A stretch of DNA of 64,000 bases from Roseobacter sp. MH60115. GTDB lineage: Bacteria; Pseudomonadota; Alphaproteobacteria; Rhodobacterales; Rhodobacteraceae. Below are positions 1 to 64,000 of this stretch, piece by piece (position 1 is the first letter of the stretch; every line of letters starts with the position of its first letter). The stretch covers positions 1 through 64,000 of the forward strand of contig NZ_JADOBQ010000008.1 in NCBI RefSeq assembly GCF_015644665.1, given 5' to 3'. The notes under the pieces are model-generated. The model did no database searches, had not been told where the DNA came from, and saw nothing but the letters and a program-made list of their open reading frames with translations. Both the position numbers and the translations under genes were made by a program.

Positions 1-506
1 CGGCGGCGATGACCGTGAGCATCGACGGCGAGGAGACGAAAGTGGACGTCTGCAACGTGATCCCGGCGATGAAGGCGGGGCGGATTGCGGAGATGGCGGG
101 CGTGACCGAGGGCAACTGGGCGCCGGTGAACGCGGCCGACATGAGCAGCAAGGCGGACCCGGACGTGCATGTGCTGGGCGATGCGAGCCAGCAGGGCGAT
201 ATGCCGAAATCCGGGTTCTCGGCGAATTCGCAGGCCAAGGTCTGCGCCAATGCGGTGCGCGGGGCGCTGACGGGGTCGAAGGTGTTCCCGGCGAAATTCT
301 CCAACACCTGCTGGTCGCTGATCGACGCCAATGACGGGGTGAAGGTGGGGGCGACCTACGAGGCGACGGCGGAGAAGATCGCCAAGGTGGACGGGTTCAT
401 CTCCGCCACCGGCGAGAGCCGCGACCTGCGCCGCGCCACCTACGAGGAATCCGAAGGCTGGTATAAGGGCATCACCGCAGACATGTTCGGCACGGGAGGC
501 AGCTGA
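1..506 (+). CDS. soxF: Flavocytochrome c sulfide dehydrogenase flavoprotein, C-terminal part (SoxF/FccB-like), truncated by window start
   Basis: The reading frame is already open at base 3 and ends at a TGA at 504-506, so only the last ~167 residues are present. The visible part contains the late FAD-binding segment (VHVLGDAS then MPKSGFSANSQAK), typical of disulfide-reductase-like flavoproteins, followed by the FCSD-type C-terminal domain (FSNTCWSLI, then a conserved acidic/aromatic tail ending GWYKGITADMFG). In the family this subunit oxidises sulfide in the periplasm and passes electrons to a cytochrome c partner. In Rhodobacterales soxF is usually the last gene of the sox thiosulfate-oxidation cluster, so the rest of sox probably lies to the left of the window. 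The family call rests on recognition of the C-terminal motifs; SoxF versus FccB is decided only by inferred context. Confidence 0.82.
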   Translation, partial: AAMTVSIDGEETKVDVCNVIPAMKAGRIAEMAGVTEGNWAPVNAADMSSKADPDVHVLGDASQQGDMPKSGFSANSQAKVCANAVRGALTGSKVFPAKFSNTCWSLIDANDGVKVGATYEATAEKIAKVDGFISATGESRDLRRATYEESEGWYKGITADMFGTGGS

Positions 507-583
507 CCCCGACGGATGGGACAAATCCGTGGACGGACTGGCGCCCGCGACCTAGGTTCGGGGGCACCGGAGGAAGTCTGCCC

Positions 584-1501
584 ATGTGTCGTATCCTGTT
601 GTGCCTGTGTCTGATGCTGGTCTCGGCCGCCCAGGCGGTTGCTGATCGCGCCGCCTATGTGGAGCTGGCGCGCAAGGGCTGGAACTACCAGCTGCGCACC
701 ACGATGATCGGGCGCGACATGTCGATCCCCGTGCATATCAACGGGCGGGATCTGGCGGGGGCGAGCCTGTGTCTGGTGGGCGAGCGCCCGCATCCCAATT
801 CGCTGGATGTGATCAACGCCTTCCGCGATCTGGCCCGCCATGTCTTTGGCAAGCCCTTGCCCATGCGCTATGCCGGGGCGGCGGCCAGCGGGTGTGGTTC
901 CGGGCGCACGGTGGTGCTGCGGCTCTATTCCGGGCATCCGCCCAATCAGGCACTCTCGGATGATCTGCGCTGGATGAACGGCGTCTACCAGTTGGGTCTG
1001 CCCAATCGCCGGTTCTTTGCGGCCACCTCACCGGCCATGGCGCAGACCTTCTTTGGCCGGCGGGGGCAGGGCACGCATATCATGGTCAAGCAGCCGCGGG
1101 GGGGCGCCGTGGGCGCGTTGGAGCGGTCGTTCTACACCTCCATTCTGGTGGAAGAGCTGTTCCAGTCCTTCACCTTTGGCATGGATATCCTGCTGTTCGA
1201 CCGGGCCGCCGCGTTCCAGTCGAAACTGCAGGAGACGCCGCTGAACCTCGAACGGCTGCCGTGGGAGTCGCGTGGGTTCATGCGGGCGCTTTTGCAGTCG
1301 AACCCGGTGGGGCTCTGTGCCTTTGACGTCTTCATGATGCACGCGGTGGCCGAAGCGCCGGTCGATGAAACAACAGAGCCGGGGTTCATCGACTATGTGG
1401 ACGAGGCTTATGACACGCTGGCCGCGCAGGCGGCTGAAACCATGGCCGACGTGCGCTTTGCGGGCCTGATCGCGCCCCGGTGCCAGCGCGCGCCGATCTG
1501 A
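584..1501 (+). CDS. Secreted DUF2927-like protein
   Basis: A 305-residue protein with a clear signal peptide (a hydrophobic stretch ending AQAVA near residue 20). It starts at ATG 584 behind GGAGGAAG with 7-nt spacing. The body contains conserved-looking blocks DLARHVFGKPLP, RWMNGVYQLG and SILVEELFQSFTFGMD, the last resembling the E-[LS]-x-Q-x-x-x-x-x-D segment of DUF2927, a family of exported proteins of unknown role. It follows soxF by 77 bases on the same strand but the gap and its own ribosome site leave co-transcription open. No catalytic motif or cofactor site is evident. I am fairly sure it is exported and only moderately sure of the DUF assignment. Confidence 0.72.
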   Translation: MCRILLCLCLMLVSAAQAVADRAAYVELARKGWNYQLRTTMIGRDMSIPVHINGRDLAGASLCLVGERPHPNSLDVINAFRDLARHVFGKPLPMRYAGAAASGCGSGRTVVLRLYSGHPPNQALSDDLRWMNGVYQLGLPNRRFFAATSPAMAQTFFGRRGQGTHIMVKQPRGGAVGALERSFYTSILVEELFQSFTFGMDILLFDRAAAFQSKLQETPLNLERLPWESRGFMRALLQSNPVGLCAFDVFMMHAVAEAPVDETTEPGFIDYVDEAYDTLAAQAAETMADVRFAGLIAPRCQRAPI

Positions 1502-1592
1502 GCGGGTCATACTTTCGGGTGTATTTGCGCAAGCGCCGCCTGCGGGTACCGTGGTCGTGCAAGCCCGCCCCTTGAGGCGGTCGGGAGGACAT

Positions 1593-2549
1593 ATGGATAC
1601 ACGACCCGAGCCTGCGGAGCACGGCGTGGCGGCCCTGTCATCGTTTTTGGCAAGTGGTCTGGTGGGCCATGAGGTCCTGATCGAGCGGTTGCTGGTGGCG
1701 CTGCTGGCCGATGGGCATCTGCTGGTCGAGGGGCCGCCGGGGCTGGCAAAGACCCGTGCGGTCAAATGGCTGTCGGACGCGGTGGAGGGCACGTTTGCCC
1801 GCATCCAGTGTACGCCGGACCTGATGCCGTCGGACCTGACCGGCACGCCGGTCTACAAGCCGCAGGACGGCAGTTTCGAATTCGTGCCCGGCCCGGTCTT
1901 CAACAACCTGGTGCTGGTGGATGAGATCAACCGCGCGCCGCCCAAGGTGCAATCGGCCCTGCTGGAGGCGATGGCGGAGCATCAGGTGACCGCGGGCAAC
2001 GAAACGCACGCGCTGCCCGATCCGTTTCTGGTGGTGGCCACGCAGAACCCGATTGAGCATGACGGGACCTTTCCGCTGCCCGAAGCGCAGCTGGACCGCT
2101 TCCTGCTGCATGTGGTGCTGGAGCTGCCGGGGCTGGCGGTCGAGCGGCGGATTCTCGATCTGGTCGAGGCGGAGACGCAGGCGGGGGCTCCGCCTGCACA
2201 GGTGTTCACGTTGGAGGATTTGAACGTGGCGCGGGCGGCGGTGCGGGCGGTGCATCTGGCGCCCGAGCTGCGTGATTTCATCGTGCGGCTGGTGCATGCC
2301 ACGCGGGAGGGACCGCAGGCGGGGGATATCGAACACGCGGTGTCGCCCCGTGGCTCGCTGGCGCTGGCGGCAGCGGCGCGGGCGCGGGCCTATTTGCAGG
2401 GGCGCGACTATGCGATGCCTGAGGATGTGACGGCGATGGCTGGGGATGCTCTGGCGCACCGGATGGTGTTGAGCTGGCGCGCGGTGGCGGATGGACGCAA
2501 ACCGCGCGACGTGGTGGCGGATATTCTGAACGCCACGCCCCCCTTATGA
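1593..2549 (+). CDS. MoxR-family AAA+ ATPase
   Basis: A 318-residue protein when started at ATG 1593, chosen because GGGAGGAC lies 3-10 bases upstream; an earlier in-frame start would have no ribosome site. The Walker A motif is GPPGLAKTRA and the Walker B region is LVLVDEINRAPPKVQSALLEAM, both diagnostic of the MoxR group, followed by the sensor-1 ATQNP segment and a C-terminal lid domain with SPRGSLAL. MoxR ATPases act as chaperones that activate or insert metal into von Willebrand A-containing partners. It is the first gene of a seven-gene operon (to 7513) whose other members are exactly such partners, and its stop overlaps the next start by ATGA. Confidence 0.95.
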   Translation: MDTRPEPAEHGVAALSSFLASGLVGHEVLIERLLVALLADGHLLVEGPPGLAKTRAVKWLSDAVEGTFARIQCTPDLMPSDLTGTPVYKPQDGSFEFVPGPVFNNLVLVDEINRAPPKVQSALLEAMAEHQVTAGNETHALPDPFLVVATQNPIEHDGTFPLPEAQLDRFLLHVVLELPGLAVERRILDLVEAETQAGAPPAQVFTLEDLNVARAAVRAVHLAPELRDFIVRLVHATREGPQAGDIEHAVSPRGSLALAAAARARAYLQGRDYAMPEDVTAMAGDALAHRMVLSWRAVADGRKPRDVVADILNATPPL

Positions 2550-3448
2550 TCGAGGCGCTGGATGTTCCGGGCGTCTCGCTGCGCTCTGACGCCCTGATTG
2601 CCCTGCGCCGTGTGGCCTTGTCTGCGCAATCCCCCCCGGTGCTGGCGGCGCTGCCCGGCGGCTTTGCCACCCGGCGCAAGGGGCACGGGCTCGAAGTGGC
2701 CGATATGCGCGAATACGTGGCCGGTGACGACCTGCGGCATCTCGACCGGGGCACCACCGCGCGGACCGGCCGGTTGCACGTGCGCCAGTTCCAAGAGGAG
2801 CGCGACCGTGTCAGCCTGCTGATCGCAGACTTTCGGCCTGCGATGTTCTGGGGTCTGCGCCGGGCGTTCCGGTCGGTCTGCGTGGCCGAGGCGCTGAGCC
2901 TCATTGGCTGGACGGTGGTGGAGAGCGGCGGGCGCGTGGGGTTGCTGGCGGTGACGGGCGCTGACCCGGTGATCGTGCCCGCGCGGGGGCGGACCCGCGG
3001 GATGCTGGATGTCATTGGCGGCATGGTGCAGGCGCATCAGGCGGGGCTCGCGGCGATGGCGGCAGGGCAGGGGGCGGATACCCCGCTGGATCAGGCGCTG
3101 TCGCGGGCGGACCGGCTGGTGCCCTCGGGCGCGGAGTTGGTGATTGCCTCCGGCTTTGACACACCTGGGGCGGGCTTGGCCGACCGGCTCGACGCGCTGG
3201 CCCGGCGGCGGGTGCCACATTTGCTGATGGTGACGGATGCGCAGATCGGGCGGATGCCGCAGGGGCGGTACCCGATCCGGATGGCGGATGGGCGGCGAAT
3301 ACGGGTGACGCTGGGGGGCGGTGAGACGCCCGAGGATCCTCTGCGGCAGATTGCCGGGCGCGCGGCGCTGGTGCTGGATGCGGGCGAAAGCGTCGAACAG
3401 ACGGCGCGGCGCATCGTGGCGGGCCGTCCGGCGGAGCGGGCAGCATGA
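2546..3448 (+). CDS. DUF58 domain protein of the MoxR/Bat operon
   Basis: A 300-residue cytoplasmic protein overlapping the MoxR stop codon by four bases (ATGA at 2546). The DUF58 signature is seen around residues 50-85: GLEVADMREYVAGDDLRHLDRGTTAR followed by HVRQFQEERD, the usual DxRxYxxGDDxRxIDW-like block in which the terminal Trp-Arg part is changed. DUF58 proteins have a vWA-like fold and nearly always sit directly after moxR. A histidine/arginine-rich central segment and a C-terminal Rossmann-like half follow. It probably acts with the ATPase upstream and with the membrane vWA proteins downstream; its molecular activity is unknown. Confidence 0.9.
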   Translation: MIEALDVPGVSLRSDALIALRRVALSAQSPPVLAALPGGFATRRKGHGLEVADMREYVAGDDLRHLDRGTTARTGRLHVRQFQEERDRVSLLIADFRPAMFWGLRRAFRSVCVAEALSLIGWTVVESGGRVGLLAVTGADPVIVPARGRTRGMLDVIGGMVQAHQAGLAAMAAGQGADTPLDQALSRADRLVPSGAELVIASGFDTPGAGLADRLDALARRRVPHLLMVTDAQIGRMPQGRYPIRMADGRRIRVTLGGGETPEDPLRQIAGRAALVLDAGESVEQTARRIVAGRPAERAA

Positions 3449-3807
3449 CGGACCGGGCGCTCAGCGAAGAGGCGATGCTGGCGAGCCTGCGGGACATTCA
3501 TCTGCCTGCCGAGACGGCGGGGGGTCTTGCGGCAGATATCGCCGTGGTCATCGGGTTGGCGAGCCTTGTTGCACTCATGCTGGTGGGGCTGGCGCGTTTG
3601 CTGAGCCTGAAGGTGCGGGCCGCGCCGGTGGAACGCCCTCTGGCCGGTCTGCAGGATCTGCCGGAAGCGGACCGGCGCGTGGTGTTGTTGCATGTGTTGC
3701 GGGAGGCCGCGCCCGAGCGTTATGCGGCGATCCGGGGCGCGATCTACGAACCCGGTGGTGGCGTCGATCTGGCTACGCTGGAAGCCGAGGTGCGCGCCCG
3801 TGCTTGA
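3445..3807 (+). CDS. DUF4381-type small membrane protein
   Basis: A 120-residue protein overlapping the DUF58 gene by ATGA. Residues ~28-52 form one transmembrane helix (IAVVIGLASLVALMLVGLARLL), preceded by an extra-cytoplasmic N-terminus containing MLASLRDIHLP, which matches the DUF4381 pattern of 'LRDIHLP' before the membrane helix. The C-terminal half is a cytoplasmic acidic/arginine-rich helix region. In MoxR/Bat operons this small protein sits between DUF58 and the first vWA protein, exactly as here, and probably links the soluble and membrane parts. Function beyond that is not known. Confidence 0.82.
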   Translation: MTDRALSEEAMLASLRDIHLPAETAGGLAADIAVVIGLASLVALMLVGLARLLSLKVRAAPVERPLAGLQDLPEADRRVVLLHVLREAAPERYAAIRGAIYEPGGGVDLATLEAEVRARA

Positions 3808-4762
3808 GCTGGCCGATCCCTGGATGCTGCTTCTGTTGCCGTTGCCTGTGCTGGCCATGCGGCTTTGGGTCACGGCGCAGATGGTGGGGGGCGCGATCAC
3901 GGTGCCCGACCGGATTGGCGGTGCGCTGATTGCTGCGGGCGCGCGTCGGGCGGGGTCCACGGGACTGCAGCTGCGGCAGAGTGTGCTCTGGGCAATCTGG
4001 GGGCTGCTGCTGCTGGCCGCCGCAGGGCCGCGTGATCTGGCGCCGGTCTCGGCGCTGAAGGTGACCGGGCGCGATCTTGCCATTGTGCTTGATCTGTCGG
4101 GGTCCATGGTGCGCGATGACTTCTACCTTGATGATCGCCAGATCACGCGGCTGGAGGCGGTGACCACCGTGGGGGCCGATTTCGCGCGGCGGCGGGGCGG
4201 CGACCGGGTGGCGCTGATCGTCTTCGGCTCGGAGGCTTATTACGCCGCGCCCTTCACCTTTGACGTGGAGGCCATTGCGAAGCGGATCGAAGGCGCCACC
4301 ATCGGGATTTCGGGGCGCGCGACGAACATCTCCGACGGGTTGGGCCTCGCGATCAAGCGCATGGCCGACAGCGCAGCGGCGAGCCGCGTGGTGATCCTGC
4401 TGTCTGACGGGGTGAACAATGCGGGGGCCACGAACCCGCGCGGCGTGGCGGAGCTGGCCGCGCGCAATGGCATTCGGGTGCACACCATTGCGATGGGGCC
4501 GAAGGACCTGAGCACGGCGGAACTGGGGGAGCGCGGCGTGGTCGATGCCGCCACCCTGCGTGCGATTGCCGAGATTTCGGGGGGCGAGAGTTTCCGGGTG
4601 AAGACAACGGATGATCTGGCCGCCGTCGCCGAGGCGCTGGACCGGCTGGAGGCGACGGACAGCGACGGCTTGGCCGCCGAGGTGTTCCGCGACTACTGGG
4701 TCTGGCCGGCGGGCCTCGCTGTCTGTCTTGGGTTGTGGCTGGGGTGGAGGGAGCTGTCATGA
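3800..4762 (+). CDS. von Willebrand factor A membrane protein (BatA-like)
   Basis: The start is taken as GTG 3800, which overlaps the end of the DUF4381 gene by 8 bases and gives the expected N-terminus (LELADPWMLLLLPLPVLAMRLW, first membrane helix). The vWA domain occupies roughly residues 90-280: the MIDAS motif is DLSGSM (DxSxS) with a later conserved Thr in GRATNISDGL and Asp in LLSDGVNNAG. A second membrane helix near the C-terminus (YWVWPAGLAVCLGLWLGW) anchors the protein so that the vWA domain faces the periplasm. These proteins are the partners of MoxR ATPases in Bat-type systems, implicated in envelope stress or metalloprotein maturation. The MIDAS is intact, so metal-dependent adhesion is expected. 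Confidence 0.9.
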   Translation: MLELADPWMLLLLPLPVLAMRLWVTAQMVGGAITVPDRIGGALIAAGARRAGSTGLQLRQSVLWAIWGLLLLAAAGPRDLAPVSALKVTGRDLAIVLDLSGSMVRDDFYLDDRQITRLEAVTTVGADFARRRGGDRVALIVFGSEAYYAAPFTFDVEAIAKRIEGATIGISGRATNISDGLGLAIKRMADSAAASRVVILLSDGVNNAGATNPRGVAELAARNGIRVHTIAMGPKDLSTAELGERGVVDAATLRAIAEISGGESFRVKTTDDLAAVAEALDRLEATDSDGLAAEVFRDYWVWPAGLAVCLGLWLGWRELS

Positions 4763-5658
4763 GCGGCGCCGATCTGACCTTGCTGCGGCCCGCGTGGCTT
4801 TTGGCGCTGCCGGTGCTGCTCCTGTTCGCTTGGTGGCTTTATACGCGCCGGGGAGGTTTGGGCGATTGGCAGAAGGCGTCGGACCCGGCGCTGTTGCGCG
4901 CCATGGCGGCCCTCGGACGGGTGGACAAGAGCGCCAGCGCCGCACCCCTGCTGGCCTTGATGGGCGCGCTTGCGCTGATCGTCATCGGTCTTGCTGGGCC
5001 AGCTGTTGAACGACGCGACACGCTGTCGTTTCGCAATCTGGATGCGGTGGTCTTTGTCATCGACGCGTCGCCCAGCGTGACCGAAGATGCGCGCTGGGCG
5101 CAGATGCTGACCATGGGGCGGTTTGGTCTCGCCTCGCTGGGCACCCGCCCCGGGGGGCTGATCGTTTATGCCGGTGACGCCTATGTGGCCACGGACATGA
5201 CGCTGGATCACCTGCAATTGGGGCAGACGCTGTCGCTGATCGGCGCCGAAACGGTGCCGGACCCTGGGTCGCGGCCCGAACGGGGACTGCGGATGGCGGC
5301 GGAGTTGCTCGCGGAGGCGGAGGTCGTGGCGGGCGACGTGGTCCTGATGACGGACGGGGCGGGTCTGGGGCCTGCCTCGCTGCAGGCGGCGGGAACCATC
5401 GCGGCGCAGGGCGCGCGGCTGTCGCTGATTGCGCTCAACGCACCGTCAGCGGCATTTGACACCCATGCGGCGGCGGGGCAGGGCCGGGTGTTCACCCTCG
5501 ACCAGACCGAGGCGCTGGCCAACTGGCTGTCGGCAGAGGCCCGCACGCGGTTGCAGCAGCAGGACTATCCGCTGCTCTTCTGGCACGACATGGGCCGCTA
5601 TCTGCTGCTGCTGGCGCTGTTGCCGATGCTGTTGCTCTTTCGCAGGCAGATGTCATGA
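4759..5658 (+). CDS. Second von Willebrand factor A membrane protein (BatB-like)
   Basis: A 299-residue protein beginning at ATG 4759 inside the preceding stop (ATGA), behind GGGTGGAGGGAG. An N-terminal membrane helix (PAWLLALPVLLLFAWWLY), a second at ~60-80, a vWA domain with an intact DxSxS motif (VIDASPS) and a terminal membrane helix (YLLLLALLPMLLLF) reproduce the BatB layout. The vWA domain is less typical than that of its neighbour: the region after the MIDAS retains LMTDGAGLG as the conserved Asp loop. Together the two vWA proteins would form a membrane pair served by MoxR. The assignment as 'B' rests on order in the operon and on divergence from the first copy. Confidence 0.87.
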   Translation: MSGADLTLLRPAWLLALPVLLLFAWWLYTRRGGLGDWQKASDPALLRAMAALGRVDKSASAAPLLALMGALALIVIGLAGPAVERRDTLSFRNLDAVVFVIDASPSVTEDARWAQMLTMGRFGLASLGTRPGGLIVYAGDAYVATDMTLDHLQLGQTLSLIGAETVPDPGSRPERGLRMAAELLAEAEVVAGDVVLMTDGAGLGPASLQAAGTIAAQGARLSLIALNAPSAAFDTHAAAGQGRVFTLDQTEALANWLSAEARTRLQQQDYPLLFWHDMGRYLLLLALLPMLLLFRRQMS

Positions 5659-6329
5659 GGGTTTTGGCGATGATATCGGCCATTGCCCTGGCTTTGGCGC
5701 TGCTGCTCGGCGGGACGGCACCTTTCGGACGGGTGCTGATGGCGGCGGGCCTGCCGGGGTTGGCGGTGCCGTTTTTCGCAACGCCGGACTGGCAGGGTGC
5801 GGCACTCTATCGCGCGGGGCGGTATGATGCGGCGGCAGAGCGGTTTGCGGCGGCGGGTGACCCGTTCAACCTTGGTAATGCGGAGGCTCATCGCGGCCAA
5901 CATGCGGCGGCGCTGGAAGCGTTCGATCTGGCGCAGGCGCGCGGGCACCCCGATGCGGAGGCGAATTTCGATGTGGTTGCGGCCTACTACGCGGGCCTCG
6001 GGATCGATCCCGAGGCGCTGGGGCTCTTCCCCGAACGCAAGCAGGGGCCAACCGAGGAGAGCTTTGTCGGGCGGGGCGATGGCCGCGCGGCGGGCACCGG
6101 CGATGAGGTCACCAACAACAATACGATGCTGGGGCTGGCGGAGTTGCAAAGCCGGGGACAGCTTGGCGTGCGACGGGTGTTTGACGACAAGTTCATGGTG
6201 GCGGACGAACGCTGGCTGCGGCAGCTGGCCGATGTGCCGGGCGAGTACATGGCGGCAAGGATCGCGCAGGAGCACAAGCGGCGCGTCAAGGCTGGGCTGG
6301 CGCCGCCTCCGCCGGAGGATCCGCGATGA
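5655..6329 (+). CDS. TPR-type protein of the MoxR/Bat operon (BatC/E-like)
   Basis: A 224-residue protein overlapping its upstream neighbour by ATGA. It has an N-terminal hydrophobic signal/anchor, then residues ~45-110 with two tetratricopeptide-like helical pairs (GAALYRAGRYDAAAERFAAAG and NLGNAEAHRGQHAAALEAFDLA), with the Gly/Ala/Tyr spacing typical of TPR. The C-terminal half ends in a proline-rich tail (LAPPPPEDP). BatC- and BatE-type proteins of this kind are periplasmic TPR adaptors in the same operons. No enzyme motif is visible. Confidence 0.82.
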   Translation: MRVLAMISAIALALALLLGGTAPFGRVLMAAGLPGLAVPFFATPDWQGAALYRAGRYDAAAERFAAAGDPFNLGNAEAHRGQHAAALEAFDLAQARGHPDAEANFDVVAAYYAGLGIDPEALGLFPERKQGPTEESFVGRGDGRAAGTGDEVTNNNTMLGLAELQSRGQLGVRRVFDDKFMVADERWLRQLADVPGEYMAARIAQEHKRRVKAGLAPPPPEDPR

Positions 6330-7513
6330 GGGTGCTACTGTGCCTGCTCTGGTTGCTGTTGCCCACCGGCCTTGCCGCGCAGTCGAAGACGGTGCTGCCG
6401 TCAGATCTGACCCTGTGGATCGAGGTGGAGGAGACGGCGCATACGCCACTGGTCAAGGAGATGGTGCTGATCACCATTCGCGGCATCTACCGGCGTCACA
6501 TCACACGGGAACAGCTGGTGCAGCCGGATTTCGACGGGTTCAGCTGGACGCAGCTGGGCAATGATGACTGGCGCGAGGAGCGGCTCAATGGCGAGAAGGT
6601 CAAGACCTTTCGCCGGCGTATGGCGATCTATCCCGACCGGGCGGGGCCGCTGACCATCGGAGCGTTTGCGCATCAGCTGACCCTGACGGATGAGCGCGAC
6701 GACTGGTTTGAACACGCGGTCCGGTCGGAGCCCGTGACCATCGAGGTGGACCCCGCGCCTGTCGGTGAAGGCTGGTGGTTCCCGGTCAAGGAGCTGAAGA
6801 TTTCGGATCAGTGGTCGAATGCGCCGGATCAGCTGAAGCCCGGTGAGGGCGTGCTGCGCGTTATTCGGATCGAAGCGCTGGGGGTCACGCCCGAGATGCT
6901 GCCGCCGATGCCTCAGCTGACCTCGCCCTCGGCAATGATCTTTCCGCACCCCGAGAAACGCTTTGCCGAACTGTCGCCGAACGGGCCGCAGTCCTTCGCT
7001 TTCTGGCGTTGGACGATCCGGCCCAGCAATGACACTTCGACCATCGTGGAGCCCTTGAGCTTCGACTATTTCGACACGGCCAATCGCGTGGCGCGCAGCG
7101 TGACCATCAGCGCACAGCGGGTGGCCTATGGGGATGTGGTCCCGGAGGCCGCCGCGTCCCGGGCCGATACTGTTCCCGACCCTGTGCGATTGCCCGGCTG
7201 GGGCTTGGCGGTGCTGGCCGCGTGCGTGGTGCTTGCGGGTACGTTTTTTGGATGCAGTGGTCGCCAGCTGACCGGGCTGCGGGCGTTGCAGCGCTTTGGC
7301 CCCTTCGACCCGCTGGCCCGGCAGATGCGGCAGGCGGCGCGGGCAGGCCGGGTGCAGGACGTGCGCCGGGCGGCGGAGGCGATGCTGCGGCGGGATGGCC
7401 CCTCGGACAGCCGCATGAAGCTGTTGCGACAGCTTGACTGCGCGGTTTTTGGCCCGGACGACAGCCCCCACCCGCTGATGCCCTTTGCGCGGTTGTTTCT
7501 GGCTGCTGCATGA
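6326..7513 (+). CDS. BatD-like periplasmic membrane protein
   Basis: A 395-residue protein overlapping the TPR gene by ATGA, with an N-terminal signal peptide (LLCLLWLLLPTGLAAQ), a long beta-rich periplasmic part with the BatD-like N-terminal LTLWIEVEE...LVKEMVLI strands, one membrane helix (LAVLAACVVLAGTFFG, about residue 290-305), and a C-terminal cytoplasmic helical domain containing RAAEAMLRRDG. It is the last gene of the MoxR/Bat operon; 173 bases separate it from the next gene. BatD-type proteins have oxygen-tolerance annotation in some databases, but a direct role is not established. Confidence 0.82.
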   Translation: MRVLLCLLWLLLPTGLAAQSKTVLPSDLTLWIEVEETAHTPLVKEMVLITIRGIYRRHITREQLVQPDFDGFSWTQLGNDDWREERLNGEKVKTFRRRMAIYPDRAGPLTIGAFAHQLTLTDERDDWFEHAVRSEPVTIEVDPAPVGEGWWFPVKELKISDQWSNAPDQLKPGEGVLRVIRIEALGVTPEMLPPMPQLTSPSAMIFPHPEKRFAELSPNGPQSFAFWRWTIRPSNDTSTIVEPLSFDYFDTANRVARSVTISAQRVAYGDVVPEAAASRADTVPDPVRLPGWGLAVLAACVVLAGTFFGCSGRQLTGLRALQRFGPFDPLARQMRQAARAGRVQDVRRAAEAMLRRDGPSDSRMKLLRQLDCAVFGPDDSPHPLMPFARLFLAAA

Positions 7514-7520
7514 TTCTGCG

Positions 7521-7537
7521 CCCCGGTCCGCGCGGGG
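7521..7537. terminator. Weak hairpin after the MoxR/Bat operon
   Basis: CCCCG and CGGGG form a 5-bp stem around a 7-base loop, eight bases after the BatD-like stop codon. There is no T-run behind it, so it may be a 3'-end stabiliser rather than an intrinsic terminator. Confidence 0.3.
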
Positions 7538-7686
7538 CCAAAAGATGCAAAATAGTGACAAAACAGGTGTTTGGCCGGTAGGGAACTCGCTCATTTCGGG
7601 AATTTACCAGCGTTTTTCCGGACAAATGAGCACTATTGGTTGAAAATGAGACCAGTGTGGGTAGCATCGGCACCGGGAGGAACCTT

Positions 7687-8400
7687 ATGGAACACGCAAG
7701 TGCGCCTGCTGTTCGGAATGTGGTTTCGGACATTCTGATCGTTGACGACCATCCGCTTTATAGTGATGCGCTGGAATCGGCGCTGGAGATTGTGTTCGAA
7801 GCGCCGACCATCCGCAAAGCCCGCAACCTTGCCGATGCGCTGAACGAGGCAAAAAGCGGATTTGACCCCGAGCTGGTCATGTTCGATTTGAAACTGCCGG
7901 ATGTGAGCGGGATCTCGGGGTTTGAGAGCCTGCGCGAACAGCTGCCGGAGGCGAAAATCCTGGTGGTGTCGTCGCTGGCCTCATTTGATCTGGTGCAGTC
8001 GCTGCTCAAGCGCGGGGCCTGTGGCTTTCTGCCGAAAGACACCTCGGCAAACGGATTGCGTGCCGCTCTGGCGGATGTCGTGGCCGGGCGCACCTATGTG
8101 CCGAAAGACTATCAGACGCCGGACTACGCGCCGGAAGCAACCGAGCTTTTCGATCACCCGAAGCTGGCCGAACTGACCCCGCAGCAAAAGCGCATCATGC
8201 GGCTGATCTGCCGGGGCAAGCCCAACAAGCAGATCGCCTATGAGCTGTCGCTGGCCGAAGCGACGGTCAAGGCGCATATCACCGCCCTGCTGCGGCGGCT
8301 TGGCGTGCACAACCGGACGCAGGCGGTGGTGCTGGTGGAGGGGGTCATCGCCTCGCAACGTGGCGGGGAGCCCGAAGCACGCGCTTTCCTGATGCAATAG
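7687..8400 (+). CDS. LuxR/NarL-type response regulator, candidate C1 regulator (FlhR/RfdR-like)
   Basis: Started at ATG 7687 (GGGAGGAACCTT just upstream) it is 237 residues. The receiver domain has the acidic pair VDDHPLYSDA and the phospho-acceptor Asp at residue 67 in MFDLKLPD, with the conserved Lys in FLPKDTS. The C-terminal LuxR helix-turn-helix is complete: LTPQQKRIMRLICRG, then KQIAYELSLAEATVKAHI. It is followed by a FIST protein and a hybrid kinase, and a few kilobases later by the glutathione-dependent formaldehyde genes. In Paracoccus and Rhodobacter a response regulator/hybrid-kinase pair (FlhRS, RfdRS) controls those genes, so the same job is inferred here but not shown by the sequence. 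Confidence 0.9.
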   Translation: MEHASAPAVRNVVSDILIVDDHPLYSDALESALEIVFEAPTIRKARNLADALNEAKSGFDPELVMFDLKLPDVSGISGFESLREQLPEAKILVVSSLASFDLVQSLLKRGACGFLPKDTSANGLRAALADVVAGRTYVPKDYQTPDYAPEATELFDHPKLAELTPQQKRIMRLICRGKPNKQIAYELSLAEATVKAHITALLRRLGVHNRTQAVVLVEGVIASQRGGEPEARAFLMQ

Positions 8401-8412
8401 GGAGGCGCCGCC

Positions 8413-9570
8413 ATGCTCGACGCGCGCGCCCACCCCTCGTGTATTTCGGTTGCGGTGTCTCGTGCGGTGGGCGAGGTCCATGCCGCACGCAACGCGGCGT
8501 CGCAGATCAAATGCAGCGAGACCTGTTTCGTGCTGGCCTTCGTGCCCGGCGATTTTGACGGCAAACTGGTGGCGGCCACGCTGGAGGAGGCGCTGGAGGG
8601 CGTACCGGTCTTTGGCTGCTCCACCGCCGGTCAGATCACCACCCATGGCTATGAGACTGATGCGCTGTTGTTGCTGGCCTTTCCCAAGGCGCATTTTCGC
8701 TGCTCCTCGATCCTGTTCGAGCCGCTGAAGCCGCTGTCGACCACGGCGATTGCCGCCGCCGCACAGCGGCATGAGAAGAAATTCTCCCACACCGCGGGCT
8801 GGCACCGCCTGGGTCTGATCTTTGCGGATGGGCTGTCGAAACAGGAAGACGTGCTGATCTCGACGCTGGAGACGGTTCTGGATGATTTGCCGGTCTTCGG
8901 GGGGTCCGCCGGGGACGCGCTGCGGTTTGAAGAGGCCTATGTGCTGCATCAGGGGCAATGCTATACCAACGCGGCGACCCTGCTGTTGCTGGAGACGGAT
9001 CTGCCGTTTCAGGGCATCGGGTTCGATCACTTTCTGCCGGGGGGCGGTCAGATCGTGATCACCGATGCCGACCCGGACGAGCGCAAGGTGTTCGAGATCA
9101 ACGGTGCCCCGGCGGCGCAGGAATACGCGCGGCTGGTGGGCTGCGCCGTGGAGGACCTGTCTCCCGAGATATTTGCCGAAAACCCGATGCTGATCGAATA
9201 TAAGGATCGGCACTATGTGCGCGCCATCTCGGACGCGGGCGAGGATGGTGCGCTGTCGTTCATGGCGGCGATTGATGACGGTCTGATCATGACGCTGGGG
9301 CAGGGGCAGGAGATCATCCGGACCCTGAGAAACGGGCTCGACATTCAGGACGATCAGGGCCGCGGCCCCGATTTCATCCTCGGTTTCGATTGCGTGCTGC
9401 GCAAACTGGAGATCGAGCAGAAACAGCTGGGCCGCGCGGTTTCGGACGTGCTGAGCGCCGCCCGTGTGGTGGGGTTCAATACCTTCGGCGAGCAGCATTG
9501 CGGTGTGCATATGAACCAGACGCTGGTGGGCGTGGCGTTTTTCGGGCCGGATCAGAGGAAACTCTATTGA
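8413..9570 (+). CDS. FIST-domain sensor protein
   Basis: A 385-residue soluble protein with a GGGAGGCGCCGCC ribosome region. The N-terminal FIST_N domain is seen in LEGVPVFGCSTAGQITTHGY and in DDLPVFGGSAGDALRF; the C-terminal FIST_C half includes QEYARLVG and LGFDCVLRKLEIEQ, with VVGFNTFGEQHCGVHMNQTLVGVAFF at the end. FIST domains are predicted to bind small ligands such as amino acids or related metabolites and are often encoded next to signal-transduction proteins. Here it sits between a response regulator and its kinase, so it probably provides the ligand signal to the kinase. It has no membrane helix and no signal peptide. Confidence 0.9.
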   Translation: MLDARAHPSCISVAVSRAVGEVHAARNAASQIKCSETCFVLAFVPGDFDGKLVAATLEEALEGVPVFGCSTAGQITTHGYETDALLLLAFPKAHFRCSSILFEPLKPLSTTAIAAAAQRHEKKFSHTAGWHRLGLIFADGLSKQEDVLISTLETVLDDLPVFGGSAGDALRFEEAYVLHQGQCYTNAATLLLLETDLPFQGIGFDHFLPGGGQIVITDADPDERKVFEINGAPAAQEYARLVGCAVEDLSPEIFAENPMLIEYKDRHYVRAISDAGEDGALSFMAAIDDGLIMTLGQGQEIIRTLRNGLDIQDDQGRGPDFILGFDCVLRKLEIEQKQLGRAVSDVLSAARVVGFNTFGEQHCGVHMNQTLVGVAFFGPDQRKLY

Positions 9571-11801
9571 CCATGATCAACCCAAACGACCCGCCGCAGG
9601 TGCAGGTCGAAAAGCAGGCCAAGATCATCGACGCGCTGATCCGCCGGGCCAGCCGTCAGAAGGACGTGGGCCCCTCTGCCTACCGCGCCTTTCAATCCGC
9701 GATTGATCTGCAACAGAAGGTGGCCGCGCAGACCATCGAGCTGGAAAGCGCCCGGGTGGAACGCGAACGTACCCGCAAGACGCTGGCCGAGGCGCTGGCC
9801 TCGATGGAGGAGGGGCTGGCGCTTTTCTCCGAGGGCGAGTTGAACATCTGCAACGATCTGTTCATCGGCCTGCTGCCGGATGTGTCCGACCGGATTGTGC
9901 CCGGCCTGACGCTGCAGGAATATTTCCATCTGATGGCGGGCAGCCAGCATCTGGTGTCGACGGATCGCAAACTGTCGAAACTCAGCCGGGCGCTGGAGAG
10001 CGGGCAGGCGGCGGGCTCTGTTGTTTCCGTGATCGTGGAGGTGCCGCGCGACCGCTGGTACCAGTTGAGCGCGCAGCGGACCTCGCATGAAAACATTGTC
10101 CTTCTGCTGACGGAAATCACCGCCCTTGTGCGTCACAACCGGCGCGAAAAAGAGCATCTGATCGACCGCCAGTCCGACTATCTGCAGGCGGTGTTCCAGA
10201 ACATGACGGCGGGGGTCTGCACCTTTTCGGCCTCCGGTGAGGTGATGATGCACAATGCCCGGTTCCGCGACATTCTGGGGGTGTCGCTGGCGCTGGTGCA
10301 GCCAGGCACGCCGCTGCAGGACCTGCTGGATTTCCTGCGCACGCGGGGGCTGATCGATGACACCGCCCTTGCGCGCAAGGATGCCTGGCGGGCGGAACTG
10401 GCCCGGAAGGGGTCGCTGACCAGCCGGGTGTCCCACGGTGCGGACCGGGTGCTGGACGTGCAGATCAACGCGCTGCCCGACGGCGGGTTCATCGTGGAAC
10501 TCAAGGATGTTACGCTGGAGACGCGGTCCACCGAGCTGCTTGAGAACCGGGTAACGGAACGCACTGCCGAGCTGACCCGCGCCAATGCCAGCCTGACCGA
10601 ACAATATGAGGAAAAGGCGCGGGTGGAGGAAGAGTTGCGGGTGGCCAAGGAACGCGCCGAGGCGGCGGTGTCCTCCAAGACGCGGTTTCTGGCGGCGGCG
10701 AGCCATGACCTCTTGCAGCCGATCAACGCGGCGAAACTGCTGATCTCCTCGCTGCAGGAAACCACGCGGGAGACGCGGTTCCGACCCATGGTCGAGCGCT
10801 TGCAGGGGGCCTTTGCCTCTGCCGAGTATCTGTTGCATTCGCTGCTCGACATATCCCGTCTGGAGAGCGCCGACCCCGATACCGTCACGGCGACAGACGT
10901 GAGCCTGCAGGGTCTGATGGAAGGGGTCCGGGCCGATCAGGCGCTGCTGGCGGCGCAAAAGAACGTGCAGCTCGACGTGGTGCCCTGCGGTCTGGTGGTG
11001 CGGTCCGATCCGGTCTACCTGCTGCGCTCGATCCAGAATCTGGTGGTGAATGCGATCCAATACACCGATCCGGGGGGGCGGGTCCTGCTGGGCTGCCGTC
11101 GCAAGGGCGCGCGCGTGGCGCTGGAGGTCTGGGACACAGGCATCGGCATCGCGGCCAAGGACCAGCTGCGGATTTTTGACGAATTTACGCGGGCGGACAA
11201 TGTGCCCATCGGGTCCGGCGTGGGTCTGGGGCTTTCGGTGGTGGACCGGGCCTGCCGCTTGCTGGGGCACGATCTGACCGTGCGCTCCAAACCCGGCACC
11301 GGCTCGGTCTTCAGCATCGAGATGGCGGTGGTGGCGCGGGGCGTGCCGCACCCAGCGCCATTTGGACCGGTCGAGGATACGTTCGACGGCGCGCTGGATT
11401 GCATCGCGCTGGTGATCGAGAACGATGCGGATGTGCTGTATGGTGCGACGCAATGGCTGGAGCTGCGCGGGGCCAGTGTGCTGCCTGCGCGTTCGACAGC
11501 AGAGGCGCTGACCCATGTGGCCGATCTGGGCATGCCGCCGGATATCATCCTGGCGGATTATCAGCTGGATGGTGAGGACACCGGCGTGCGCGCGACGCAG
11601 GACATCCGTGCGGCCACGGGCAGCCATGTGCCCGCGATCCTGATCACCGCCGACCGCAGCGAAAGCGTGCGGCGTCTGGGCACGCAGAACGACATGTCGG
11701 TGCTGACCAAACCGGCGGAACTGTCGCGGCTGCTGCCCTTGATCGACTGGAAAATCCGCGGTGCGGGCGCAGGGCAGGACACAGACAAAAGTCGGCGGTG
11801 A
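9567..11801 (+). CDS. Hybrid sensor histidine kinase with PAS and receiver domains (FlhS/NahK-like)
   Basis: Start TTG 9567 overlaps the FIST stop and lies six bases after GAGGAA; ATG 9573 is an alternative. The 744-residue soluble protein has an N-terminal coiled coil, two PAS-like segments (around residues 80-180 and 205-310), a long coiled coil, then the HisKA domain with His380 in AASHDLLQPINAAK. The HATPase box follows (NLVVNAIQYTD; DTGIGI; GSGVGLGLSVV). A C-terminal receiver domain has Asp664 in ILADYQLD and Lys in VLTKPAE. The DLLQP H-box is characteristic of the NahK/FlhS group. With no membrane segment it must sense a cytoplasmic signal or the FIST protein. The receiver probably acts in phosphotransfer or as a phosphate sink. 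Confidence 0.92.
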   Translation: MTMINPNDPPQVQVEKQAKIIDALIRRASRQKDVGPSAYRAFQSAIDLQQKVAAQTIELESARVERERTRKTLAEALASMEEGLALFSEGELNICNDLFIGLLPDVSDRIVPGLTLQEYFHLMAGSQHLVSTDRKLSKLSRALESGQAAGSVVSVIVEVPRDRWYQLSAQRTSHENIVLLLTEITALVRHNRREKEHLIDRQSDYLQAVFQNMTAGVCTFSASGEVMMHNARFRDILGVSLALVQPGTPLQDLLDFLRTRGLIDDTALARKDAWRAELARKGSLTSRVSHGADRVLDVQINALPDGGFIVELKDVTLETRSTELLENRVTERTAELTRANASLTEQYEEKARVEEELRVAKERAEAAVSSKTRFLAAASHDLLQPINAAKLLISSLQETTRETRFRPMVERLQGAFASAEYLLHSLLDISRLESADPDTVTATDVSLQGLMEGVRADQALLAAQKNVQLDVVPCGLVVRSDPVYLLRSIQNLVVNAIQYTDPGGRVLLGCRRKGARVALEVWDTGIGIAAKDQLRIFDEFTRADNVPIGSGVGLGLSVVDRACRLLGHDLTVRSKPGTGSVFSIEMAVVARGVPHPAPFGPVEDTFDGALDCIALVIENDADVLYGATQWLELRGASVLPARSTAEALTHVADLGMPPDIILADYQLDGEDTGVRATQDIRAATGSHVPAILITADRSESVRRLGTQNDMSVLTKPAELSRLLPLIDWKIRGAGAGQDTDKSRR

Positions 11802-11846
11802 CAGCCCTTTGGCGCGGGCGCAGACTGACGACCGGGAGGAGAGAAG

Positions 11847-12500
11847 ATGATCAGGATCGTTGTTTTTGTACTTACCGCTGTCCTCAGTGCGGGCATGGTC
11901 ACGGCCAGCCCGCTGGCTGGTGACAAGACCTATGACATGCTGTTTCGCACCGGCACATTGGATGAGATCGGCCGGGATGCGGAACTGGTCTATCACCGCG
12001 AGGTCACAAGCGCCCTGAAGCCGGAGGCGCAGGGCCGTGACACCGGCGATATCGCGCTGAGTTTCCGCGCAGGCCAGGCGCCGCTGGCGCTGCTGGAGTT
12101 CCGGCAGGACGGCAAGTACCGCGCGCTGGGGAGCTTTCCGGCCAGCGTCGGCAACCCGATGATCATGTATTTCTATGAAACGGTTGTGCGCGACATGGCC
12201 GAGGCGGCGGGGGGCAGCCCCTTCTATATCCGCAACCGGGTGAAAGACGCGCTGATCCAGACCTCGGACATCGAGGAAGGGCAGGCGGTGATCGCGGGCA
12301 AGACCGTCACCACCCAGACGATCCGCCTTTACCCCTTCGCCGACGATCCCAACCGGGACCGGATGCAGGGCTTTGGCGATCTGGAACTGCGGGTGACCAT
12401 GTCGGAGGAGGTGCCCGGCTGGTACATGAGCCTCGTGGCCCAGGCGGCGGATGTCTACAAATCCGAGATCTCCTTTGACCGGCTGGATGAGACGCCATGA
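11847..12500 (+). CDS. Exported protein of unknown function
   Basis: A 217-residue protein starting at ATG 11847 behind GGGAGGAGAGAAG. It has a signal peptide (IVVFVLTAVLSAGMVTA) and no cysteine, no haem motif and no obvious enzyme site in the mature part. The mature protein is rich in beta-strand patterns (DIALSFRAG, LALLEFRQDG, TTQTIRLYPF, DLELRVTMSE), suggesting a beta-sandwich periplasmic protein. It overlaps the next small secreted protein by ATGA, so both are made together, and it lies between the two-component system and the C1 genes. Homologues in methylotrophic Rhodobacterales clusters would support a quinoprotein-accessory role; I cannot verify that. Confidence 0.72.
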   Translation: MIRIVVFVLTAVLSAGMVTASPLAGDKTYDMLFRTGTLDEIGRDAELVYHREVTSALKPEAQGRDTGDIALSFRAGQAPLALLEFRQDGKYRALGSFPASVGNPMIMYFYETVVRDMAEAAGGSPFYIRNRVKDALIQTSDIEEGQAVIAGKTVTTQTIRLYPFADDPNRDRMQGFGDLELRVTMSEEVPGWYMSLVAQAADVYKSEISFDRLDETP

Positions 12501-12850
12501 GACGGGTTTTCTGCGCGATTGTAGGCCTGTTTGCTCTGCCCGGTGCGGCGGTCGCGCAATCCGTGGCCGAACAGCTGAACGACTATCCAACCGCCGCCCG
12601 TGCGGATTATGTCTTTGCCTGCATGGTGACCAACGGGCAGACGCGCGAGATGCTCGACCGCTGTGCCTGTTCGATTGATGAAATCGCCTCGATCCTGCCC
12701 TATGAGAAGTACCTGGAGGCCGAGACCGTACTGTCCATGCGCCGGGTCGGCGGTGAGCGCATGTCGTTTTTCCAAAGTGCCGCGATGGCGGAGAACATGG
12801 TCGCTGACCTCAGGCGCGCGCAGGCCGAGGCAGAGATCATCTGCTTCTGA
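12497..12850 (+). CDS. Small exported cysteine-containing protein
   Basis: A 117-residue protein overlapping the previous gene by ATGA. A signal peptide (FCAIVGLFALPGAAVA) precedes a helical mature domain holding four cysteines (FACMVTN, DRCACSID, and a C-terminal EIICF), a pattern that suggests disulfides rather than haem because no CxxCH occurs. The sequence QTREMLDRCACSIDEIASILPYEKYLEAETVL is the most distinctive block. I do not recognise a characterised family. Tight coupling to the upstream exported protein suggests the two work together in the periplasm. Confidence 0.72.
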   Translation: MRRVFCAIVGLFALPGAAVAQSVAEQLNDYPTAARADYVFACMVTNGQTREMLDRCACSIDEIASILPYEKYLEAETVLSMRRVGGERMSFFQSAAMAENMVADLRRAQAEAEIICF

Positions 12851-12942
12851 AGGTGCTTTTGCCAAAGTGATTTCGGATGTCCCACCCTGCTGGCGTCGCA
12901 GGGGAATTTACCCTCTTGACCCGTGAATAAAGTCTCTATCGG

Positions 12943-12960
12943 GTCGCCGCATCAGGCGAC
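12943..12960 (+). promoter_or_regulatory. Leader hairpin before the small basic protein
   Basis: GTCGCC and GGCGAC flank a six-base loop, 5 bases ahead of the AGGAGCG ribosome site. It could affect translation of the gene at 12978; this is inference from position only. Confidence 0.3.
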
Positions 12961-12977
12961 ACAGGAGCGAGCGTGGC

Positions 12978-13304
12978 ATGGCAAAGGCAAAGAAATCCTA
13001 CGATCTTGTGGTGGACATCCCCGAGGACATGGACAAGGAAACCATGATGGGGGTGGTTGCGCGCGCGGCGGCGGAGACCGGTCTCTATATTTCTCATATT
13101 GGTGGCTATTCGCGGGTCAAATACCCCAACTCGGTGCATTGGCATTTCAAGCGGGACAAGAAAGAGGCCGGGTTGATCGATGCCACCTTCTGGAAGGAGG
13201 GGACGAGGTTCTGGCTGATCGTCAGACACAATGAACCGCAATGGGTGCATGACACCGCGCCAGCCCTCAAGGACGCGCTGGATCGCGCATTGGCCGGGAT
13301 TTAA
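12978..13304 (+). CDS. Small basic cytoplasmic protein of unknown function
   Basis: A 108-residue protein with no signal peptide, starting at ATG 12978 behind AGGAGCGAGCGTGGC. It is Lys-rich (MAKAKKSYDLVVDIPEDMDKETM) with alternating beta/alpha pattern, and includes YSRVKYPNSVHWHFKRDKKEAG and RFWLIVRHNEPQWVHDTAPALKDAL. I do not recognise the family. It stands alone, followed at 33 bases by a convergent gene. The 12851-12977 leader contains a perfect six-base hairpin GTCGCC/GGCGAC (12943-12960) immediately before the ribosome site. Confidence 0.72.
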   Translation: MAKAKKSYDLVVDIPEDMDKETMMGVVARAAAETGLYISHIGGYSRVKYPNSVHWHFKRDKKEAGLIDATFWKEGTRFWLIVRHNEPQWVHDTAPALKDALDRALAGI

Positions 13305-13336
13305 GGCCGGGGGTGGTTGGGATAGCCTCTGCCGGT

Positions 13337-14149
13337 CTAGCCGCTGACGGATTTCGGCAGGCTGCTTTCAAAGCTGTTGCCGTCCGTATCCGTGGCCTTC
13401 ACCGTCAGTGCGGTCGAACCATTGTCGTTGTAGGCAAAGCGGAAGACCGGGTTTTCCGAGATCGAAATGCCACCGTCCATGGTGAAAAGCAGCTCATCGC
13501 CCTGCCAGACCTCCAGATGATCGATGAAATGCGCGGGGATGAAAAGCTGGGTGATCTGGTCACGCTGCAGGCCCGAGTAGTTGGGGTGGCGGATCATGAT
13601 CTGCGCTTCGCGGCGCGGCGTGGACACCTGGGCACCGTCGCCAAAGCTGCGCAGTTTCATCTTGCCCATATTGGCCAGCGCCACTGCCGGATCCTTGGTC
13701 GCGGGCGCGGAGCAACCGCCCGAGGCCTTCACGTAGCGGCCCGTCATATGCAGCCCGTCGGGCGTTTCGGCGATCACGCGCACGTTGGAATACTGGTTGA
13801 CCCGCACGCGCATCTCGAAATCCAGCGTGCCCATGGCGGGGGAAAAGCCAAAGACGGCGGCAACCGGCGCGGGGTTTTCGTCGATCACCACCGTGGCAGC
13901 AGAGATCGTGGTGGCGGGATCGGTCTGTTTCAGAATGATCGGTACCGTGGCGGCGTCATGCGCGCGGTAGGGGGCGTCGATGCTGAGCAGACCTTCAGCC
14001 GATCCGATGCTGGCATCGCCGACCACATCCTCGCGCAGGTCGTTCCAGGTCTCGCTTTCGGTCAGCGGATTTTTCGGGGCATCGGTGGCCCAGGCGGGCC
14101 CCACCATCAGCGCCGCAAGGGCCGCTGCATGTGCAAGTTTCATCGCCAT
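13337..14149 (-). CDS. Quinoprotein-associated SoxYZ-like carrier, copy 1
   Basis: Started at ATG 14149 behind GGAGGAGACAGAG it is a 270-residue exported protein (signal peptide ending GPAWA). It fuses a SoxY-like half and a SoxZ-like half. The SoxY-like swinging-arm cysteine appears as Cys146 in ASGGCSAPA, within the linker, followed by the SoxZ-like immunoglobulin-type half with AQIMIRHPNYSGLQRD and IPAHFIDHLEVWQGDELLFTMDGGISISENPVFRF. Family knowledge: SoxYZ carries sulfur intermediates on that cysteine, and this fused version is found with PQQ-dependent alcohol dehydrogenases in a proposed 'quinoprotein relay' system. It is divergent from the relay metallohydrolase at 14274. A second copy of identical length lies at 22446-23258. 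Confidence 0.88.
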   Translation of the reverse strand: MAMKLAHAAALAALMVGPAWATDAPKNPLTESETWNDLREDVVGDASIGSAEGLLSIDAPYRAHDAATVPIILKQTDPATTISAATVVIDENPAPVAAVFGFSPAMGTLDFEMRVRVNQYSNVRVIAETPDGLHMTGRYVKASGGCSAPATKDPAVALANMGKMKLRSFGDGAQVSTPRREAQIMIRHPNYSGLQRDQITQLFIPAHFIDHLEVWQGDELLFTMDGGISISENPVFRFAYNDNGSTALTVKATDTDGNSFESSLPKSVSG

Positions 14150-14273
14150 CTCTGTCTCCTCCAGCACAGAATTGCCCGTCTTATCGCATAAAACAGCGCA
14201 AATTGACATATATACCTATGGCTGACTGGACGGCGGCGCATGGTGTGGGATGCTTCATGGCGAAGGAGCCGCC
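14150..14273. promoter_or_regulatory. Divergent promoter region between SoxYZ-like carrier and metallohydrolase
   Basis: A 124-base gap separates two divergent starts. It holds TTGACA at 14203-14208 and an AT-rich core (CATATATACCTATGG), but no clear -10 element at normal spacing, so exact promoters cannot be placed. Confidence 0.4.
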
Positions 14274-15317
14274 ATGTTCGAAGCCGTGATCGCCCTCTGC
14301 GCCAGCCTGACCGAGGGCCCGTGCCGCGATCATCTGTTGCCGGGATATGAGGCAGAGACGCAGGCGGCATGCGCGGCAGCCCTTGCAGCACGCGCACCTG
14401 ATCTGGCGGTTTTTGGCGGGCTTGTGACACGAGGATCCGCAAGATGTGAAGCGACTGGTCCGGCGCTTGAGGTGACCGAAGTGGCGCCCGGCGTGTTTGT
14501 GCATATGGGTGCGATTGCCGAGCCTGACCCGGCAAACCGCGGCGATACCAGTAATCTGGGGTTCATCGTCGGCGATACCAGCGTGGCGGTGATCGACACT
14601 GGTATTGCGCGCTGGATGGGCGAAGCGCTATGGCGCGCGATCCGGGCCGAGACATCCAAGCCGGTGAGCCATGTGGTGATCACCCATATGCATCCCGATC
14701 ACGCCCTGGGCGCGGGTCCCTTTGCCGAAGCGGGTGCGCAGATCGTGGGGCATGTGAACCTGTCACGCGCGCTCTCGGACCGTCAGGCGAATTATCTCGA
14801 AAGCCTCGATCTGCTTGTCGGGCCGGAGGATATGCTGGGCACCCGCGCGGTGCCGGTCGATCTTGCCATTGAAAACACGGCGGAAATCGATCTGGGGGGG
14901 CGGCTGCTGCAGCTGAAGGCCTGGCAGATGGCGCATACCGGCACGGATCTGACCGTGTTGGATGAGACCACCGGGACCTTCTTTGCGGGCGATCTGATCT
15001 TTGATTTGCACACACCCGCGCTCGACGGCAGGCTGCGCGGCTGGCGCGCGGTTTTGAGCGAACTTGGGGACACGGCTTTTCGGCAGGTGGTGCCGGGGCA
15101 TGGAAGGCCGGTGCTGGACTGGCCCGAGGGGCTCGCGCCGATGCAGCGGTATCTGAGCGTGCTGGAGGCGGATACCCGCGCGGCCATTGATGCGGGCCAG
15201 CGGCTGGGGGAGGCGGTGGAGGTGATCGCCGCCGAAGAGGCGCCAAACTGGGAGCTCTTCGAAGCCTACAACCCGCGCAACGCGACGGTGGCTTTTACCG
15301 AGCTGGAGTGGGAGTAG
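14274..15317 (+). CDS. Quinoprotein relay system zinc metallohydrolase 2 (metallo-beta-lactamase fold)
   Basis: Started at ATG 14274 (GAAGGAGCC upstream) it is 347 residues. The metallo-beta-lactamase zinc motif is complete: H138-M-H140-P-D142-H143 in VITHMHPDHALG, then the later histidine/aspartate positions GHVNLS, FFAGDLIFDLHTPALDG and VPGHGRPV. N-terminal cysteine pairs (LCASLTEGPC, AACAAALA) precede the catalytic domain, as in the type-2 proteins of the quinoprotein-relay set. In the family, thiol-ester or persulfide hydrolysis on the SoxYZ-like carrier has been proposed but not proven. The divergent SoxYZ-like carrier supports the family call. Confidence 0.88.
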   Translation: MFEAVIALCASLTEGPCRDHLLPGYEAETQAACAAALAARAPDLAVFGGLVTRGSARCEATGPALEVTEVAPGVFVHMGAIAEPDPANRGDTSNLGFIVGDTSVAVIDTGIARWMGEALWRAIRAETSKPVSHVVITHMHPDHALGAGPFAEAGAQIVGHVNLSRALSDRQANYLESLDLLVGPEDMLGTRAVPVDLAIENTAEIDLGGRLLQLKAWQMAHTGTDLTVLDETTGTFFAGDLIFDLHTPALDGRLRGWRAVLSELGDTAFRQVVPGHGRPVLDWPEGLAPMQRYLSVLEADTRAAIDAGQRLGEAVEVIAAEEAPNWELFEAYNPRNATVAFTELEWE

Positions 15318-15326
15318 GCGGGGCGC

Positions 15327-15950
15327 CTAGCCCTGATCCTGAACCGACTGCTGCAGTATCTGAGCGATGCTGAAGAGGCGCCGTTCCAGCAGCGTCGGGG
15401 TCTCGCAGAGATAGGTGATGTTGCGCTGCCGGTCGGTATAGATCACCTGATCCCAGTCCAGCCGTTCTTCGAGCTGATCCACCTTGTCGAAATCGGGCTC
15501 GGCCTTGGCCAGGGTCGCGTCCATCTCGGCGCGCAGGCTGTCGATCTTGTCGGCCAGCGCAATCTGGCTGAGCGAGAAGTCCTCGATGCCCTTCATGATT
15601 CGCCCCCGGCGGGTGGAGAGGGTGTCGAACACCTCTGCAAAAACCATGCCAAGCGCCTGCACATCGCCGCCATAGGTCTCGGCGAAGGCGTCGACGCGGG
15701 GCTGTAGCGTATCCAGCTCGACGCGGCGCAGGGACAGGTATCCGGCCAGGTCCGCGATGTCATGGCGCATCTCGTCGGTTGCGGGCGTGCCCTCCGGGTC
15801 CACCGGATGCGGCCACATCAGGCCCAGCGACAGGGTCTCGACCTTGCGTTGAACGCAGGGCCAGGTGGGATCCGAGTAATCCGCGGCCTCAACCGGCGCG
15901 ATCATGGCCACAACCATGGCAAACAGGGCAGAAGACAGGCGTTTTGACAT
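15327..15950 (-). CDS. Exported helical protein of unknown function
   Basis: A 207-residue protein with a signal peptide (LFAMVVAMIAPVEAA) and an almost entirely helical, heptad-patterned mature part (SLRRVELDTLQPRVDAFAETYG, LSQIALADKIDSLRAEMDATLAKAEPDFDKVDQLEERLDWDQ). Two cysteines (WPCVQRK near the N-terminus and YLCETPT near the C-terminus) could make a disulfide. I do not recognise a characterised family. It is divergent from the formaldehyde dehydrogenase gene across a 170-base promoter region and convergent with the metallohydrolase gene, so it may be co-regulated with the C1 genes. Confidence 0.72.
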   Translation of the reverse strand: MSKRLSSALFAMVVAMIAPVEAADYSDPTWPCVQRKVETLSLGLMWPHPVDPEGTPATDEMRHDIADLAGYLSLRRVELDTLQPRVDAFAETYGGDVQALGMVFAEVFDTLSTRRGRIMKGIEDFSLSQIALADKIDSLRAEMDATLAKAEPDFDKVDQLEERLDWDQVIYTDRQRNITYLCETPTLLERRLFSIAQILQQSVQDQG

Positions 15951-16120
15951 CCGGGCTCTCCAATCCGTGCGACCCCTTCAACTATGGGCCAAGCATCTGT
16001 CGGCTGTCTACAGGACTGAATACCCACCATTGTCTTAGTTGTTCGGCGCGCGCTGCGGGGCGCATACTTCCGGTAGAAAGATCACGGCTTTTTGAGCACG
16101 CGATCAAGGGAGGAACCTGA
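15951..16120. promoter_or_regulatory. Divergent control region upstream of the formaldehyde/methanol genes
   Basis: This 170-base gap lies between two divergent genes. A possible plus-strand promoter has TTGTTC at 16039-16044 and CATACT at 16063-16068 (18-base spacer), 52 bases before the frmA start. The LuxR-type regulator encoded at 7687 is a candidate to bind here; no known operator motif was recognised. Confidence 0.35.
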
Positions 16121-17236
<1,116 letters not shown>

Positions 17237-17239
17237 GCG

Positions 17240-18064
17240 ATGGAGCTGGTGTCGGAAAATCGCAGTTTTGGGGGCCGGCAGCAGGTCTACAAGCACCCGT
17301 CGAACACCTGCGGCTGCGAAATGACCTTTGCCGCCTATCTGCCGCCGCAGGCCAATGACGGGCCGGTGCCGGTGCTGTGGTATCTGTCAGGGCTGACCTG
17401 CACCCATGAAAACGCCATGACCAAGGGTGGCTTTCAGGAGCACGCGGCCGAGCATGGGCTGGCGGTGATTTTCCCCGACACCTCGCCGCGGGGCGAGAGT
17501 GTGAGCGACGATGAAGCCTATGATCTGGGGCAGGGCGCAGGGTTCTACGTGAACGCGACGCGCAACCCGTGGAAGAACAACTACCGCATGTATGATTACA
17601 TCGTCAGCGAATTGCGGTCGATCGTGATGGACAACCTGCCGGTGCGCGACCGGCACGGCATTACCGGCCATTCAATGGGCGGGCATGGGGCGATCACGAT
17701 TGCCATCCGCAATGCCGGGCTGTTCGATTCCCTGTCGGCCTTTGCGCCGATCACCAACCCGACAAAATCGGACTGGGGCCGCAAGCAGCTCAGCGCCTAT
17801 CTCGGCGACGACGAGAGCAGCTGGGCAGAGCATGACGCCACCCTGCTGCTGCAGGAATACGGCTGGAAGGGTGATCTGCTGGTCGATCAGGGGTCCGGCG
17901 ACCAGTTCCTCGATCTGCTGAAGCCCGAGGCGCTGGCCGACATGATGGCGCGGCGGCGTCAGCCCGGGCAGGTGCGGATGCAGGAGGGATACGATCATTC
18001 GTATTTCTTCGTGAACAGTTTCGCGCGCGACCACGTGCAATGGCACGCCGCGCGGTTGAATTGA
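17240..18064 (+). CDS. fghA: S-formylglutathione hydrolase
   Basis: A 274-residue esterase-D-type alpha/beta hydrolase that cleaves S-formylglutathione to formate and glutathione in the cytoplasm. The nucleophile elbow is GHSMGGHGA; the oxyanion region WYLSGLTCTHENAMTKGGFQ and the DTSPRG segment are typical; the acid and histidine appear as DQGSGDQFLD and EGYDHSYFF. It begins three bases after the dehydrogenase stop, so the pair is co-expressed. Length equals that of the family. Confidence 0.97.
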   Translation: MELVSENRSFGGRQQVYKHPSNTCGCEMTFAAYLPPQANDGPVPVLWYLSGLTCTHENAMTKGGFQEHAAEHGLAVIFPDTSPRGESVSDDEAYDLGQGAGFYVNATRNPWKNNYRMYDYIVSELRSIVMDNLPVRDRHGITGHSMGGHGAITIAIRNAGLFDSLSAFAPITNPTKSDWGRKQLSAYLGDDESSWAEHDATLLLQEYGWKGDLLVDQGSGDQFLDLLKPEALADMMARRRQPGQVRMQEGYDHSYFFVNSFARDHVQWHAARLN

Positions 18065-18102
18065 CCGGGCGGGACCACCGCCCAAACAACGAAAGGTAAA
18101 AG

Positions 18103-18504
18103 ATGCTGAAGACGTTTTTGGTGACAGCCTGTTTGATGACATTGCCTGCGATGGCCTTCGCGGATGGGCATGTCACCGGCGATGCGGAAAAGGGTGAAAA
18201 GGTCTTCCGCAAGTGCAAGGCCTGTCATGCTGTCGGTGAAGGCGCCGAAAACAAGGTGGGCCCGGTGCTGAACGGGATCGTGGATCGTGCATTCGGCGCG
18301 GTGGACGGGTTTTCCTATTCCGACGCGCTGATGGAGGCGGCCGCCGAGGGCAAGGCCTGGACGCCGGAAGAGCTGGACGCCTTTCTGCAAAAACCCCGCA
18401 GCTATCTCAAGGGCACCAAGATGTCCTTTGCCGGTCTGCGCAAGGACGACGACCGGGCAAACGTGATTGCATATCTTGCGAGTTTCCCAGGCGAGGGCTC
18501 GTAA
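18103..18504 (+). CDS. Class I cytochrome c (c2/c550-like), periplasmic
   Basis: A 133-residue exported protein with a signal peptide ending in MAFA, one haem motif CKACH near residue 40 and an axial methionine in GTKMSFAG near the C-terminus, as in soluble class I cytochromes c2. The ribosome site is GAAAGGTAAAAG. It lies between the formaldehyde enzymes and xoxF, so it may serve as electron carrier between the XoxF/XoxG pair and the terminal oxidase; the role is inferred from position. It is a different protein from the c-553i homologue located after xoxF. Confidence 0.93.
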
Positions 18505-18513
18505 GACCAAGAA

Positions 18514-18553
18514 TTTCCTGTGCGGCGGGAGGAGAGACCAGCCGCGCAGGAAA
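18514..18553 (+). promoter_or_regulatory. 13-bp stem-loop upstream of xoxF with an SD-like loop
   Basis: TTTCCTGTGCGGC (18514-18526) pairs over 13 positions with GCCGCGCAGGAAA (18541-18553), one of them G-U. The 14-base loop reads GGGAGGAGAGACCA. There is no T-run after it on the plus strand. It lies 76 bases before the xoxF start, between the cytochrome c gene and xoxF; it could be an attenuator or a processing/stabilising element that sets xoxF mRNA levels. Confidence 0.6.
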
Positions 18554-18628
18554 AACCTGATGCCAAGCCCGCATCCCGGGCCTGCGTGTCATTCTCGCGG
18601 CAATCCCGCCGCACCACAGGGAGGTACT

Positions 18629-20434
18629 ATGATGAAAAAGCTCAAGCTTTTCACCTCTGGGATCGCTCTTTGCGCCGCCAGTATGGCCTTTGCAAACGAC
18701 GATCTCATAGCCCAGATGGACGACCCCGGCCAATGGGCGATCCAGACGGGTGACTACAAGAACCAGCGTTTTTCGCAGCTGGATCAGATCAACGCGGAGA
18801 ATGTGGGCGACCTGCAGGTGGCCTGGACGTTCTCGACCGGTGTTCTGCGCGGCCATGAAGGCTCGCCACTGGTGATCGGCGACGTGATGTATGTGCACAC
18901 GCCGTTCCCGAACATCGTCTACGCGCTTGACCTCAAGAACGAAGGCAAGATCATCTGGAAGTATGAGCCCAAGCAGGACCCGGATGTCATTCCGGTGATG
19001 TGCTGTGACACGGTGAACCGTGGCGTGGCCTATGCCGATGGCAAGATCTTCCTGCATCAGGCCGACACCAAGGTCGTCGCGCTGAATGCGGAAACCGGTG
19101 CCGTTGAATGGGAAGCCCAGAACGGTGACCCGGCGATTGGCGAGACCAACACGGCCACCGTGTTGCCGATCAAGGACAAGGTCATCGTCGGTATCTCGGG
19201 TGGTGAGTTTGGTGTCCGCGGTCATACGACCGCCTATGACATGGCCACGGGCGAGCAGGTCTGGCGTGCCTATTCCATGGGTCCGGACAGCGATATCCTG
19301 GCCGATCCCGAAAAGACCACACATCTGGGTCAACCGGTGGGCGCGGACTCAGGCACCAACACCTGGGAAGGGGATCAGTGGATGATCGGGGGCGGCACCA
19401 CCTGGGGCTGGTACTCCGCGGATCTGGACGAGAACCTGTTCTACTACGGCACAGGCAACCCCTCGACCTGGAACCCCGCACAGCGTCCCGGGGACAACCG
19501 TTGGTCCATGACGGTCATGGCGCGTGACATCGACACGGGCATGGCCAAGTGGTTCTACCAGATGACCCCGCATGACGAGTGGGACTATGACGGTGTGAAC
19601 GAGATGATCCTGTCCGAACAGGAGATCGACGGGACCGAGCGCAAGCTGCTCACCCACTTTGACCGCAACGGTCTGGCCTATACGATGGACCGTGTGTCAG
19701 GTGAGCTGCTGGTGGCGGAGAAATTCGACCCGGTTGTGAACTGGACAACGGGTGTCGATATGGATCCGGCATCCGACACCTACGGGCGTCCGGCTGTGGT
19801 GGCGCAGTATTCGACCGCGCAAAACGGCGAAGACGTGAACACCACCGGCGTGTGCCCGGCGGCTCTGGGCACGAAAGACCAGCAGCCAGCGGCCTATTCG
19901 CCCGAGACGCAGATGTTCTACGTCCCGACGAACCACGTCTGCATGGACTATGAGCCGTTCCGGGTGAGCTACACCGCCGGTCAGCCCTATGTGGGCGCGA
20001 CCCTGTCGATGTATCCGGCACCTGACAGCCATGGTGGCATGGGCAACTTCATCGCCTGGGACAACATCAACGGCGAGATCAAGTGGTCCATCCCCGAGAA
20101 GTTCTCGGTCTGGTCCGGCGCGCTGGCCACGGCGGGTGACATCGTCTTCTACGGCACGCTCGAAGGGCATCTGAAGGCGGTGCATGCCGAAACGGGCGAG
20201 GAGCTTTACCGCTTCAAAACCCCGTCGGGCATCATCGGCAACGTGATGACCTACACGTCCGATGGGCGCCAGTATGTGGGCATCCTGTCGGGTGTCGGCG
20301 GCTGGGCCGGGATCGGTCTGGCGGCTGGTCTGACCAATCCGAATGACGGTTTGGGCGCGGTCGGCGGCTATGCGGCGCTGAGCGACTACACCGCTCTGGG
20401 TGGTCAGTTAACTGTCTTCGCCCTGCCGAACTGA
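18629..20434 (+). CDS. xoxF: Lanthanide-type PQQ methanol dehydrogenase XoxF
   Basis: A 601-residue exported quinoprotein (signal peptide ending AASMAFA) started at ATG 18629 behind GGGAGGTACT. It folds as an eight-bladed propeller with tryptophan-docking repeats. Diagnostic features are the adjacent cysteines Cys125-Cys126 (PVMCCDTV) that form the ring next to PQQ, and the motif DYD at residues 319-321 in [12 protein letters not shown]. The second aspartate of that motif is the extra lanthanide ligand that separates XoxF from calcium-dependent MxaF, which has Ala there. It oxidises methanol and related alcohols in the periplasm. Downstream xoxG and xoxJ are in the same direction. Stem-loops lie on both sides of the gene. 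Confidence 0.97.
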
Positions 20435-20463
20435 GCACGGCGGATGCCTTAAGCAAACGATCG

Positions 20464-20486
20464 GCGCGGCCCCGTCTGGGTCGCGC
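20464..20486 (+). promoter_or_regulatory. 9-bp stem-loop between xoxF and xoxG
   Basis: GCGCGGCCC (20464-20472) pairs with GGGTCGCGC (20478-20486) with one G-U pair and a 5-base loop. No T-run follows. It sits 30 bases after the xoxF stop and 63 bases before xoxG, so it probably protects the xoxF transcript or partially reduces read-through into xoxG. Confidence 0.55.
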
Positions 20487-20548
20487 CCGTCCAACAAAGA
20501 ACCGGGCTGCAGAGAGATGCGGCCCCAGATAAACTGGGTGAGGATCAT

Positions 20549-21058
20549 ATGAACATCAAGCACTGTACAATTGCACTTGGCCTCGCGGTCGGCCTGCCGA
20601 TGACGGCTTTAGCAGAGTCGCAAGTGGATCCGGCGATCTATGAGGTCGCGGAGAGCGAGGATGGTCGCCATTACACCGAGGATGGCACACCGACGTTCAA
20701 CATTGCCGAGGACGGCACGGTCGACTGGCTGACCTTTTCCGGCTTTCGCCGCTATCACGCGGAATGCCATGTCTGTCACGGGCCCGATGGCGAAGGCTCG
20801 ACCTATGCGCCAGCGGTCAAGAATTCCGCCATCGATCTGGGGTACGACCAGTTTTTCGAAGTGGTTGTGAACGGCCGCGAGAACGGCAATTCGGTGATGC
20901 CGCACTTTGGCGATAACCGGAATGTCATGTGCTATCTGGACGACATCTATGTCTATCTGAAGGCCCGTGGCCTCGACGCGGTGCCGCGCGGGCGGCCTGC
21001 AAAGAAAGAAGCCAAATCCGATGTGATCCGCGAGGATGAAGATGCCTGCATGGGCTGA
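20549..21058 (+). CDS. xoxG: Cytochrome c-553i, XoxF electron acceptor
   Basis: A 169-residue exported c-type cytochrome (signal peptide ending MTALA), homologous by position and motif to cycB/c-553i of Paracoccus. The single haem motif is CHVCH (within YHAECHVCHGPDGEGS) and the likely axial methionine is in NSVMPHFGDN. It has a long acidic N-terminal extension (AESQVDPAIYEVAESEDGRHYTEDG) and a charged C-terminal tail. In the xox clusters this cytochrome takes electrons from XoxF. The start follows GGTGAGGATCAT. The C-terminal end overlaps xoxJ. Confidence 0.95.
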   Translation: MNIKHCTIALGLAVGLPMTALAESQVDPAIYEVAESEDGRHYTEDGTPTFNIAEDGTVDWLTFSGFRRYHAECHVCHGPDGEGSTYAPAVKNSAIDLGYDQFFEVVVNGRENGNSVMPHFGDNRNVMCYLDDIYVYLKARGLDAVPRGRPAKKEAKSDVIREDEDACMG

Positions 21059-21887
21059 GACAATTCGAAACCTTTGCGCGTCCCTCTTTCTGGGGGTCTC
21101 CCTTGCGGGGTCTGCAGGGGCACAGACGTCTGATCTCGTCTCCAACAATGCCTTGCGCGTCTGTGCGGATCCCGCGAATTATCCCATGTCGTCCAAGGAG
21201 GAGACCGGGTTCGAGAACAAGCTCGCCGAACTTGTGGCGGCCAAGCTTGATTTGCCGGTGCAATACACCTGGTACCCGATGGCGACGGGTTTCATCCGCA
21301 ACACGCTGAGGGCCAAGCAATGTGACGTGGTGATGGGCTATGCCCAGGGTCACGAGCTGGTGTTGAACACCAATCATTATTTCACCTCCGTCTACACGCT
21401 GATCGTCGCGCAGGAGGGTGATCTGGCGTCGGTGCAATCGCTGACCGACCCCGCGCTGAAGGGGCAGCGGATTGGAATTGTCGCGGGCACGCCCCCCGCC
21501 GCGCATCTGGCGCGCAATGGGCTGATCGGCAAGTCCAAGGCATACAACCTCGTGGTGGATCGTCGGCACGAGAGCCCTGCGAGTGATATGCTCGATGATC
21601 TGACAGCGGGCGTGATCGATGCCGCCGTGCTTTGGGGGCCATTGGGCGGTCCGCTGGTCAAGACGGATTACCCGGGTCTCAAGGTCATCCCGCTGATCAA
21701 GGAAGAGCTGCCGCCGCGGCTCTTCTACCGGATCACCATGGGCGTGCGGCAGGGCGAGAAGGTCTGGCAGCGCCAGCTGAATTCGCTGATCCGCCGCAAT
21801 CAGGATGAGATCAACGCGCTGCTGGTGGAGGCGGGCGTGCCGCTTGTCACGGACCTTGGCACCGAGGTGATGGAGATTTCGAATTGA
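21036..21887 (+). CDS. xoxJ: XoxJ, periplasmic binding-protein-like partner of XoxF
   Basis: A 283-residue exported protein of the solute-binding-protein family 3/MoxJ type, starting 23 bases inside the end of xoxG. A signal peptide (LCASLFLGVSLAGSAGAQ) is followed by NALRVCADPANYPMSSKEETGFENKLAEL, the usual opening of the fold, and by DLASVQSLTDPALKGQRIGIVAGTPPAAHL. XoxJ proteins are thought to help assemble or activate XoxF rather than import a substrate. The order xoxF-xoxG-xoxJ matches that of Paracoccus and Methylobacterium. Overlap implies translational coupling. Confidence 0.94.
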   Translation: MKMPAWAETIRNLCASLFLGVSLAGSAGAQTSDLVSNNALRVCADPANYPMSSKEETGFENKLAELVAAKLDLPVQYTWYPMATGFIRNTLRAKQCDVVMGYAQGHELVLNTNHYFTSVYTLIVAQEGDLASVQSLTDPALKGQRIGIVAGTPPAAHLARNGLIGKSKAYNLVVDRRHESPASDMLDDLTAGVIDAAVLWGPLGGPLVKTDYPGLKVIPLIKEELPPRLFYRITMGVRQGEKVWQRQLNSLIRRNQDEINALLVEAGVPLVTDLGTEVMEISN

Positions 21888-22438
21888 TCCGCGCCGTGCT
21901 GGCGGCGGCGTGCTTGGCGCTGCCGCACACAAGCACGGCCCAGACAGTGCCCGAACCCTCTGACTACAGAATGGATCACTACCGCGCCCCGGTGCCCGCC
22001 ACGCTGGAGGGTGCGACGGTCGTTGGCCCGGAAGAGGCGCACGTACTTTGGAAAACGGGCGAAGCTGCGTTTATCGACGTGCTGCCGCAACCCCCGAAAC
22101 CCGCCAATCTGCCCAAAGGCACCATTTGGCGTGACAAGCCGCGCCATTCGATCCCCGGTGCGATCTGGCTGCCGAATGTGGGGTATGGCGCGATTGCAGA
22201 TGTCACGGCCGACTACTTCCGCGCGGGTCTTGAAAAGGTCACGCGCGGGGACCTTGCGCATCCGGTTGTCATCTTCTGTCTGGAAGACTGCTGGATGAGC
22301 TGGAACGCCGCGAAACGCGCGCTGGAATGGGGCTACACCTCGGTTTACTGGTTTCCCGAGGGCACCGATGGCTGGCAGCTCTGGGACTACCCGCTTGAAA
22401 AGGTGGACCCGGAAGACGGCCAGCCGCAGACCAACTGA
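21884..22438 (+). CDS. PQQ-dependent catabolism-associated CXXCW-motif rhodanese-like protein
   Basis: A 184-residue exported protein overlapping xoxJ with TTGA; the TTG start 21884 is supported by GGAG eight bases upstream. The signal peptide ends HTSTAQ. The rhodanese-like body contains AAFIDVLPQPPKPANLPKG and SIPGAIWLPNVGYG, then the family signature CLEDCWMSWNAAKRALEWGY near residue 130. Rhodanese folds move sulfane sulfur, which fits the SoxYZ-like carriers encoded on each side. The exact function is unknown. It is the last plus-strand gene of the xox operon; the convergent carrier gene ends eight bases after it. Confidence 0.9.
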   Translation: MIRAVLAAACLALPHTSTAQTVPEPSDYRMDHYRAPVPATLEGATVVGPEEAHVLWKTGEAAFIDVLPQPPKPANLPKGTIWRDKPRHSIPGAIWLPNVGYGAIADVTADYFRAGLEKVTRGDLAHPVVIFCLEDCWMSWNAAKRALEWGYTSVYWFPEGTDGWQLWDYPLEKVDPEDGQPQTN

Positions 22439-22445
22439 GAGACGG

Positions 22446-23258
22446 TCAGAACCCGGCCAGATCCTTATGCACGTGGCTGACGGACCCATCGGTATCGATC
22501 ATCGTCACATCAACGGATTGCGTGCTGCGCGGCACGGCAAGGCCCAGACGCGGGTTCTCCGACAGCGAGATCGAGCCGGTGAGATCGACAAACCCTGCGC
22601 CGTCGAGGTCAATCTCGACCGTTTCCACATAGCGCATCGGGATGAAGAGCAGCGAAATCTGGTCCATCTGCATGCCCGAATGCGAGGGGTGCGAAATATC
22701 CACATCCATGCGGCTGAGGCGGGAGGCAAGGCTGGTCAGCTTGCCGCTGTCCACACCCGGCACGGTCCCGACAACGTCGATGTTCATCTGCCCAAGCGTG
22801 GCCAGCGCAATCTCCGGATCGGTCCCCGGAGGCGCTGCGCAGGCACCTTGGCCAGAGGTTTTCACAAAGGTTTCGGAGACAAACAGCCGCCCATCGGAGG
22901 TTTCAGCAATCACATGCATCGGCGTCGGGCCGTTCACCCGCATGGTGATGTCGAAATAGAACCCCGGTTGCGGGGTGTCGAGGTCAAAGACCGCCGAGAC
23001 CGGCATCGGGTTTTCATCCAGCACCACGGTGACCTTGGCGATCTGCGCACCCGGCGGCGCGGCAATCTGCGCGGCCAGATCGGTGCGGGCGTCGTCATAG
23101 GTGCGGTAGGGCGCGTCAATGGCGATGATCCCGTCACCGCTCAGCATCACCCGCTCGCCGTAAAGCTGTTCCTTGACGGATGCCCAGGCCTCGTTGCTCG
23201 CAAGCGCGGGCAGGGCGGTCCAGCAGAGCAGCGCGGCTGCCAGTGTCAGATGTTTCAT
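22446..23258 (-). CDS. Quinoprotein-associated SoxYZ-like carrier, copy 2
   Basis: Started at ATG 23258 behind GGAGGAGGCAC it is 270 residues, exactly the length of the copy at 13337-14149. A signal peptide ending LPALA is followed by the SoxY-like half with VVLDENPMPVSAVFDLD, the swinging-arm Cys140 in TSGQGACAAPPG, and the SoxZ-like half with DISHPSHSGMQMDQISLLFIPMRYVETVEIDLDG. Aligning by eye, both copies share the DENPxPVxAVF, HPxxSGxQxDQIxxLFIPxxxxxxxE and SISENPxxxxxx blocks. The overlap at 23255-23258 with the beta-propeller gene shows they are one operon. It probably carries a sulfur intermediate on the cysteine. Confidence 0.88.
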   Translation of the reverse strand: MKHLTLAAALLCWTALPALASNEAWASVKEQLYGERVMLSGDGIIAIDAPYRTYDDARTDLAAQIAAPPGAQIAKVTVVLDENPMPVSAVFDLDTPQPGFYFDITMRVNGPTPMHVIAETSDGRLFVSETFVKTSGQGACAAPPGTDPEIALATLGQMNIDVVGTVPGVDSGKLTSLASRLSRMDVDISHPSHSGMQMDQISLLFIPMRYVETVEIDLDGAGFVDLTGSISLSENPRLGLAVPRSTQSVDVTMIDTDGSVSHVHKDLAGF

Positions 23259-24199
23259 TGTGCCTCCTCCAGCAGAAACGTGCCAAAGGCGCGGGGGCCA
23301 TCGCACGTGTCGATTTCTTGTATCACAGAAAGGGTTTCCGCGTCGAAAATAGTGACGGTGTTGTCGAACCAGTTGGCCACAACGATGCGCGTGCCGTCGG
23401 CGGTGGTGTCGACGCCTTCGGGGTATTCGCCGGTATCGAGCTTGGCCAGCGGCGTGAGCGTGGCCAGGTCGATGACGCTGAGGCTGTCTTCATACTGGTT
23501 GGTTACAAAGGCGCGGCCTTTGGCAAAAGCCACCCCATAGGGGCGGTCGCCGACCGGCACCGTGGCTGTGACCTCGCCATTGGCGACGTCGATCACCGTC
23601 ACATCGTTGCTGCCCACATTGCCGACGAAGAGCCGCCCGTCTGGGGCAAACCGCAGGCCAAACGGGCGCTTGCCGACGTCGAGGCGCGTGCGCAAAACCA
23701 GCGTGTCCGCATCAAAGATCGAGACCTGATCCGCGTCGCGATCCGCTGAGGCCAGATGACGGCCGTCCGCCGACAGCGTAAGCCCGGCAGGGGCCGCGCC
23801 GACGGCAAGCTCTTTCGTGACCTTCAAGGAGATGTCATCCAGAACCCAGATGCGTGCGCTGTACCAGTCGGAGACAAAGAGACGTCCGCGCATCGCATCA
23901 TGGGCAATGCCGATGGGCCCGCCGTCAAGGGTCGCTGTCACTAGCGCCTCGCCGGTCAGCGGGTCATGTCTGCGCACCGTCTTGCTGTCCGCCGCGACGG
24001 TGAACACCGCCTCCGGCGACAGGGCAACCCCGGCGGGTTTGCCCGGCACGGCCCAGCGGGCGATCTCCTTGCCAGCCGCGATGTCCAGCACGCTCAGGGC
24101 ATCGCCTGTCTGGCAGGTGACAAACGCCAGATCGCGCGCGGAGCACAGCGTGCCCACGACAACCAGCGCCGCGGCGAGGTCAAGAGCCCGGCGCACCAA
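23255..24199 (-). CDS. Periplasmic YVTN-type beta-propeller, C1/PQQ cluster
   Basis: A 314-residue exported protein of seven-bladed YVTN repeats, for example FVTCQTGDALSVLDIAAG, FVSDWYSARIWVLDDIS, FVGNVGSNDVTVIDVANG and VANWFDNTVTIFDAETL. The 3' end overlaps the SoxYZ-like carrier gene by four bases and the 5' end overlaps the SRPBCC gene by 20 bases. Such beta-propeller proteins occur regularly in PQQ-dependent catabolism clusters, where they may bind a quinoprotein or cofactor. A related but distinct propeller is encoded at 26558-27529. The long 5' overlap leaves a downstream start possible, but no better ribosome site is seen. Confidence 0.85.
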   Translation of the reverse strand: MVRRALDLAAALVVVGTLCSARDLAFVTCQTGDALSVLDIAAGKEIARWAVPGKPAGVALSPEAVFTVAADSKTVRRHDPLTGEALVTATLDGGPIGIAHDAMRGRLFVSDWYSARIWVLDDISLKVTKELAVGAAPAGLTLSADGRHLASADRDADQVSIFDADTLVLRTRLDVGKRPFGLRFAPDGRLFVGNVGSNDVTVIDVANGEVTATVPVGDRPYGVAFAKGRAFVTNQYEDSLSVIDLATLTPLAKLDTGEYPEGVDTTADGTRIVVANWFDNTVTIFDAETLSVIQEIDTCDGPRAFGTFLLEEAQ

Positions 24200-24728
24200 A
24201 ACGCTCGGTCAGGGCATCCAGCCCGGCCTGATAAACGCCTGAAACGGCGGCAATCGCGGCGGCATCGTTCAGCTCTTCCGGCGGGTCGTTGTTCGGGTAG
24301 CCGCGATAGAAGGCCCCGCGCCATTCGACAATCGACCCGCCGCCGTCGCGCGGCATCACGGTGAGATGCGATGAGTAATTGGTGACCGGTAACACCTCCA
24401 CCTTCACATCGGTGATGCGGTAGGAATAGCTCATCTTCTCATCGCTGAATTTGTAGAGGATTTCCGAAATGGTTGGCCCATCTGCGGCACCCAGGGTCAA
24501 CACCCGCGTGGCGTCGATCTCATTGCCGTTCTCGCCCGCCGTCCCACGCACGGCAGGGTGCCAGGACATGTCCTGAAAATTGCCGATGGTGGCCCAGACT
24601 TCTGCCGGATCGGCGGCCATCTCGGTGGTCAACGTCACCTTTTGCCGGGTCGGCCCATGCGCCAGGGCCAGCCCCGGCGTGACCACCGCCGCCACGCAAG
24701 CCGCCAGGAATACGCGTTTCTTCATCAT
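24180..24728 (-). CDS. Exported SRPBCC-domain protein
   Basis: A 182-residue protein with a signal peptide (FLAACVAAVVTPGLALA) and an SRPBCC/START-like domain: VTLTTEMAADPAEVWATIGNFQDMSWHPAVRG, then RVLTLGAADGPTISEILYKF and a final helix (AIAAVSGVYQAGLDALTERFG). This fold binds hydrophobic ligands. Two adjacent ATG codons (24728 and 24725) follow GGAGGAGAG; the second has better spacing and would overlap the DUF3280 gene by ATGA. It is part of the minus-strand operon 25207-22446 and probably binds a small molecule related to PQQ or alcohol oxidation, which is only inference. Confidence 0.83.
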   Translation of the reverse strand: MMKKRVFLAACVAAVVTPGLALAHGPTRQKVTLTTEMAADPAEVWATIGNFQDMSWHPAVRGTAGENGNEIDATRVLTLGAADGPTISEILYKFSDEKMSYSYRITDVKVEVLPVTNYSSHLTVMPRDGGGSIVEWRGAFYRGYPNNDPPEELNDAAAIAAVSGVYQAGLDALTERFGAPGS

Positions 24729-25207
24729 CTCTCCTCCACGAAAAATCTGTTCTTCAGGATGTAACGCATGCCGCGCTGCCAGCTTTCATCGGTGTTGCCG
24801 CGAATATCGACGACCCCGCCCTTGACCATTTCGCCGGTCTCTGCCGCGCGCAGTTGCAGGTTGATCGCAAGGATCAGGTCCGAGACCTTCTGCACCTCGC
24901 CCACCAACGCATAATCCGCGCCCAGCTGCACCGCGATCCGGGTGTCGCAGCCATAGCATTTGGCCAGATTGACCACCCGGTCGATCTCCTTGCGGGCAGG
25001 CTCGATATCAACCAGCTCATAGCCTTCCTGCACAAACCGTGCGGCCACCATCTCTTCAAGCTGCGCAAGCCGCTCCTGCTCCGCTGTATTCTCTCCGGAC
25101 GCGCTGCTCTGCAGCGACGTGTCGAGCAGCGTGAGGCCAAAAAACGCCACGCGTTCCTGTGCGTGAACGCCAGTGGCGGCAAGCAGGGCAAGGGCAGTCA
25201 ATCGCAT
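24725..25207 (-). CDS. DUF3280 exported protein
   Basis: A 160-residue exported protein and first gene of the minus-strand PQQ-accessory operon. It starts at ATG 25207 with a short signal peptide (LTALALLAATGVHA). DUF3280-like features are VAFFGLTLLDTSLQ, YELVDIEPARKEIDRV, NLAKCYGCDTRIAVQLGADYALVGEVQKVSDLIL and the end WQRGMRYILKNRF. The cysteine pair CYGC may form a disulfide. The pattern recalls periplasmic proteins that bind GNA1162/TolB-like partners. It is divergent from the ABC-type binding protein at 25357. Confidence 0.83.
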   Translation of the reverse strand: MRLTALALLAATGVHAQERVAFFGLTLLDTSLQSSASGENTAEQERLAQLEEMVAARFVQEGYELVDIEPARKEIDRVVNLAKCYGCDTRIAVQLGADYALVGEVQKVSDLILAINLQLRAAETGEMVKGGVVDIRGNTDESWQRGMRYILKNRFFVEER

Positions 25208-25356
25208 GTGCCTGTTCTTAAAAAATAAGAATCGTCCTTTATCGTGCGGCTGTTAGGCTGATCCTCACAACCCGGCCAAAAGTATCGGTTCACGCGCATG
25301 GACCGGTCGGGGATAGATGGGAGGCCCGGCAGAATGTCCGGGCAGGGGAGGTTCAC
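25208..25356. promoter_or_regulatory. Divergent regulatory region of the two PQQ-accessory operons, with palindrome
   Basis: The 149-base gap between two divergent starts contains a perfect palindrome TTCTTA-N5-TAAGAA (25215-25231) close to the DUF3280 start, a likely operator, and a hairpin GCCCGG/CCGGGC (25324-25343, 8-base loop) just before the GGGGAGG ribosome site of the plus-strand gene. Exact promoters are not evident. Confidence 0.45.
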
Positions 25357-26544
25357 GTGCATTGCTTGCACAGGTCGCTGTTGGCGGCACTTACCGTCGT
25401 ATTTTCTGCCGGGACCGCTTGGGCGATTGACGTCAAGGCGGCGGTTTTGCGCGTCGACTACCCGACGCTGCTGCCGATCAGCCGGTATGATCTGCCCCCT
25501 GATGATCTGGGCTTTGCCGGAGCCGCGCTGGCGGATGAGGACAATGGCACGACCGGTGGTTTTCTGGGGCACACCTATGAGACCAAAACCGTCGCTGTCC
25601 CGCCGGAGGAGGCCGATGCGGCGATGGCCCAAATCCTCGCCGATGGGATCCGGCTGGTGGTTGTCCAATCCCGCCCAGAAGATCTGCTGCGCCTCACCGA
25701 TCAGGCAGCGGAGGCAGGGGCGCTGGTGTTCAATGCGCGCGCAGCGGACAATGACCTGCGCGACGGGTCCTGCCGGGGCAATCTGCTGCACACCGCCCTG
25801 TCGCACGGGATGAAAGCGGACGCCGTGGCGCAGTTCGCCGTTTGGAAGAAGTGGACGGAGTGGTTTCTGATTGCCGGGTCCAACCCTGAGGATGTGGCGC
25901 TGGCCGAGGCCTACCGCAAAGCCGCCCGCAAGTTCGGCGCCGAGATTGTCGAAGATCGGAGCTTTGAGGATACCGGCGGCTCGCGACGCACGGATTCCGG
26001 CCATGTGCTGGTGCAACGGCAACTGCCTGCTTTCACGCAGGATGCAGACGACCATGATGTGGTGATTGCGGCAGACGCGACCGACTATTTCGCGCGCTAC
26101 CTGAGCTATCACCTCTGGACGCCGCGGCCCGTGATGGGGTCGGGCGGGCTGGTGCCGACCAGTTTTCACGGTGCCCATGAAGCCTATGGGGCGACACAGT
26201 ACCAGACCCGTTTCGAGGCGCTGACCGGGCGTTATGCCAAGCCCGAAGACTACAATGTCTGGCTCGCCCTGCGTGTGGTCGGCGAGGCCGTGACGCGGGC
26301 CAATACCGCCGACCCGGACGGGGTGCGCGACTATGCCATTTCGGACGCCTTCGAGCTGGCCGCCTTCAAGGGTCAGAAAGTCACTTTCCGCAACTGGAAC
26401 GGTCAGCTGCGCCAGCCGGTCCTGCTCTATGACGGTGTGATCACCGTGAGCGTCAGCCCGCAGGAGGGGTTCCTGCATCAAAGCTCCCCGCTCGACACGA
26501 TGGGTCTCGACCGGCCCGAATCCAGCTGCACTGCCTTTGACTAA
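25357..26544 (+). CDS. PQQ-dependent catabolism-associated ABC-type substrate-binding protein
   Basis: A 395-residue exported protein beginning at GTG 25357 behind GGGGAGG. It has a signal peptide (LLAALTVVFSAGTAWA) and the leucine-binding-protein-like type I periplasmic fold: DLGFAGAALADEDNGTTGGFLGHTYETKTV, then AQILADGIRLVVVQSRPEDLL and NMLLHTALSHGMKADAVAQF-like segment NLLHTALSHG. The GGFLGHTY segment is characteristic of the PQQ-associated subfamily. It is the first gene of the plus-strand operon to 30608. Because no leucine-type permease is nearby, its partner may be elsewhere or it may be a receptor rather than part of an importer. Confidence 0.87.
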   Translation: MHCLHRSLLAALTVVFSAGTAWAIDVKAAVLRVDYPTLLPISRYDLPPDDLGFAGAALADEDNGTTGGFLGHTYETKTVAVPPEEADAAMAQILADGIRLVVVQSRPEDLLRLTDQAAEAGALVFNARAADNDLRDGSCRGNLLHTALSHGMKADAVAQFAVWKKWTEWFLIAGSNPEDVALAEAYRKAARKFGAEIVEDRSFEDTGGSRRTDSGHVLVQRQLPAFTQDADDHDVVIAADATDYFARYLSYHLWTPRPVMGSGGLVPTSFHGAHEAYGATQYQTRFEALTGRYAKPEDYNVWLALRVVGEAVTRANTADPDGVRDYAISDAFELAAFKGQKVTFRNWNGQLRQPVLLYDGVITVSVSPQEGFLHQSSPLDTMGLDRPESSCTAFD

Positions 26545-26557
26545 TTGGAGATACGAA

Positions 26558-27529
26558 ATGAAATCATTTTTACTCTCGACGGCTTTGGCCGCCCTCATCG
26601 CCGCCCCGGCTTACGCGGGCAAGGCGTTCATCTCCAACGAACGCGGCAACACGATCACCGTGGTGAACACCGACACCTGGGAGGTGGAGACGGAATTCTT
26701 TGCAGGTAACCGCCCGCGTGGGATCACCACCAGCCCGGATGGCAGCGTCATCTATGTCTGCGCCTCCGATGACAATCTGGTGCGGGTCTTTGACGCCAAT
26801 ACCTATGAGGAACTGCCCAGCCTGCCCTCGGGGCCTGACCCGGAGCTCTTCATCCTCGAACCATCGGGCAAGCGGCTCTACATCGCCAATGAAGACGACA
26901 ATCTGGTCACGGTCACCGATACGGAAACGCGCACTGTTCTGGCGGAGGTCCCCGTGGGTGTGGAGCCGGAAGGCATGGGCATGAGCCCGGATGCGAAATT
27001 CGTGGTGAACACCTCCGAGACGACCAACATGGCGCATTTCATCTCGACCGAAGACTACAAGATCAAGCACAACATCCTCGTGGATCAGCGCCCGCGCTAT
27101 GCGCATTACACTGCGGATGGCAGTCGCCTGTTCGTGACCTCCGAGATCGGCGGCACGGTCACGGTCATGGACATCGCCGAGGATGGCGCGCCCACCGTTG
27201 TGGGCAAGATTTCCTTTGAGGTCGCAGGCGTGCAGCCCGAGTGGTTGCAGCCCGTGGGCGCGCGGGTCACATCGGACGGCACCCGGCTTTTCGTGGCATT
27301 GGGGCCTGCGAACCGCGTGGCCGTGATCGACGCGCAGAGCCTTGAGGTCCTCGACTACATCCTCGTGGGTCAACGTGTGTGGCAACTGGACTTCACGCCC
27401 GACGAGCAGTTCCTACTAACGACCAATGGCAACTCTAACGACATCACAGTTATAGATGTCGCCAAGGAGAAGGCGATCAAGTCGATACAGGTCGGACAAC
27501 AGCCCTGGGGCGTGGTGACAATCGAATGA
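26558..27529 (+). CDS. PQQ-dependent catabolism-associated beta-propeller protein
   Basis: Started at ATG 26558 behind TTGGAGATACGAA it is 323 residues with a signal peptide ending APAYA. It consists of YVTN repeats (AFISNERGNTITVVNTDTWEVE, YVCASDDNLVRVFDANTYEE, YIANEDDNLVTVTDTETRTV, VVNTSETTNMAHFIST, LFVTSEIGGTVTVMDI, LLTTNGNSNDITVIDVAKEK), so about seven blades. The family is a constant neighbour of PQQ-alcohol dehydrogenase genes. It follows the binding-protein gene by 13 bases. Its role is not known; it is unlikely to be an enzyme because no PQQ-ligand set is visible. Confidence 0.9.
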   Translation: MKSFLLSTALAALIAAPAYAGKAFISNERGNTITVVNTDTWEVETEFFAGNRPRGITTSPDGSVIYVCASDDNLVRVFDANTYEELPSLPSGPDPELFILEPSGKRLYIANEDDNLVTVTDTETRTVLAEVPVGVEPEGMGMSPDAKFVVNTSETTNMAHFISTEDYKIKHNILVDQRPRYAHYTADGSRLFVTSEIGGTVTVMDIAEDGAPTVVGKISFEVAGVQPEWLQPVGARVTSDGTRLFVALGPANRVAVIDAQSLEVLDYILVGQRVWQLDFTPDEQFLLTTNGNSNDITVIDVAKEKAIKSIQVGQQPWGVVTIE

Positions 27530-27560
27530 CGCAGATCAGCAAAATCGGGAGAGGAACGAT

Positions 27561-27998
27561 ATGAAGAAACTATTGATGGCGGCAGCCTTGGCTCTGACAG
27601 GTGGGCCGGCTCTGGCCGCGCCGTTGTGTGACGATCTGGGCTTTGCCGGGCTTCTGGCCAAGTGCAACAGAGGTGAGGACATCCCGCTGACCCTCGCGTC
27701 GGGTCAACCGCTGGGCGAGGATGTGGTGCTGCAGTCGGGGGCCTATTACACGCTGGTGATCACGGCGGACGGCTCGGCGGAACTGGCCATTGAGGGCCCG
27801 AGCTTCTTCCGCTCGATCTGGATGAATGAGATCGTGATCAACAAGATCGAGATCCGCCCGATGGCCATCGACAGCATCGAGTTCGACAAGGCCGGGGTGG
27901 TCGAGATGTCCTTCATCGCAATCAAGCCCGGCAGCCACACGATACGTATCCCCGGTTCGACCGGCGAGACGCAATCCATGACCATTTCGATCCAATAA
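27561..27998 (+). CDS. Small exported beta-sandwich (cupredoxin-like) protein
   Basis: A 145-residue exported protein started at ATG 27561 behind GGGAGAGGAACGAT; signal peptide ending GPALA. Two cysteines (LCDDLGFAGLLAKCN) are near the mature N-terminus. The remainder is regular beta-strands (YYTLVITADGSAELAIEG, IVINKIEIRPMAIDSIEF, VVEMSFIAIKPGSHTIRIPG) like a cupredoxin fold, but the usual Cys-His-His-Met copper ligand set is absent. It belongs to the plus-strand PQQ-accessory operon, between the beta-propeller and a PepSY-like protein. Function unknown. Confidence 0.78.
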   Translation: MKKLLMAAALALTGGPALAAPLCDDLGFAGLLAKCNRGEDIPLTLASGQPLGEDVVLQSGAYYTLVITADGSAELAIEGPSFFRSIWMNEIVINKIEIRPMAIDSIEFDKAGVVEMSFIAIKPGSHTIRIPGSTGETQSMTISIQ

Positions 27999-28012
27999 CC
28001 AAGGAGTTTGCC

Positions 28013-28264
28013 ATGAAACATCTTTTTGCCCTGACCGCCGCCGCCCTGATCTCCGGTCCTGTGCTGGCCGATGGTCACCTCGACGCCGAGACAGTGGAGA
28101 AGATCGAAGCCATGCTGGCCTCCATCGAATGCCAGATGGACCCCGATGATATCGAAGTCGAAGACGATGGCTATGACCTTGATGACGTGATCTGCAAGGG
28201 TGGCAATCAGTTCGATATCAAGCTCGACAAGGACCTCAACGAAGTGAGCCGCCGCGCCGAATAG
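28013..28264 (+). CDS. Small exported PepSY-like acidic protein
   Basis: An 83-residue exported protein behind AAGGAGTTTGCC, with a signal peptide ending GPVLA and a single very acidic PepSY-like unit (MLASIECQMDPDDIEVEDDGYDLDDVICKGGNQFDIKLDKDLNEV). The two cysteines flanking the acidic loop could make a disulfide. The dense Asp/Glu cluster could bind a divalent or trivalent cation; with XoxF being lanthanide-type, lanthanide binding is an obvious but unproven thought. It is in the same operon as the ABC importer genes that follow. Confidence 0.8.
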   Translation: MKHLFALTAAALISGPVLADGHLDAETVEKIEAMLASIECQMDPDDIEVEDDGYDLDDVICKGGNQFDIKLDKDLNEVSRRAE

Positions 28265-28290
28265 CGCTGCGGTTCCGGGCGGAGGGCAAA

Positions 28291-29256
28291 ATGCGTCTGA
28301 TCCAAATCATCTCGATGGCGCTGGCTGTGCTGGCCGGGCAAAGCCTTGCGGATGACCTTCCAACGATCCGGGCCGCGGTGCTCAAGATCGGGACGGTCAA
28401 CTGGGAGCTTGCCACCATCACGGACAACGGCTTGGACCGGGCCAATGGTTTTACGCTCGACGTGCAACCCTATGCCGACAACAGCGCCACACGTATTGCG
28501 GTTGAGGGTGGCGAGGCGGATATGGCCGTGGCCGACTGGATCTGGGTCGCGCGCCAGCGGGCGGCGGGTAAGGATTACGTCTTCATCCCCTATTCCAAGG
28601 CCGTCGGGGGTGTGGTGGTTCCGGAAGGCAGCCCCGCCGAGACGCTGGCCGATCTGGCAGGCGGCAAGATCGGCATCGCCGGTGGACCGCTGGACAAATC
28701 CTGGCTGATCCTGCGCGCCTATGCACAGCAACAATACGGCATGGACCTCAAGGCCGAGACCGAACAGGTGTACGGCGCGCCGCCCCTGATTTTCAAATCC
28801 GCCATGGGGTCTGAATATGCGGGCGCGATCAACTTCTGGCACTTCCTGGCCAAGAACAAGGCCGCCGGAATGCGGCAGCTGATCTCGGTCGAGGAGGCGG
28901 GCGCAGCCCTTGGCCTTGATACGAACACGCCGCTCTTGGGCTACTATATGAAGGAGAGCTTCCTCGCTGATCATCCGGCGCTGGCACAGCGGTTCTTCGA
29001 CGCAAGCCGTGCGGCCAAGGACAGGCTGGCGAGCTCCGACGACGCCTGGGCGGCCATACGCCCCCGTATGAATGCCGCAACCGATGCCCAGTTCGAACAG
29101 CTCAAATCCGACTGGATCGCAGGCATCCCTGATCGCGCGCCAGTGGATGAGGCCGCCACCGGCAAGATGCTGAGCCTGATGAGCGATCTGGGAGGCCCCG
29201 AGCTTGTGGGCGAGGCCACGTCTCTGCCTGCTGGCCTTTTCGCCGATGTAAAGTAA
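28291..29256 (+). CDS. ABC transporter substrate-binding protein (NMT1/SsuA-like), PQQ cluster
   Basis: A 321-residue exported type II binding protein with a signal peptide ending QSLA. It opens IRAAVLKIGTVNWELATITDNGLDRANGFTLDVQPYAD, followed by VEGGEADMAVADWIWVARQRAAGKDYVFIPYSKAVGGVVV, the usual 'dark side' and ligand loop of nitrate/sulfonate/thiamine-precursor binding proteins. Permease and ATPase follow directly, forming a complete importer. The imported compound cannot be read from the sequence; context (methanol/PQQ) suggests a C1 or PQQ-related compound or metal complex. The start has GGCGGAGGGCAAA as ribosome region. Confidence 0.88.
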   Translation: MRLIQIISMALAVLAGQSLADDLPTIRAAVLKIGTVNWELATITDNGLDRANGFTLDVQPYADNSATRIAVEGGEADMAVADWIWVARQRAAGKDYVFIPYSKAVGGVVVPEGSPAETLADLAGGKIGIAGGPLDKSWLILRAYAQQQYGMDLKAETEQVYGAPPLIFKSAMGSEYAGAINFWHFLAKNKAAGMRQLISVEEAGAALGLDTNTPLLGYYMKESFLADHPALAQRFFDASRAAKDRLASSDDAWAAIRPRMNAATDAQFEQLKSDWIAGIPDRAPVDEAATGKMLSLMSDLGGPELVGEATSLPAGLFADVK

Positions 29257-29265
29257 CATCTGCGG

Positions 29266-30015
29266 ATGCACGCCGCGCGGCTCACCCCCTTTCTGTCTCT
29301 CGCCGGACTTCTGTCTTTGTGGGTTGTTGCCGCGATCCTGACCGATGATGCGCAAATCCTGCCGAAACCCTGGCAGTTGGTTCCGCTGTTTCTGCAGGAG
29401 GCAGGTTCCGGTGAGCTTTGGACCCATCTCTTCGCCACGATCATCCGTGTGCTCTGGGCCTTTGCCCTGGCAATGACGTTGGGCACGGTGCTGGGCCTGA
29501 TCATGGGACGATCTGCACGCACCAATGCCTGGCTGGACCCGTGGCTCGTGGTGTTTCTCAATTTGCCCGCGCTGGTACTGATCGTGCTCTGCTATCTCTG
29601 GATCGGGCTGACCGAAGCGGCGGCGATCACGGCGGTGACGCTCAACAAGGTGCCGAATGTGGCCGTGGTGATCCGCGAAGGCGCCCGGGCGCTGGATCCT
29701 GACCTCGACGCGATGGCGCAGGTCTACAAGATGTCCTGGCGCGCGCGGTTGCGGCACGTGGTCTTTCCGCAACTCGCCCCGTTTATTGCCGCAGCGGCGC
29801 GGTCTGGCGTGGCGGTGATCTGGAAAATCGTGCTTGTGGTGGAGTTTCTGGGGCGATCTTCTGGCGTGGGCTTCCAGATCCACCTCTACTTCCAGCTCTT
29901 CGACGTGGCCATGGTGCTGGTCTATGCCTTCTCGTTCATCTGCGTGATGCTGCTGGTGGAATGGCTGCTGCTCCAGCCGTTCGAGCGGCGCGCCCGCCGG
30001 TGGAGGGACGCATGA
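29266..30015 (+). CDS. ABC transporter permease (TauC/SsuC-like)
   Basis: A 249-residue inner-membrane protein with about six helices: FLSLAGLLSLWVVAAIL, LFATIIRVLWAFALAMTLGTVLGLIMG, WLVVFLNLPALVLIVLCYLWIGL, and C-terminal IWKIVLVVEFLGR and VYAFSFICVMLLVEWLLL. The EAA loop reads EGARALDPDLDAMAQVYKMSWRARLRHVVFPQLAPF. It begins nine bases after the binding-protein stop and overlaps the ATPase start by ATGA (30012). It is the channel of the importer. Confidence 0.92.
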   Translation: MHAARLTPFLSLAGLLSLWVVAAILTDDAQILPKPWQLVPLFLQEAGSGELWTHLFATIIRVLWAFALAMTLGTVLGLIMGRSARTNAWLDPWLVVFLNLPALVLIVLCYLWIGLTEAAAITAVTLNKVPNVAVVIREGARALDPDLDAMAQVYKMSWRARLRHVVFPQLAPFIAAAARSGVAVIWKIVLVVEFLGRSSGVGFQIHLYFQLFDVAMVLVYAFSFICVMLLVEWLLLQPFERRARRWRDA

Positions 30016-30608
30016 CCCGCGTCGACATTGCCTCCAAGATGTTCGGCAGTATCCCCGTGCTGGGGCCGATCCGTTTCGAGATCAACGTAGGCGAGACCCT
30101 TGCGCTGGTCGGCCCGTCCGGCATTGGCAAATCGACCCTTCTGCGCATCCTGGCCGGGATTGATCCGGAGTTCGACGGCAGCATTGAACGGCCCGAGAAC
30201 CTTGCCTTTGTGTTCCAGGAACCAACGCTTTTGCCGTGGCGGTCGGTCATTCAGAACATCCTGCTGCCGCATCCGCAGCTCACATCACAACAGGCGCGTG
30301 ACATGCTGACCCGGAGCGGCCTGGAGGGAAAGGAGGACCTTTTCCCCAAGCAACTCTCCCTCGGGCAGCAACGCAGGTTGTCTCTCGCACGGGCGTTTGC
30401 GCAGGCGCCCGAGTTGCTGATTATGGACGAGCCCTTTGTTTCCCTCGATCGGGACACTGCCGACAGAATGCTGGACCTGACGGAAAAGCTCATCTCCGAC
30501 CATCGCCCGGCAACCGTTTTCGTGACACATGACATGCGCGAGGCTGACCGGCTCGCGGATCGTATCCTGCGTCTGGAAAACACGCCGGAGGGAGCTTGTC
30601 TGGCGTAA
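30012..30608 (+). CDS. ABC transporter ATP-binding protein (TauB/SsuB-like)
   Basis: A 198-residue ATPase starting at ATG 30012 inside the permease stop. Walker A is GPSGIGKSTLL, the Q-loop FVFQEPTLLPWRSV, the signature LSLGQQRRLSLARAFA, Walker B LLIMDEPFVSLD and the H-loop VFVTHDMREAD. It is shorter than the usual 240-260 residues because of an abbreviated C-terminal end, but all catalytic motifs are complete. It completes the importer operon; the next gene is 310 bases away and has its own riboswitch. Confidence 0.93.
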   Translation: MTRVDIASKMFGSIPVLGPIRFEINVGETLALVGPSGIGKSTLLRILAGIDPEFDGSIERPENLAFVFQEPTLLPWRSVIQNILLPHPQLTSQQARDMLTRSGLEGKEDLFPKQLSLGQQRRLSLARAFAQAPELLIMDEPFVSLDRDTADRMLDLTEKLISDHRPATVFVTHDMREADRLADRILRLENTPEGACLA

Positions 30609-30693
30609 ACCGGGTTTTGGGGGGCAGCGCCCGGCTGCGGGTCCCAACGAAGGACCGTGCATCACCTGGCGGACCGTTGCGGCAGAATGACGG

Positions 30694-30722
30694 TTGTAGG
30701 ATGTCCAAGTATTGAGTAGTAG
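30694..30722 (+). promoter_or_regulatory. Possible promoter of the thiamine operon
   Basis: TTGTAG (30694-30699) and TAGTAG (30717-30722) with a 17-base spacer, starting RNA about 35 bases before the riboswitch. The -10 matches the consensus in only three positions. The rest of 30609-30760 holds no gene. Confidence 0.3.
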
Positions 30723-30762
30723 AGAGGCGTTGCCGCGAGATCGGTGACCCAGAAATTTATCC

Positions 30763-30846
30763 GTCGGGGGGCCCGCCAAGGGCTGAGAGGTGCACGCACC
30801 GACCCGTCGAACCTGATCCGGACAATGCCGGCGTAGGGAACGGGTA
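30763..30846 (+). ncRNA. TPP riboswitch (THI element)
   Basis: The conserved core is unmistakable: CTGAGAGG (30783-30790) and later GAACCTGATCCGGACAAT (30819-30836) followed by GCCGGCGTAGGGA, with GGGGGGCCCG at the 5' side for P1. It senses thiamine pyrophosphate and controls the operon 30919-38345. See the RBS-masking hairpin immediately downstream for the likely expression platform. Confidence 0.96.
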
Positions 30847-30879
30847 GCATGTGCAACAATCGCACAGTCTTTCCCCCAT

Positions 30880-30917
30880 GCGCGCCGGTGTTTTCCTCAC
30901 GTTGGAGAGACGCGCGC
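30880..30917 (+). promoter_or_regulatory. Ribosome-site-masking hairpin of thiD, probable TPP expression platform
   Basis: GCGCGC (30880-30885) can pair with GCGCGC (30912-30917) and, inside it, TTTTCC (30891-30896) with GGAGAG (30904-30909), the latter being the ribosome site of thiD at 30919. No T-run is seen, so translational rather than transcriptional control is expected. This is my inference from folding by eye. Confidence 0.5.
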
Positions 30918-30918
30918 C

Positions 30919-31725
30919 ATGACCAAGACCCCGATTGCCCTGACGATTGCAGGCTCCGACAGCAGCGGCGGCGCGGGCGTGCAGGCGGATCTGAAAGCGA
31001 TGTCCGCTCAGGGTGTTTTCGGGGCCAGCGTGATCACCGCGATAACAGCGCAAAACACGGTGGCAGTGACAGCCGTGCATGAGGTGCCTGCGGAGATTGT
31101 CGCAGCGCAGATCGATGCCGTCCTCAGTGATCTCGACGTAGGGGCCATCAAGCTGGGCATGTTGTTTTCCGTTCCGATCATCGAAACCGTTGCGGCGTGT
31201 CTGGAGGACTTTGAGGGACCGGTTGTCGTTGATCCGGTGATGATCGCCAAATCAGGGGACGCGCTTTTGCAGGAAGCCGCGGTCGTGGCGCTGATCGACA
31301 GGATTCTACCGCGCGCCACGCTCCTGACGCCGAACCTGCCCGAGGCCGCACGGCTGACAGGCGGTGGCCAAGCCAGAACGCCTGAGGACATGGCGGCACA
31401 GGCAGCAGGCCTTCTGGCCTTAGGCCCGAAGGCCGTTTTGATGAAGGGGGGGCACGCCGTGGGCGATACCTGCACCGATGTTCTGGTTGACGCAGGGGGG
31501 GTGATGGCAACGCTTGCCGGGCCACGCATCGCGACCCGCAATACCCACGGCACGGGCTGCACCTATTCTGCGTCCATCGCGGCGCTTTTGGCCAAAGGCA
31601 ACAGTTTGCCCACGGCGGTAACGGCGGCACATGGCTACTTGCAGGCGGCCATTGCGGCGGCGGACCAATTGCAAATCGGCGTAGGCCATGGCCCTGTGCA
31701 TCACTTCCACGCGCACTGGTCATGA
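30919..31725 (+). CDS. thiD: Hydroxymethylpyrimidine/phosphomethylpyrimidine kinase
   Basis: A 268-residue ribokinase-fold enzyme that phosphorylates HMP and HMP-phosphate to HMP-PP in the cytoplasm. The N-terminal substrate loop is IAGSDSSGGAGVQADLKAMSAQG, the Mg/ATP loop LLTPNLPEAARLTGG and the anion hole NTHGTGCTYSASIAALLA. It is the first gene of the ten-gene thiamine operon and its end overlaps thiO by ATGA. Translation is probably governed by the TPP riboswitch. Confidence 0.97.
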   Translation: MTKTPIALTIAGSDSSGGAGVQADLKAMSAQGVFGASVITAITAQNTVAVTAVHEVPAEIVAAQIDAVLSDLDVGAIKLGMLFSVPIIETVAACLEDFEGPVVVDPVMIAKSGDALLQEAAVVALIDRILPRATLLTPNLPEAARLTGGGQARTPEDMAAQAAGLLALGPKAVLMKGGHAVGDTCTDVLVDAGGVMATLAGPRIATRNTHGTGCTYSASIAALLAKGNSLPTAVTAAHGYLQAAIAAADQLQIGVGHGPVHHFHAHWS

Positions 31726-32717
31726 AGGACGTCACTGTCATAGGCGCAGGCGTCGCCGGGCTGTGCGTCGCGCGGACCCTGCTGGACCGGGGCGCGCATG
31801 TGGTGCTGGTGGACCGCCATGAAGAGAACGGACCGCATGCTTGTTCGTGGTGGGCAGGCGGAATGCTCGCGCCTTTCTGCGAAGGCGAAAGCGCCGAGGA
31901 ACCCGTGGTGCGGCTCGGGGCTGAAGCCGCAGATTGGTGGGCCTCAAAAACCGATGCGGTCGCGCGTCGGGGCTCTCTGGTGGTATCACCTGCGCGGGAC
32001 AGTGCCGATCTGGCGCGGTTTGCCCGGCGAACCAGGGCGCACCGCGCTGTCACGGCGGGCGAAATTACAGCTCTGGAACCGGACCTTGGAGAGCGCTTTG
32101 CACAGGGGCTCTTCTTCGAAAGTGAGGCGCATCTGGCGCCACGGGCGGCCTTGGCGCAGCTCCGGGAAGGGGTGATCGCCGACGGTGCCGTATTCCGTCA
32201 GGAAGACGCGGATCCGGCGCACCACGCGCAGCGCGGCCTGACAATTGACTGTCGCGGATATCAGGCCCGGACCGATCTGTCCGACCTGCGTGGGGTCAAG
32301 GGCGAGATGCTGATCCTGTCATGTCCCGATGTCACGCTGCACCGGCCTATCCGGATGCTGCATCCGCGCGTGCCGCTTTACATCGTGCCGCGCGGCGACG
32401 GCATATTCATGCTGGGCGCGACCATGATCGAAGGCCGCGCGGGTGGCCATGTGACGGCCCGCTCGCTTCTGGAACTGCTCTCTGCGGCCTATGCGCTCAA
32501 CCCTGCCTTCGGGGAGGCTGAGGTGCTTGAAATCGGCGTCGACAGCCGCCCCGCCTTTCCCGACAACCTGCCGCGCATCCGGCGGGACGGGCAGCTGATC
32601 CGCGCCAATGGATTGTTCCGGCATGGTTTCCTGCTCGCGCCAGCCGTGGCCCGCATGGTGGCAGACCTGATTTTTGACGACGCAACACCGGAGGTGATGG
32701 ATGAAACTGCAGCTTAA
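31722..32717 (+). CDS. thiO: Glycine oxidase/FAD-dependent oxidoreductase for thiazole synthesis
   Basis: A 331-residue FAD amine oxidase starting inside the thiD stop. The dinucleotide site is VIGAGVAGLCVARTLLDRGAHVVLVDRH, and the DAO-type segments CSWWAGGMLAPFCEGE, GMLAPFC and the C-terminal NGLFRHGFLLAPAVARMVAD are typical for ThiO. It oxidises glycine to the dehydroglycine needed by thiazole synthase ThiG in aerobic bacteria. It overlaps thiS by 17 bases. Confidence 0.95.
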   Translation: MKDVTVIGAGVAGLCVARTLLDRGAHVVLVDRHEENGPHACSWWAGGMLAPFCEGESAEEPVVRLGAEAADWWASKTDAVARRGSLVVSPARDSADLARFARRTRAHRAVTAGEITALEPDLGERFAQGLFFESEAHLAPRAALAQLREGVIADGAVFRQEDADPAHHAQRGLTIDCRGYQARTDLSDLRGVKGEMLILSCPDVTLHRPIRMLHPRVPLYIVPRGDGIFMLGATMIEGRAGGHVTARSLLELLSAAYALNPAFGEAEVLEIGVDSRPAFPDNLPRIRRDGQLIRANGLFRHGFLLAPAVARMVADLIFDDATPEVMDETAA

Positions 32718-32898
32718 CGGCGCGATGATCACTGCGCAGGTCAGCACGCTTGCCGATCTGTTGGAGGTGGAAGGATTTGGGGGCGCAAAAGTCGCAACAG
32801 CCGTCAACGGTGACTTCGTGCCCGCCTCGGAACGATCAGACAAGAGCCTGAAGGCCGGTGACAGCATCGAAGTGCTTGCGCCGATGCAGGGGGGCTAG
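32701..32898 (+). CDS. thiS: Sulfur carrier protein ThiS
   Basis: A 65-residue ubiquitin-like protein ending APMQGG, the di-glycine tail that is adenylated by ThiF and loaded as thiocarboxylate. The fold pattern is [25 protein letters not shown] and [36 protein letters not shown]. It begins within the end of thiO and ends two bases before thiG. Confidence 0.96.
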
Positions 32899-32900
32899 TC

Positions 32901-33674
32901 ATGCGCGATTTCTACGGGATCACGCTGGCCAATGGGCTCATGCTGGGCACGGCTCAATATCCCTCCCCGGCGATCCTCGCAGATGCCTTCAAACGCAGTG
33001 ACGCCAGCGTCGCCACGGTGTCCTTGCGCCGTGAAAGCGGGCGGGATCGGGCGGGGCAGGATTTCTGGGCGCTGATCCGCGATCTTGGGGTGCATGTCCT
33101 GCCCAACACCGCCGGCTGTCACAGCGTGAAAGAGGCGGTCACCACGGCGCATATGGCGCGTGAGGTATTCGATACCCGGTGGATAAAACTCGAGGTCATT
33201 GGGGAGGAAGACACCCTACAGCCAGATGTCTTTGGCCTGGTCGAGGCCGCACGCATTCTGACCGAGGACGGGTTTCAGGTCTTTCCCTACACAACCGAGG
33301 ATCTGGTTGTGGCCGACAAGCTGCTGCAGGCCGGATGCGAGGTGCTGATGCCCTGGGGCGCGCCCATCGGGTCCGGGCTGGGGTTGAACAATATCTTTGG
33401 CTTGCGGGCCATGCGCGCGCACTTCCCGAACACGCCTCTGGTAATTGACGCGGGCCTCGGCCTGCCGTCACAGGCGGCCGCCGCGATGGAACTGGGCTTT
33501 GACGCGATCCTGTTGAATACTGCGGTCGCAAAGGCGGGTGATCCCGCCCTGATGGCCGAAGGTTTCGCAGCAGCCCTCCGCGCCGGTCAATTGGCCGCGC
33601 AGGCGGATCCCATGACGCCGCGCGACATGGCGGCCCCGTCGACCCCGGTGATCGGCAAGGCGTTCCTGTCATGA
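32901..33674 (+). CDS. thiG: Thiazole synthase
   Basis: A 257-residue TIM-barrel enzyme that forms the thiazole phosphate from DXP, dehydroglycine and ThiS-thiocarboxylate. The Schiff-base Lys is in [11 protein letters not shown]; the phosphate-binding part is [16 protein letters not shown] and the [36 protein letters not shown] block is diagnostic. Start ATG 32901 lies just after the thiS stop with GGGGGGCTAGTC as ribosome area. Overlaps thiE by ATGA. Confidence 0.97.
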
Positions 33675-34267
33675 TCCTCGACCGGTTTTACCCGATTTTT
33701 GACAGCGCCGACTGGCTGGAACGTCTTGTTCCGCTGGGCATCAAACTGGTGCAGCTGCGGATCAAGGATGTCCCGGCGAAGACCCTGCGCACCCACATTC
33801 GCCGGGCCAAATCCGTCTGCGCGGCGCAGGGCTGCACGCTGGTGGTGAACGACCACTGGCAGGTCGCGATAGACGAAGGATGCGACTACATCCACCTGGG
33901 TCAGGAAGACCTCGACACGGCAGATATCACGGCGATCCGGGCGGCGGGCCTACGCCTCGGGATCAGCACGCATGACAAGGCGGAACTGGCGCGCGCGCTG
34001 GACCTTGCGCCTGATTACGTGGCGCTGGGGCCGGTCTACCCGACCATTCTCAAGAAGATGAAGTGGCGCGAACAGGGGGTTGCAAAGCTGTCGACATGGC
34101 GCGGATTGATCGGAGATGTGCCGTTGATTGCCATTGGCGGGATGAATATCGACCGCGCGCCAGGGGCCTTTGCGGCGGGTGCGGATGTGGTGGCGGCGGT
34201 GACCGACATCACTCTGCATGAAAACCCGGAAGATCGGGTGCGCGCATGGCTGGCGGCAACGCGATGA
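33671..34267 (+). CDS. thiE: Thiamine phosphate synthase
   Basis: A 198-residue TIM-barrel enzyme coupling HMP-PP with thiazole phosphate. Typical blocks are [85 protein letters not shown] and [30 protein letters not shown]. It starts inside the thiG stop and ends inside the thiF start, so the three are translationally coupled. Confidence 0.96.
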
Positions 34268-35259
34268 GCCGCTATGCGCGACAGATATGTCTGCCCGATG
34301 TGGGTGAGGCGGGGCAAGAGGCGATCCGCGCGGCGCAGGTGCTTGTCGTGGGCGCGGGCGGGCTGGGCGCGCCGGTGCTGCAGTATCTTGTCGGGGCAGG
34401 GGTGGGGCGTATCACGGTTATGGATGGCGATACCGTGTCCCTGTCGAACCTGCACCGTCAGACCCTGTTCCGCGAAGGCGACATCGGCAAGCCAAAGGCA
34501 CAAGTGGCGGTCGACACACTGGCGGCTCTCAATGCCGCGTGCGACATCACGGCCCAATGCACGCCGCTTGATCCTGCAAACGCACCCGCGCTGGTGCGGG
34601 GCAGCACGCTTGTCCTCGACTGCGCAGATAGTTTCGCGGTGAGCTATACCCTGTCCGACGCCTGTCGCGCCGCCGATGTGCCCTTGATCAGTGCCTCGGT
34701 GCTTGGCTTTTCAGGCTACGCGGGCGGGTTTTGTGGCACAGCACCCTCGCTGCGCGCTGTGTTTCCGGACTTGCCGGATCGCGCCGCGACCTGCGCCACC
34801 GCTGGGGTCATGGGGCCGGTGGTCGGGCTGGTTGGTGCCGCGCAGGCGCAGATGGCTCTGGGCTGCCTGATCGGCCAGACACCCTCGCCGCTTGGACAAG
34901 TGATCAGTTTCGACATGCACGGTTTTCGATCGGGCGGCTTCCGCTTTGACGCAGCGCCCGAGCCCGCGCCCGATCTTGCCTTCATCGCGCAGAGCCAGAT
35001 TGCCCCCTCGGACTACGTTGTCGAACTGCGCGATGCGACCGAAGCGGCGCAGCCGGTGGTGAGGCATGCGCAACGGCTGACGGTCAATGATTTCAAGGCA
35101 GGCAGCCCCGAGCCCGATACCCCGACACGCGCTGTTTTTGCCTGCGCCTCCGGCCTGCGCGCATGGCAGGCCGCCCAGCATCTGCGGTCCTACTGGGACG
35201 GCGAGATTTCCCTCATTGCAATGGGCACGACCCAACCTGACGAAAGGCATTCGACATGA
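34264..35259 (+). CDS. thiF: ThiF-type E1-like adenylyltransferase with rhodanese-like C-terminus
   Basis: Started at ATG 34264 (ATGA overlap with thiE) it is 331 residues. The nucleotide site is VVGAGGLGAPVLQYL, the Arg finger region is LSNLHRQTLFREGDIG, and the catalytic Cys177 is in TCATAGVMGPVVG. It would adenylate the ThiS tail and help load sulfur. The two zinc-binding CxxC pairs of E. coli ThiF and MoeB are missing: the first is FCGTAP only and the second region (DMHGFRSGGFRF) has no cysteine. The last ~90 residues (VVELRDATEAAQPVVRHA, FACASGLRAWQAAQHLRS) look like a rhodanese domain with active-site-like Cys294, which could give the sulfur itself. Confidence 0.9.
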   Translation: MSRYARQICLPDVGEAGQEAIRAAQVLVVGAGGLGAPVLQYLVGAGVGRITVMDGDTVSLSNLHRQTLFREGDIGKPKAQVAVDTLAALNAACDITAQCTPLDPANAPALVRGSTLVLDCADSFAVSYTLSDACRAADVPLISASVLGFSGYAGGFCGTAPSLRAVFPDLPDRAATCATAGVMGPVVGLVGAAQAQMALGCLIGQTPSPLGQVISFDMHGFRSGGFRFDAAPEPAPDLAFIAQSQIAPSDYVVELRDATEAAQPVVRHAQRLTVNDFKAGSPEPDTPTRAVFACASGLRAWQAAQHLRSYWDGEISLIAMGTTQPDERHST

Positions 35260-36194
35260 AACCAACCCCTTTGGCGGCCACGCTGTCCCTCCTGGCGCAC
35301 CCTCTTTTTGCTGCGGATGAAATGACCGTCCTGTTGGACTGGTTCGTCAATCCCGATCACGGCCCGATCATCATCGCGCAGGAAAAGGGATATTTTGCGG
35401 ATCAGGACCTGAAGGTCGAGGTCATAGCCCCCGCCGACCCCTCCGATCCGCCCAAGCTGGTGGCGGGGGGGCAGGCGGATCTGGCGATCTCCTACCAGCC
35501 ACAGCTGCACCTGCAAATCCACGAAGGCCTGCCGCTGCAGCGTGTCGGCACCCTTGTGGCCACGCCCTTGAGCTGTCTGCTGACCCTGGCCGATGGCCCG
35601 ATCAAGACACCAGCGGATCTGGACGGCAAGAAGGTCGGATTTTCGGTTGGCGGGGTGGAAGAGGCCGTGCTGGGAACGATCCTGCGGCACCACGGGCTGG
35701 ATCTGGAGGATATCGAGTTGATCAACGTGAACTGGTCGCTGTCGCCGTCCTTGATGTCGGGTCAGGTGGATGCGGTGATCGGTGCGTTCCGCAATTTCGA
35801 ACTGAACCAGATGGAGATCGAAGGCGTCGCGGGTCGTTGCTTTTTCGTCGAGGAAGAAGGGATGCCGCCCTATGACGAGCTGATCTATGTGGCCAATACC
35901 GAGGTCATGGACAAGGACATGATCTCCCGCTTTCTGGCTGCAACCGAAAAGGCGACACAGTATATTATCAATCATCCCGAAGACAGCTGGGAGGTTTTCG
36001 CAGGCACCTCTGTCGAATTGCGCGACGAGCTGAACGAAAGGGCCTGGGTTGATACGCTGCCACGCTTTGCGCTGCGCCCGACGGCGATGGACGCGGGGCG
36101 TTATGCCGCTTTTGAAACCTTCCTGCACGAGGCGGGGCTGATCCCGGCGGTGAACCCGGTCTCGAAGATTGCCATTGACGTGACGGCCAACTGA
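35256..36194 (+). CDS. thiY: ABC-type HMP/thiamine-precursor binding protein (ThiY-like)
   Basis: A 312-residue NMT1/THI5-like exported binding protein, starting inside the thiF stop. The N-terminal signal peptide is short (LAATLSLLAHPLFAA). The body begins MTVLLDWFVNPDHGPIIIAQEKGYFADQDL and continues with QADLAISYQPQLHLQIHEGLPLQRVG and LDGKKVGFSVGGVEEAVLGTIL. In the ThiXYZ system this protein captures formylaminopyrimidine or related pyrimidine precursors. Located beside tenA, an ATPase and a permease in the thiamine operon, so uptake of a salvageable pyrimidine is inferred. Confidence 0.92.
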   Translation: MKPTPLAATLSLLAHPLFAADEMTVLLDWFVNPDHGPIIIAQEKGYFADQDLKVEVIAPADPSDPPKLVAGGQADLAISYQPQLHLQIHEGLPLQRVGTLVATPLSCLLTLADGPIKTPADLDGKKVGFSVGGVEEAVLGTILRHHGLDLEDIELINVNWSLSPSLMSGQVDAVIGAFRNFELNQMEIEGVAGRCFFVEEEGMPPYDELIYVANTEVMDKDMISRFLAATEKATQYIINHPEDSWEVFAGTSVELRDELNERAWVDTLPRFALRPTAMDAGRYAAFETFLHEAGLIPAVNPVSKIAIDVTAN

Positions 36195-36871
36195 TGGCGC
36201 CTGACTATGGCGAGACCTTTGCGCAGTGGCGCGCGGGCGCGGCGGGGTCGTGGCGGGACTATACGCGCCATGCCTTTGTCGAAGGGCTCCGCGACGGCAC
36301 GCTGCCCCGCGCCTCCTTCCTGCACTACTTGGTTCAGGACTACGTCTTTCTTGTGCATTTTGCGCGGGCCTGGTCTCTGGCCGTCGTGAAATCGGAAACG
36401 CTGGAAGAGATGAAGGTTTGCGCGGGCACGGTTGATGCGCTCGTCAACCACGAGATGGCCTTGCATATCAAGACTTGCGCCGCTGAGGGCATTGATGAAG
36501 CAGCTTTGTTCGGGGCTGCCGAAGCGGTTGAAAACCTCGCCTATACCCGCTTTGTGCTGGATGCCGGGCTGCAGGGGGATTTTCTGGACATTATGGCAGC
36601 GCTGGCCCCCTGCGTCATGGGGTACGGGGAAATTGGGGCCCGTCTGGCAAGAGATAAGGTGGCAGATACCCCCTACGCCGACTGGATCGCGACCTATGCC
36701 GGCGAGGATTATCAATCCGTCTGCCGCGCGGCAGGGGCCATGATCGACGGCGCCGTTGCGCGACGTATCGGTGATTTGGCCTCTGCCCCACGAGCACATG
36801 TCCTGCAGGACCGGTTCACGAAAGCCACAGAGCTTGAGGTCGGTTTCTGGGATATGGGCCTCAGAGGCTGA
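36194..36871 (+). CDS. tenA: Aminopyrimidine aminohydrolase TenA
   Basis: A 225-residue all-helical TenA/TENI protein overlapping the binding protein by one base. The motifs are SFLHYLVQDYVFLVHFARAWSLAV, the nucleophile Cys in ALAPCVMGYGEIG, and the terminal acid/aromatic pair EVGFWDMGL. TenA converts aminomethyl-pyrimidine, a thiamine degradation product, to HMP. Together with the importer genes on both sides it forms a base-salvage unit feeding ThiD at the start of the operon. Confidence 0.95.
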   Translation: MAPDYGETFAQWRAGAAGSWRDYTRHAFVEGLRDGTLPRASFLHYLVQDYVFLVHFARAWSLAVVKSETLEEMKVCAGTVDALVNHEMALHIKTCAAEGIDEAALFGAAEAVENLAYTRFVLDAGLQGDFLDIMAALAPCVMGYGEIGARLARDKVADTPYADWIATYAGEDYQSVCRAAGAMIDGAVARRIGDLASAPRAHVLQDRFTKATELEVGFWDMGLRG

Positions 36872-37602
36872 TGCCAGCGCCGCCGGGGATCACGCTGAAG
36901 GGCCAGCATCGCATCGGGAACGCGGTCCTCTTCGATGCGGTTCTGCGCCTGCCCGCAGGACGGTGGACCTGTCTTCTGGGACGCTCCGGTGTCGGGAAAT
37001 CAACACTCCTGCGCCTGATCCTTGGGTTGGAAACGGGTGGGGTGTTCTCCGGCAGGTTCACGGCCACGGATGGTGCCGGTCTGGCCGGGCGGATCAGCTA
37101 TATGGCGCAATCCGATCTGCTGCTGCCCTGGCTGTCGGTGCGGGAGAACATCTGCATTGGTGCGCGGTTGCGGGGGCAGAGGCCGGACATGACGGTCGTC
37201 GATGACCTTCTGCATCGCGTGCATCTGTCCGAGCACGCAGACAAGAAACCAAATGCGCTTTCGGGCGGGATGCGGCAACGTGCAGCGCTGGCCCGCACCC
37301 TGTTCGAGGATCGCCCGGTTGTGTTTCTGGATGAACCATTCTCGGCGCTCGATGCGGGCACCCGTTCCACGATGCAGGCGCTTGCAGCCGAGGTGCTGAC
37401 AGGTCGCACCGTCTTTTTGGTGACCCATGATCCGGCAGAGGCGGCGCGTCTTGGGCACCAGATCATCGTCATGTCCGCACAGGACATGCAGGTCTGGCCA
37501 GCCCCCGGAACGCCAGCCCCGCGAGCGTTGGACGACCGTCAGGCGATGGCCTGCCAGACCCGTTTACTGGCCCATCTGCACGCTACGGCAGCGGCGTCAT
37601 GA
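36871..37602 (+). CDS. thiZ: ABC-type thiamine-precursor transporter ATPase (ThiZ-like)
   Basis: A 243-residue ATPase overlapping tenA by one base. Walker A is GRSGVGKSTLLRLI, the Q-loop YMAQSDLLLPWLS, the signature ALSGGMRQRAALARTL, Walker B VVFLDEPFSALDAGT and the H-loop FLVTHDPAEAAR. It is the energy-coupling subunit of the importer for the pyrimidine precursor. The last codons overlap the permease start by ATGA (37599). Confidence 0.93.
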   Translation: MPAPPGITLKGQHRIGNAVLFDAVLRLPAGRWTCLLGRSGVGKSTLLRLILGLETGGVFSGRFTATDGAGLAGRISYMAQSDLLLPWLSVRENICIGARLRGQRPDMTVVDDLLHRVHLSEHADKKPNALSGGMRQRAALARTLFEDRPVVFLDEPFSALDAGTRSTMQALAAEVLTGRTVFLVTHDPAEAARLGHQIIVMSAQDMQVWPAPGTPAPRALDDRQAMACQTRLLAHLHATAAAS

Positions 37603-38345
37603 AAGCGCGCGATATCCTCCTCGCATCCTTGGTCGGCGTAGGCGTGTGGCAGGCCACTGTCTGGGTCACGGGGGCACCGCATTTCATCCTGCCATCGCCG
37701 GGGCGGGTGGCATTGGCGGCGTTTGACAGCCGCGTGCTCATTGCCGAAAACGCGTGGATTACGGCGGTCGAGGTCGCTTTGGGCCTTCTGATCGGGACGT
37801 TTCTAGGCGTGGTGACGGCAATCCAGCTGGCCCTGTCAAAAACTGCAGAACGGCTGATGCTGCCGATCCTGGTGTTTACCCAGTCCGTCCCGGTTTTCGC
37901 GCTCGCACCGCTGCTGACGCTGTGGTTCGGCTACGGGATGGCGTCGAAGATCGCGATGGCGGTCCTGATCATCTATTTCCCGGTCACATCGGCCTTTCAC
38001 GACGGCCTGACCCGCATCGACAGGGGGTATCGCGACCTCTCGCATGCGATGGCGGCGGGCAAGTATCACTTCATGCGCCACGTGCAGATCCCCAACGCCC
38101 TGCCGAGCCTTGGCAGCGGTCTGAAACTGGCCGCCGTCTACGCCCCCATCGGGGCCGTGATCGGAGAGTGGGTGGGCGCATCAAAGGGGCTTGGCTACCT
38201 GATGTTGCTGGCCAACGGGCGCGCCAAGATTGACCTGATGTTCGCCAGCCTCATTGTTCTGGCCTGTTTGACGGTCATCCTGCACGTCGCCGTTGGCGCT
38301 CTGGCGGCGCGCCTGACGCGGTATGCGCAAGGGGTCGAGACCTGA
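37599..38345 (+). CDS. thiX: ABC-type thiamine-precursor permease (ThiX-like)
   Basis: A 248-residue inner-membrane protein with several helices (ILLASLVGVGVWQATVWV, AWITAVEVALGLLIGTFLGVVTAIQLAL, MLPILVFTQSVPVFALAPLLTLWFGYG, IAMAVLIIYFPVTSAF, VLACLTVILHVAVGALA). The EAA-type loop reads YRDLSHAMAAGKYHFMRHVQIPNALPSLGSGLKLA. It is the last gene of the thiamine operon; the binding protein, ATPase and this permease are the complete importer. Downstream lies a possible terminator hairpin. Confidence 0.93.
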   Translation: MKARDILLASLVGVGVWQATVWVTGAPHFILPSPGRVALAAFDSRVLIAENAWITAVEVALGLLIGTFLGVVTAIQLALSKTAERLMLPILVFTQSVPVFALAPLLTLWFGYGMASKIAMAVLIIYFPVTSAFHDGLTRIDRGYRDLSHAMAAGKYHFMRHVQIPNALPSLGSGLKLAAVYAPIGAVIGEWVGASKGLGYLMLLANGRAKIDLMFASLIVLACLTVILHVAVGALAARLTRYAQGVET

Positions 38346-38406
38346 ATAAAGTGCTCTTGCAAGGCCGTGTCCGGTGCAAGTCGTGACTGCCGGATCATTT
38401 TGCATG

Positions 38407-38422
38407 GCCCCTGACGCGGGGC
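38407..38422 (+). terminator. Possible terminator of the thiamine operon
   Basis: GCCCC (38407-38411) and GGGGC (38418-38422) with a 6-base loop, followed by TTGTCCTT. The stem is short and the T content partial, so it is a weak intrinsic terminator candidate 62 bases after the permease stop. Confidence 0.35.
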
Positions 38423-38477
38423 TTGTCCTTCTGCGGAAAGACGTCGAATGTTCAGAGAATCCGTACGTGGGGAACCG

Positions 38478-39278
38478 ATGAAAATCATGTGTCTGAATGG
38501 CTGGGGCGGCACGCTCTATGAGGACCTCTTGCCGTATCTGTCTCACACGGTGCCGGACGTTCTGTGTCTGCAGGAGGTCGTGCACAGCCCGGCGACGGAG
38601 AAGGATTGGCTCACCTATCGCGACGGCGATCATATCCTTCCCCAGCGGGCAAACTTCTTTCGCGATGTCTGCCGGGCACTGCCGGATCACGTCGCGACCT
38701 TCTGCCCCGCGGCCCAGGGTGTCTTGTGGGACGAAGAGGTGCAGATCCCGTCACAATGGGGGTTGGCCACCTTTGTTCACAAATCCCTTCCGGTGATCGG
38801 ACAGGTCCAGGGTTTCGTTCACAAGGAGTATTCGCCCGTGGGCTACGGCGATCATCCCAGATCCCGCAGCGCGCATGCAGTGCGCGTCTTTGACTATGGA
38901 TTGGACCGGGCCGTGAGCATTACACATATGCATGGGCTGCGGGATCTGAACGGCAAAATGGACACGCCAGAGCGCAGGGTGCAGGCCAAACGATTGCTGG
39001 CGCTGTCGGATGCGGTGACCTGCCCGGGTGATTTGCGCGTCATCTGCGGAGATTTCAATGTGGAACCCGCAAGCGAGACACTGGAGATCCTGACGCACGC
39101 CGGACTGGTCGAGCTGGTGACGTCCCGAGGCTTTGAGAGCACCCGAAACTCCCGCTACACCAAGCCGGGCAGGTTTGCGGATTACCTCCTCGTCAGCGAC
39201 GCGGCCGCCGTGCGGTCATTCGATGTTATTCAGGACCCGGAGGTCTCCGACCACTGCCCGCTGATCCTGGAGATCTAA
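38478..39278 (+). CDS. Endonuclease/exonuclease/phosphatase-fold hydrolase
   Basis: A 266-residue protein starting at ATG 38478 after GTGGGGAACC. The DNase-I-like fold is shown by MCLNGWGG (usually N-x-x-G-G start), LCLQEVVHSP with the catalytic Glu, THMHGLRD, CGDFNVEP with the catalytic Asp-Asn pair, and DYLLVSD ... VSDHCPLIL with the terminal Ser-Asp-His. All acid/His positions are kept, so it is probably an active phosphodiesterase, phosphatase or nuclease with unknown substrate. It has no signal peptide and stands alone between the thiamine operon and the unknown five-gene operon. Confidence 0.88.
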   Translation: MKIMCLNGWGGTLYEDLLPYLSHTVPDVLCLQEVVHSPATEKDWLTYRDGDHILPQRANFFRDVCRALPDHVATFCPAAQGVLWDEEVQIPSQWGLATFVHKSLPVIGQVQGFVHKEYSPVGYGDHPRSRSAHAVRVFDYGLDRAVSITHMHGLRDLNGKMDTPERRVQAKRLLALSDAVTCPGDLRVICGDFNVEPASETLEILTHAGLVELVTSRGFESTRNSRYTKPGRFADYLLVSDAAAVRSFDVIQDPEVSDHCPLILEI

Positions 39279-39348
39279 GGGCGGATAGGTGCCAATGTAC
39301 TTCAAAGACTGGATTTTTGGGTCTGGATTGTCCGAACACCGACCGTCA

Positions 39349-39369
39349 AAGGCGTGCACGTGACGCCTT
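39349..39369. repeat. Perfect 7-bp inverted repeat upstream of the five-gene unknown operon
   Basis: AAGGCGT (39349-39355) and ACGCCTT (39363-39369) around GCACGTG. It lies 147 bases before the first gene at 39516 and could be an operator or the terminator of the preceding gene (no T-run). The 39279-39515 gap contains no gene; TTGACT at 39449-39454 is a possible -35 element without a good -10. Confidence 0.5.
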
Positions 39370-39515
39370 GGATCTGGCAGGCTGACGCAACATCACACCC
39401 CTCCTGATCGCAGCCAAATGCGGCACCGTCGACCCGTGGAGAAAAAACTTGACTGACGAAAGGCTGCAATTGATGGTTGAGTGAATTTTAGAGTGTCTTT
39501 TTCGCTGGGTATTTT

Positions 39516-41780
39516 ATGGCTTACACGCCGACGCAAATTCTGTCTCGCACGGCATCGGTCCTGCAAGACTTTACCGTGGATGTCGCCAATACCGCCGCAA
39601 GCTACCAAAAGACCTTTGATCGTACATTCACGCTGAACGGCAAGGAACAGGTCCGGAAAGGCCCGACACGCGCCAATGTGTACGAGCTTCATGACGAAAT
39701 CGCCCGCCTTCTGGACGACCTGCCGTTATCCCCTCCCTCGGGCAGTGGCCAGATTTCCGTCGCGGCCGCGCGCACGGCCCTGGCAACTGACTTCTTCGAC
39801 ACGCTGGAAAAAGATCGCAGCAGCCTGCAACTGAGCCGGGCCATCGACGCCTATGGGTTGTTTCATCTGTTGCGCAGCCCCGCCAACAAGCTTGCGCGCA
39901 AGACGCAAATTCAGGACATCAAGAGCGCGCTGTCCATTCTGCAACAACTCTACAACCGGACGGTGCGGTTCGCGCCCAAGCTCCAGAAACTGCTCTACGA
40001 TCCATCGGTTCAGTTGTCCGTAGCCTTTGACAAGGCGCCAGCTGTGGCCCGGCTGGCTTTTTTGCAAGAGCTCTTTGCGGCCATGCCGGTTCTGGATACG
40101 CAGCAGCCTGCGGCAAACCGGTTCAAGGAGGTGCAGGCGCTCAGCTTTGGCGGAACCAACCGGATCAACGACCGGATTAGCCAGGACGCGGCCAATTCCC
40201 TGTATGTCGCGGATTGCGTGTTCAATGTCGGTCGCCTCGCCCAGCTGGCCGACGATCTGCCCGTCAAGCTGCACAATGATTCGACGATCGGCGACACGTA
40301 TATCTTGACGGGGACCCCGCCCTCCGCGGATGCCGCGCGGATGCTTTGGGGCGACGACCCCTTTGGGCAGACGAAAAAGGCGACGGATCTCATTGCTTTG
40401 GGCCAGCGCACCGTCAAGCTCTATGTATCGGTCATCAGCATCAGCCACCAGATTGCTGCAACAGCGCTCGATGCGAATGACGGCTCGGGCAACAAGGTCA
40501 GCGGCAGCGACGCGGTCAAACGCTGTTTCGCAAAGCTGATGGGTGTGGCACCGACCACGCTGACCAAAACCGCCAAAGAGGTAGAGGCGGATGCGATCAA
40601 GGCCGTCAAGACCGGCAGCACGAAATGGACCAAGGCGCTGGCCAATGTCGAAACCTTTGTCGATGGGGCAGGGAAACTGCAAAAGATCGGTGGGCGCGGG
40701 CTTCAGATGCTCGGCTTCTACGGGGCTGTCAAAGACTACAACACCAAGGGCGATCTGACTTCTGCCACCAAGTTGATCTGTACGATGGTGCAGGACGGCG
40801 CCTCACTACGCGCGGAGTTGATCGCCTTCCGGTTGGCTGATGACGTCCTGCTGGATGACGCCGCCAAGGCCGCGGCGACGGTGGGCATGCGGCGGCTGGC
40901 GATGCTTGCCTCCATTCCTCTGATGATCCTCGATGCGCATGCGGCGGTCCAAGGCGTCGCTGATGCGACGCGGCTGAACGACATGTCGGTGGCCTTTGGT
41001 CACTTTCTGGCAGGCTCCTCCAGCCTGATCTCGGGCAGCATCGGTGTGTACATGTATTTCGCGGGTGTCGCGGTGGCGACGGGGCCGCTTGGCATCATTC
41101 TGGTCATCGCCATGGCGGCGGGTATTGCGGGCGCATTGCTGATCTGGCTGACCAAGGACCCACGCCTGCAGTCAGCACTCGACAGTTGCTTTTTCGGGAA
41201 GAACCCGAGCAACGGCACGAAGTTGATGGATCCGGACCACAAGTTCGGAGGCACCTCGAAAACCTCAAACAGCGGCAAGAAGACCACGTGGACCTACACC
41301 AACGCGGACCTGGCCGAGCAGACCTTTAGCATCCGGTCGTTCATGTACGGCCCCGGTTTTCAGGTCAGCACGAAGCAGCCCAGCGGGTCGGCTGCCGGCA
41401 GCAACAGGCGTTGGCTTTATCAGGGGATCAAGACAAGCGACCCGAAATTCAAGCGCTACAAGGATTGGTCCTACAGCGTGCGCATTGTGGATGACAACTC
41501 TGCCGCTGATCAACCGGTTCCCAATTGGAAAGACAAAGGCAATGCCGCCGACTTCTTTGCCAAAGGAGCACAGAAGGTGATGCTGCTGCCGACCAAGGAA
41601 ACCGTGGCACAGGTGATTGCGATGATCGGTCAGGGCTCGTTTTCCTCCAGCACCACGAACTTCCCTGTTCTCAGCCATGGCATGGCGGGTGACATTCTCG
41701 AGTATCGGGTCTTTGGCCCGAAGCCGGAAAATGGCGGTCGGCGCAAAATGGTGTTCCGTGACAGGGCGAAATACAGATGA
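39516..41780 (+). CDS. Large protein with glycine-rich membrane hairpin, unknown operon gene 1
   Basis: A 754-residue protein without a signal peptide. Residues 1-480 are mainly helical (for example TQILSRTASVLQDFTVDVANTAAS, SSLQLSRAIDAYGLFHLLRS, IQDIKSALSILQQLYNRTVRF). Residues ~500-548 form a hydrophobic hairpin: SSLISGSIGVYMYFAGVAVA, then GPLGIILVIAMAAGIAGALLIWL, ended by TKDPRLQSALDSCFFG. The rest is beta-rich with many Lys/Ser. The hairpin followed by a short amphipathic segment with Cys-Phe-Phe-Gly recalls membrane-inserting modules of some bacterial toxins and secretion-effector families, but this is pattern recognition only. It overlaps gene 2 by ATGA. The ribosome site (GGGTATTTT) is weak. 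Not recognised as a characterised family. Confidence 0.85.
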   Translation: MAYTPTQILSRTASVLQDFTVDVANTAASYQKTFDRTFTLNGKEQVRKGPTRANVYELHDEIARLLDDLPLSPPSGSGQISVAAARTALATDFFDTLEKDRSSLQLSRAIDAYGLFHLLRSPANKLARKTQIQDIKSALSILQQLYNRTVRFAPKLQKLLYDPSVQLSVAFDKAPAVARLAFLQELFAAMPVLDTQQPAANRFKEVQALSFGGTNRINDRISQDAANSLYVADCVFNVGRLAQLADDLPVKLHNDSTIGDTYILTGTPPSADAARMLWGDDPFGQTKKATDLIALGQRTVKLYVSVISISHQIAATALDANDGSGNKVSGSDAVKRCFAKLMGVAPTTLTKTAKEVEADAIKAVKTGSTKWTKALANVETFVDGAGKLQKIGGRGLQMLGFYGAVKDYNTKGDLTSATKLICTMVQDGASLRAELIAFRLADDVLLDDAAKAAATVGMRRLAMLASIPLMILDAHAAVQGVADATRLNDMSVAFGHFLAGSSSLISGSIGVYMYFAGVAVATGPLGIILVIAMAAGIAGALLIWLTKDPRLQSALDSCFFGKNPSNGTKLMDPDHKFGGTSKTSNSGKKTTWTYTNADLAEQTFSIRSFMYGPGFQVSTKQPSGSAAGSNRRWLYQGIKTSDPKFKRYKDWSYSVRIVDDNSAADQPVPNWKDKGNAADFFAKGAQKVMLLPTKETVAQVIAMIGQGSFSSSTTNFPVLSHGMAGDILEYRVFGPKPENGGRRKMVFRDRAKYR

Positions 41781-44700
41781 GCGTGCGTCTTGAAGATGTT
41801 CTGCTGCGGGAACTTGGGCGCCTGATGGAGCCGCTGGCCGGTCTTGCGCGCCCCGGCCTGACGCTGGCAGCGCGGGACTACGACCAACCGGCGGGCACCT
41901 TCAAGGATACCACGTCGGGCTTTCATGTGCGGCTTGAGGATTTCCTGACCGCCGCCGGTTTACAGGTGCCGCCCTTTGCGGCCTCGGATGGTCCCGTGGT
42001 TCAGCTGGCGACGGATCTGCAATCGGTGCTGACAAACGTCGAGAAGGTTGCGCAGGGCGATGCGACGGCGCTCGCCTCTATCGTGGATGATGTGAAATCA
42101 GCGGTCGCTGCGATCAAATCACTTGCAGCGGCGCATCCGGATTTGCCCGGGCCCGATGAGTTGGCCGCGCGCATCACCGAACATCTGACGGCTGTGTACG
42201 TCATGGCCTATCATCCGCCGGTGGCGGCGGTCACCGCCATGCTGGGTGTGCTGGATGAAACCGCAGTGCGGGATCGCGCACCAGGCCAGTTTGACTTTGC
42301 AGCCATTGGTCCGGCCCTGGCCGATCCAAGCGGGGCCTTGGCCGCCGAGATGGGCTTTGGCACCGACGCGCTTGCGGCAAACCGGTTCCTGGACAGGCTG
42401 GCGCTTTTGCTGGGGTCCCTGGATCTGCAGGTTGATGTCAAGGACGGCCAGTCGCGCGGGCTGCCGGACGGCACCCCGGCAGATCCGGGCGCCGATCACG
42501 TTCTGAGCTATGAGCTGTTCCGCCATGTCGACCCCTCTCTGTTGGCGTTTCTGTCCCTGCGCGGGGTGCCCGCAGATGGTACGAAAAAGCCGGGGTTGAA
42601 AGGCTTCATCGATGCAATCGGCGCAGGCAAGATCGAGTTCCCACTCCCCGAAGATAGCGCGGCCTTGGCAACTTTTGAGGCCAGTGCCGAAACGGATGAT
42701 CTGGCCGCCGTTACCATCCGACCGAGCGGCCTGCAGGTCGAGGCGGGTGTGCCGGATATCCGGCTTGGCGCGAAGCTCAAACGCGACATGGTGCTTGCGG
42801 ATCTGACGCTCGGACCGGTGGGGCTGCGTGCCGAAACCCCGCAGACGGCTCTTTCGGTTGTCTATGCCGATAGCAAGGCCGAGCTGCGGGTCGAGCTGCA
42901 TATAGACAAGGCGGAACTGTCGCTGGGTGTGACCGACGCGGACGGATTTCTGGCCAGCCTGTTGCCCGCCGGGGCATTGTCGGCAGCCTTCTCGCCGACT
43001 ATTGGCTGGTCGAGCGCTGCGGGGTTCTTTGCCGAAGCCGGAGGCGCCGGTCTGTCCGCGCGCATCCCCACGGAAATCGCCTTTGGCAAAGCCTTTGCGC
43101 TGCAGGCCATCGAGGTCAGTGTCGGATTGAATGACGTACCGAACCAGTTGTCGCTGGAGGTATCCGCCGGGGCCGAAGCGCAGATTGATATCGGGCCCGT
43201 CTCCGCAACGGTCGAGGGGATCGGGGTCATCATCGATGTCGATCTTGACCCCGCGGGCGATGGCCCTGTGGCGCGCAGGCCCCGGTTCAAACCGCCCACC
43301 GGCCTCGGGCTGGGCATTGACGCGGGTCCCGTGCGTGGCGGCGGCTATCTGTCCTTTGACCATCCGCGCGGGCGCTACGCCGGGGCACTGGCGCTGGAGG
43401 TGCCGCCGGTTGCCCTGACAGCCTTTGGCGTTCTGGACACCAAAATGCCGGACGGGCGTGATGGATGGTCGCTGCTGTTGTTCCTCGCTGCGCGGTTCCC
43501 GGCGATCCCCCTTGGCTTTGGCTTCAACCTTCTCGGCGCGGGCGGCATTGTCGGGCTGAACCGCGATGTGGATGTGGACGCGCTTTTTGCTGCTGTGCGG
43601 GCGGGAAAGGCGGGGCAGTTGCTTGCCCCTGAGGACCCGGTGCGCGACGCGTCCAGCCTCATCCGCGATGCAGAGGCGATTTTCCCGGTCACGCGCGGCC
43701 AGCATGTCCTGGGACCGACGGTGGCCCTGGGCTGGGGCACGCCGCAGCAGTTGCTGACGCTCGATCTTGCCCTCGCGCTCACCTTGCCGGAGCCGCTGCG
43801 GATCATTCTGATCGGCACGCTCAAGGCCAACATCCCAAATGAGATCCTGCCGATTGTAAAGCTGAACGTCGATGTCGCGGGCGTTCTGGATGTGAGCGGG
43901 CAGCGTTTTGACCTGGAGGGGCGGATCTACGACAGCCGCATTCAGGGCATTCCGATTGAGGGCGGGTTTGCGGTGCGCAGCGCCTGGGGCCCGGCACCCG
44001 AACTGGCGTTCAGCGTTGGCGGTCTGCATCCCGGTTTCGAGCCGCCACCCGGTTTTCCGACGCTGGCACGCCTCGGCGTCGATCTGAGCAAGGGCAGCCG
44101 TTTCAAGCTGCTGATCAACGGTTACTTCGCAATCACATCCAACAGCCTGCAATTTGGCGCGGCGCTCGATCTTCAGGCGCGCGCGGCGGGGTTTCAAATC
44201 CTCGCCGAACTGGGGTTCGACGTGCTGATCCTGCTGGACCCCTTCCAGATGGAGGCGGCGATCCGTGCAAGTGCCGCCATCAAGCGGGGCGGCGATACGC
44301 TCTGCGCCGTGCGCCTGTCGGGCACGCTGAGTGGTCCCGGTCCCTGGCGCGCGCGCGGGTCCGCAACCATCGAAATCCTGTTCTTCGATGTGGATGTGGG
44401 GTTCGACAGCAGCTTTGGCGAGGCGGCCCAGCCCCGGATCGACGCGAAATCGGCTTGGGACGTTCTGCGAGGTCGCCTTTCGGATGCCGCCAGTTGGGGC
44501 AGTGGCACACAGGCAGATGCAGGCGATTTGATCCTCGGCGAGACCACGGGGCTGGTGTTGCCCGACGCACCGCTTGAATTGCGCCAGGACGCGGTGCCGC
44601 TGGACCTGCGTCTTGAGCACTTCGGGGGCCATCCGATCTCCGGCGCGCGGGAATTCCGTCTCGCGCATCTGCGCGATCTGGCAAATCGTGAGATGATCAA

Positions 44701-45121
44701 CGCAGGGACTGTGGCCGCGCGCTTTGCGCCGGGCAGCTTTCTGAAATACAGCGATAACGAGAAACTGACCGCACCGGCCTTCGAGGACCTGACGGCGGGC
44801 GCACGCTTTGTCATCGGCGTGGCAGCAGGCGATGCCGTTGAAGTCCGTCAGCCACGCGACCTGATCCTGATCGACGCGCCAGAGCCGTCGCCGGGTTTCA
44901 CCCCTGCACGCCAGGCGCGCCACCTAGAGGGTGCGGCACCGGATACGGCAGACCTCGGCCCGGCGGCCAGGGTGACACCAGCGCGCGGCATCCGCATCAA
45001 ATCCGAGGCCTGGTGTGTGCCGGACGCGGAGCTGTCGCGCGCACAGGGCACGTCCGGCCCCTATGCGGAATTTCGGGGGCGTGGACAGCCCGCAGCCCGT
45101 CTCAGCGAGGTCGGCCAATGA
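41777..45121 (+). CDS. DUF6603-like giant beta-rich protein, unknown operon gene 2
   Basis: A 1114-residue protein starting inside the stop of gene 1. Residues 1-200 are helical; residues ~250-900 are repeated amphipathic beta strands of about ten residues (LGPVGLRAETPQTALSVVYA, AELRVELHIDKAELSLGVTD, LALEVPPVALTAFGVLDT). The block FGFNLLGAGGIVGLNRDVDVDAL with GHPISGAREF-like later blocks, and the sequence ELAFSVGGLHPGFEPPPGFPTLARLGVDLS, match my memory of DUF6603, a family of large uncharacterised proteins. No signal peptide or membrane helix. The strand pattern suggests a lipid-binding or shell-like beta structure. Overlaps gene 3 by ATGA. Confidence 0.82.
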   Translation: MSVRLEDVLLRELGRLMEPLAGLARPGLTLAARDYDQPAGTFKDTTSGFHVRLEDFLTAAGLQVPPFAASDGPVVQLATDLQSVLTNVEKVAQGDATALASIVDDVKSAVAAIKSLAAAHPDLPGPDELAARITEHLTAVYVMAYHPPVAAVTAMLGVLDETAVRDRAPGQFDFAAIGPALADPSGALAAEMGFGTDALAANRFLDRLALLLGSLDLQVDVKDGQSRGLPDGTPADPGADHVLSYELFRHVDPSLLAFLSLRGVPADGTKKPGLKGFIDAIGAGKIEFPLPEDSAALATFEASAETDDLAAVTIRPSGLQVEAGVPDIRLGAKLKRDMVLADLTLGPVGLRAETPQTALSVVYADSKAELRVELHIDKAELSLGVTDADGFLASLLPAGALSAAFSPTIGWSSAAGFFAEAGGAGLSARIPTEIAFGKAFALQAIEVSVGLNDVPNQLSLEVSAGAEAQIDIGPVSATVEGIGVIIDVDLDPAGDGPVARRPRFKPPTGLGLGIDAGPVRGGGYLSFDHPRGRYAGALALEVPPVALTAFGVLDTKMPDGRDGWSLLLFLAARFPAIPLGFGFNLLGAGGIVGLNRDVDVDALFAAVRAGKAGQLLAPEDPVRDASSLIRDAEAIFPVTRGQHVLGPTVALGWGTPQQLLTLDLALALTLPEPLRIILIGTLKANIPNEILPIVKLNVDVAGVLDVSGQRFDLEGRIYDSRIQGIPIEGGFAVRSAWGPAPELAFSVGGLHPGFEPPPGFPTLARLGVDLSKGSRFKLLINGYFAITSNSLQFGAALDLQARAAGFQILAELGFDVLILLDPFQMEAAIRASAAIKRGGDTLCAVRLSGTLSGPGPWRARGSATIEILFFDVDVGFDSSFGEAAQPRIDAKSAWDVLRGRLSDAASWGSGTQADAGDLILGETTGLVLPDAPLELRQDAVPLDLRLEHFGGHPISGAREFRLAHLRDLANREMINAGTVAARFAPGSFLKYSDNEKLTAPAFEDLTAGARFVIGVAAGDAVEVRQPRDLILIDAPEPSPGFTPARQARHLEGAAPDTADLGPAARVTPARGIRIKSEAWCVPDAELSRAQGTSGPYAEFRGRGQPAARLSEVGQ

Positions 45122-47727
45122 CGGAAGGACGTTTTTACAGCTGGATGCGCCGCGGGCTACGTGCCCTGGAGGGTGCGCGCGACACTGTCGAGCTGGACGT
45201 GACAATCGCCGGTCAGAACCCGGTGCGTGCGACGCTCCCGCTCGCCGGGCCGGGGCAGGTGGAAGGCCTGCGCGAGACTGCGGTTGTCGGTGTGGACCCG
45301 GCACCGGGCAGCGGTGATCACCGCGCCGGGGCACTGCCGTTCGTGACCTTTCGCGACCCTGCGCTGCCCTGGAGCATGTCACCCCATGCTCCCGATCCTC
45401 AGGGGCGGCTGACCCCCTGGCTGGCGCTGATCTGCGTGCCGCAGGACCGCGCGACGATCCATCGTGGGCAGATGCTGGACATTCTCGATGCGGATGATCT
45501 GCAGACAGAGGATGGCGCGTCCTTGCTGCCCGACCCTGCGGATGCCTACCTCAGCGCGCATGTGCATGATCCGGACGGCGCTGCGGGCGATGCGGATCCG
45601 GGCGCGCGGGCCGTTTCGCGCCTTGTCTGCCTGCAGCAGCTGGTATCGGGGACTGCCTATTTTGCCTGTGTGGTGCCGCTGTTCGAGGCGGGCCGCCGTG
45701 CGGGGCTGGAGATCGATCCCGGAGATGCCGACGGTTTTGCCTGGGATCTGGCCAACCCGCGCCTGCGCACGCCGGTCTATCATCATTGGCGCTTTTCCTG
45801 TGGGCCGGGGCGCGGGGTCGAGGATCTGCTGCGCGATCTGTCGGCGCAGGCCCTCGACAACTCCGCAGCAGCCGAGGTCGCGGTGGCCGACCGTTTCAGT
45901 GACCCCGTGCCGTCCCTCTCCGGCACCAAACTGCCGCTGCGCACACTGTTCTCGCCCGTGGATCCCCCATCGCCAACGCCCCTGCGCGCGCTGACGCCTG
46001 CGTTGAAAGCGACGGACGGGCAGGGCGACGTTCAACTCCCGCTGCCCTCCTACGGTGCGGCGCAGGCCAAGGCCGAAGATGCTAGCGATGATGCCGCGCC
46101 GCGCTGGTTCAGAGAAGTGAACCGTGATCCGAGCTTGCGCCGTCTTGCGGGTGTCGGGGCGGCGCTGGTGCGCACGCAGCAGGATGCGATGGTCGGTTTC
46201 GTGCGCCAAAGCGCTGGTGCGATTGACGAAGCAAACGCGATCCTCGGACGCGCCCATGCGGCCAAGGCGATGAATCGTGGGTTGACGGCAGCTCTGGCGA
46301 AGGCGGATGCCCCCACCTTGACCCTGTTCGCAATGCCTGCGGCGGACCGGATGCGGGTCGGCAGCGGCGCGGCGCGCAAACCGCTGGGGGCGGCGCTGGC
46401 AGGCAGGGACCTTGCCGTCTTGTCGGCACCGGATCTGACCCGGCGGGCCTCGCGTCGCGGTGTCGATGCTGCGGCGCTGGCGCAGGCCTTCGAGCGGGTC
46501 GGTACGGAAATGGCAGATGGTCACGATGTGGCCGGCGCCAGCATCGCGCCGGAACTCGCCACTGGCATGATTGACGCAGGGCAGGCCAGCAGCATTCCCG
46601 CCGCAGCACCCGACGCGCGCAGGTTTGCCGATCTCTTGGCCGATCTTGCCGACAACGGGTTGCGCGATCTCGACACAAAAGCAACGGAGACGCCGCCGGA
46701 GGTGACCGCCTGGGCGGACGGGCTCCGCGACAACAGCGCGCAGCCGTCGCGCAGAGACGAGCCCGGTTCGGTGGATGATCCGCTCGGCCTGGCGCAGGAC
46801 ATTGCCTCGGCCCTTGATCCCGACCGCTCCGTACCGCCCCGGATTGCGGCGCGGCTGGACGGCGCGGGGATCGATCCGGAGGCCCCGCTGCCCAGTCGCG
46901 TTCTGACAGAGCCTGTCTGGCCGGAACCGGTGATTGACCAAGTGCTGAAGATGGCGCCCGATGTCCTGGCGCCCGCCCTGTCGCAGATACGCGAGGATTC
47001 GATTGTCGGCATGCGCTATGACGCCGCCGCGATGGAAGCGATCATGGTGGGGGCCAATCACGAGTTGATGCGTGAGCTGCGCTGGCGCGGTCTGCCCTGC
47101 GAGGTTGCGGTCTCGCCCGTGCGGCGCGCCTTCCCGGCCCCGACCCGGGGCGGCACGCTCGACCCGGACCTCCTGCCCCTGCGCAACTGGGGCGACACAC
47201 CTTTGGGATCACACGCCGCTCAGGGGGCGGATGCGCAAGGGGCGGGCGTGGATTTCGTGGCGATCATGCGCTCTTCGCTGATCCGCCGGTTCCCGGATGT
47301 GACGGTGACCTTGAACCGCGCGGTCGAGGACGGGCAGGGCAGAGCACTGGACGCGCGCCGTCAGCCTGTGGCCCCCGCAATCACCGGCACCCTGGGGGAG
47401 GACCTGATCTATTTCGGCTTCCCCCCCGTTGGCGATCTGATGGCGGATGCGGGCTGGTTTTTGACATTTACCCAACCGCGGGTCGGCCTGTCGTTCGGGA
47501 TCAACGCCCCCTTGGACACACCGCCACGCGGGGTGGGTGAGCTTTCATCCTGGAATGCGCTGAGTTGGTCGGACCTCCAGGGCGGCACCATCCGTCGCGA
47601 CGCGCTGGATGCCACCCCTCTGGAAGGGTTGCGCTGGGGGTCTGGGGGGGCGGCCATGGCCGGTATTCTGCTGGAAAGGCCGGTGACCGTCGGGCTTCAC
47701 CTCAGCGATCTTCTGACAGTGGGTTAA
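45118..47727 (+). CDS. Large uncharacterised protein, unknown operon gene 3
   Basis: Started at ATG 45118, which overlaps the stop of gene 2, it is 869 residues; an upstream in-frame start would have to lie deep inside gene 2 and is rejected. It begins FYSWMRRGLRALEGARDTVELDVTIAG and has PFVTFRDPALPWSMSPHAP then RLTPWLALICVPQD. The C-terminal part holds a likely conserved block: SSLIRRFPDVTVTLNRAVED, LIYFGFPPVGDLM, DAGWFLTFTQPRVGLSFGIN and WSDLQGGTIRRDALDATPLEGLRWG. I recall such motifs in large hypothetical proteins of other bacteria but know no function. No signal peptide, no membrane segment and no catalytic motif are recognisable. Confidence 0.82.
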   Translation: MTEGRFYSWMRRGLRALEGARDTVELDVTIAGQNPVRATLPLAGPGQVEGLRETAVVGVDPAPGSGDHRAGALPFVTFRDPALPWSMSPHAPDPQGRLTPWLALICVPQDRATIHRGQMLDILDADDLQTEDGASLLPDPADAYLSAHVHDPDGAAGDADPGARAVSRLVCLQQLVSGTAYFACVVPLFEAGRRAGLEIDPGDADGFAWDLANPRLRTPVYHHWRFSCGPGRGVEDLLRDLSAQALDNSAAAEVAVADRFSDPVPSLSGTKLPLRTLFSPVDPPSPTPLRALTPALKATDGQGDVQLPLPSYGAAQAKAEDASDDAAPRWFREVNRDPSLRRLAGVGAALVRTQQDAMVGFVRQSAGAIDEANAILGRAHAAKAMNRGLTAALAKADAPTLTLFAMPAADRMRVGSGAARKPLGAALAGRDLAVLSAPDLTRRASRRGVDAAALAQAFERVGTEMADGHDVAGASIAPELATGMIDAGQASSIPAAAPDARRFADLLADLADNGLRDLDTKATETPPEVTAWADGLRDNSAQPSRRDEPGSVDDPLGLAQDIASALDPDRSVPPRIAARLDGAGIDPEAPLPSRVLTEPVWPEPVIDQVLKMAPDVLAPALSQIREDSIVGMRYDAAAMEAIMVGANHELMRELRWRGLPCEVAVSPVRRAFPAPTRGGTLDPDLLPLRNWGDTPLGSHAAQGADAQGAGVDFVAIMRSSLIRRFPDVTVTLNRAVEDGQGRALDARRQPVAPAITGTLGEDLIYFGFPPVGDLMADAGWFLTFTQPRVGLSFGINAPLDTPPRGVGELSSWNALSWSDLQGGTIRRDALDATPLEGLRWGSGGAAMAGILLERPVTVGLHLSDLLTVG

Positions 47728-47743
47728 GGGAGGGGCCGTCGCT

Positions 47744-50700
47744 ATGCCATTCGAGTTTCAGATCGAAGATGTCTTCTCGATCACCGGGCGTGGCACCGTC
47801 GTCGTCGGCCGGGTTCTTTCCGGCGAAATATCGGTCAACGATATAGCCCGCGTGCCTTTGGTGGACGGTACGCTGCGCGCGACACGTATCACCGGGATCG
47901 AAGCCTTCCGCCGGGTGCAGGACAACGTCAAGGCGGGGGAGCAGGCCGGGCTGTTACTGGAGCGTATTGAAAAAGCGCTGATCCAGGAGGATGGCGTGCT
48001 CCGCTCAGAGGATGTGACGGAGAAAACCCAGTCCCTTGAGACCGTAGAACTCTCCCATTCCGGTTCCGATGCGCCGTTGATGTTATTGCCGCTCAGGATC
48101 GAGACCGCAGCGAATGAAAAAGGCCTGCGCATTCGGGTCTTTCCCGATGCGATGCACGGCGACACTCGGCGTCCGGGTTTCTCTCCCGATGAGTTGGCCG
48201 CGGGCGACGAGTGGCGCGACGCTCGGGGGGCTGCGGCGCGCGCGGATCTGCGCCGCGAGATGGAGCAGCGCTTTGGTGTGCCGCGCGCCTATGCCATCCG
48301 GAAGGCTGCAGAGGCCGGTGCCCTGACGCCGGGTAGTCCAGATCAGCCGCGTCCTGTGGCACGTGATCTGCCGGAACGGCTGGTTTTTCATGTACGACAG
48401 CCCGATGGCGCGTCCTTCACCGTCGCCGGGGAGCGGATCCCACGGGATCTGCCCATGGGACCCGGACCGGGCGATACGGGGCTGATGGACGATCCGCGTG
48501 ATCCGCTGTTCTGGCTTGCCGATTTTGATCGGGCGCAGGCGGTCGGTATGGCCGCCGAGATTGCATTTGACGATGCGCTGGCGGCGGACGCGGTTGCAGA
48601 TGTGACCGTTTTCGGGACCGGTGACGGTGACCTTGCCGGTCTGTTGGAGCGACTTGCGGAAGGGGCGGGGCTGTCGGCGCTGCATCCGGGGCAACTGACC
48701 AAAGGTCCGTCCGCTGCGCAAGGTGGCCCGTTTCAAGAGATCAAGACGTCAGGCCCTGACGCGTTGGCCGCGCTGGCAGGGACCGACGTGCCCGACACAT
48801 TGGGCGCGGCCCGAACGCCGGACAGGATCACCCAGGCCGTGATCACAATTCTGTGGGAAGCCGCCTTGCGCCCGGGATTTGTTGCCGATCAGGTCTTTGG
48901 CGAGGACGCGGGCCTGGATGACAGCGTCCAAAGCCTCGCTGCGATCCGGCAGAGCCTTTCGGAGCTGCTACCGCCGCCGGGTGAATTGCCGATCCTGCAG
49001 GTCGGGCGCACCCCGGTTGGGCTGATGCGTTTGTCTGCTGCCCCGGCAGAGGAGGCACCGGAATGGCTGGGCCGGATCACCGCTGCCATCCGCGCGGGGC
49101 TGAAGCCGCTGGCCGCTGCCGCCGCGCAGGCCCGTCCCGACCCTGACGGCGGGGCGGACAGCCTTGTCGAAACCCTCGCGCGTATGCCTCTTGGTCATGC
49201 GTGGCGCAGCCGTCTCAGGTGGCACGGACCCACCCTGACGCCGGTTATCCTGGGCGCGTTGCAGGCAAATCAAACCGGGGTTCAGAACAGCCTCTTGGAC
49301 GCCGCGAAAACCCTTAAAAGTGCACAGACCAAAGCCGAAACCTTTGGCTTTACCGCCAAGGACGTGCCCGCGCGTTTTACGGAATACCTCGGCTCCCCCT
49401 TCACCAGCATTGTGTGCGGTCCTCTTGTCGCGGAAGGCGCGCAGGAGATGCCCGACACACCATGGGCCGACGCGCCGCTGGCCCGGCTTTTGGAAGACCC
49501 CGATCATGTTGCGGAGCTTCTACCGCGCAACGCCACCCGCCGTGCGGAAGAGGGGCCCGAACCATTGCTGCGCATCCTTTGTGAAGATGGCTTGCGCAGC
49601 GTTTTGGCCGACCTCTCCGCATTGGTGCAGACGGACGGAATTGAAAAGGCGGTCGCGTTGCGGACCAGAGGCCTGAAAGAACCGCCACAACAGAGTGGCG
49701 ATACCCCGTCACACCGCCTGATGGTTGATCTTGTCACGCGTCTGGGGCGCCCGGTGCGCGACATCCCCAGTGCGCGGGAGCTCCAAGGGCGCGCCCGTCT
49801 GAGCGACCTGGTGCAGCTGATCTCGGCCATCAACGTGCTGCAGGAGGCACCGCAGGCCGCGCTGCATCTGGTGCTGGCAAATCTGATTGACGCCTTCTCC
49901 ACCCGCGCCGATATCTGGATCGAAGCGGAGGCGCGGCTGCGTCTGACCCGGGACCGGCGCAGGCAGGTGAGCATCGGCGCATGGGGCCATGTGGAGGCCG
50001 CCCCCCTGCGCGCCGCTGAGGCGCCGCCTGCAACCTATCACGCAGCACCTTCCCAACGGCTCGCCCGCCTGTCAGGGCTGTTGACGCGGGCAGAGGCCGG
50101 TCTTGCGGCGAGTGGTCTGGAGGGCGTGATCGACGCGGCGTTCAGTGCGGGCAGGGTGCGTGCGGCGCGTGACCTGCTGGAGGAATTGGCGGCTGCAGGC
50201 AGTTTCGAGACCGCCGTGAGCCGTGCCATCGTCGCCCATCTGCGCCACGCGGGTTTCAGCGATGCAGTACCGCACGTCGCCAAAGCCCACCCGGATCCCG
50301 AAGGAAGCACCCGGTTTGACGGGCTTCACCTTCTGGAACACGGCGCGGGCAGCATCGTGGGCTTGGAAAGACCCGCACGCAACGCCTTGGACGCAGCCAT
50401 CACGGCAACACGGGAAGCGGCGGATGTTCTCGGCGCTCTGATCACGGCGGAGGGTGGATTGGCGCTCAGCGAGGGCCGCGCTGAGCGTGCTGCAGGCCTG
50501 TTGAACGCGCGCGGTGCCGGTGCCGTGCCGCCAGCGGAACCGGAAGCCATCGCGCCGCGCCGCGCCGGGCAGGCCCTGCACTTTGGTGTCTCGGTGACCG
50601 GGCAGGCATCTGCCGCGCCCGACCTGCATCCCGCCCTATCCATGGCACCGGCGCTGACGGATATCGCGGCGCGTCTGGTAGGCCCGATGCAGGGTGACAT

Positions 50701-52027
50701 CCGCTTGCTTGCGCTGAACGGCCCACGTCCGGCCCGCACAATCGCGCTTTCCAGCCTGCCCGGCGGTGCATTGGCATTGGTCCGATTGGCCGACGCGGAT
50801 CGCGCCACTCTTGCGGCCATCGGAGAGGTTTTTGCGCTGCAGGCCGGGCTTGACCCCGAAGAGTGGCGTGCAGACGCCGATCAGGCGGCCGAGGATGCGA
50901 TCTGGGCCGCGTCCCGCGTGTCTCGGCTCTTGTCACAAGGCCGCAGTCTCATGGCGGAGGACTTTGACGATGCAGGTGCTGGCAGCCCGGTGGCGCCACA
51001 GCCGGATGCATCGGCGCTGCAAATCCGTATCACCGCAGCCCGCGAAGGGCTGATCACGCTCAAGGCGCGTGTCGATGCCCTTTTGCCGCGCTTGCCGGGT
51101 CCAAACCCGATACCGGATGTCCTCCAGCCGGTACCCGATGTGCAGCGTCCGGGACCCGTACCAGACCCGATTGTGCCGACCGGACCCGTCAGCGATCCAA
51201 ATGTGACGTCGGCGTTGCTGGTCGATCTGATGGTGGCTGGCCTCGTCCGTTCGACCCTCGGGCAGGGGCGCTTTGCCCTTCTTGCGGAGGCGTTGGCGTC
51301 GATTGATGCCCGCTTGCAGGCTGCCGAAGCCGCGCCAACCCCGCAGGCCACGTTGACGGCATTGCTCCACGATATGCCCGCCCTGGTTCCGCTGCGCGTC
51401 CCTGCGCAAAGCGCCGTGTGGCAAAAGCCCTCCCGGCCCGATGCCGGGCCGACGCCAGCGACGCTCGGGCACTGGCTGGAAACCTCCGGGCGCGTCAGAC
51501 CCCGATTGGAGCCGCTCACAGATCTTGTTCTGGGTGCGCAGGATGGGCTGTGGCAGGTGCAATGGCCCGGCCCCGTGCAGGACGGGCAGTCCGACTGGAT
51601 CGGCACGGCCCGCATCAGCGATGACTACCACGCCCATGGCTCCGTGGTCTTCCAGGGCCCGCGTCCGCAGGCGGGCGATGTGATCGAAGGCCTTATGCTG
51701 GATCAGTGGCAGGAAGTGGTGCCGGATCGCACCGCGACCGCGGCGCTGGCGGTCTCGGCATCGGCACCTCCGGCCCGCGCGCCGCAAGTGGCATTGGTTG
51801 CGCCCGCCCCGCCAGATGGTTGGGATGCGTCCTCCGTGCTGGCAACCATCGACCTTGCCGTCGATCTGGCTAAGGTCCGCAGCCTCGGCCTGACCGATCT
51901 GCCCGCGCAATCCGAGGCGGGGCCGCTCTATGGTGACCTTGGCGCTCTCCTGCCGGTGTTGGCAACCGCCAGCGACACCGGGATGTGGCGCGCATTGTGT
52001 GATCCGCAAGAGGAGACGCGACTATGA
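47744..52027 (+). CDS. Giant protein with N-terminal EF-Tu domain-2 barrel, unknown operon gene 4
   Basis: A 1427-residue protein starting at ATG 47744 with the strong ribosome site GGGAGGGG. Residues ~4-90 match domain 2 of elongation factor Tu: IEDVFSITGRGTVVVGRVLSGEISVND, TGIEAFRRVQDNVKAGEQAGLLLERIEK. The GTP-binding domain is absent. Residues ~105 onward contain PLMLLPLRIETAANEKGLRIRVFPDAMHGD and DPRDPLFWLADFDRAQAVGM, then long helical stretches; a proline-rich linker lies at ~1118-1146; the C-terminal part contains DVIEGLMLDQWQEVVPDRTATAALAVSASAPPARAPQVALVAP and SVLATIDLAVDLAKVRSLGL. Overlaps gene 5 by ATGA (52024). I recall similar C-terminal blocks in hypothetical proteins, function unknown. 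Confidence 0.85.
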   Translation: MPFEFQIEDVFSITGRGTVVVGRVLSGEISVNDIARVPLVDGTLRATRITGIEAFRRVQDNVKAGEQAGLLLERIEKALIQEDGVLRSEDVTEKTQSLETVELSHSGSDAPLMLLPLRIETAANEKGLRIRVFPDAMHGDTRRPGFSPDELAAGDEWRDARGAAARADLRREMEQRFGVPRAYAIRKAAEAGALTPGSPDQPRPVARDLPERLVFHVRQPDGASFTVAGERIPRDLPMGPGPGDTGLMDDPRDPLFWLADFDRAQAVGMAAEIAFDDALAADAVADVTVFGTGDGDLAGLLERLAEGAGLSALHPGQLTKGPSAAQGGPFQEIKTSGPDALAALAGTDVPDTLGAARTPDRITQAVITILWEAALRPGFVADQVFGEDAGLDDSVQSLAAIRQSLSELLPPPGELPILQVGRTPVGLMRLSAAPAEEAPEWLGRITAAIRAGLKPLAAAAAQARPDPDGGADSLVETLARMPLGHAWRSRLRWHGPTLTPVILGALQANQTGVQNSLLDAAKTLKSAQTKAETFGFTAKDVPARFTEYLGSPFTSIVCGPLVAEGAQEMPDTPWADAPLARLLEDPDHVAELLPRNATRRAEEGPEPLLRILCEDGLRSVLADLSALVQTDGIEKAVALRTRGLKEPPQQSGDTPSHRLMVDLVTRLGRPVRDIPSARELQGRARLSDLVQLISAINVLQEAPQAALHLVLANLIDAFSTRADIWIEAEARLRLTRDRRRQVSIGAWGHVEAAPLRAAEAPPATYHAAPSQRLARLSGLLTRAEAGLAASGLEGVIDAAFSAGRVRAARDLLEELAAAGSFETAVSRAIVAHLRHAGFSDAVPHVAKAHPDPEGSTRFDGLHLLEHGAGSIVGLERPARNALDAAITATREAADVLGALITAEGGLALSEGRAERAAGLLNARGAGAVPPAEPEAIAPRRAGQALHFGVSVTGQASAAPDLHPALSMAPALTDIAARLVGPMQGDIRLLALNGPRPARTIALSSLPGGALALVRLADADRATLAAIGEVFALQAGLDPEEWRADADQAAEDAIWAASRVSRLLSQGRSLMAEDFDDAGAGSPVAPQPDASALQIRITAAREGLITLKARVDALLPRLPGPNPIPDVLQPVPDVQRPGPVPDPIVPTGPVSDPNVTSALLVDLMVAGLVRSTLGQGRFALLAEALASIDARLQAAEAAPTPQATLTALLHDMPALVPLRVPAQSAVWQKPSRPDAGPTPATLGHWLETSGRVRPRLEPLTDLVLGAQDGLWQVQWPGPVQDGQSDWIGTARISDDYHAHGSVVFQGPRPQAGDVIEGLMLDQWQEVVPDRTATAALAVSASAPPARAPQVALVAPAPPDGWDASSVLATIDLAVDLAKVRSLGLTDLPAQSEAGPLYGDLGALLPVLATASDTGMWRALCDPQEETRL

Positions 52028-53559
52028 CACTCCGTCACAGGATCGAACCGGACTGCCGGTCCGTGCAGGACATCGACCAGGGCGCGCTGGTGCCCCTGGC
52101 CGATCCCGCCTGGATGCTCTCGCGTCAATGGTGGACGGGGGAATTGGCGGGATCTGATGGTGGCACGCCGGTACGGACACGGGTGACATTTTCAACCGAA
52201 GGACTGGCTCCCGCCGATGTCGATCCGCAGTCCGTCGTGCCATCTGCCTATCTGGCTGTGCAGGACGCGCCGCTGAGCATGCGGGAGGCGGCAGCGCTGG
52301 GGTTAAGCATCCTGGCCCGAATGGACGATGAAATTTCCCGCATGGCGGCGTTTATCGAGCAAGGTGGAGACCGGTCGGGTAACCTGCGCGAAGCACTTGA
52401 TCTTTTGTCGCGCAAACGATCGGAGATGCCCGAGGCCTTTCCTCTCGACGCGAACACACCGGTCCTGCGCAGGATGCCACCGCATCAGCGAGTGGACGGT
52501 GCGGCGGTGCGCAAAGCAGTTCTGAATGAGGCCCCGGAGGCCCGCAGGTTGCTGAGCGACGGCGTCCAACTCTGGGTACGCGGACAGGGGGAAGGCGGCG
52601 CGGCCTTTTCTGCAGAAACCGCCCGCCACAGCGCGCAGATCAACACTGCCACCGATGTGATCGAGATCAAGGAGGCCCGGGGCCCAAGGCTGCACTGGTC
52701 CGAGGTCCAAGGATACGACGTCTGGGAAGAGGCGGCGACTGAAACCCGCGCCAGCGCGCCGGTGCGCCTGTCCTATGCGGGTGACGCACCTGCCGCGTGG
52801 TGGGGGCTGGAAGAGACAGGTGTCGCTTACACCTCTGCACCAGCGGGACCGTCCGATCTAGGGCAGTTGCTGATTGCCACAGCCTTTGCCCATCCCGGCG
52901 CGCTTGGGTGGCTTGTGACCGTGGATACATCGGCCAATTCGCTCTTACATGTCGGCGAGGTTGCGCTTTTTGATGGCTTTGGTCGGGAAACGACGGTGAC
53001 GCGCGCCGACAAAGGCGCTGCTGTGGCTTGGAAAGACGACAGTGCTGCCCAGTGGATGCCGCTGCTCGCCGATGCGCCGCTCTTGGAAGGGGCGCCGACC
53101 GATCTCATTGCCTTTGGCCTTGATGAGACTGACAATATTGTCTGGATGGAAGAGCGCATCGTGCCGGATGCCGATGGCCGCGGCACACATCCAAAGCCCG
53201 CGCGCCCGGATCGCAGCACATCTGATCCGGTGTTTGCGCTGCGTGTTCCGTCGCCCTCTACCTGGCATCCATATCTTTTGCAGGCGGATGGCACGCTCTT
53301 GCGCCAATCGCTGCCCCGTCATGCCCAGGGGGGCACCCTCGATGCCGTGGCGCCCGGCGCATCGCTTGCGCCCGAAAGAATGGCGCTGATCCCGCAGCAA
53401 ATCCCGCCCAAGGGGTTCGCGCTTCAAAGGCGGTGGGTGCTGGGCCGTGCGCCGGACGGATCGCGTCAGGTATGGCGCGTGAACGGCACGGCGGATGCAA
53501 AACTCAGCGGCAGCGCAGGGCTTGCGCATGACCTCGTGCTCTATCCCCAGGCGCAGTAG
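52024..53559 (+). CDS. Uncharacterised protein with WMLSRQWWTGE motif, unknown operon gene 5
   Basis: A 511-residue protein starting inside the stop of gene 4. Near the N-terminus is IDQGALVPLADPAWMLSRQWWTGELAGSDGGTPV, which I associate with a family of uncharacterised proteins (general form W-L-x-R-Q-W-x-x-G-E), then helical segments (AAALGLSILARMDDEISRMAAFIEQGG). The second half is beta-rich with SEVQGYDVWEEAATETRASAPVRLSYAGDAPAAWWGLEETGV. No signal peptide, membrane helix or enzyme motif. It ends the five-gene operon, 27 bases before a perfect 7-bp inverted repeat. Confidence 0.82.
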   Translation: MTLRHRIEPDCRSVQDIDQGALVPLADPAWMLSRQWWTGELAGSDGGTPVRTRVTFSTEGLAPADVDPQSVVPSAYLAVQDAPLSMREAAALGLSILARMDDEISRMAAFIEQGGDRSGNLREALDLLSRKRSEMPEAFPLDANTPVLRRMPPHQRVDGAAVRKAVLNEAPEARRLLSDGVQLWVRGQGEGGAAFSAETARHSAQINTATDVIEIKEARGPRLHWSEVQGYDVWEEAATETRASAPVRLSYAGDAPAAWWGLEETGVAYTSAPAGPSDLGQLLIATAFAHPGALGWLVTVDTSANSLLHVGEVALFDGFGRETTVTRADKGAAVAWKDDSAAQWMPLLADAPLLEGAPTDLIAFGLDETDNIVWMEERIVPDADGRGTHPKPARPDRSTSDPVFALRVPSPSTWHPYLLQADGTLLRQSLPRHAQGGTLDAVAPGASLAPERMALIPQQIPPKGFALQRRWVLGRAPDGSRQVWRVNGTADAKLSGSAGLAHDLVLYPQAQ

Positions 53560-53586
53560 GCTGCTTGGTTGACATCTGATGGCAGC

Positions 53587-53606
53587 GTCTATGGGTTCAC
53601 ATAGAC
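53587..53606. repeat. Perfect 7-bp inverted repeat after the unknown operon
   Basis: GTCTATG (53587-53593) and CATAGAC (53600-53606) around GGTTCA. It lies 27 bases after the stop of gene 5; no T-run follows. Possible terminator or operator. The gap 53560-54008 holds no other gene; a longer in-frame reading from 53862 lacks a ribosome site and signal sequence. Confidence 0.5.
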
Positions 53607-54008
53607 TGGATTTGACAGGCGAGGCTCTCAGGCTCATAGCCACCGCTGAGGCGTGGTCGATGTGGTGCCAATGACGGATTCCTGATCGCCAGGACCATCC
53701 GCGAAGTCCTTATGCTGGCCGAAATCTCTCCTGACACGCAAGGCATTTGCACGCTCCCTCAGCATCGACTTTATACGCCAGCGACATTTTTTTCAACAAA
53801 AACAGGTGCGAGTAACTGTTCGCCACATCCTTAAAGCTCCCGTTGTGCCTCACAAAAACAGGTGTCTGATAGCTTCGAACTGATGACATCGCCAATCATG
53901 AAGCGGTTTTTACACATCGTTGTGAATGACAACCTGTCCCAAAAGCTACTGAAAACATGTGGCAGCAACCAAATCTTAGTACCTGCGGCGTACCGAGATA
54001 GGACTGCA

Positions 54009-54773
54009 ATGAAAAGGTGCACCGTGCTGAAAAGCTTCGCCGCCATATTGACTGCCGTTTTCACAACTGCCGCTCAGGCAAATACCACCGTGGTCCTGGC
54101 TCTCGCGGACAACTATGCGCCGCTGATGACCCCGGATGGTGGAATTGCGGGTGATATACTCGACGAAGTCAATATGCGTCTCGGCGATGAATTCGAGATT
54201 GAAATTCAATCTGTGCCGTGGTCCCGCGCTGTGACGCTCGTCGAAAGCGGTCGTGCACATGGCTTGGTTGGTACATACTATCGTCCCAATATTCGACCCT
54301 GGATCGACCCATACTCGCGCCCGCTTCTACAAGACGCAGTAAGCATTTTTTGCCGCACTGGCATTGCTGACCCGACGTGGAGCTACCCGCGGGATTACGC
54401 CGGCCTGACATTCGGCTTCCTTGTCGGGTCCTATGCGGCAGGTGACGAATTCCATGCGATGAGGGACGCTGGTGAGATCAGCGTTGATGACAGCACAACC
54501 ATAACGGCGAACCTTCTCAAACTGAAAGCAGGGAGAATTGATTGCTTTGTGGAGGGACGGCTACCCATCCAGGTTGAACTCGCTCAAATCGGAGGAACAG
54601 ACGCAATAGAAATGGTCGGTGATGTCAAAGTCGAGGATTTCTATGTGGGCTTTCTGGATGATTGGGCACAGGGGGCCGATGCCGCGAGTTTTATCGCAGC
54701 TTTCGATGAAACGATTGAGCAAATGCAAGCCGACGGAACGATAGACCTGATCATAGAAAACGGATTGGAATAG
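54009..54773 (+). CDS. Solitary periplasmic binding protein (type II, family 3)
   Basis: Started at ATG 54009, because this gives a signal peptide (LKSFAAILTAVFTTAAQA), it is 254 residues. The fold is amino-acid-binding-like: TTVVLALADNYAPLMTPDGGIAGDILDEVNMRLG, EIEIQSVPWSRAVTLVESGRAHGLVGTYY, GLTFGFLVGSYAAG. No permease or ATPase gene is near, so it may be a stand-alone sensor component or act with a distant transporter. The neighbouring convergent gene encodes a membrane GGDEF-EAL protein. Base composition is clearly less GC-rich than in the earlier operons. Confidence 0.82.
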   Translation: MKRCTVLKSFAAILTAVFTTAAQANTTVVLALADNYAPLMTPDGGIAGDILDEVNMRLGDEFEIEIQSVPWSRAVTLVESGRAHGLVGTYYRPNIRPWIDPYSRPLLQDAVSIFCRTGIADPTWSYPRDYAGLTFGFLVGSYAAGDEFHAMRDAGEISVDDSTTITANLLKLKAGRIDCFVEGRLPIQVELAQIGGTDAIEMVGDVKVEDFYVGFLDDWAQGADAASFIAAFDETIEQMQADGTIDLIIENGLE

Positions 54774-54901
54774 GAGCGTCCGCGCTCTGCTGTCCCAAAA
54801 ACATCCGGTCAAAGGGTGGTTTCCACATCAATTTCGACCCGGAACTCTTTGCTCTCCCATCAAAAGACATAAGATAGCAGTGGAAAAACCTGCGGCAGCG
54901 G

Positions 54902-57103
54902 TCAGGCAGAACGCGGGTGTGATGCTTCGTCCCGCAGCATCTCCTCCAGTTCCGTTGCCGGCATTGGCCGGGCAAAGAGAAAGCCCTGCTGGATGGGGAT
55001 GCCGAGGTCCATCAGTGTCCGGGACTGCTCTTCAAGCTCGACGCCTTCAGCGATAAGATCAATCCCAAACGAGTGGGCAATCTCGACGACAGCCTTGATG
55101 ACTGTTTCGCCCCGATCACTTTCCCCGATCATCGTGACCAATTCCCGAGCGACTTTTAACCGCTTCGGAGCCAGGAAAGACAAGGTATTTATCGATGTCG
55201 CACCTGTTCCAAAATCATCGATCTCAATCGGGACGCCGAGCTCCATGAGTTCATCGAGACGCATGTTGAAAACCGTAGACTTATTCTCGAAGCCGATGGT
55301 TTCGAGAAGCTCAAAAGCCAAGACATCTTGAATCCTCTTCGGCTGTCCGTCGTAGAGACGTCTAATCTGACCGCTCAGCAAAGCCTCTTCCGAGACATTG
55401 ATCGCAAATTTCTCAGGTGCGATCCCCTTTTTGAACCAACTGGATAGATCGGCAATCGCGGCATCTTGGATGATTGCATCAACGTGATCCACGATCCCAA
55501 GTTTCTTGGCCATGCCGAAGATCTCCACCGGATTGCCAAGTGAGCCGTCTTCTTTGCGCCAACGTGCCAAAACCTCGACCCCGACAATCCGCCCATCGCG
55601 CCCGTCGAACTGCGGTTGATAGAAAGGCTCGAATTCATAATTGCGAATTGCAGTCAGCAATGCAGTTTCAAGAGTATTTTCTCGTTCGGTCGCGACAAGA
55701 AAGTCGGATGGCGCGGTGTGTATTCTGTTACGTCCCAGTCGCTTCGCCTCATACAGCGCCGAATCTGCGGCGGCGATCAAATCGTCCAAATCCTTTGCGC
55801 GCACGACCGAGTTCTGCGCCACGCCGACACTGATCGTGACATGCTTTGCCACGCGTGATTTTGGGTGACCAAGCTCCAGATCCGCAACACTTTGCACGAT
55901 GTCACCCGCAAGATCATCCGCGATGCTTCCCGATCGCATGAAAATGATAAATTCCTCGCCGCCATATCTTGCGAAGGTTGCCCCACGCGCTGTGGCCCTG
56001 GCTTCGAGTAGCTTTGCGACATCTCGCAGACAGATGTCACCCGCGCCGTGTCCAAAGTGGTCATTGTACTTCTTGAAGTAGTCAATATCGGCCAAGATGA
56101 TGGAGACAAGCTCGAGATCAGTCTCAGGGTCTTCCCAGATTTCTTTGGCCAGCTGATCAAAGTGACGGCGATTGAATGCCCCGGTAAGGCCGTCGCGCGT
56201 TGCCAGTTTCAGCAGTTCCTGGTTCTTGACTTTCAGTTCGAAATTCTTGCGTTGGAGCGTTTGCGACAGGTTTTCGGACTTGGTTGCCAACGCCGCGTTC
56301 AAATCCGCAAACTTGTCGTTCGACGTGCGGAGAGTGGCAAACTCGCGGCTGGCTATTTCCGTGAGTTTCTGGATGTTGCGCCCGAGTGTTTCGATTTCGG
56401 TGTTTCGAAGGTATTTTGGCGGCGCCTCCAATGAGACCGCGCCATCAGTTGGCCGCCAACTGGATAGGGATGTCGCAAGGCTCACGGCATGTCTCGCCAG
56501 ACCACTGAATGCAAGCATCACCAAACAGGCGCAAAGCAGGACGTTCTTGAGGAAGGCGACAACAAAGTAGGTTACAAGACGCTGCACCACGTTAGGTGAA
56601 ACAATCGTGCGGTCAACGACGATTTCAATCCGGCCCAACAGCTCCGGATTGCTGTCTGAAAACCCGCTCTTCGTCGGCTCCATCAATGGTCGGGTCACCA
56701 CGGTTTCGCTGGATGTCAGATAATGGCCCAAAATCGGAAAGGTCGGCTCGGCGGTGCGAGATTGAGTGTAAAAGAGATCGTCATTGTCGTAGATCGAGAC
56801 GCGCGTGACCGCCCGTTGCAGAAAGAGGCCATCCACGACGCGGGCCGCAGCACCTTTGTCAAAATCCCAAACTGCATTTTCTGCGCCCGGCACCATGCTT
56901 TCAACAAGGGAGCCCGCAGAATTTTTCACGCTCTCCATCTCCTGAAAAAGGTCGAGAAAGAGTTGGAATCCGCCAGCGACAAGGCTGAGCAAGAGGGTAA
57001 CCGTCACCGTCAAACGCATCATCGCCCGCGTCATTTTGCGCGATGTTTTGAAGGCTTCTATTTCTGCGGCCCATTCTTTTGGTGATGGACGCGACGCACT
57101 CAT
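54902..57103 (-). CDS. Membrane GGDEF-EAL cyclic-di-GMP protein
   Basis: Started at ATG 57103 (GGAG six bases upstream) it is 733 residues. Two membrane helices (MRLTVTVTLLLSLVAGGFQLFL and VTYFVVAFLKNVLLCACLVMLAF) frame a ~130-residue periplasmic sensor part; a coiled coil follows. The GGDEF domain has DGLTGAFNRRHFD and RYGGEEFIIFMRS, with no RxxD inhibition site. The EAL domain has PFYQPQFDGRDGRIVGVEVLARW (EVL in place of EAL), AINVSEEALLS, IDDFGTGATS, AEGVELEEQ and QGFLFARPMPA. The usual residue after the DDFGTG segment differs (LKVAREL). Both synthase and phosphodiesterase activity are possible; the diguanylate cyclase motif is intact. Confidence 0.92.
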   Translation of the reverse strand: MSASRPSPKEWAAEIEAFKTSRKMTRAMMRLTVTVTLLLSLVAGGFQLFLDLFQEMESVKNSAGSLVESMVPGAENAVWDFDKGAAARVVDGLFLQRAVTRVSIYDNDDLFYTQSRTAEPTFPILGHYLTSSETVVTRPLMEPTKSGFSDSNPELLGRIEIVVDRTIVSPNVVQRLVTYFVVAFLKNVLLCACLVMLAFSGLARHAVSLATSLSSWRPTDGAVSLEAPPKYLRNTEIETLGRNIQKLTEIASREFATLRTSNDKFADLNAALATKSENLSQTLQRKNFELKVKNQELLKLATRDGLTGAFNRRHFDQLAKEIWEDPETDLELVSIILADIDYFKKYNDHFGHGAGDICLRDVAKLLEARATARGATFARYGGEEFIIFMRSGSIADDLAGDIVQSVADLELGHPKSRVAKHVTISVGVAQNSVVRAKDLDDLIAAADSALYEAKRLGRNRIHTAPSDFLVATERENTLETALLTAIRNYEFEPFYQPQFDGRDGRIVGVEVLARWRKEDGSLGNPVEIFGMAKKLGIVDHVDAIIQDAAIADLSSWFKKGIAPEKFAINVSEEALLSGQIRRLYDGQPKRIQDVLAFELLETIGFENKSTVFNMRLDELMELGVPIEIDDFGTGATSINTLSFLAPKRLKVARELVTMIGESDRGETVIKAVVEIAHSFGIDLIAEGVELEEQSRTLMDLGIPIQQGFLFARPMPATELEEMLRDEASHPRSA

Positions 57104-57121
57104 GCCATACTCCAAGATCAA

Positions 57122-57462
57122 TCAACCACTGCGTTAGCAGATCTGCCTTAATACCGGACTAATTGTCTGACCTCGGCGCCAATGATCGCCACTATCTGAG
57201 CGGTACGTTTTGAGTGTTAGTAAGTGCTTGGCTTCTGTATGCCGGGAAGTCATGCGCCCTTCACAATACCTGCGATGACCTGTGCTAGGGAGTGCGAAGG
57301 GCCTACGGACTCCGATCAACTGACCGCATGCCGCTGAAGTCTGGGTTGCCGACCTTGGCTGGACCGGTGGACCCGGGTCGTTTACTCCACTGCAGCGCGG
57401 GTTTGAGCTCCTTCACCTGATGCAGCATTGCGACCAATGGTTTGCCTCGATACATCAAAAGT
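57122..57462. other. Non-coding gap between GGDEF-EAL and HD genes
   Basis: About 340 bases without a supported gene. It contains the start region of the divergent minus-strand GGDEF-EAL gene. A stretch around 57395-57425 (GGGTTTGAGC, TCCTT, CTGATG) resembles one at 59718-59745; both could be decayed repeats. Confidence 0.3.
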
Positions 57463-58131
57463 ATGAATTTTGCTGAGCATTTCACCCCTTGCGACGACAT
57501 TGCCATGGAACTGGCCCCATACGCACTTGGCACGGTTGATGATGGGTCACATGACGTGTCCCACCTTCTCCGGGTGTGGCGCAACGTTCAGGTCATCTCC
57601 GCACAAGAAGGTGGTGATCATAGAATTCTGGCCGCTGCAACACTGCTACATGATTGCGTTGACATACCGAAGGACTCGCCACTCAGGTCTTCGTCCTCTC
57701 GCATGGCAGCGGAAAAAGCGTTGGGAATACTCTCGGGTCTGGGATGGAAGAAAGACACAGCGGGCATGGTCGCACATGCTATTGAAGCACATAGCTTTTC
57801 AGCTGGTGTCGAGCCAAAGACCTTGGAAGCTCAGATTCTGCAAGATGCGGATCGCCTGGATGCAATCGGGTACATCGGAATTGCCCGATGTTTCTACGTT
57901 TCAGGGCGCCTTGGAAGGGCAATCTACGATCCTCACGACCCTGCAGCGTCAAACCGAGACCTTGATGATCTGACTTTCGCTATCGACCATTTTCAAACAA
58001 AACTCCTGCGGCTGTCTGCTTCGTTCCAGACTTTGACTGGAGGCACGCTTGCGGCGAAACGGCACGAAACTGTTCAGAAATTCCTGCGTGGTCTTTTGCT
58101 GGAAGTGGCCGCCGATCAAAGCAATATCTGA
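57463..58131 (+). CDS. HD-domain phosphohydrolase
   Basis: Started at ATG 57463 it is 222 residues; the ribosome site is poor. The HD signature is complete: DDGSHDVSHLLRVWRN, AAATLLHDCVDIPKDS (His-Asp) and LEAQILQDADRLDAIG, with ERAYRD-like end replaced by LRLSASFQTLTGGTLAAKRHE. It belongs to the YedJ/YpgQ-like group of small HD proteins, which hydrolyse nucleotides or phosphate esters; the substrate is unknown. It is isolated between two long non-coding gaps. Confidence 0.88.
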   Translation: MNFAEHFTPCDDIAMELAPYALGTVDDGSHDVSHLLRVWRNVQVISAQEGGDHRILAAATLLHDCVDIPKDSPLRSSSSRMAAEKALGILSGLGWKKDTAGMVAHAIEAHSFSAGVEPKTLEAQILQDADRLDAIGYIGIARCFYVSGRLGRAIYDPHDPAASNRDLDDLTFAIDHFQTKLLRLSASFQTLTGGTLAAKRHETVQKFLRGLLLEVAADQSNI

Positions 58132-58486
58132 TATACTTGAATGGCGGTTAAGTCGTGCGCCCGTTCGCGCGGCACCTCGCGTGAGGCGTTAACCCCGTGC
58201 TACTGGGCCAGGATTTGTGCGGTCAATGTCGGCCCCACATCTGCCTAGCTCTCTTTGATCAGCACCAACGTAGTTCAACTTGGGCCAGCGATGCACCCAA
58301 CTTATAAGGTTGATTATGGTGAATAAGAACCGTGTTTGGATGTCACCTCAGTGACTGCGTAGTAAACTGCGCTGGAAAGTCTTCGGGCCGTTAACATCAT
58401 GAAAACGAAGAGTAGATGAAGAAATTCCTGGCAGACATGCGCACGAACCCTGAGAACCTTCAGGACAGGATGACGACACCCCCCTG
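58132..58486. other. Non-coding gap downstream of HD gene, with small hairpin
   Basis: About 350 bases. CCTGA (58449-58453) and TCAGG (58460-58464) form a small hairpin just past the stop of the minus-strand PEP-mutase gene and may serve as its terminator. A 34-codon frame at 58417-58519 has no support. An AT-rich near-palindrome lies at about 58299-58312. Confidence 0.3.
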
Positions 58487-59332
58487 TCAGCGCGCGGCAC
58501 GTGTCGGGGCTCTCATTTGACGCGCGGCATCGGCATCAGAGATCGCATCGGCAGCATATGAATATGTGCCACACTCCTTCAACTCCTGCGCGGCGCGGAT
58601 CATCTCTCCCAGGGCCGCGCGGGCGAGTGAACCGCCAGTGCTGATGCGTCTGACACCCGCGGCGGAGAGATCATCGACGCTATAGGATGTCGCCGAAAGA
58701 CCGACGACGACGTTAACCGGCACGGACACGGATTTACATATCTGGCGAACGGTCGCGAGGTCCGGAAGCCCCGGTGCGTAAACGACATCTGCGCCTGCGT
58801 CTTCAAATGCTTGCAAGCGCCGGATTGTATCCTTCAGATCAGGGCGACCATGGATGAAATTCTCTGCGCGCGCGGTGATCAGAAAACCCGTTTTGGCTTT
58901 TGCGTCCACGGCCGCCCGGACCCGCTCGACGGCCTTGTCGAACGCGTAGATCGGATCAGCCGGGTTGCCTGTCGCATCTTCGATGGACCCGCCGCACAAC
59001 CCGATCTCGATCGCCTCCCGGATGGTCTGCGCGCAGGCATCAGGTGAGGCGCCAAAGCCATCTTCGAGATCCGCCGAAACCGGCAGACTGGTTGCGTCAA
59101 CGATAGCGCGTGCGTTTTGGAGCACGTGATCACGGGTCAGGGCTCCACTGGAATCGCGGATACCCATCGAGAATGCCAAGCCCGCGCTTGTTGTTGCAAG
59201 AGCCTGAAAACCAAGGTTTTCAAGAACAAGGGCTGTGCCCGCATCCCAGGCGTTGGGCATCAAAAACGCCTGACTGGCACGGTGAAGTTGGTCAAACTGA
59301 TCCTGTTTCCGTTGATGGCTTTCCGTCCCCAT
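58487..59332 (-). CDS. PEP mutase/isocitrate lyase-family enzyme
   Basis: Started at ATG 59332, because AAAGGAG lies nine bases before it, it is 281 residues. The TIM-barrel motifs are LMPNAWDAGTALVLENLGFQALATTSAGLAFSMG, SLPVSADLEDGFGASPDACAQTIREAIEIGLCGGSIEDA, FLITARAENFIHG and GADVVYAPGLPDLATV. The metal-binding DLEDGFG and the SIED segment are typical of the oxaloacetase/2-methylisocitrate-lyase-like subgroup, but the classical KKCGH loop of isocitrate lyase is absent. It would act on C-C or P-C bonds of small keto acids; the substrate is unknown. Confidence 0.88.
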   Translation of the reverse strand: MGTESHQRKQDQFDQLHRASQAFLMPNAWDAGTALVLENLGFQALATTSAGLAFSMGIRDSSGALTRDHVLQNARAIVDATSLPVSADLEDGFGASPDACAQTIREAIEIGLCGGSIEDATGNPADPIYAFDKAVERVRAAVDAKAKTGFLITARAENFIHGRPDLKDTIRRLQAFEDAGADVVYAPGLPDLATVRQICKSVSVPVNVVVGLSATSYSVDDLSAAGVRRISTGGSLARAALGEMIRAAQELKECGTYSYAADAISDADAARQMRAPTRAAR

Positions 59333-60031
59333 TGTCTTGCACTCCTTTCGTGGCTTGGCGCGCACTCTATGGATAGGATGGCACCACTTCATACGCCAAT
59401 CCTGCCCGGTAGCGGCATTTCCCAAGGGGGATATGCGGGTTGCCTCGAGCGTACAGCGCGCAGACGGACCTGATATGACCGTCACCGCCACTTTCACGAT
59501 AGGCATGCCGTGGACATTTAAAAGAGATGATTGTTACGTGGCATGAAGCATGATCTCGAATTCGACGGTCAGCCTCCAGATCGAGAGACCGGAAGATATT
59601 CTAGGGAAACGTCCTTTTGACCGAAGCCATCAGTTGGTCTGGATCGCACATGTCGGTGAGGCGCTAGGGGTCAACGAAGATGCGCGTCACAAGTCATCTT
59701 GGAGGCAGCTGACTCTAACGCCGGGTTTTGAGCCTCTTTGCTGAGTGGATAGAATGGCCCACGTCTCTCGGGCGTCGCATCTTCTGACTGCCGGACCAGC
59801 CCAGCGATACCCGCAACATTCCAACGCGATCCAACAAGGTTAGCCGACATTGGTCGGGCAATACACCCGTTTTCCGTGACGCCAAACCTTGAGTTCAAAA
59901 TCATTCAGCGAGCCTTTCCGCACCACCCCGACAATCTGAGGTCGTGTCATCAGAGTCTACGTCCGGTGACCTCTCTTGGGATCTGAGAGAAAAGAGGCCG
60001 GGACAAGACGCTGCCGCCGTCTCATTCATTG
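59333..60031. other. 700-base non-coding gap
   Basis: It includes the promoter side of the PEP-mutase gene (59333 onward) and shows no supported gene on either strand. Two overlapping open frames (59550-59744 plus and 59671-59904 minus) have no ribosome site or recognisable protein content. The sequence is lower in GC and looks like decayed material. Confidence 0.35.
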
Positions 60032-60454
60032 CTATCCGTGTGACGTTGTCGCCCCAATGGCCGTGATCGCGGCCTCGGCGACAGCCTTATCCTGATCCGG
60101 GGACCCGGACCCGACGCCGATGCCGCCCAGTCGAATGCCGTCGCTGTAAATGGACAAGCCGCCGCCCAACCGCGTCACCTCACCTTCTGTTGCGGCAGCG
60201 ATTGCGAGGCCAACGGCCTCCGGGATCGCATCGCTTGGACCGCCGATGGAGGCGGCTGTGCGCGCCTTGGCCAGCGCACTTTTCAGGCTCAGGTACTTCG
60301 CACCGTCCATCCTGATCTGACCAAGGGTCACACCGCTTGCATCCACAATGACGATGCACTGCGGCTGGCCGATCTCGTCCGCCTTGGCGATGGCTCCACG
60401 CAGCATCTCCATCACGGCGAGATGTGTCAGTTTCAGGGTCTTTTCAAAGTACAT
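60032..60454 (-). CDS. GlcG/HbpS-like protein (DUF336)
   Basis: A 140-residue protein with the GlcG/HbpS fold: AVMEMLRGAIAKADEIGQPQCIVIVDASGVTLGQIRMDGAKYLSLKSALAKARTAAS, then GEVTRLGGGLSIYSDGIRLGGIGVGSGSPDQDKAVAEAAITAIG. The DASG and GGIGVGSGSPDQDxxVAxAA motifs are diagnostic. These proteins bind haem, cobalamin or corrinoid in some members, and act as chaperone subunits in others. It sits after the hairpin that ends the SBP gene and so may be expressed at a lower level with the ABC operon. Confidence 0.9.
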   Translation of the reverse strand: MYFEKTLKLTHLAVMEMLRGAIAKADEIGQPQCIVIVDASGVTLGQIRMDGAKYLSLKSALAKARTAASIGGPSDAIPEAVGLAIAAATEGEVTRLGGGLSIYSDGIRLGGIGVGSGSPDQDKAVAEAAITAIGATTSHG

Positions 60455-60500
60455 GGTTCGCCTTTGAGATAGGGCATACGGAAAAATGCCGTGTGGGATC

Positions 60501-60529
60501 GCAAGGGCCGATGTTGAACCGGCCCTTGC
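60501..60529 (-). terminator. Perfect 10-bp hairpin between binding-protein gene and GlcG-like gene
   Basis: GCAAGGGCCG (60501-60510) and CGGCCCTTGC (60520-60529) around a 9-base loop, directly after the stop of the minus-strand binding protein. No T-run follows on the minus strand before ~25 bases, so it may stabilise the upstream mRNA and limit read-through. Confidence 0.65.
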
Positions 60530-60537
60530 AGGATGGT

Positions 60538-61683
60538 TTAGCGCTCCAAGGCACCCACGCCGGAGAAGCGGAAGGCTTCCTGTTCCAGCGCGTCGATCTC
60601 GTCGGCACTCATCTGGTCATGAGCCACGGTAATGCGCCCCAGGAACACCATCGGCAACTCATCTGCACGGCCTTCCAGGTCGGCCTTGATCGCTTCGGCC
60701 GTTGCGGCACCTACGTCGTCACCCATCCGCATGGGGGTGGCATCAAGCTCGCCGCGCCGGATCGCGTCCAGCTCCAGACCTGTGCCGCCCCACCCGGTTG
60801 AGAAAATCTCTTTCTCCTTGCCTTGGGACACCTGCGCCTCGACGCTGCCCATTGCCATGGCGGTGTTCGCATTGTGGATGATGGCCGCCTCCGGATAGGC
60901 TTGCAGGATCAGGGACGTGCCTTCGAACCCGCCTTCGCGCTGGTACTCACCATAGTGTTCATAGGCCGTCGTCCAGTTGCCTTTTTCCTCGACACAGGCT
61001 TTGAAATCACCGGAACGCTGGTTGTCAGTGATGCCGGGAATGCCGCGGTTCATCGCCATGGTCACATCATTGCCCAGACGGCCCAGCATGTAGTCACACA
61101 TGGTCAACGCACCGGCTGCCGAGGAGAAATCGAACCAGGCATCGGGCTGGTTGGTCAAGTCTTTCAGCGGCGTGTGGAACGCCCAGACGTAAGTGGCGAA
61201 ACCGTCATTACCGGACAGCTTGTCGATGTTGTCCGCCTGAATTTCCAGTTCGGAGGGGCCAAAGATCACGTAATCATAAAGATCCGCGTCCTGTTCCACC
61301 TGGCTGGCATATGTCGCCTGCAGCGAATGTTCGATCTGACGGCTGGCGAATTCGGTCGTTTCAAACGGGATGCCCAGCTCTTCCAGACGCTTGGTCAGTG
61401 CCAGGTAGTTGCGCGCCCAGAAGTCGGATGTGTCGGCGGACGGGTAAATCAGCGCGATTTGCACCGGCTTGTCGAGAGTGCCGGAGAACTGCACGGCCTC
61501 GGAGCCGACAACCTCTTGCAGCTTTTCCAAAGCGCCCTCGGCGTTCACCTCACCGGGGACCCAGTAGTTGCGATCCGCGATGCCGTCCAACTCTTTCAGC
61601 GGCAGTGTGGCGTGGCCGTCCGCCAAAGCGGATGTCGCGAATACGACACTGGCGACCAGAGCAGTGGTTGAAAATAGTTTCAT
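60538..61683 (-). CDS. ABC transporter sugar-type substrate-binding protein
   Basis: Started at ATG 61683 (GGGAGGAACTACC upstream) it is 381 residues with a signal peptide (LVASVVFATSALA). The type I binding fold shows VQIALIYPSADTSDFWARNYLALTKRLEELGIPFETTEFASRQIEHSLQATYASQVEQ and DYVIFGPSELEIQADNIDKL, similar to TorT/LuxP- and ribose-binding-like proteins. It lies behind the permease and ATPase genes of the same importer (with which it is co-directional). A second binding protein, truncated by the window end, is upstream of the ATPase. The imported compound is unknown. Confidence 0.88.
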   Translation of the reverse strand: MKLFSTTALVASVVFATSALADGHATLPLKELDGIADRNYWVPGEVNAEGALEKLQEVVGSEAVQFSGTLDKPVQIALIYPSADTSDFWARNYLALTKRLEELGIPFETTEFASRQIEHSLQATYASQVEQDADLYDYVIFGPSELEIQADNIDKLSGNDGFATYVWAFHTPLKDLTNQPDAWFDFSSAAGALTMCDYMLGRLGNDVTMAMNRGIPGITDNQRSGDFKACVEEKGNWTTAYEHYGEYQREGGFEGTSLILQAYPEAAIIHNANTAMAMGSVEAQVSQGKEKEIFSTGWGGTGLELDAIRRGELDATPMRMGDDVGAATAEAIKADLEGRADELPMVFLGRITVAHDQMSADEIDALEQEAFRFSGVGALER

Positions 61684-61727
61684 GGTAGTTCCTCCCAAGT
61701 ATTGAATGCGAAATTTTTCGGCTTGGC

Positions 61728-61744
61728 CGGGGCGCAAAACCCCG
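61728..61744 (-). terminator. Hairpin between permease and binding-protein genes
   Basis: CGGGG (61728-61732) and CCCCG (61740-61744) with loop CGCAAAA. Situated after the permease stop on the minus strand, before the binding protein ribosome site. Probably reduces read-through or stabilises mRNA; no T-run. Confidence 0.45.
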
Positions 61745-61770
61745 ACCTGTCCTTTCGCGTCTTACGCCAC

Positions 61771-62883
61771 TTACCCGCTTGCACCGGGTGTCGTGGCAAA
61801 CAATGCACCAACCGCAAGAAGCGCGATCAGGACACCGATCAGGGCCGCGCTGAAGCGCAGCATTTTCTGTCCTTCCGGGGTCATCAGACCGGCAAGCAGG
61901 CCGCCTGCCCCGTCCCGGTCTTTCTTTTGCATCCAGGTGTAGAGGGCGACCGAGCTGACAATCACCACGCCGGAAGCCACGGACTGCCAGAAGAATTCGA
62001 TGCGCAGGGTCACCAGCGCGTTGATCATCATGCTCAGCAGCAGCACACCGGCGAAAGACCCCAGCATCGACGCGCGGCCCCCAAAGAGGGACGTGCCGCC
62101 CACAACCACCGCCGCGATGACGTGCAGGTTGAAATAGGGCGCCGATGTTGCCTGAATGGCGTTCAGCTTGCCGGTCAGCATCACACCCGCAAGGGCCGCC
62201 GCCGCACCACAAAGCACATAGGCAAAGACCTTGTGCCGTTTGACCGCAATCCCCGTCAGCTCCGCCGCCTCCGGATTGGAACCGATGGCAATGGTGTAGC
62301 GCCCGAAGTAGCTGCGGGTCAGCAGAACGTAGCCGCCGATCATCGTGGCCACACCGATCAGCACTGGGATGGGCACGAAGCCGGGGATCTGTCCGCGCCC
62401 GATATCCGTCAGGAAATCAGGGAAACGGGCCAGCACAAGACCCTTGGCCAGAACCAGCGCAAAGCCGCGGTAGACAAGGTCCATGGCCAGTGTCCCGATC
62501 AGGTCAGGCACGTTCAGCCGCGTGATGATCAGCCCGTTGATCAGCCCCATCAAGGCCCCCAGCATGATCGCAATGGGCACCGCGACATAGACGGAAAACC
62601 CGTATTGCTTGATCAAAAAGGCCATCATGATGCCCGACAGGGCGGCGATGGAACCAATGGAAAGGTCAATGCCACGTTGCGTGATGACAAAGGTCATGGC
62701 CATCGCCATGGGCATATAGAGTGCCGCATCCAGCAGGATCAGGTTGATGTTTGTCGCGCGGAAATACCGGGCCGGTTCGACCGCGCCCATGAACAGCAGG
62801 ATCGCCAGAATCATCACCATCGGACCGATGATCGCGATATAGGGCTCAAGCCGTTCAGTCAGTGGTTTTGCTGCGGTTGTCAT
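61771..62883 (-). CDS. ABC transporter permease (RbsC/sugar type)
   Basis: A 370-residue inner-membrane protein with eight or more helices (YIAIIGPMVMILAILLFMGAV, INLILLDAALYMPMAMAMTFVITQRGIDLSIGSIAALSG, VAVPIAIMLGALMGLINGLIITRLNVPDLIGTLAMDLVYRGFALVLA, VLIGVATMIGGYVLL, VFAYVLCGAAAALAGVMLTG, VIAAVVVGGTSLFGGRASMLGSFAGVLLLSMMINALVTL). The RGIDLSIGS and VVGGTSLFGG segments are diagnostic of the sugar type permeases. It overlaps the ATPase gene by ATGA and serves the two binding proteins of this operon. Confidence 0.94.
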   Translation of the reverse strand: MTTAAKPLTERLEPYIAIIGPMVMILAILLFMGAVEPARYFRATNINLILLDAALYMPMAMAMTFVITQRGIDLSIGSIAALSGIMMAFLIKQYGFSVYVAVPIAIMLGALMGLINGLIITRLNVPDLIGTLAMDLVYRGFALVLAKGLVLARFPDFLTDIGRGQIPGFVPIPVLIGVATMIGGYVLLTRSYFGRYTIAIGSNPEAAELTGIAVKRHKVFAYVLCGAAAALAGVMLTGKLNAIQATSAPYFNLHVIAAVVVGGTSLFGGRASMLGSFAGVLLLSMMINALVTLRIEFFWQSVASGVVIVSSVALYTWMQKKDRDGAGGLLAGLMTPEGQKMLRFSAALIGVLIALLAVGALFATTPGASG

Positions 62884-63638
62884 GCTGCTTCCTCCGCGCC
62901 GACGATGAGGCCGAGGACCTCCTGATTATTGCTTTGTGCGGTCTCGACAACGCCCGCACATTGGCCACGCCGCTGCACATGAATGCGGTCGGAGACCTCG
63001 AAGACATCATCCAGCGAATGGCTGATCAGGATGACGGCCAGTCCCTGCGCCTTCAGCGTCTGAATAAGCTTGAGCGTGCGTGCCGTTTCCTGCGGACCAA
63101 GAGCGGCGGTGGGTTCATCCATCACCAGCACCCGCAACCCTTCGCTGTAAACGGCGCGGGCGATGGCCACGGCCTGCCGCTGTCCGCCGGACAGGCTCTC
63201 GGTCGGGGCATCGAGCGACTTGAGCTTCACGCCCAGCCGATCCATCAACACGCGTTCGGTCTCGGAGCGCATCTTTTTGTTGTCGAGCATATTGAGGCCG
63301 AGGACGTTCTTGGTCAGCTCATTGCCCAGAAACATATTGGCTGCCGGATCGAGATGATCGGCCAGCGCCAGCGTCTGATAAACAGCATCAATGCCCACCT
63401 CGATGGCTTCGGCGTGGCTTGCGAATTCAATCTTTTTCCCGTCGAGGTAAATTTCCCCTTCGGTCGGTTGGTAGACGCCCGTCAGGATCTTGATCAGCGT
63501 GGATTTGCCCGCGCCGTTGTCACCGACAATTGCGAGCACCTCTCCGGGGTAAGCCGTCAGGTCGACACCTGACAACGCGGTCACACCGCCAAAGCGTTTG
63601 GTGATCCCTCGCATGTCTATGAGAGGTTGGTCTGTCAT
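62880..63638 (-). CDS. ABC transporter ATP-binding protein (single-domain sugar type)
   Basis: Started at ATG 63638 behind GGAGACGCAACG it is 252 residues. Walker A GDNGAGKSTLIKILTG, Q-loop AVYQTLALADHLDPAANMFLG, signature ESLSGGQRQAVAIARAV, Walker B LVMDEPTAALGP and H-loop LISHSLDDVFEVSD are all present. It is a single-domain protein rather than the fused twin-domain RbsA type, so it must work as a dimer. It overlaps the permease gene. Confidence 0.94.
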   Translation of the reverse strand: MTDQPLIDMRGITKRFGGVTALSGVDLTAYPGEVLAIVGDNGAGKSTLIKILTGVYQPTEGEIYLDGKKIEFASHAEAIEVGIDAVYQTLALADHLDPAANMFLGNELTKNVLGLNMLDNKKMRSETERVLMDRLGVKLKSLDAPTESLSGGQRQAVAIARAVYSEGLRVLVMDEPTAALGPQETARTLKLIQTLKAQGLAVILISHSLDDVFEVSDRIHVQRRGQCAGVVETAQSNNQEVLGLIVGAEEAA

Positions 63639-63716
63639 CGTTGCGTCTCCGGTCTGGGTTGGCGGGCGCCGCAAGGGGGCGACGGTCGCGATAGGGGATT
63701 GAACTTGGCCGGCCCC

Positions 63717-63733
63717 CGCTCCGTGTCGGAACG
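63717..63733 (-). terminator. Hairpin between binding protein and ATPase genes
   Basis: CGCTCCG (63717-63723) pairs with CGGAACG (63727-63733), one wobble pair when transcribed from the minus strand, loop of three. It lies after the stop of the upstream binding protein (63754) and before the ATPase. Typical of binding-protein-first operons, where it keeps binding-protein mRNA in excess. Confidence 0.4.
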
Positions 63734-63753
63734 AGGACCGCGCCTGGGAGAAC

Positions 63754-64000
63754 TTACTGATTCCAGATCTTGGAATAGGCATCCCGGTACGGAATGTCGG
63801 GGTCGAACTGGTTGCTGTCGCCCAGTTTCGCCAGACCTTCCTGTGTCACCAGCGCAGGCGAGGTGATGTAGCCCGAGCAGGCCTCGCCCTGCACCGCGCG
63901 GTTCAGCTCGTCCACCAGCTGCCACCCCTGCAGGTTCAGCGGCTCTGCCACGGTGATCGCCTGATAGCCGTTGGACCGGATACGCTGGAAGGCCGCCTCG
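63754..64000 (-). CDS. ABC transporter substrate-binding protein, C-terminal part, truncated by window end
   Basis: The reading frame is open from the window end (base 64000) to the stop at 63754, giving the last ~82 residues. The visible C-terminus reads AITVAEPLNLQGWQLVDELNRAVQGEACSGYITSPALVTQEGLAKLG and ends DPDIPYRDAYSKIWNQ, which is typical for the last lobe and tail of sugar-type binding proteins. It is the first visible gene of the operon, followed by the ATPase and permease, so it is likely the primary binding protein. The second binding protein at the far end of the operon may have a different ligand. Confidence 0.78.
   Translation of the reverse strand, partial: EAAFQRIRSNGYQAITVAEPLNLQGWQLVDELNRAVQGEACSGYITSPALVTQEGLAKLGDSNQFDPDIPYRDAYSKIWNQ

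What the first reader, a model, noticed from the sequence alone, without database searches (positions are those of the whole stretch)
47744..48020. EF-Tu domain-2 barrel fused to a giant protein with no GTPase domain
The first ~90 residues of the 1427-aa protein reproduce the EF-Tu domain-2 pattern (IEDVFSITGRGTVVVGRV ... GIEAFRRVQD ... AGEQAGLLLERI), including the Gly-Arg-Gly-Thr turn. There is no P-loop or NKxD motif in the operon. Domain 2 in translational GTPases binds tRNA ends or ribosomal sites, so as a detached module it could be a binding adaptor.
Basis: seen in the sequence. Interest (0 to 1): 0.75.

Follow-up and report, generated by a model that had tools for sequence, protein, structure and literature searches.

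The report
EF-Tu barrel grafted onto giant protein
One bacterium has fused the middle, tRNA-gripping piece of the protein-synthesis factor EF-Tu to the front of a giant protein from a widespread, uncharacterised gene cassette, although the relatives of that giant protein examined here lack the piece.

Summary
Residues 1-92 of the 1427-aa protein (47744-48019) are a true EF-Tu domain 2: PF03144 is over its cut-off (38.4 against 30.3 bits), NCBIfam EF-Tu gives E down to 6.1e-18, and solved EF-Tu structures 1.6e-15. The five genes hold no P-loop and no NKxD, only a TKGD in gene 1. The host protein is gene 4 of a four-gene cassette (DUF6603, gene 3, gene 4, gene 5) found in order in many phyla behind a variable first gene. 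It is a lineage-specific capture within this sample. The A76-adenosine pocket is kept 6 of 6 and the aminoacyl pocket 3 of 5, while the 5'-phosphate arginine is lost. Best reading: a binding adaptor for a tRNA 3' end or for a protein that docks on EF-Tu domain 2. This is inferred. The structure prediction was uninformative for the module. Novelty lies in the architecture: free-standing domain-2 proteins turned up in at least 2 of 90 actinobacterial-phylum genomes.

The parts
47744..48019 (+). EF-Tu domain-2 module, residues 1-92 of gene 4 (alignable to EF-Tu over residues 2-86)
48020..48073 (+). linker between module and body (residues 93-110), no similarity found; low-confidence in the model
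   Evidence: pLDDT below 50 at residues 81-108
48074..52027 (+). body of gene 4 (residues 111-1427), the conserved giant protein of the cassette; its first confident part (about 110-310) is modelled as a beta sandwich with inserted helices
47985..47998 (+). AGGAGG (47985-47990) and in-frame GTG (47996-47998, residue 85), a possible internal start at the end of the module
47727..47743 (+). stretch with the ribosome-binding site (AGGGAGG 47727-47733) of the full-length reading
39516..41780 (+). gene 1, in the variable first-gene slot of the cassette; weak similarity to the T6SS effector family BTH_I2691 (22.3 bits, cut-off 150), one hydrophobic segment near residue 525
41777..45121 (+). gene 2, DUF6603 protein (381.7 bits)
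45118..47727 (+). gene 3, constant cassette protein (the ORF list starts it at GTG 45013; the ATG at 45118 overlaps the stop of gene 2)
52024..53559 (+). gene 5, constant cassette protein

Best explanation
An EF-Tu-type domain 2 was captured at the N-terminus of gene 4 in this lineage, at the place where relatives carry other, often coiled-coil-looking extensions or none. It now works there as a binding adaptor. Most likely it still grips what EF-Tu domain 2 grips, either the 3' adenosine end of a (possibly aminoacylated) tRNA or a protein that docks on EF-Tu domain 2, and so ties the giant cassette complex and its variable first-gene product to the translation machinery. Shown: homology, absence of a GTPase domain, restriction to this lineage within the sample, retention of the A76 pocket, and membership of gene 4 in a conserved four-gene cassette. 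Inferred: binding, the ligand, and that gene 1 is the effector served by genes 2-5.
For: True domain 2, closest to EF-Tu rather than SelB or EF-1alpha (64.8 against 36.9 and 32.2 bits). All six A76-pocket residues identical (I231, V237, G269, E271, G287, L289 of EF-Tu = I13, V19, G51, E53, G69, L71); three of five domain-2 residues of the aminoacyl pocket kept (E226, D227, F229; T239 to V, N285 to Q). Pocket positions are kept more often than other EF-Tu-conserved positions (9 of 11 against 23 of 50; one-sided p 0.032; 0.028 in the alignment). Despite only 40-44% identity to 31 EF-Tu rows of the class that are 70-100% alike among themselves, the frame is open, has its own ribosome-binding site, and its GC3 fits the body (0.739 against 0.718), so it does not look like a fresh insertion or a decayed scrap. 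Precedent that domain 2 is a docking surface: CdiA-CT of E. coli NC101 contacts domain 2 of EF-Tu (PMC9086364, passages). Free-standing domain-2 proteins found here weakly match NCBIfam's tRNA-binding protein Pbp11.
Against: 0 of 85 other gene-4 proteins have it, so the cassette does not need it. R300, which meets the tRNA 5' phosphate in EF-Tu, is a glutamate here. The pocket statistic is weak, post hoc, rests on one sequence, and the same residues may be kept for the fold. The window module does not reach the Pbp11 model at E up to 1. One of two free-standing domains (L176) and a SelB-like domain (L178) show no significant pocket excess (7 of 11, p 0.25; 5 of 11, p 0.38); SelB binds tRNA (recalled), so identity is a poor guide to binding. 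EF-Tu residues H67 and K90, outside domain 2 by their numbers, also serve the aminoacyl pocket and the 5' phosphate (PMC4329189, passages), so domain 2 alone may bind weakly (inference). Overall G+C of the module is lower than that of the body (0.605 against 0.673).
Confidence: 0.4

Rival explanations
1. Structural cap: a stable small barrel that happened to replace the tolerant N-terminal extension of gene 4 and has no ligand of its own.
For: N-terminal extensions of gene 4 differ in length and sequence; of 78 scanned loci with the N-terminus, 2 have under 25 open residues before the conserved part, 13 have 25-84 and 63 have 85 or more (open frame, not proven protein). The module is unique to the window in this sample; 29 of 61 EF-Tu-conserved columns have changed.
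Against: Pocket positions are kept more often than other conserved positions, though weakly so.
Confidence: 0.3
2. EF-Tu mimic for toxins: the module is a decoy or loading dock for a protein that uses EF-Tu domain 2, for example an incoming contact-dependent toxin, or the cassette's own first-gene product.
For: CdiA-CT of E. coli NC101 contacts EF-Tu domain 2 (PMC9086364, passages). Gene 1 weakly resembles a T6SS effector family, and the first-gene slot of the cassette holds varied enzymes.
Against: No complex was modelled; gene 1 is far below its family cut-off; no T6SS sheath gene (PF05591) was found in the genome at E up to 0.001.
Confidence: 0.15
3. Two products: the working gene-4 protein starts at GTG residue 85, and the domain-2 part is a separate or optional N-terminal form.
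For: AGGAGG stands five bases before an in-frame GTG at residue 85, the only in-frame site of its kind in gene 4; AGGAGG with a start codon 4-9 bases behind occurs three times on the + strand and three times on the - strand of the 64-kb window. It lies at the end of the module, and relatives have the body without it.
Against: The ATG at 47744 has its own AGGGAGG, directly behind gene 3; the signal was noticed after the fact; the conservation within the module speaks for its translation.
Confidence: 0.15

Closest known systems
EF-Tu domain 2 (Pfam PF03144, GTP_EFTU_D2)
   Same: Residues 2-86 align with EF-Tu domain 2, identity up to 49% in the listed matches; A76 pocket kept
   Different: No GTPase domain, no domain 3; the positions of T239, N285, R291 and R300 are changed (numbering assigned by me); joined to an unrelated 1300-aa body
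Free-standing EF-Tu domain-2 proteins (L175:4345-4638, L176:2752-3045) and tRNA-binding protein Pbp11 (NF041207)
   Same: A detached domain 2 that keeps much of the 3'-end pocket (9 of 11 and 7 of 11 positions)
   Different: About 98 aa and not fused; the window module is less like them (37% and 33% identity) than like many EF-Tus and does not reach NF041207, which they match only weakly
DUF6603 four-gene cassette (gene 2 = PF20248)
   Same: Gene order g2-g3-g4-g5 and similarity of all four
   Different: No other examined gene 4 has domain 2; the body is divergent (best single-pass score to a gene 4 of another genome 67.9 bits over about 1300 aa)
Actinobacterial two-gene caspase conflict system with optional EF-Tu domains ('System 4', PMC7159879, section 33 read)
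   Same: An EF-Tu domain used as an exchangeable module in a multi-gene system
   Different: No caspase hit in genes 1-5; in System 4 the variable domain lies C-terminal of the caspase

Membership tests
EF-Tu domain 2 (PF03144) | score over the curated cut-off | tested here: met
   38.4 bits (module) and 32.4 bits (whole protein) against 30.3
EF-Tu domain 2 (PF03144) | beta-barrel fold | tested here: inconclusive
   AlphaFold2 gave pLDDT below 50 for residues 1-66 and 81-108, where the homologue alignment has nothing comparable; the sequence match to solved EF-Tu chains at 1.6e-15 implies the fold
translational GTPase / EF-Tu | GTPase domain with P-loop and NKxD | tested here: not met
   no G....GK[ST] in the five proteins, one TKGD in gene 1; no GTPase family in the Pfam scan at E up to 1
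translational GTPase / EF-Tu | domain 3 behind domain 2 | tested here: not met
   no EF-Tu domain-3 match at E up to 1; residues 111-1427 belong to the gene-4 family
detached tRNA-binding domain 2 (Pbp11, NF041207) | match to the NCBIfam model | tested here: not met
   not listed for P0001 or P0002 at E up to 1
detached tRNA-binding domain 2 (Pbp11, NF041207) | binds tRNA | not testable with these tools
   needs a binding experiment
gene-4 family of the DUF6603 cassette | body similarity and gene order DUF6603-g3-g4-g5 | tested here: met
   iterated search joins the window protein with all 79 scanned loci; of the 79, gene 5 in 77, gene 3 in 74, gene 2 in 69
   0 of 85 other members with an N-terminus: it is not a family feature
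System 4 caspase/EACC1 conflict system | caspase-family gene beside an EACC1 gene | tested here: not met
   no caspase family in the Pfam scan of genes 1-5 at E up to 1; EACC1 itself was not searched for

The most novel reading that the evidence does not exclude
A widespread, undescribed multi-protein system (a variable first-gene product, often an enzyme without an obvious signal peptide, plus four constant giant proteins) has in this lineage been aimed at the translation machinery by grafting on an EF-Tu domain 2, which captures tRNA 3' ends or mimics EF-Tu for a partner toxin.
Probability: 0.2. Interest if true: 0.75.

Novelty: new variant of a known kind. Interest (0 to 1): 0.45.

Why it matters
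If the adaptor reading is right, this is a natural experiment in which one part of EF-Tu, separated from GTP hydrolysis, has been re-used as a targeting device; the module is small and testable on its own. It also points to the cassette behind it, a conserved set of four large proteins in many bacterial phyla and on a haloarchaeal plasmid, for which the one name searched (DUF6603) found no paper in the library.

Tried and rejected
Chance or compositional hit: rejected, since NCBIfam and PDB matches reach 1e-15 to 1e-18. Assembly mix-up with the host's own tuf: rejected, as the module is 44% identical to the host tuf domain. Replacement of a lost EF-Tu: rejected, two tuf-sized EF-Tu frames are present.

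Module elsewhere: tblastn with the module hit 56 of 72,556 plasmid records (46 annotated as EF-Tu, 10 without annotation under the match) and 15 of 50,697 phage records (6 annotated as EF-Tu, 9 without); none was opened. The viral-contig scan found none. In 385 genomes of the class and 398 of the phylum the listed non-self matches cover only the module region and mostly lie in frames of about 400 aa, as for tuf; short and long frames were not opened and not all matches were listed. In 90 genomes of the phylum of Streptomyces locus L050 four odd-sized or weak matches were opened: two were free-standing domain 2, one looks like a piece of tuf at a contig end, one like SelB (both by their sequence, no family search). 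The other weak matches there were not opened. 18 genomes or records behind cassette loci showed nothing fused (strong matches in frames of 396-463 aa; weak ones not opened). No tree of value was obtained: the module sits on an end branch of length 10.

Rows dropped before the count of 85: L069 (no gene-4 N-terminus) and L039 (only a gene-4 fragment). 99 of 179 confirmed stretches were not kept by the scan.

Fold work on the rest: no solved relatives of genes 2-5 by profile (nothing at E below 0.08). AlphaFold2 of gene 4 residues 1-440 (mean pLDDT 65.6) and of gene 5 (65.9) gave no Foldseek match at E up to 0.001; VIA-align Z up to 5.9 to fibronectin-type sandwiches at residues 113-298 is within background. 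No T6SS sheath gene at E up to 0.001. Defence-system models gave nothing for genes 1-5.

Full report
Observation. The frame 47744-52027 encodes 1427 aa. Its first 92 residues score 38.4 bits against PF03144 (cut-off 30.3); the whole protein scores 32.4. NCBIfam EF-Tu models match residues 2-86 at E down to 6.1e-18 with 64.8 bits, against 36.9 bits for SelB and 32.2 for EF-1alpha. Among solved structures the best is an EF-Tu at 1.6e-15. The finding is real and lies at the stated coordinates. The genome has eight PF03144 places; seven lie on other contigs, and two of these are 401-aa frames of tuf size. No P-loop is present in the five genes of the operon; the only string of the kind [NT]KxD is TKGD in gene 1.

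The host protein. The body of gene 4 (residues 111-1427) had no match of its own in Pfam, NCBIfam or PADLOC, and none of note among PDB profiles. tblastn with gene 5 over plasmids found 5 records; in two Streptomyces records and a Salinigranum record the annotated neighbourhood is DUF6603, a large protein, a giant protein, a gene-5-like protein. One scan of the collection of 84,980 species genomes with an alignment of five sequences gave 179 confirmed stretches, of which the best 80 were kept as 79 loci; an iterated search groups all 79 with the window protein. In those 79 loci gene 5 is found in 77, gene 3 in 74 and gene 2 in 69, some loci being cut by contig ends. By record titles they span Actinomycetota, Pseudomonadota, Bacteroidota, Verrucomicrobiota, Nitrospirota, Acidobacteriota, Planctomycetota, Cyanobacteria, Chloroflexota and others (phylum names assigned by me from the titles). 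In the window, genes 1/2, 2/3 and 4/5 overlap by four bases and 16 bases separate genes 3 and 4 (coordinates, gene 3 taken from the ATG at 45118).

The first gene varies. In front of gene 2 stands an ORF that differs between loci. Iterated searches started from single upstream ORFs reach members in 22 loci (start L086), 8 loci (start L045) and 6 loci (start L058), not all proven to lie next to gene 2. The starting ORFs match PhoD (24.5 bits over 33 residues, under the 27-bit cut-off), peptidase M64 (34.3 bits, cut-off 26) and subtilase S8 (143.6 bits); L163 has a glycoside-hydrolase-like domain (51.9 bits) (other members were not scanned). The sequences of these groups that I printed show no obvious signal peptide by eye, with start codons unverified. 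The window's gene 1 matched no ORF of the loci and weakly resembles a T6SS effector family (22.3 bits, cut-off 150). That gene 1 is an effector served by genes 2-5 is inference from this layout only. The upstream ORF was picked automatically, and in some loci (for example L113, a TonB-dependent receptor) it is probably just a neighbour.

Is the module a family feature? No. phmmer with the module (E up to 10) over all ORFs of the 79 loci finds none. A profile built from 31 EF-Tu domains plus the window module, run with all filters off, finds there only chance hits (E 2 and worse) in short minus-strand ORFs. 78 of the 79 have the gene-4 N-terminus. Four plasmid gene-4 proteins (L040-L043) and three from the 15 other DUF6603-bearing genomes of the window's own family (16 of 394 with the window's own) also lack it. 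Two further DUF6603 loci of the class (3 of 372 genomes with the window's own) have no gene 4 in the region read. Total: 0 of 85. The scan kept 80 of 179 stretches, so about a hundred were not looked at, and closer relatives may be missing from the collections. In homologues the place of the module is taken by variable, often coiled-coil-looking stretches, or the conserved part begins almost at once (by eye).

Is it decaying or constrained? Identity to 31 EF-Tu rows of the class is 40-44%, while these are 70-100% alike among themselves; listed matches elsewhere reach 49%. Of 61 columns conserved in these EF-Tus, 32 are kept: 16 of 20 in residues 1-24, 3 of 11 in 25-48, 11 of 20 in 49-72 and 2 of 10 in 73-92. 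From passages of PMC4329189 and PMC4236685, the A76 pocket is I231, V237, G269, E271, L289 with the neighbouring G287, and the domain-2 part of the aminoacyl pocket is E226, D227, F229, T239, N285; R300 meets the 5' phosphate. The window has 6 of 6, 3 of 5 and 0 of 1 (the assignment of these numbers to alignment columns is mine, from the conserved motifs). Pocket positions are kept 9 of 11 against 23 of 50 for the rest, one-sided p 0.032. For comparison, a free-standing domain 2 (L175) keeps 9 of 11 (p 0.021), another (L176) 7 of 11 (p 0.25), and a SelB-like domain 5 of 11 (p 0.38). The test is post hoc and small. GC3 of the module fits the body (0.739 and 0.718), while its overall G+C is lower (0.605 and 0.673).

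Detached domain 2 elsewhere. A search of 90 genomes of the phylum of the Streptomyces locus L050 and four follow-up regions showed two proteins of about 98 aa made of domain 2 alone. Both pass PF03144 (57.7 and 59.3 bits) and weakly match NCBIfam's tRNA-binding protein Pbp11 (23.5 and 33.2 bits, cut-off 100). A search for a paper on Pbp11 listed only one on Listeria repressors. PMC7159879 (section 33 read) lists EF-Tu domains among the exchangeable parts of a caspase conflict system. So a detached EF-Tu domain 2 is a known kind of part; this fusion is a new place for it. Paper searches around the fusion or the cassette listed no title or abstract opening that describes either; the listed papers, other than those cited here, were not read, and the library is open-access only.

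Mechanism. I commit to a binding adaptor. Candidates for the ligand are the 3' end of tRNA (pocket kept) or a protein that docks on EF-Tu domain 2, for which CdiA-CT of E. coli NC101 is a precedent (PMC9086364, passages). The rival of a mere structural cap is nearly as good, because relatives do without the module. An AGGAGG five bases before an in-frame GTG at residue 85 would allow a form without the module; it is the only such in-frame site in gene 4, but was noticed after the fact.

Structure. AlphaFold2 on residues 1-440 with 28 homologues gave pLDDT below 50 for most of the module, where the homologues have nothing comparable, and even a helix at 54-83; I regard this as no information about the barrel. 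The part 110-310 is mostly confident and resembles a fibronectin-type sandwich only at background level. Gene 5 gave no usable match.

Noticed in passing
window 41777-53559 and loci L045-L123: A four-gene cassette (DUF6603, gene 3, gene 4, gene 5) is conserved in order across many bacterial phyla and on a haloarchaeal plasmid (L042); no relatives of genes 3-5 were found in Pfam (members scanned) or among PDB profiles.
   Followed up: partly
ORF before DUF6603, e.g. L086:158-2731, L045:793-3396, L058:3-2309, L163:1560-3695: The gene in front of the cassette varies between loci: PhoD-like group (members in 22 loci), M64 peptidase group (8), subtilase group (6), glycoside-hydrolase-like (1); no obvious signal peptide in the group members printed.
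   Followed up: partly
window 47985-47998: AGGAGG and an in-frame GTG at gene-4 residue 85, at the end of the EF-Tu module: a possible internal start.
   Followed up: partly
L175:4345-4638, L176:2752-3045: Free-standing EF-Tu domain-2 proteins of about 98 aa in two genomes of the phylum of Streptomyces locus L050, weakly matching tRNA-binding Pbp11.
   Followed up: partly
L157:1602-7007, L158:12893-18552: Two genomes of the window's family carry a 720-760-aa gene plus a DUF6603 that, among the 15 family regions, is most like the window's (366 and 358 bits), but no genes 3-5 were detected in the region read.
   Followed up: no
L150-L153, L155, L156, L159-L162, L182: DUF6603 proteins followed by a distant, mostly shorter gene-3 relative, with no gene 4 or 5 detected in the region read; in L160-L162 the DUF6603 frame is far longer (about 2780 aa within the region).
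   Followed up: no
window 53500-58000: G+C falls from about 0.65 in the cassette to about 0.53 behind it, suggesting a boundary of an acquired region.
   Followed up: no
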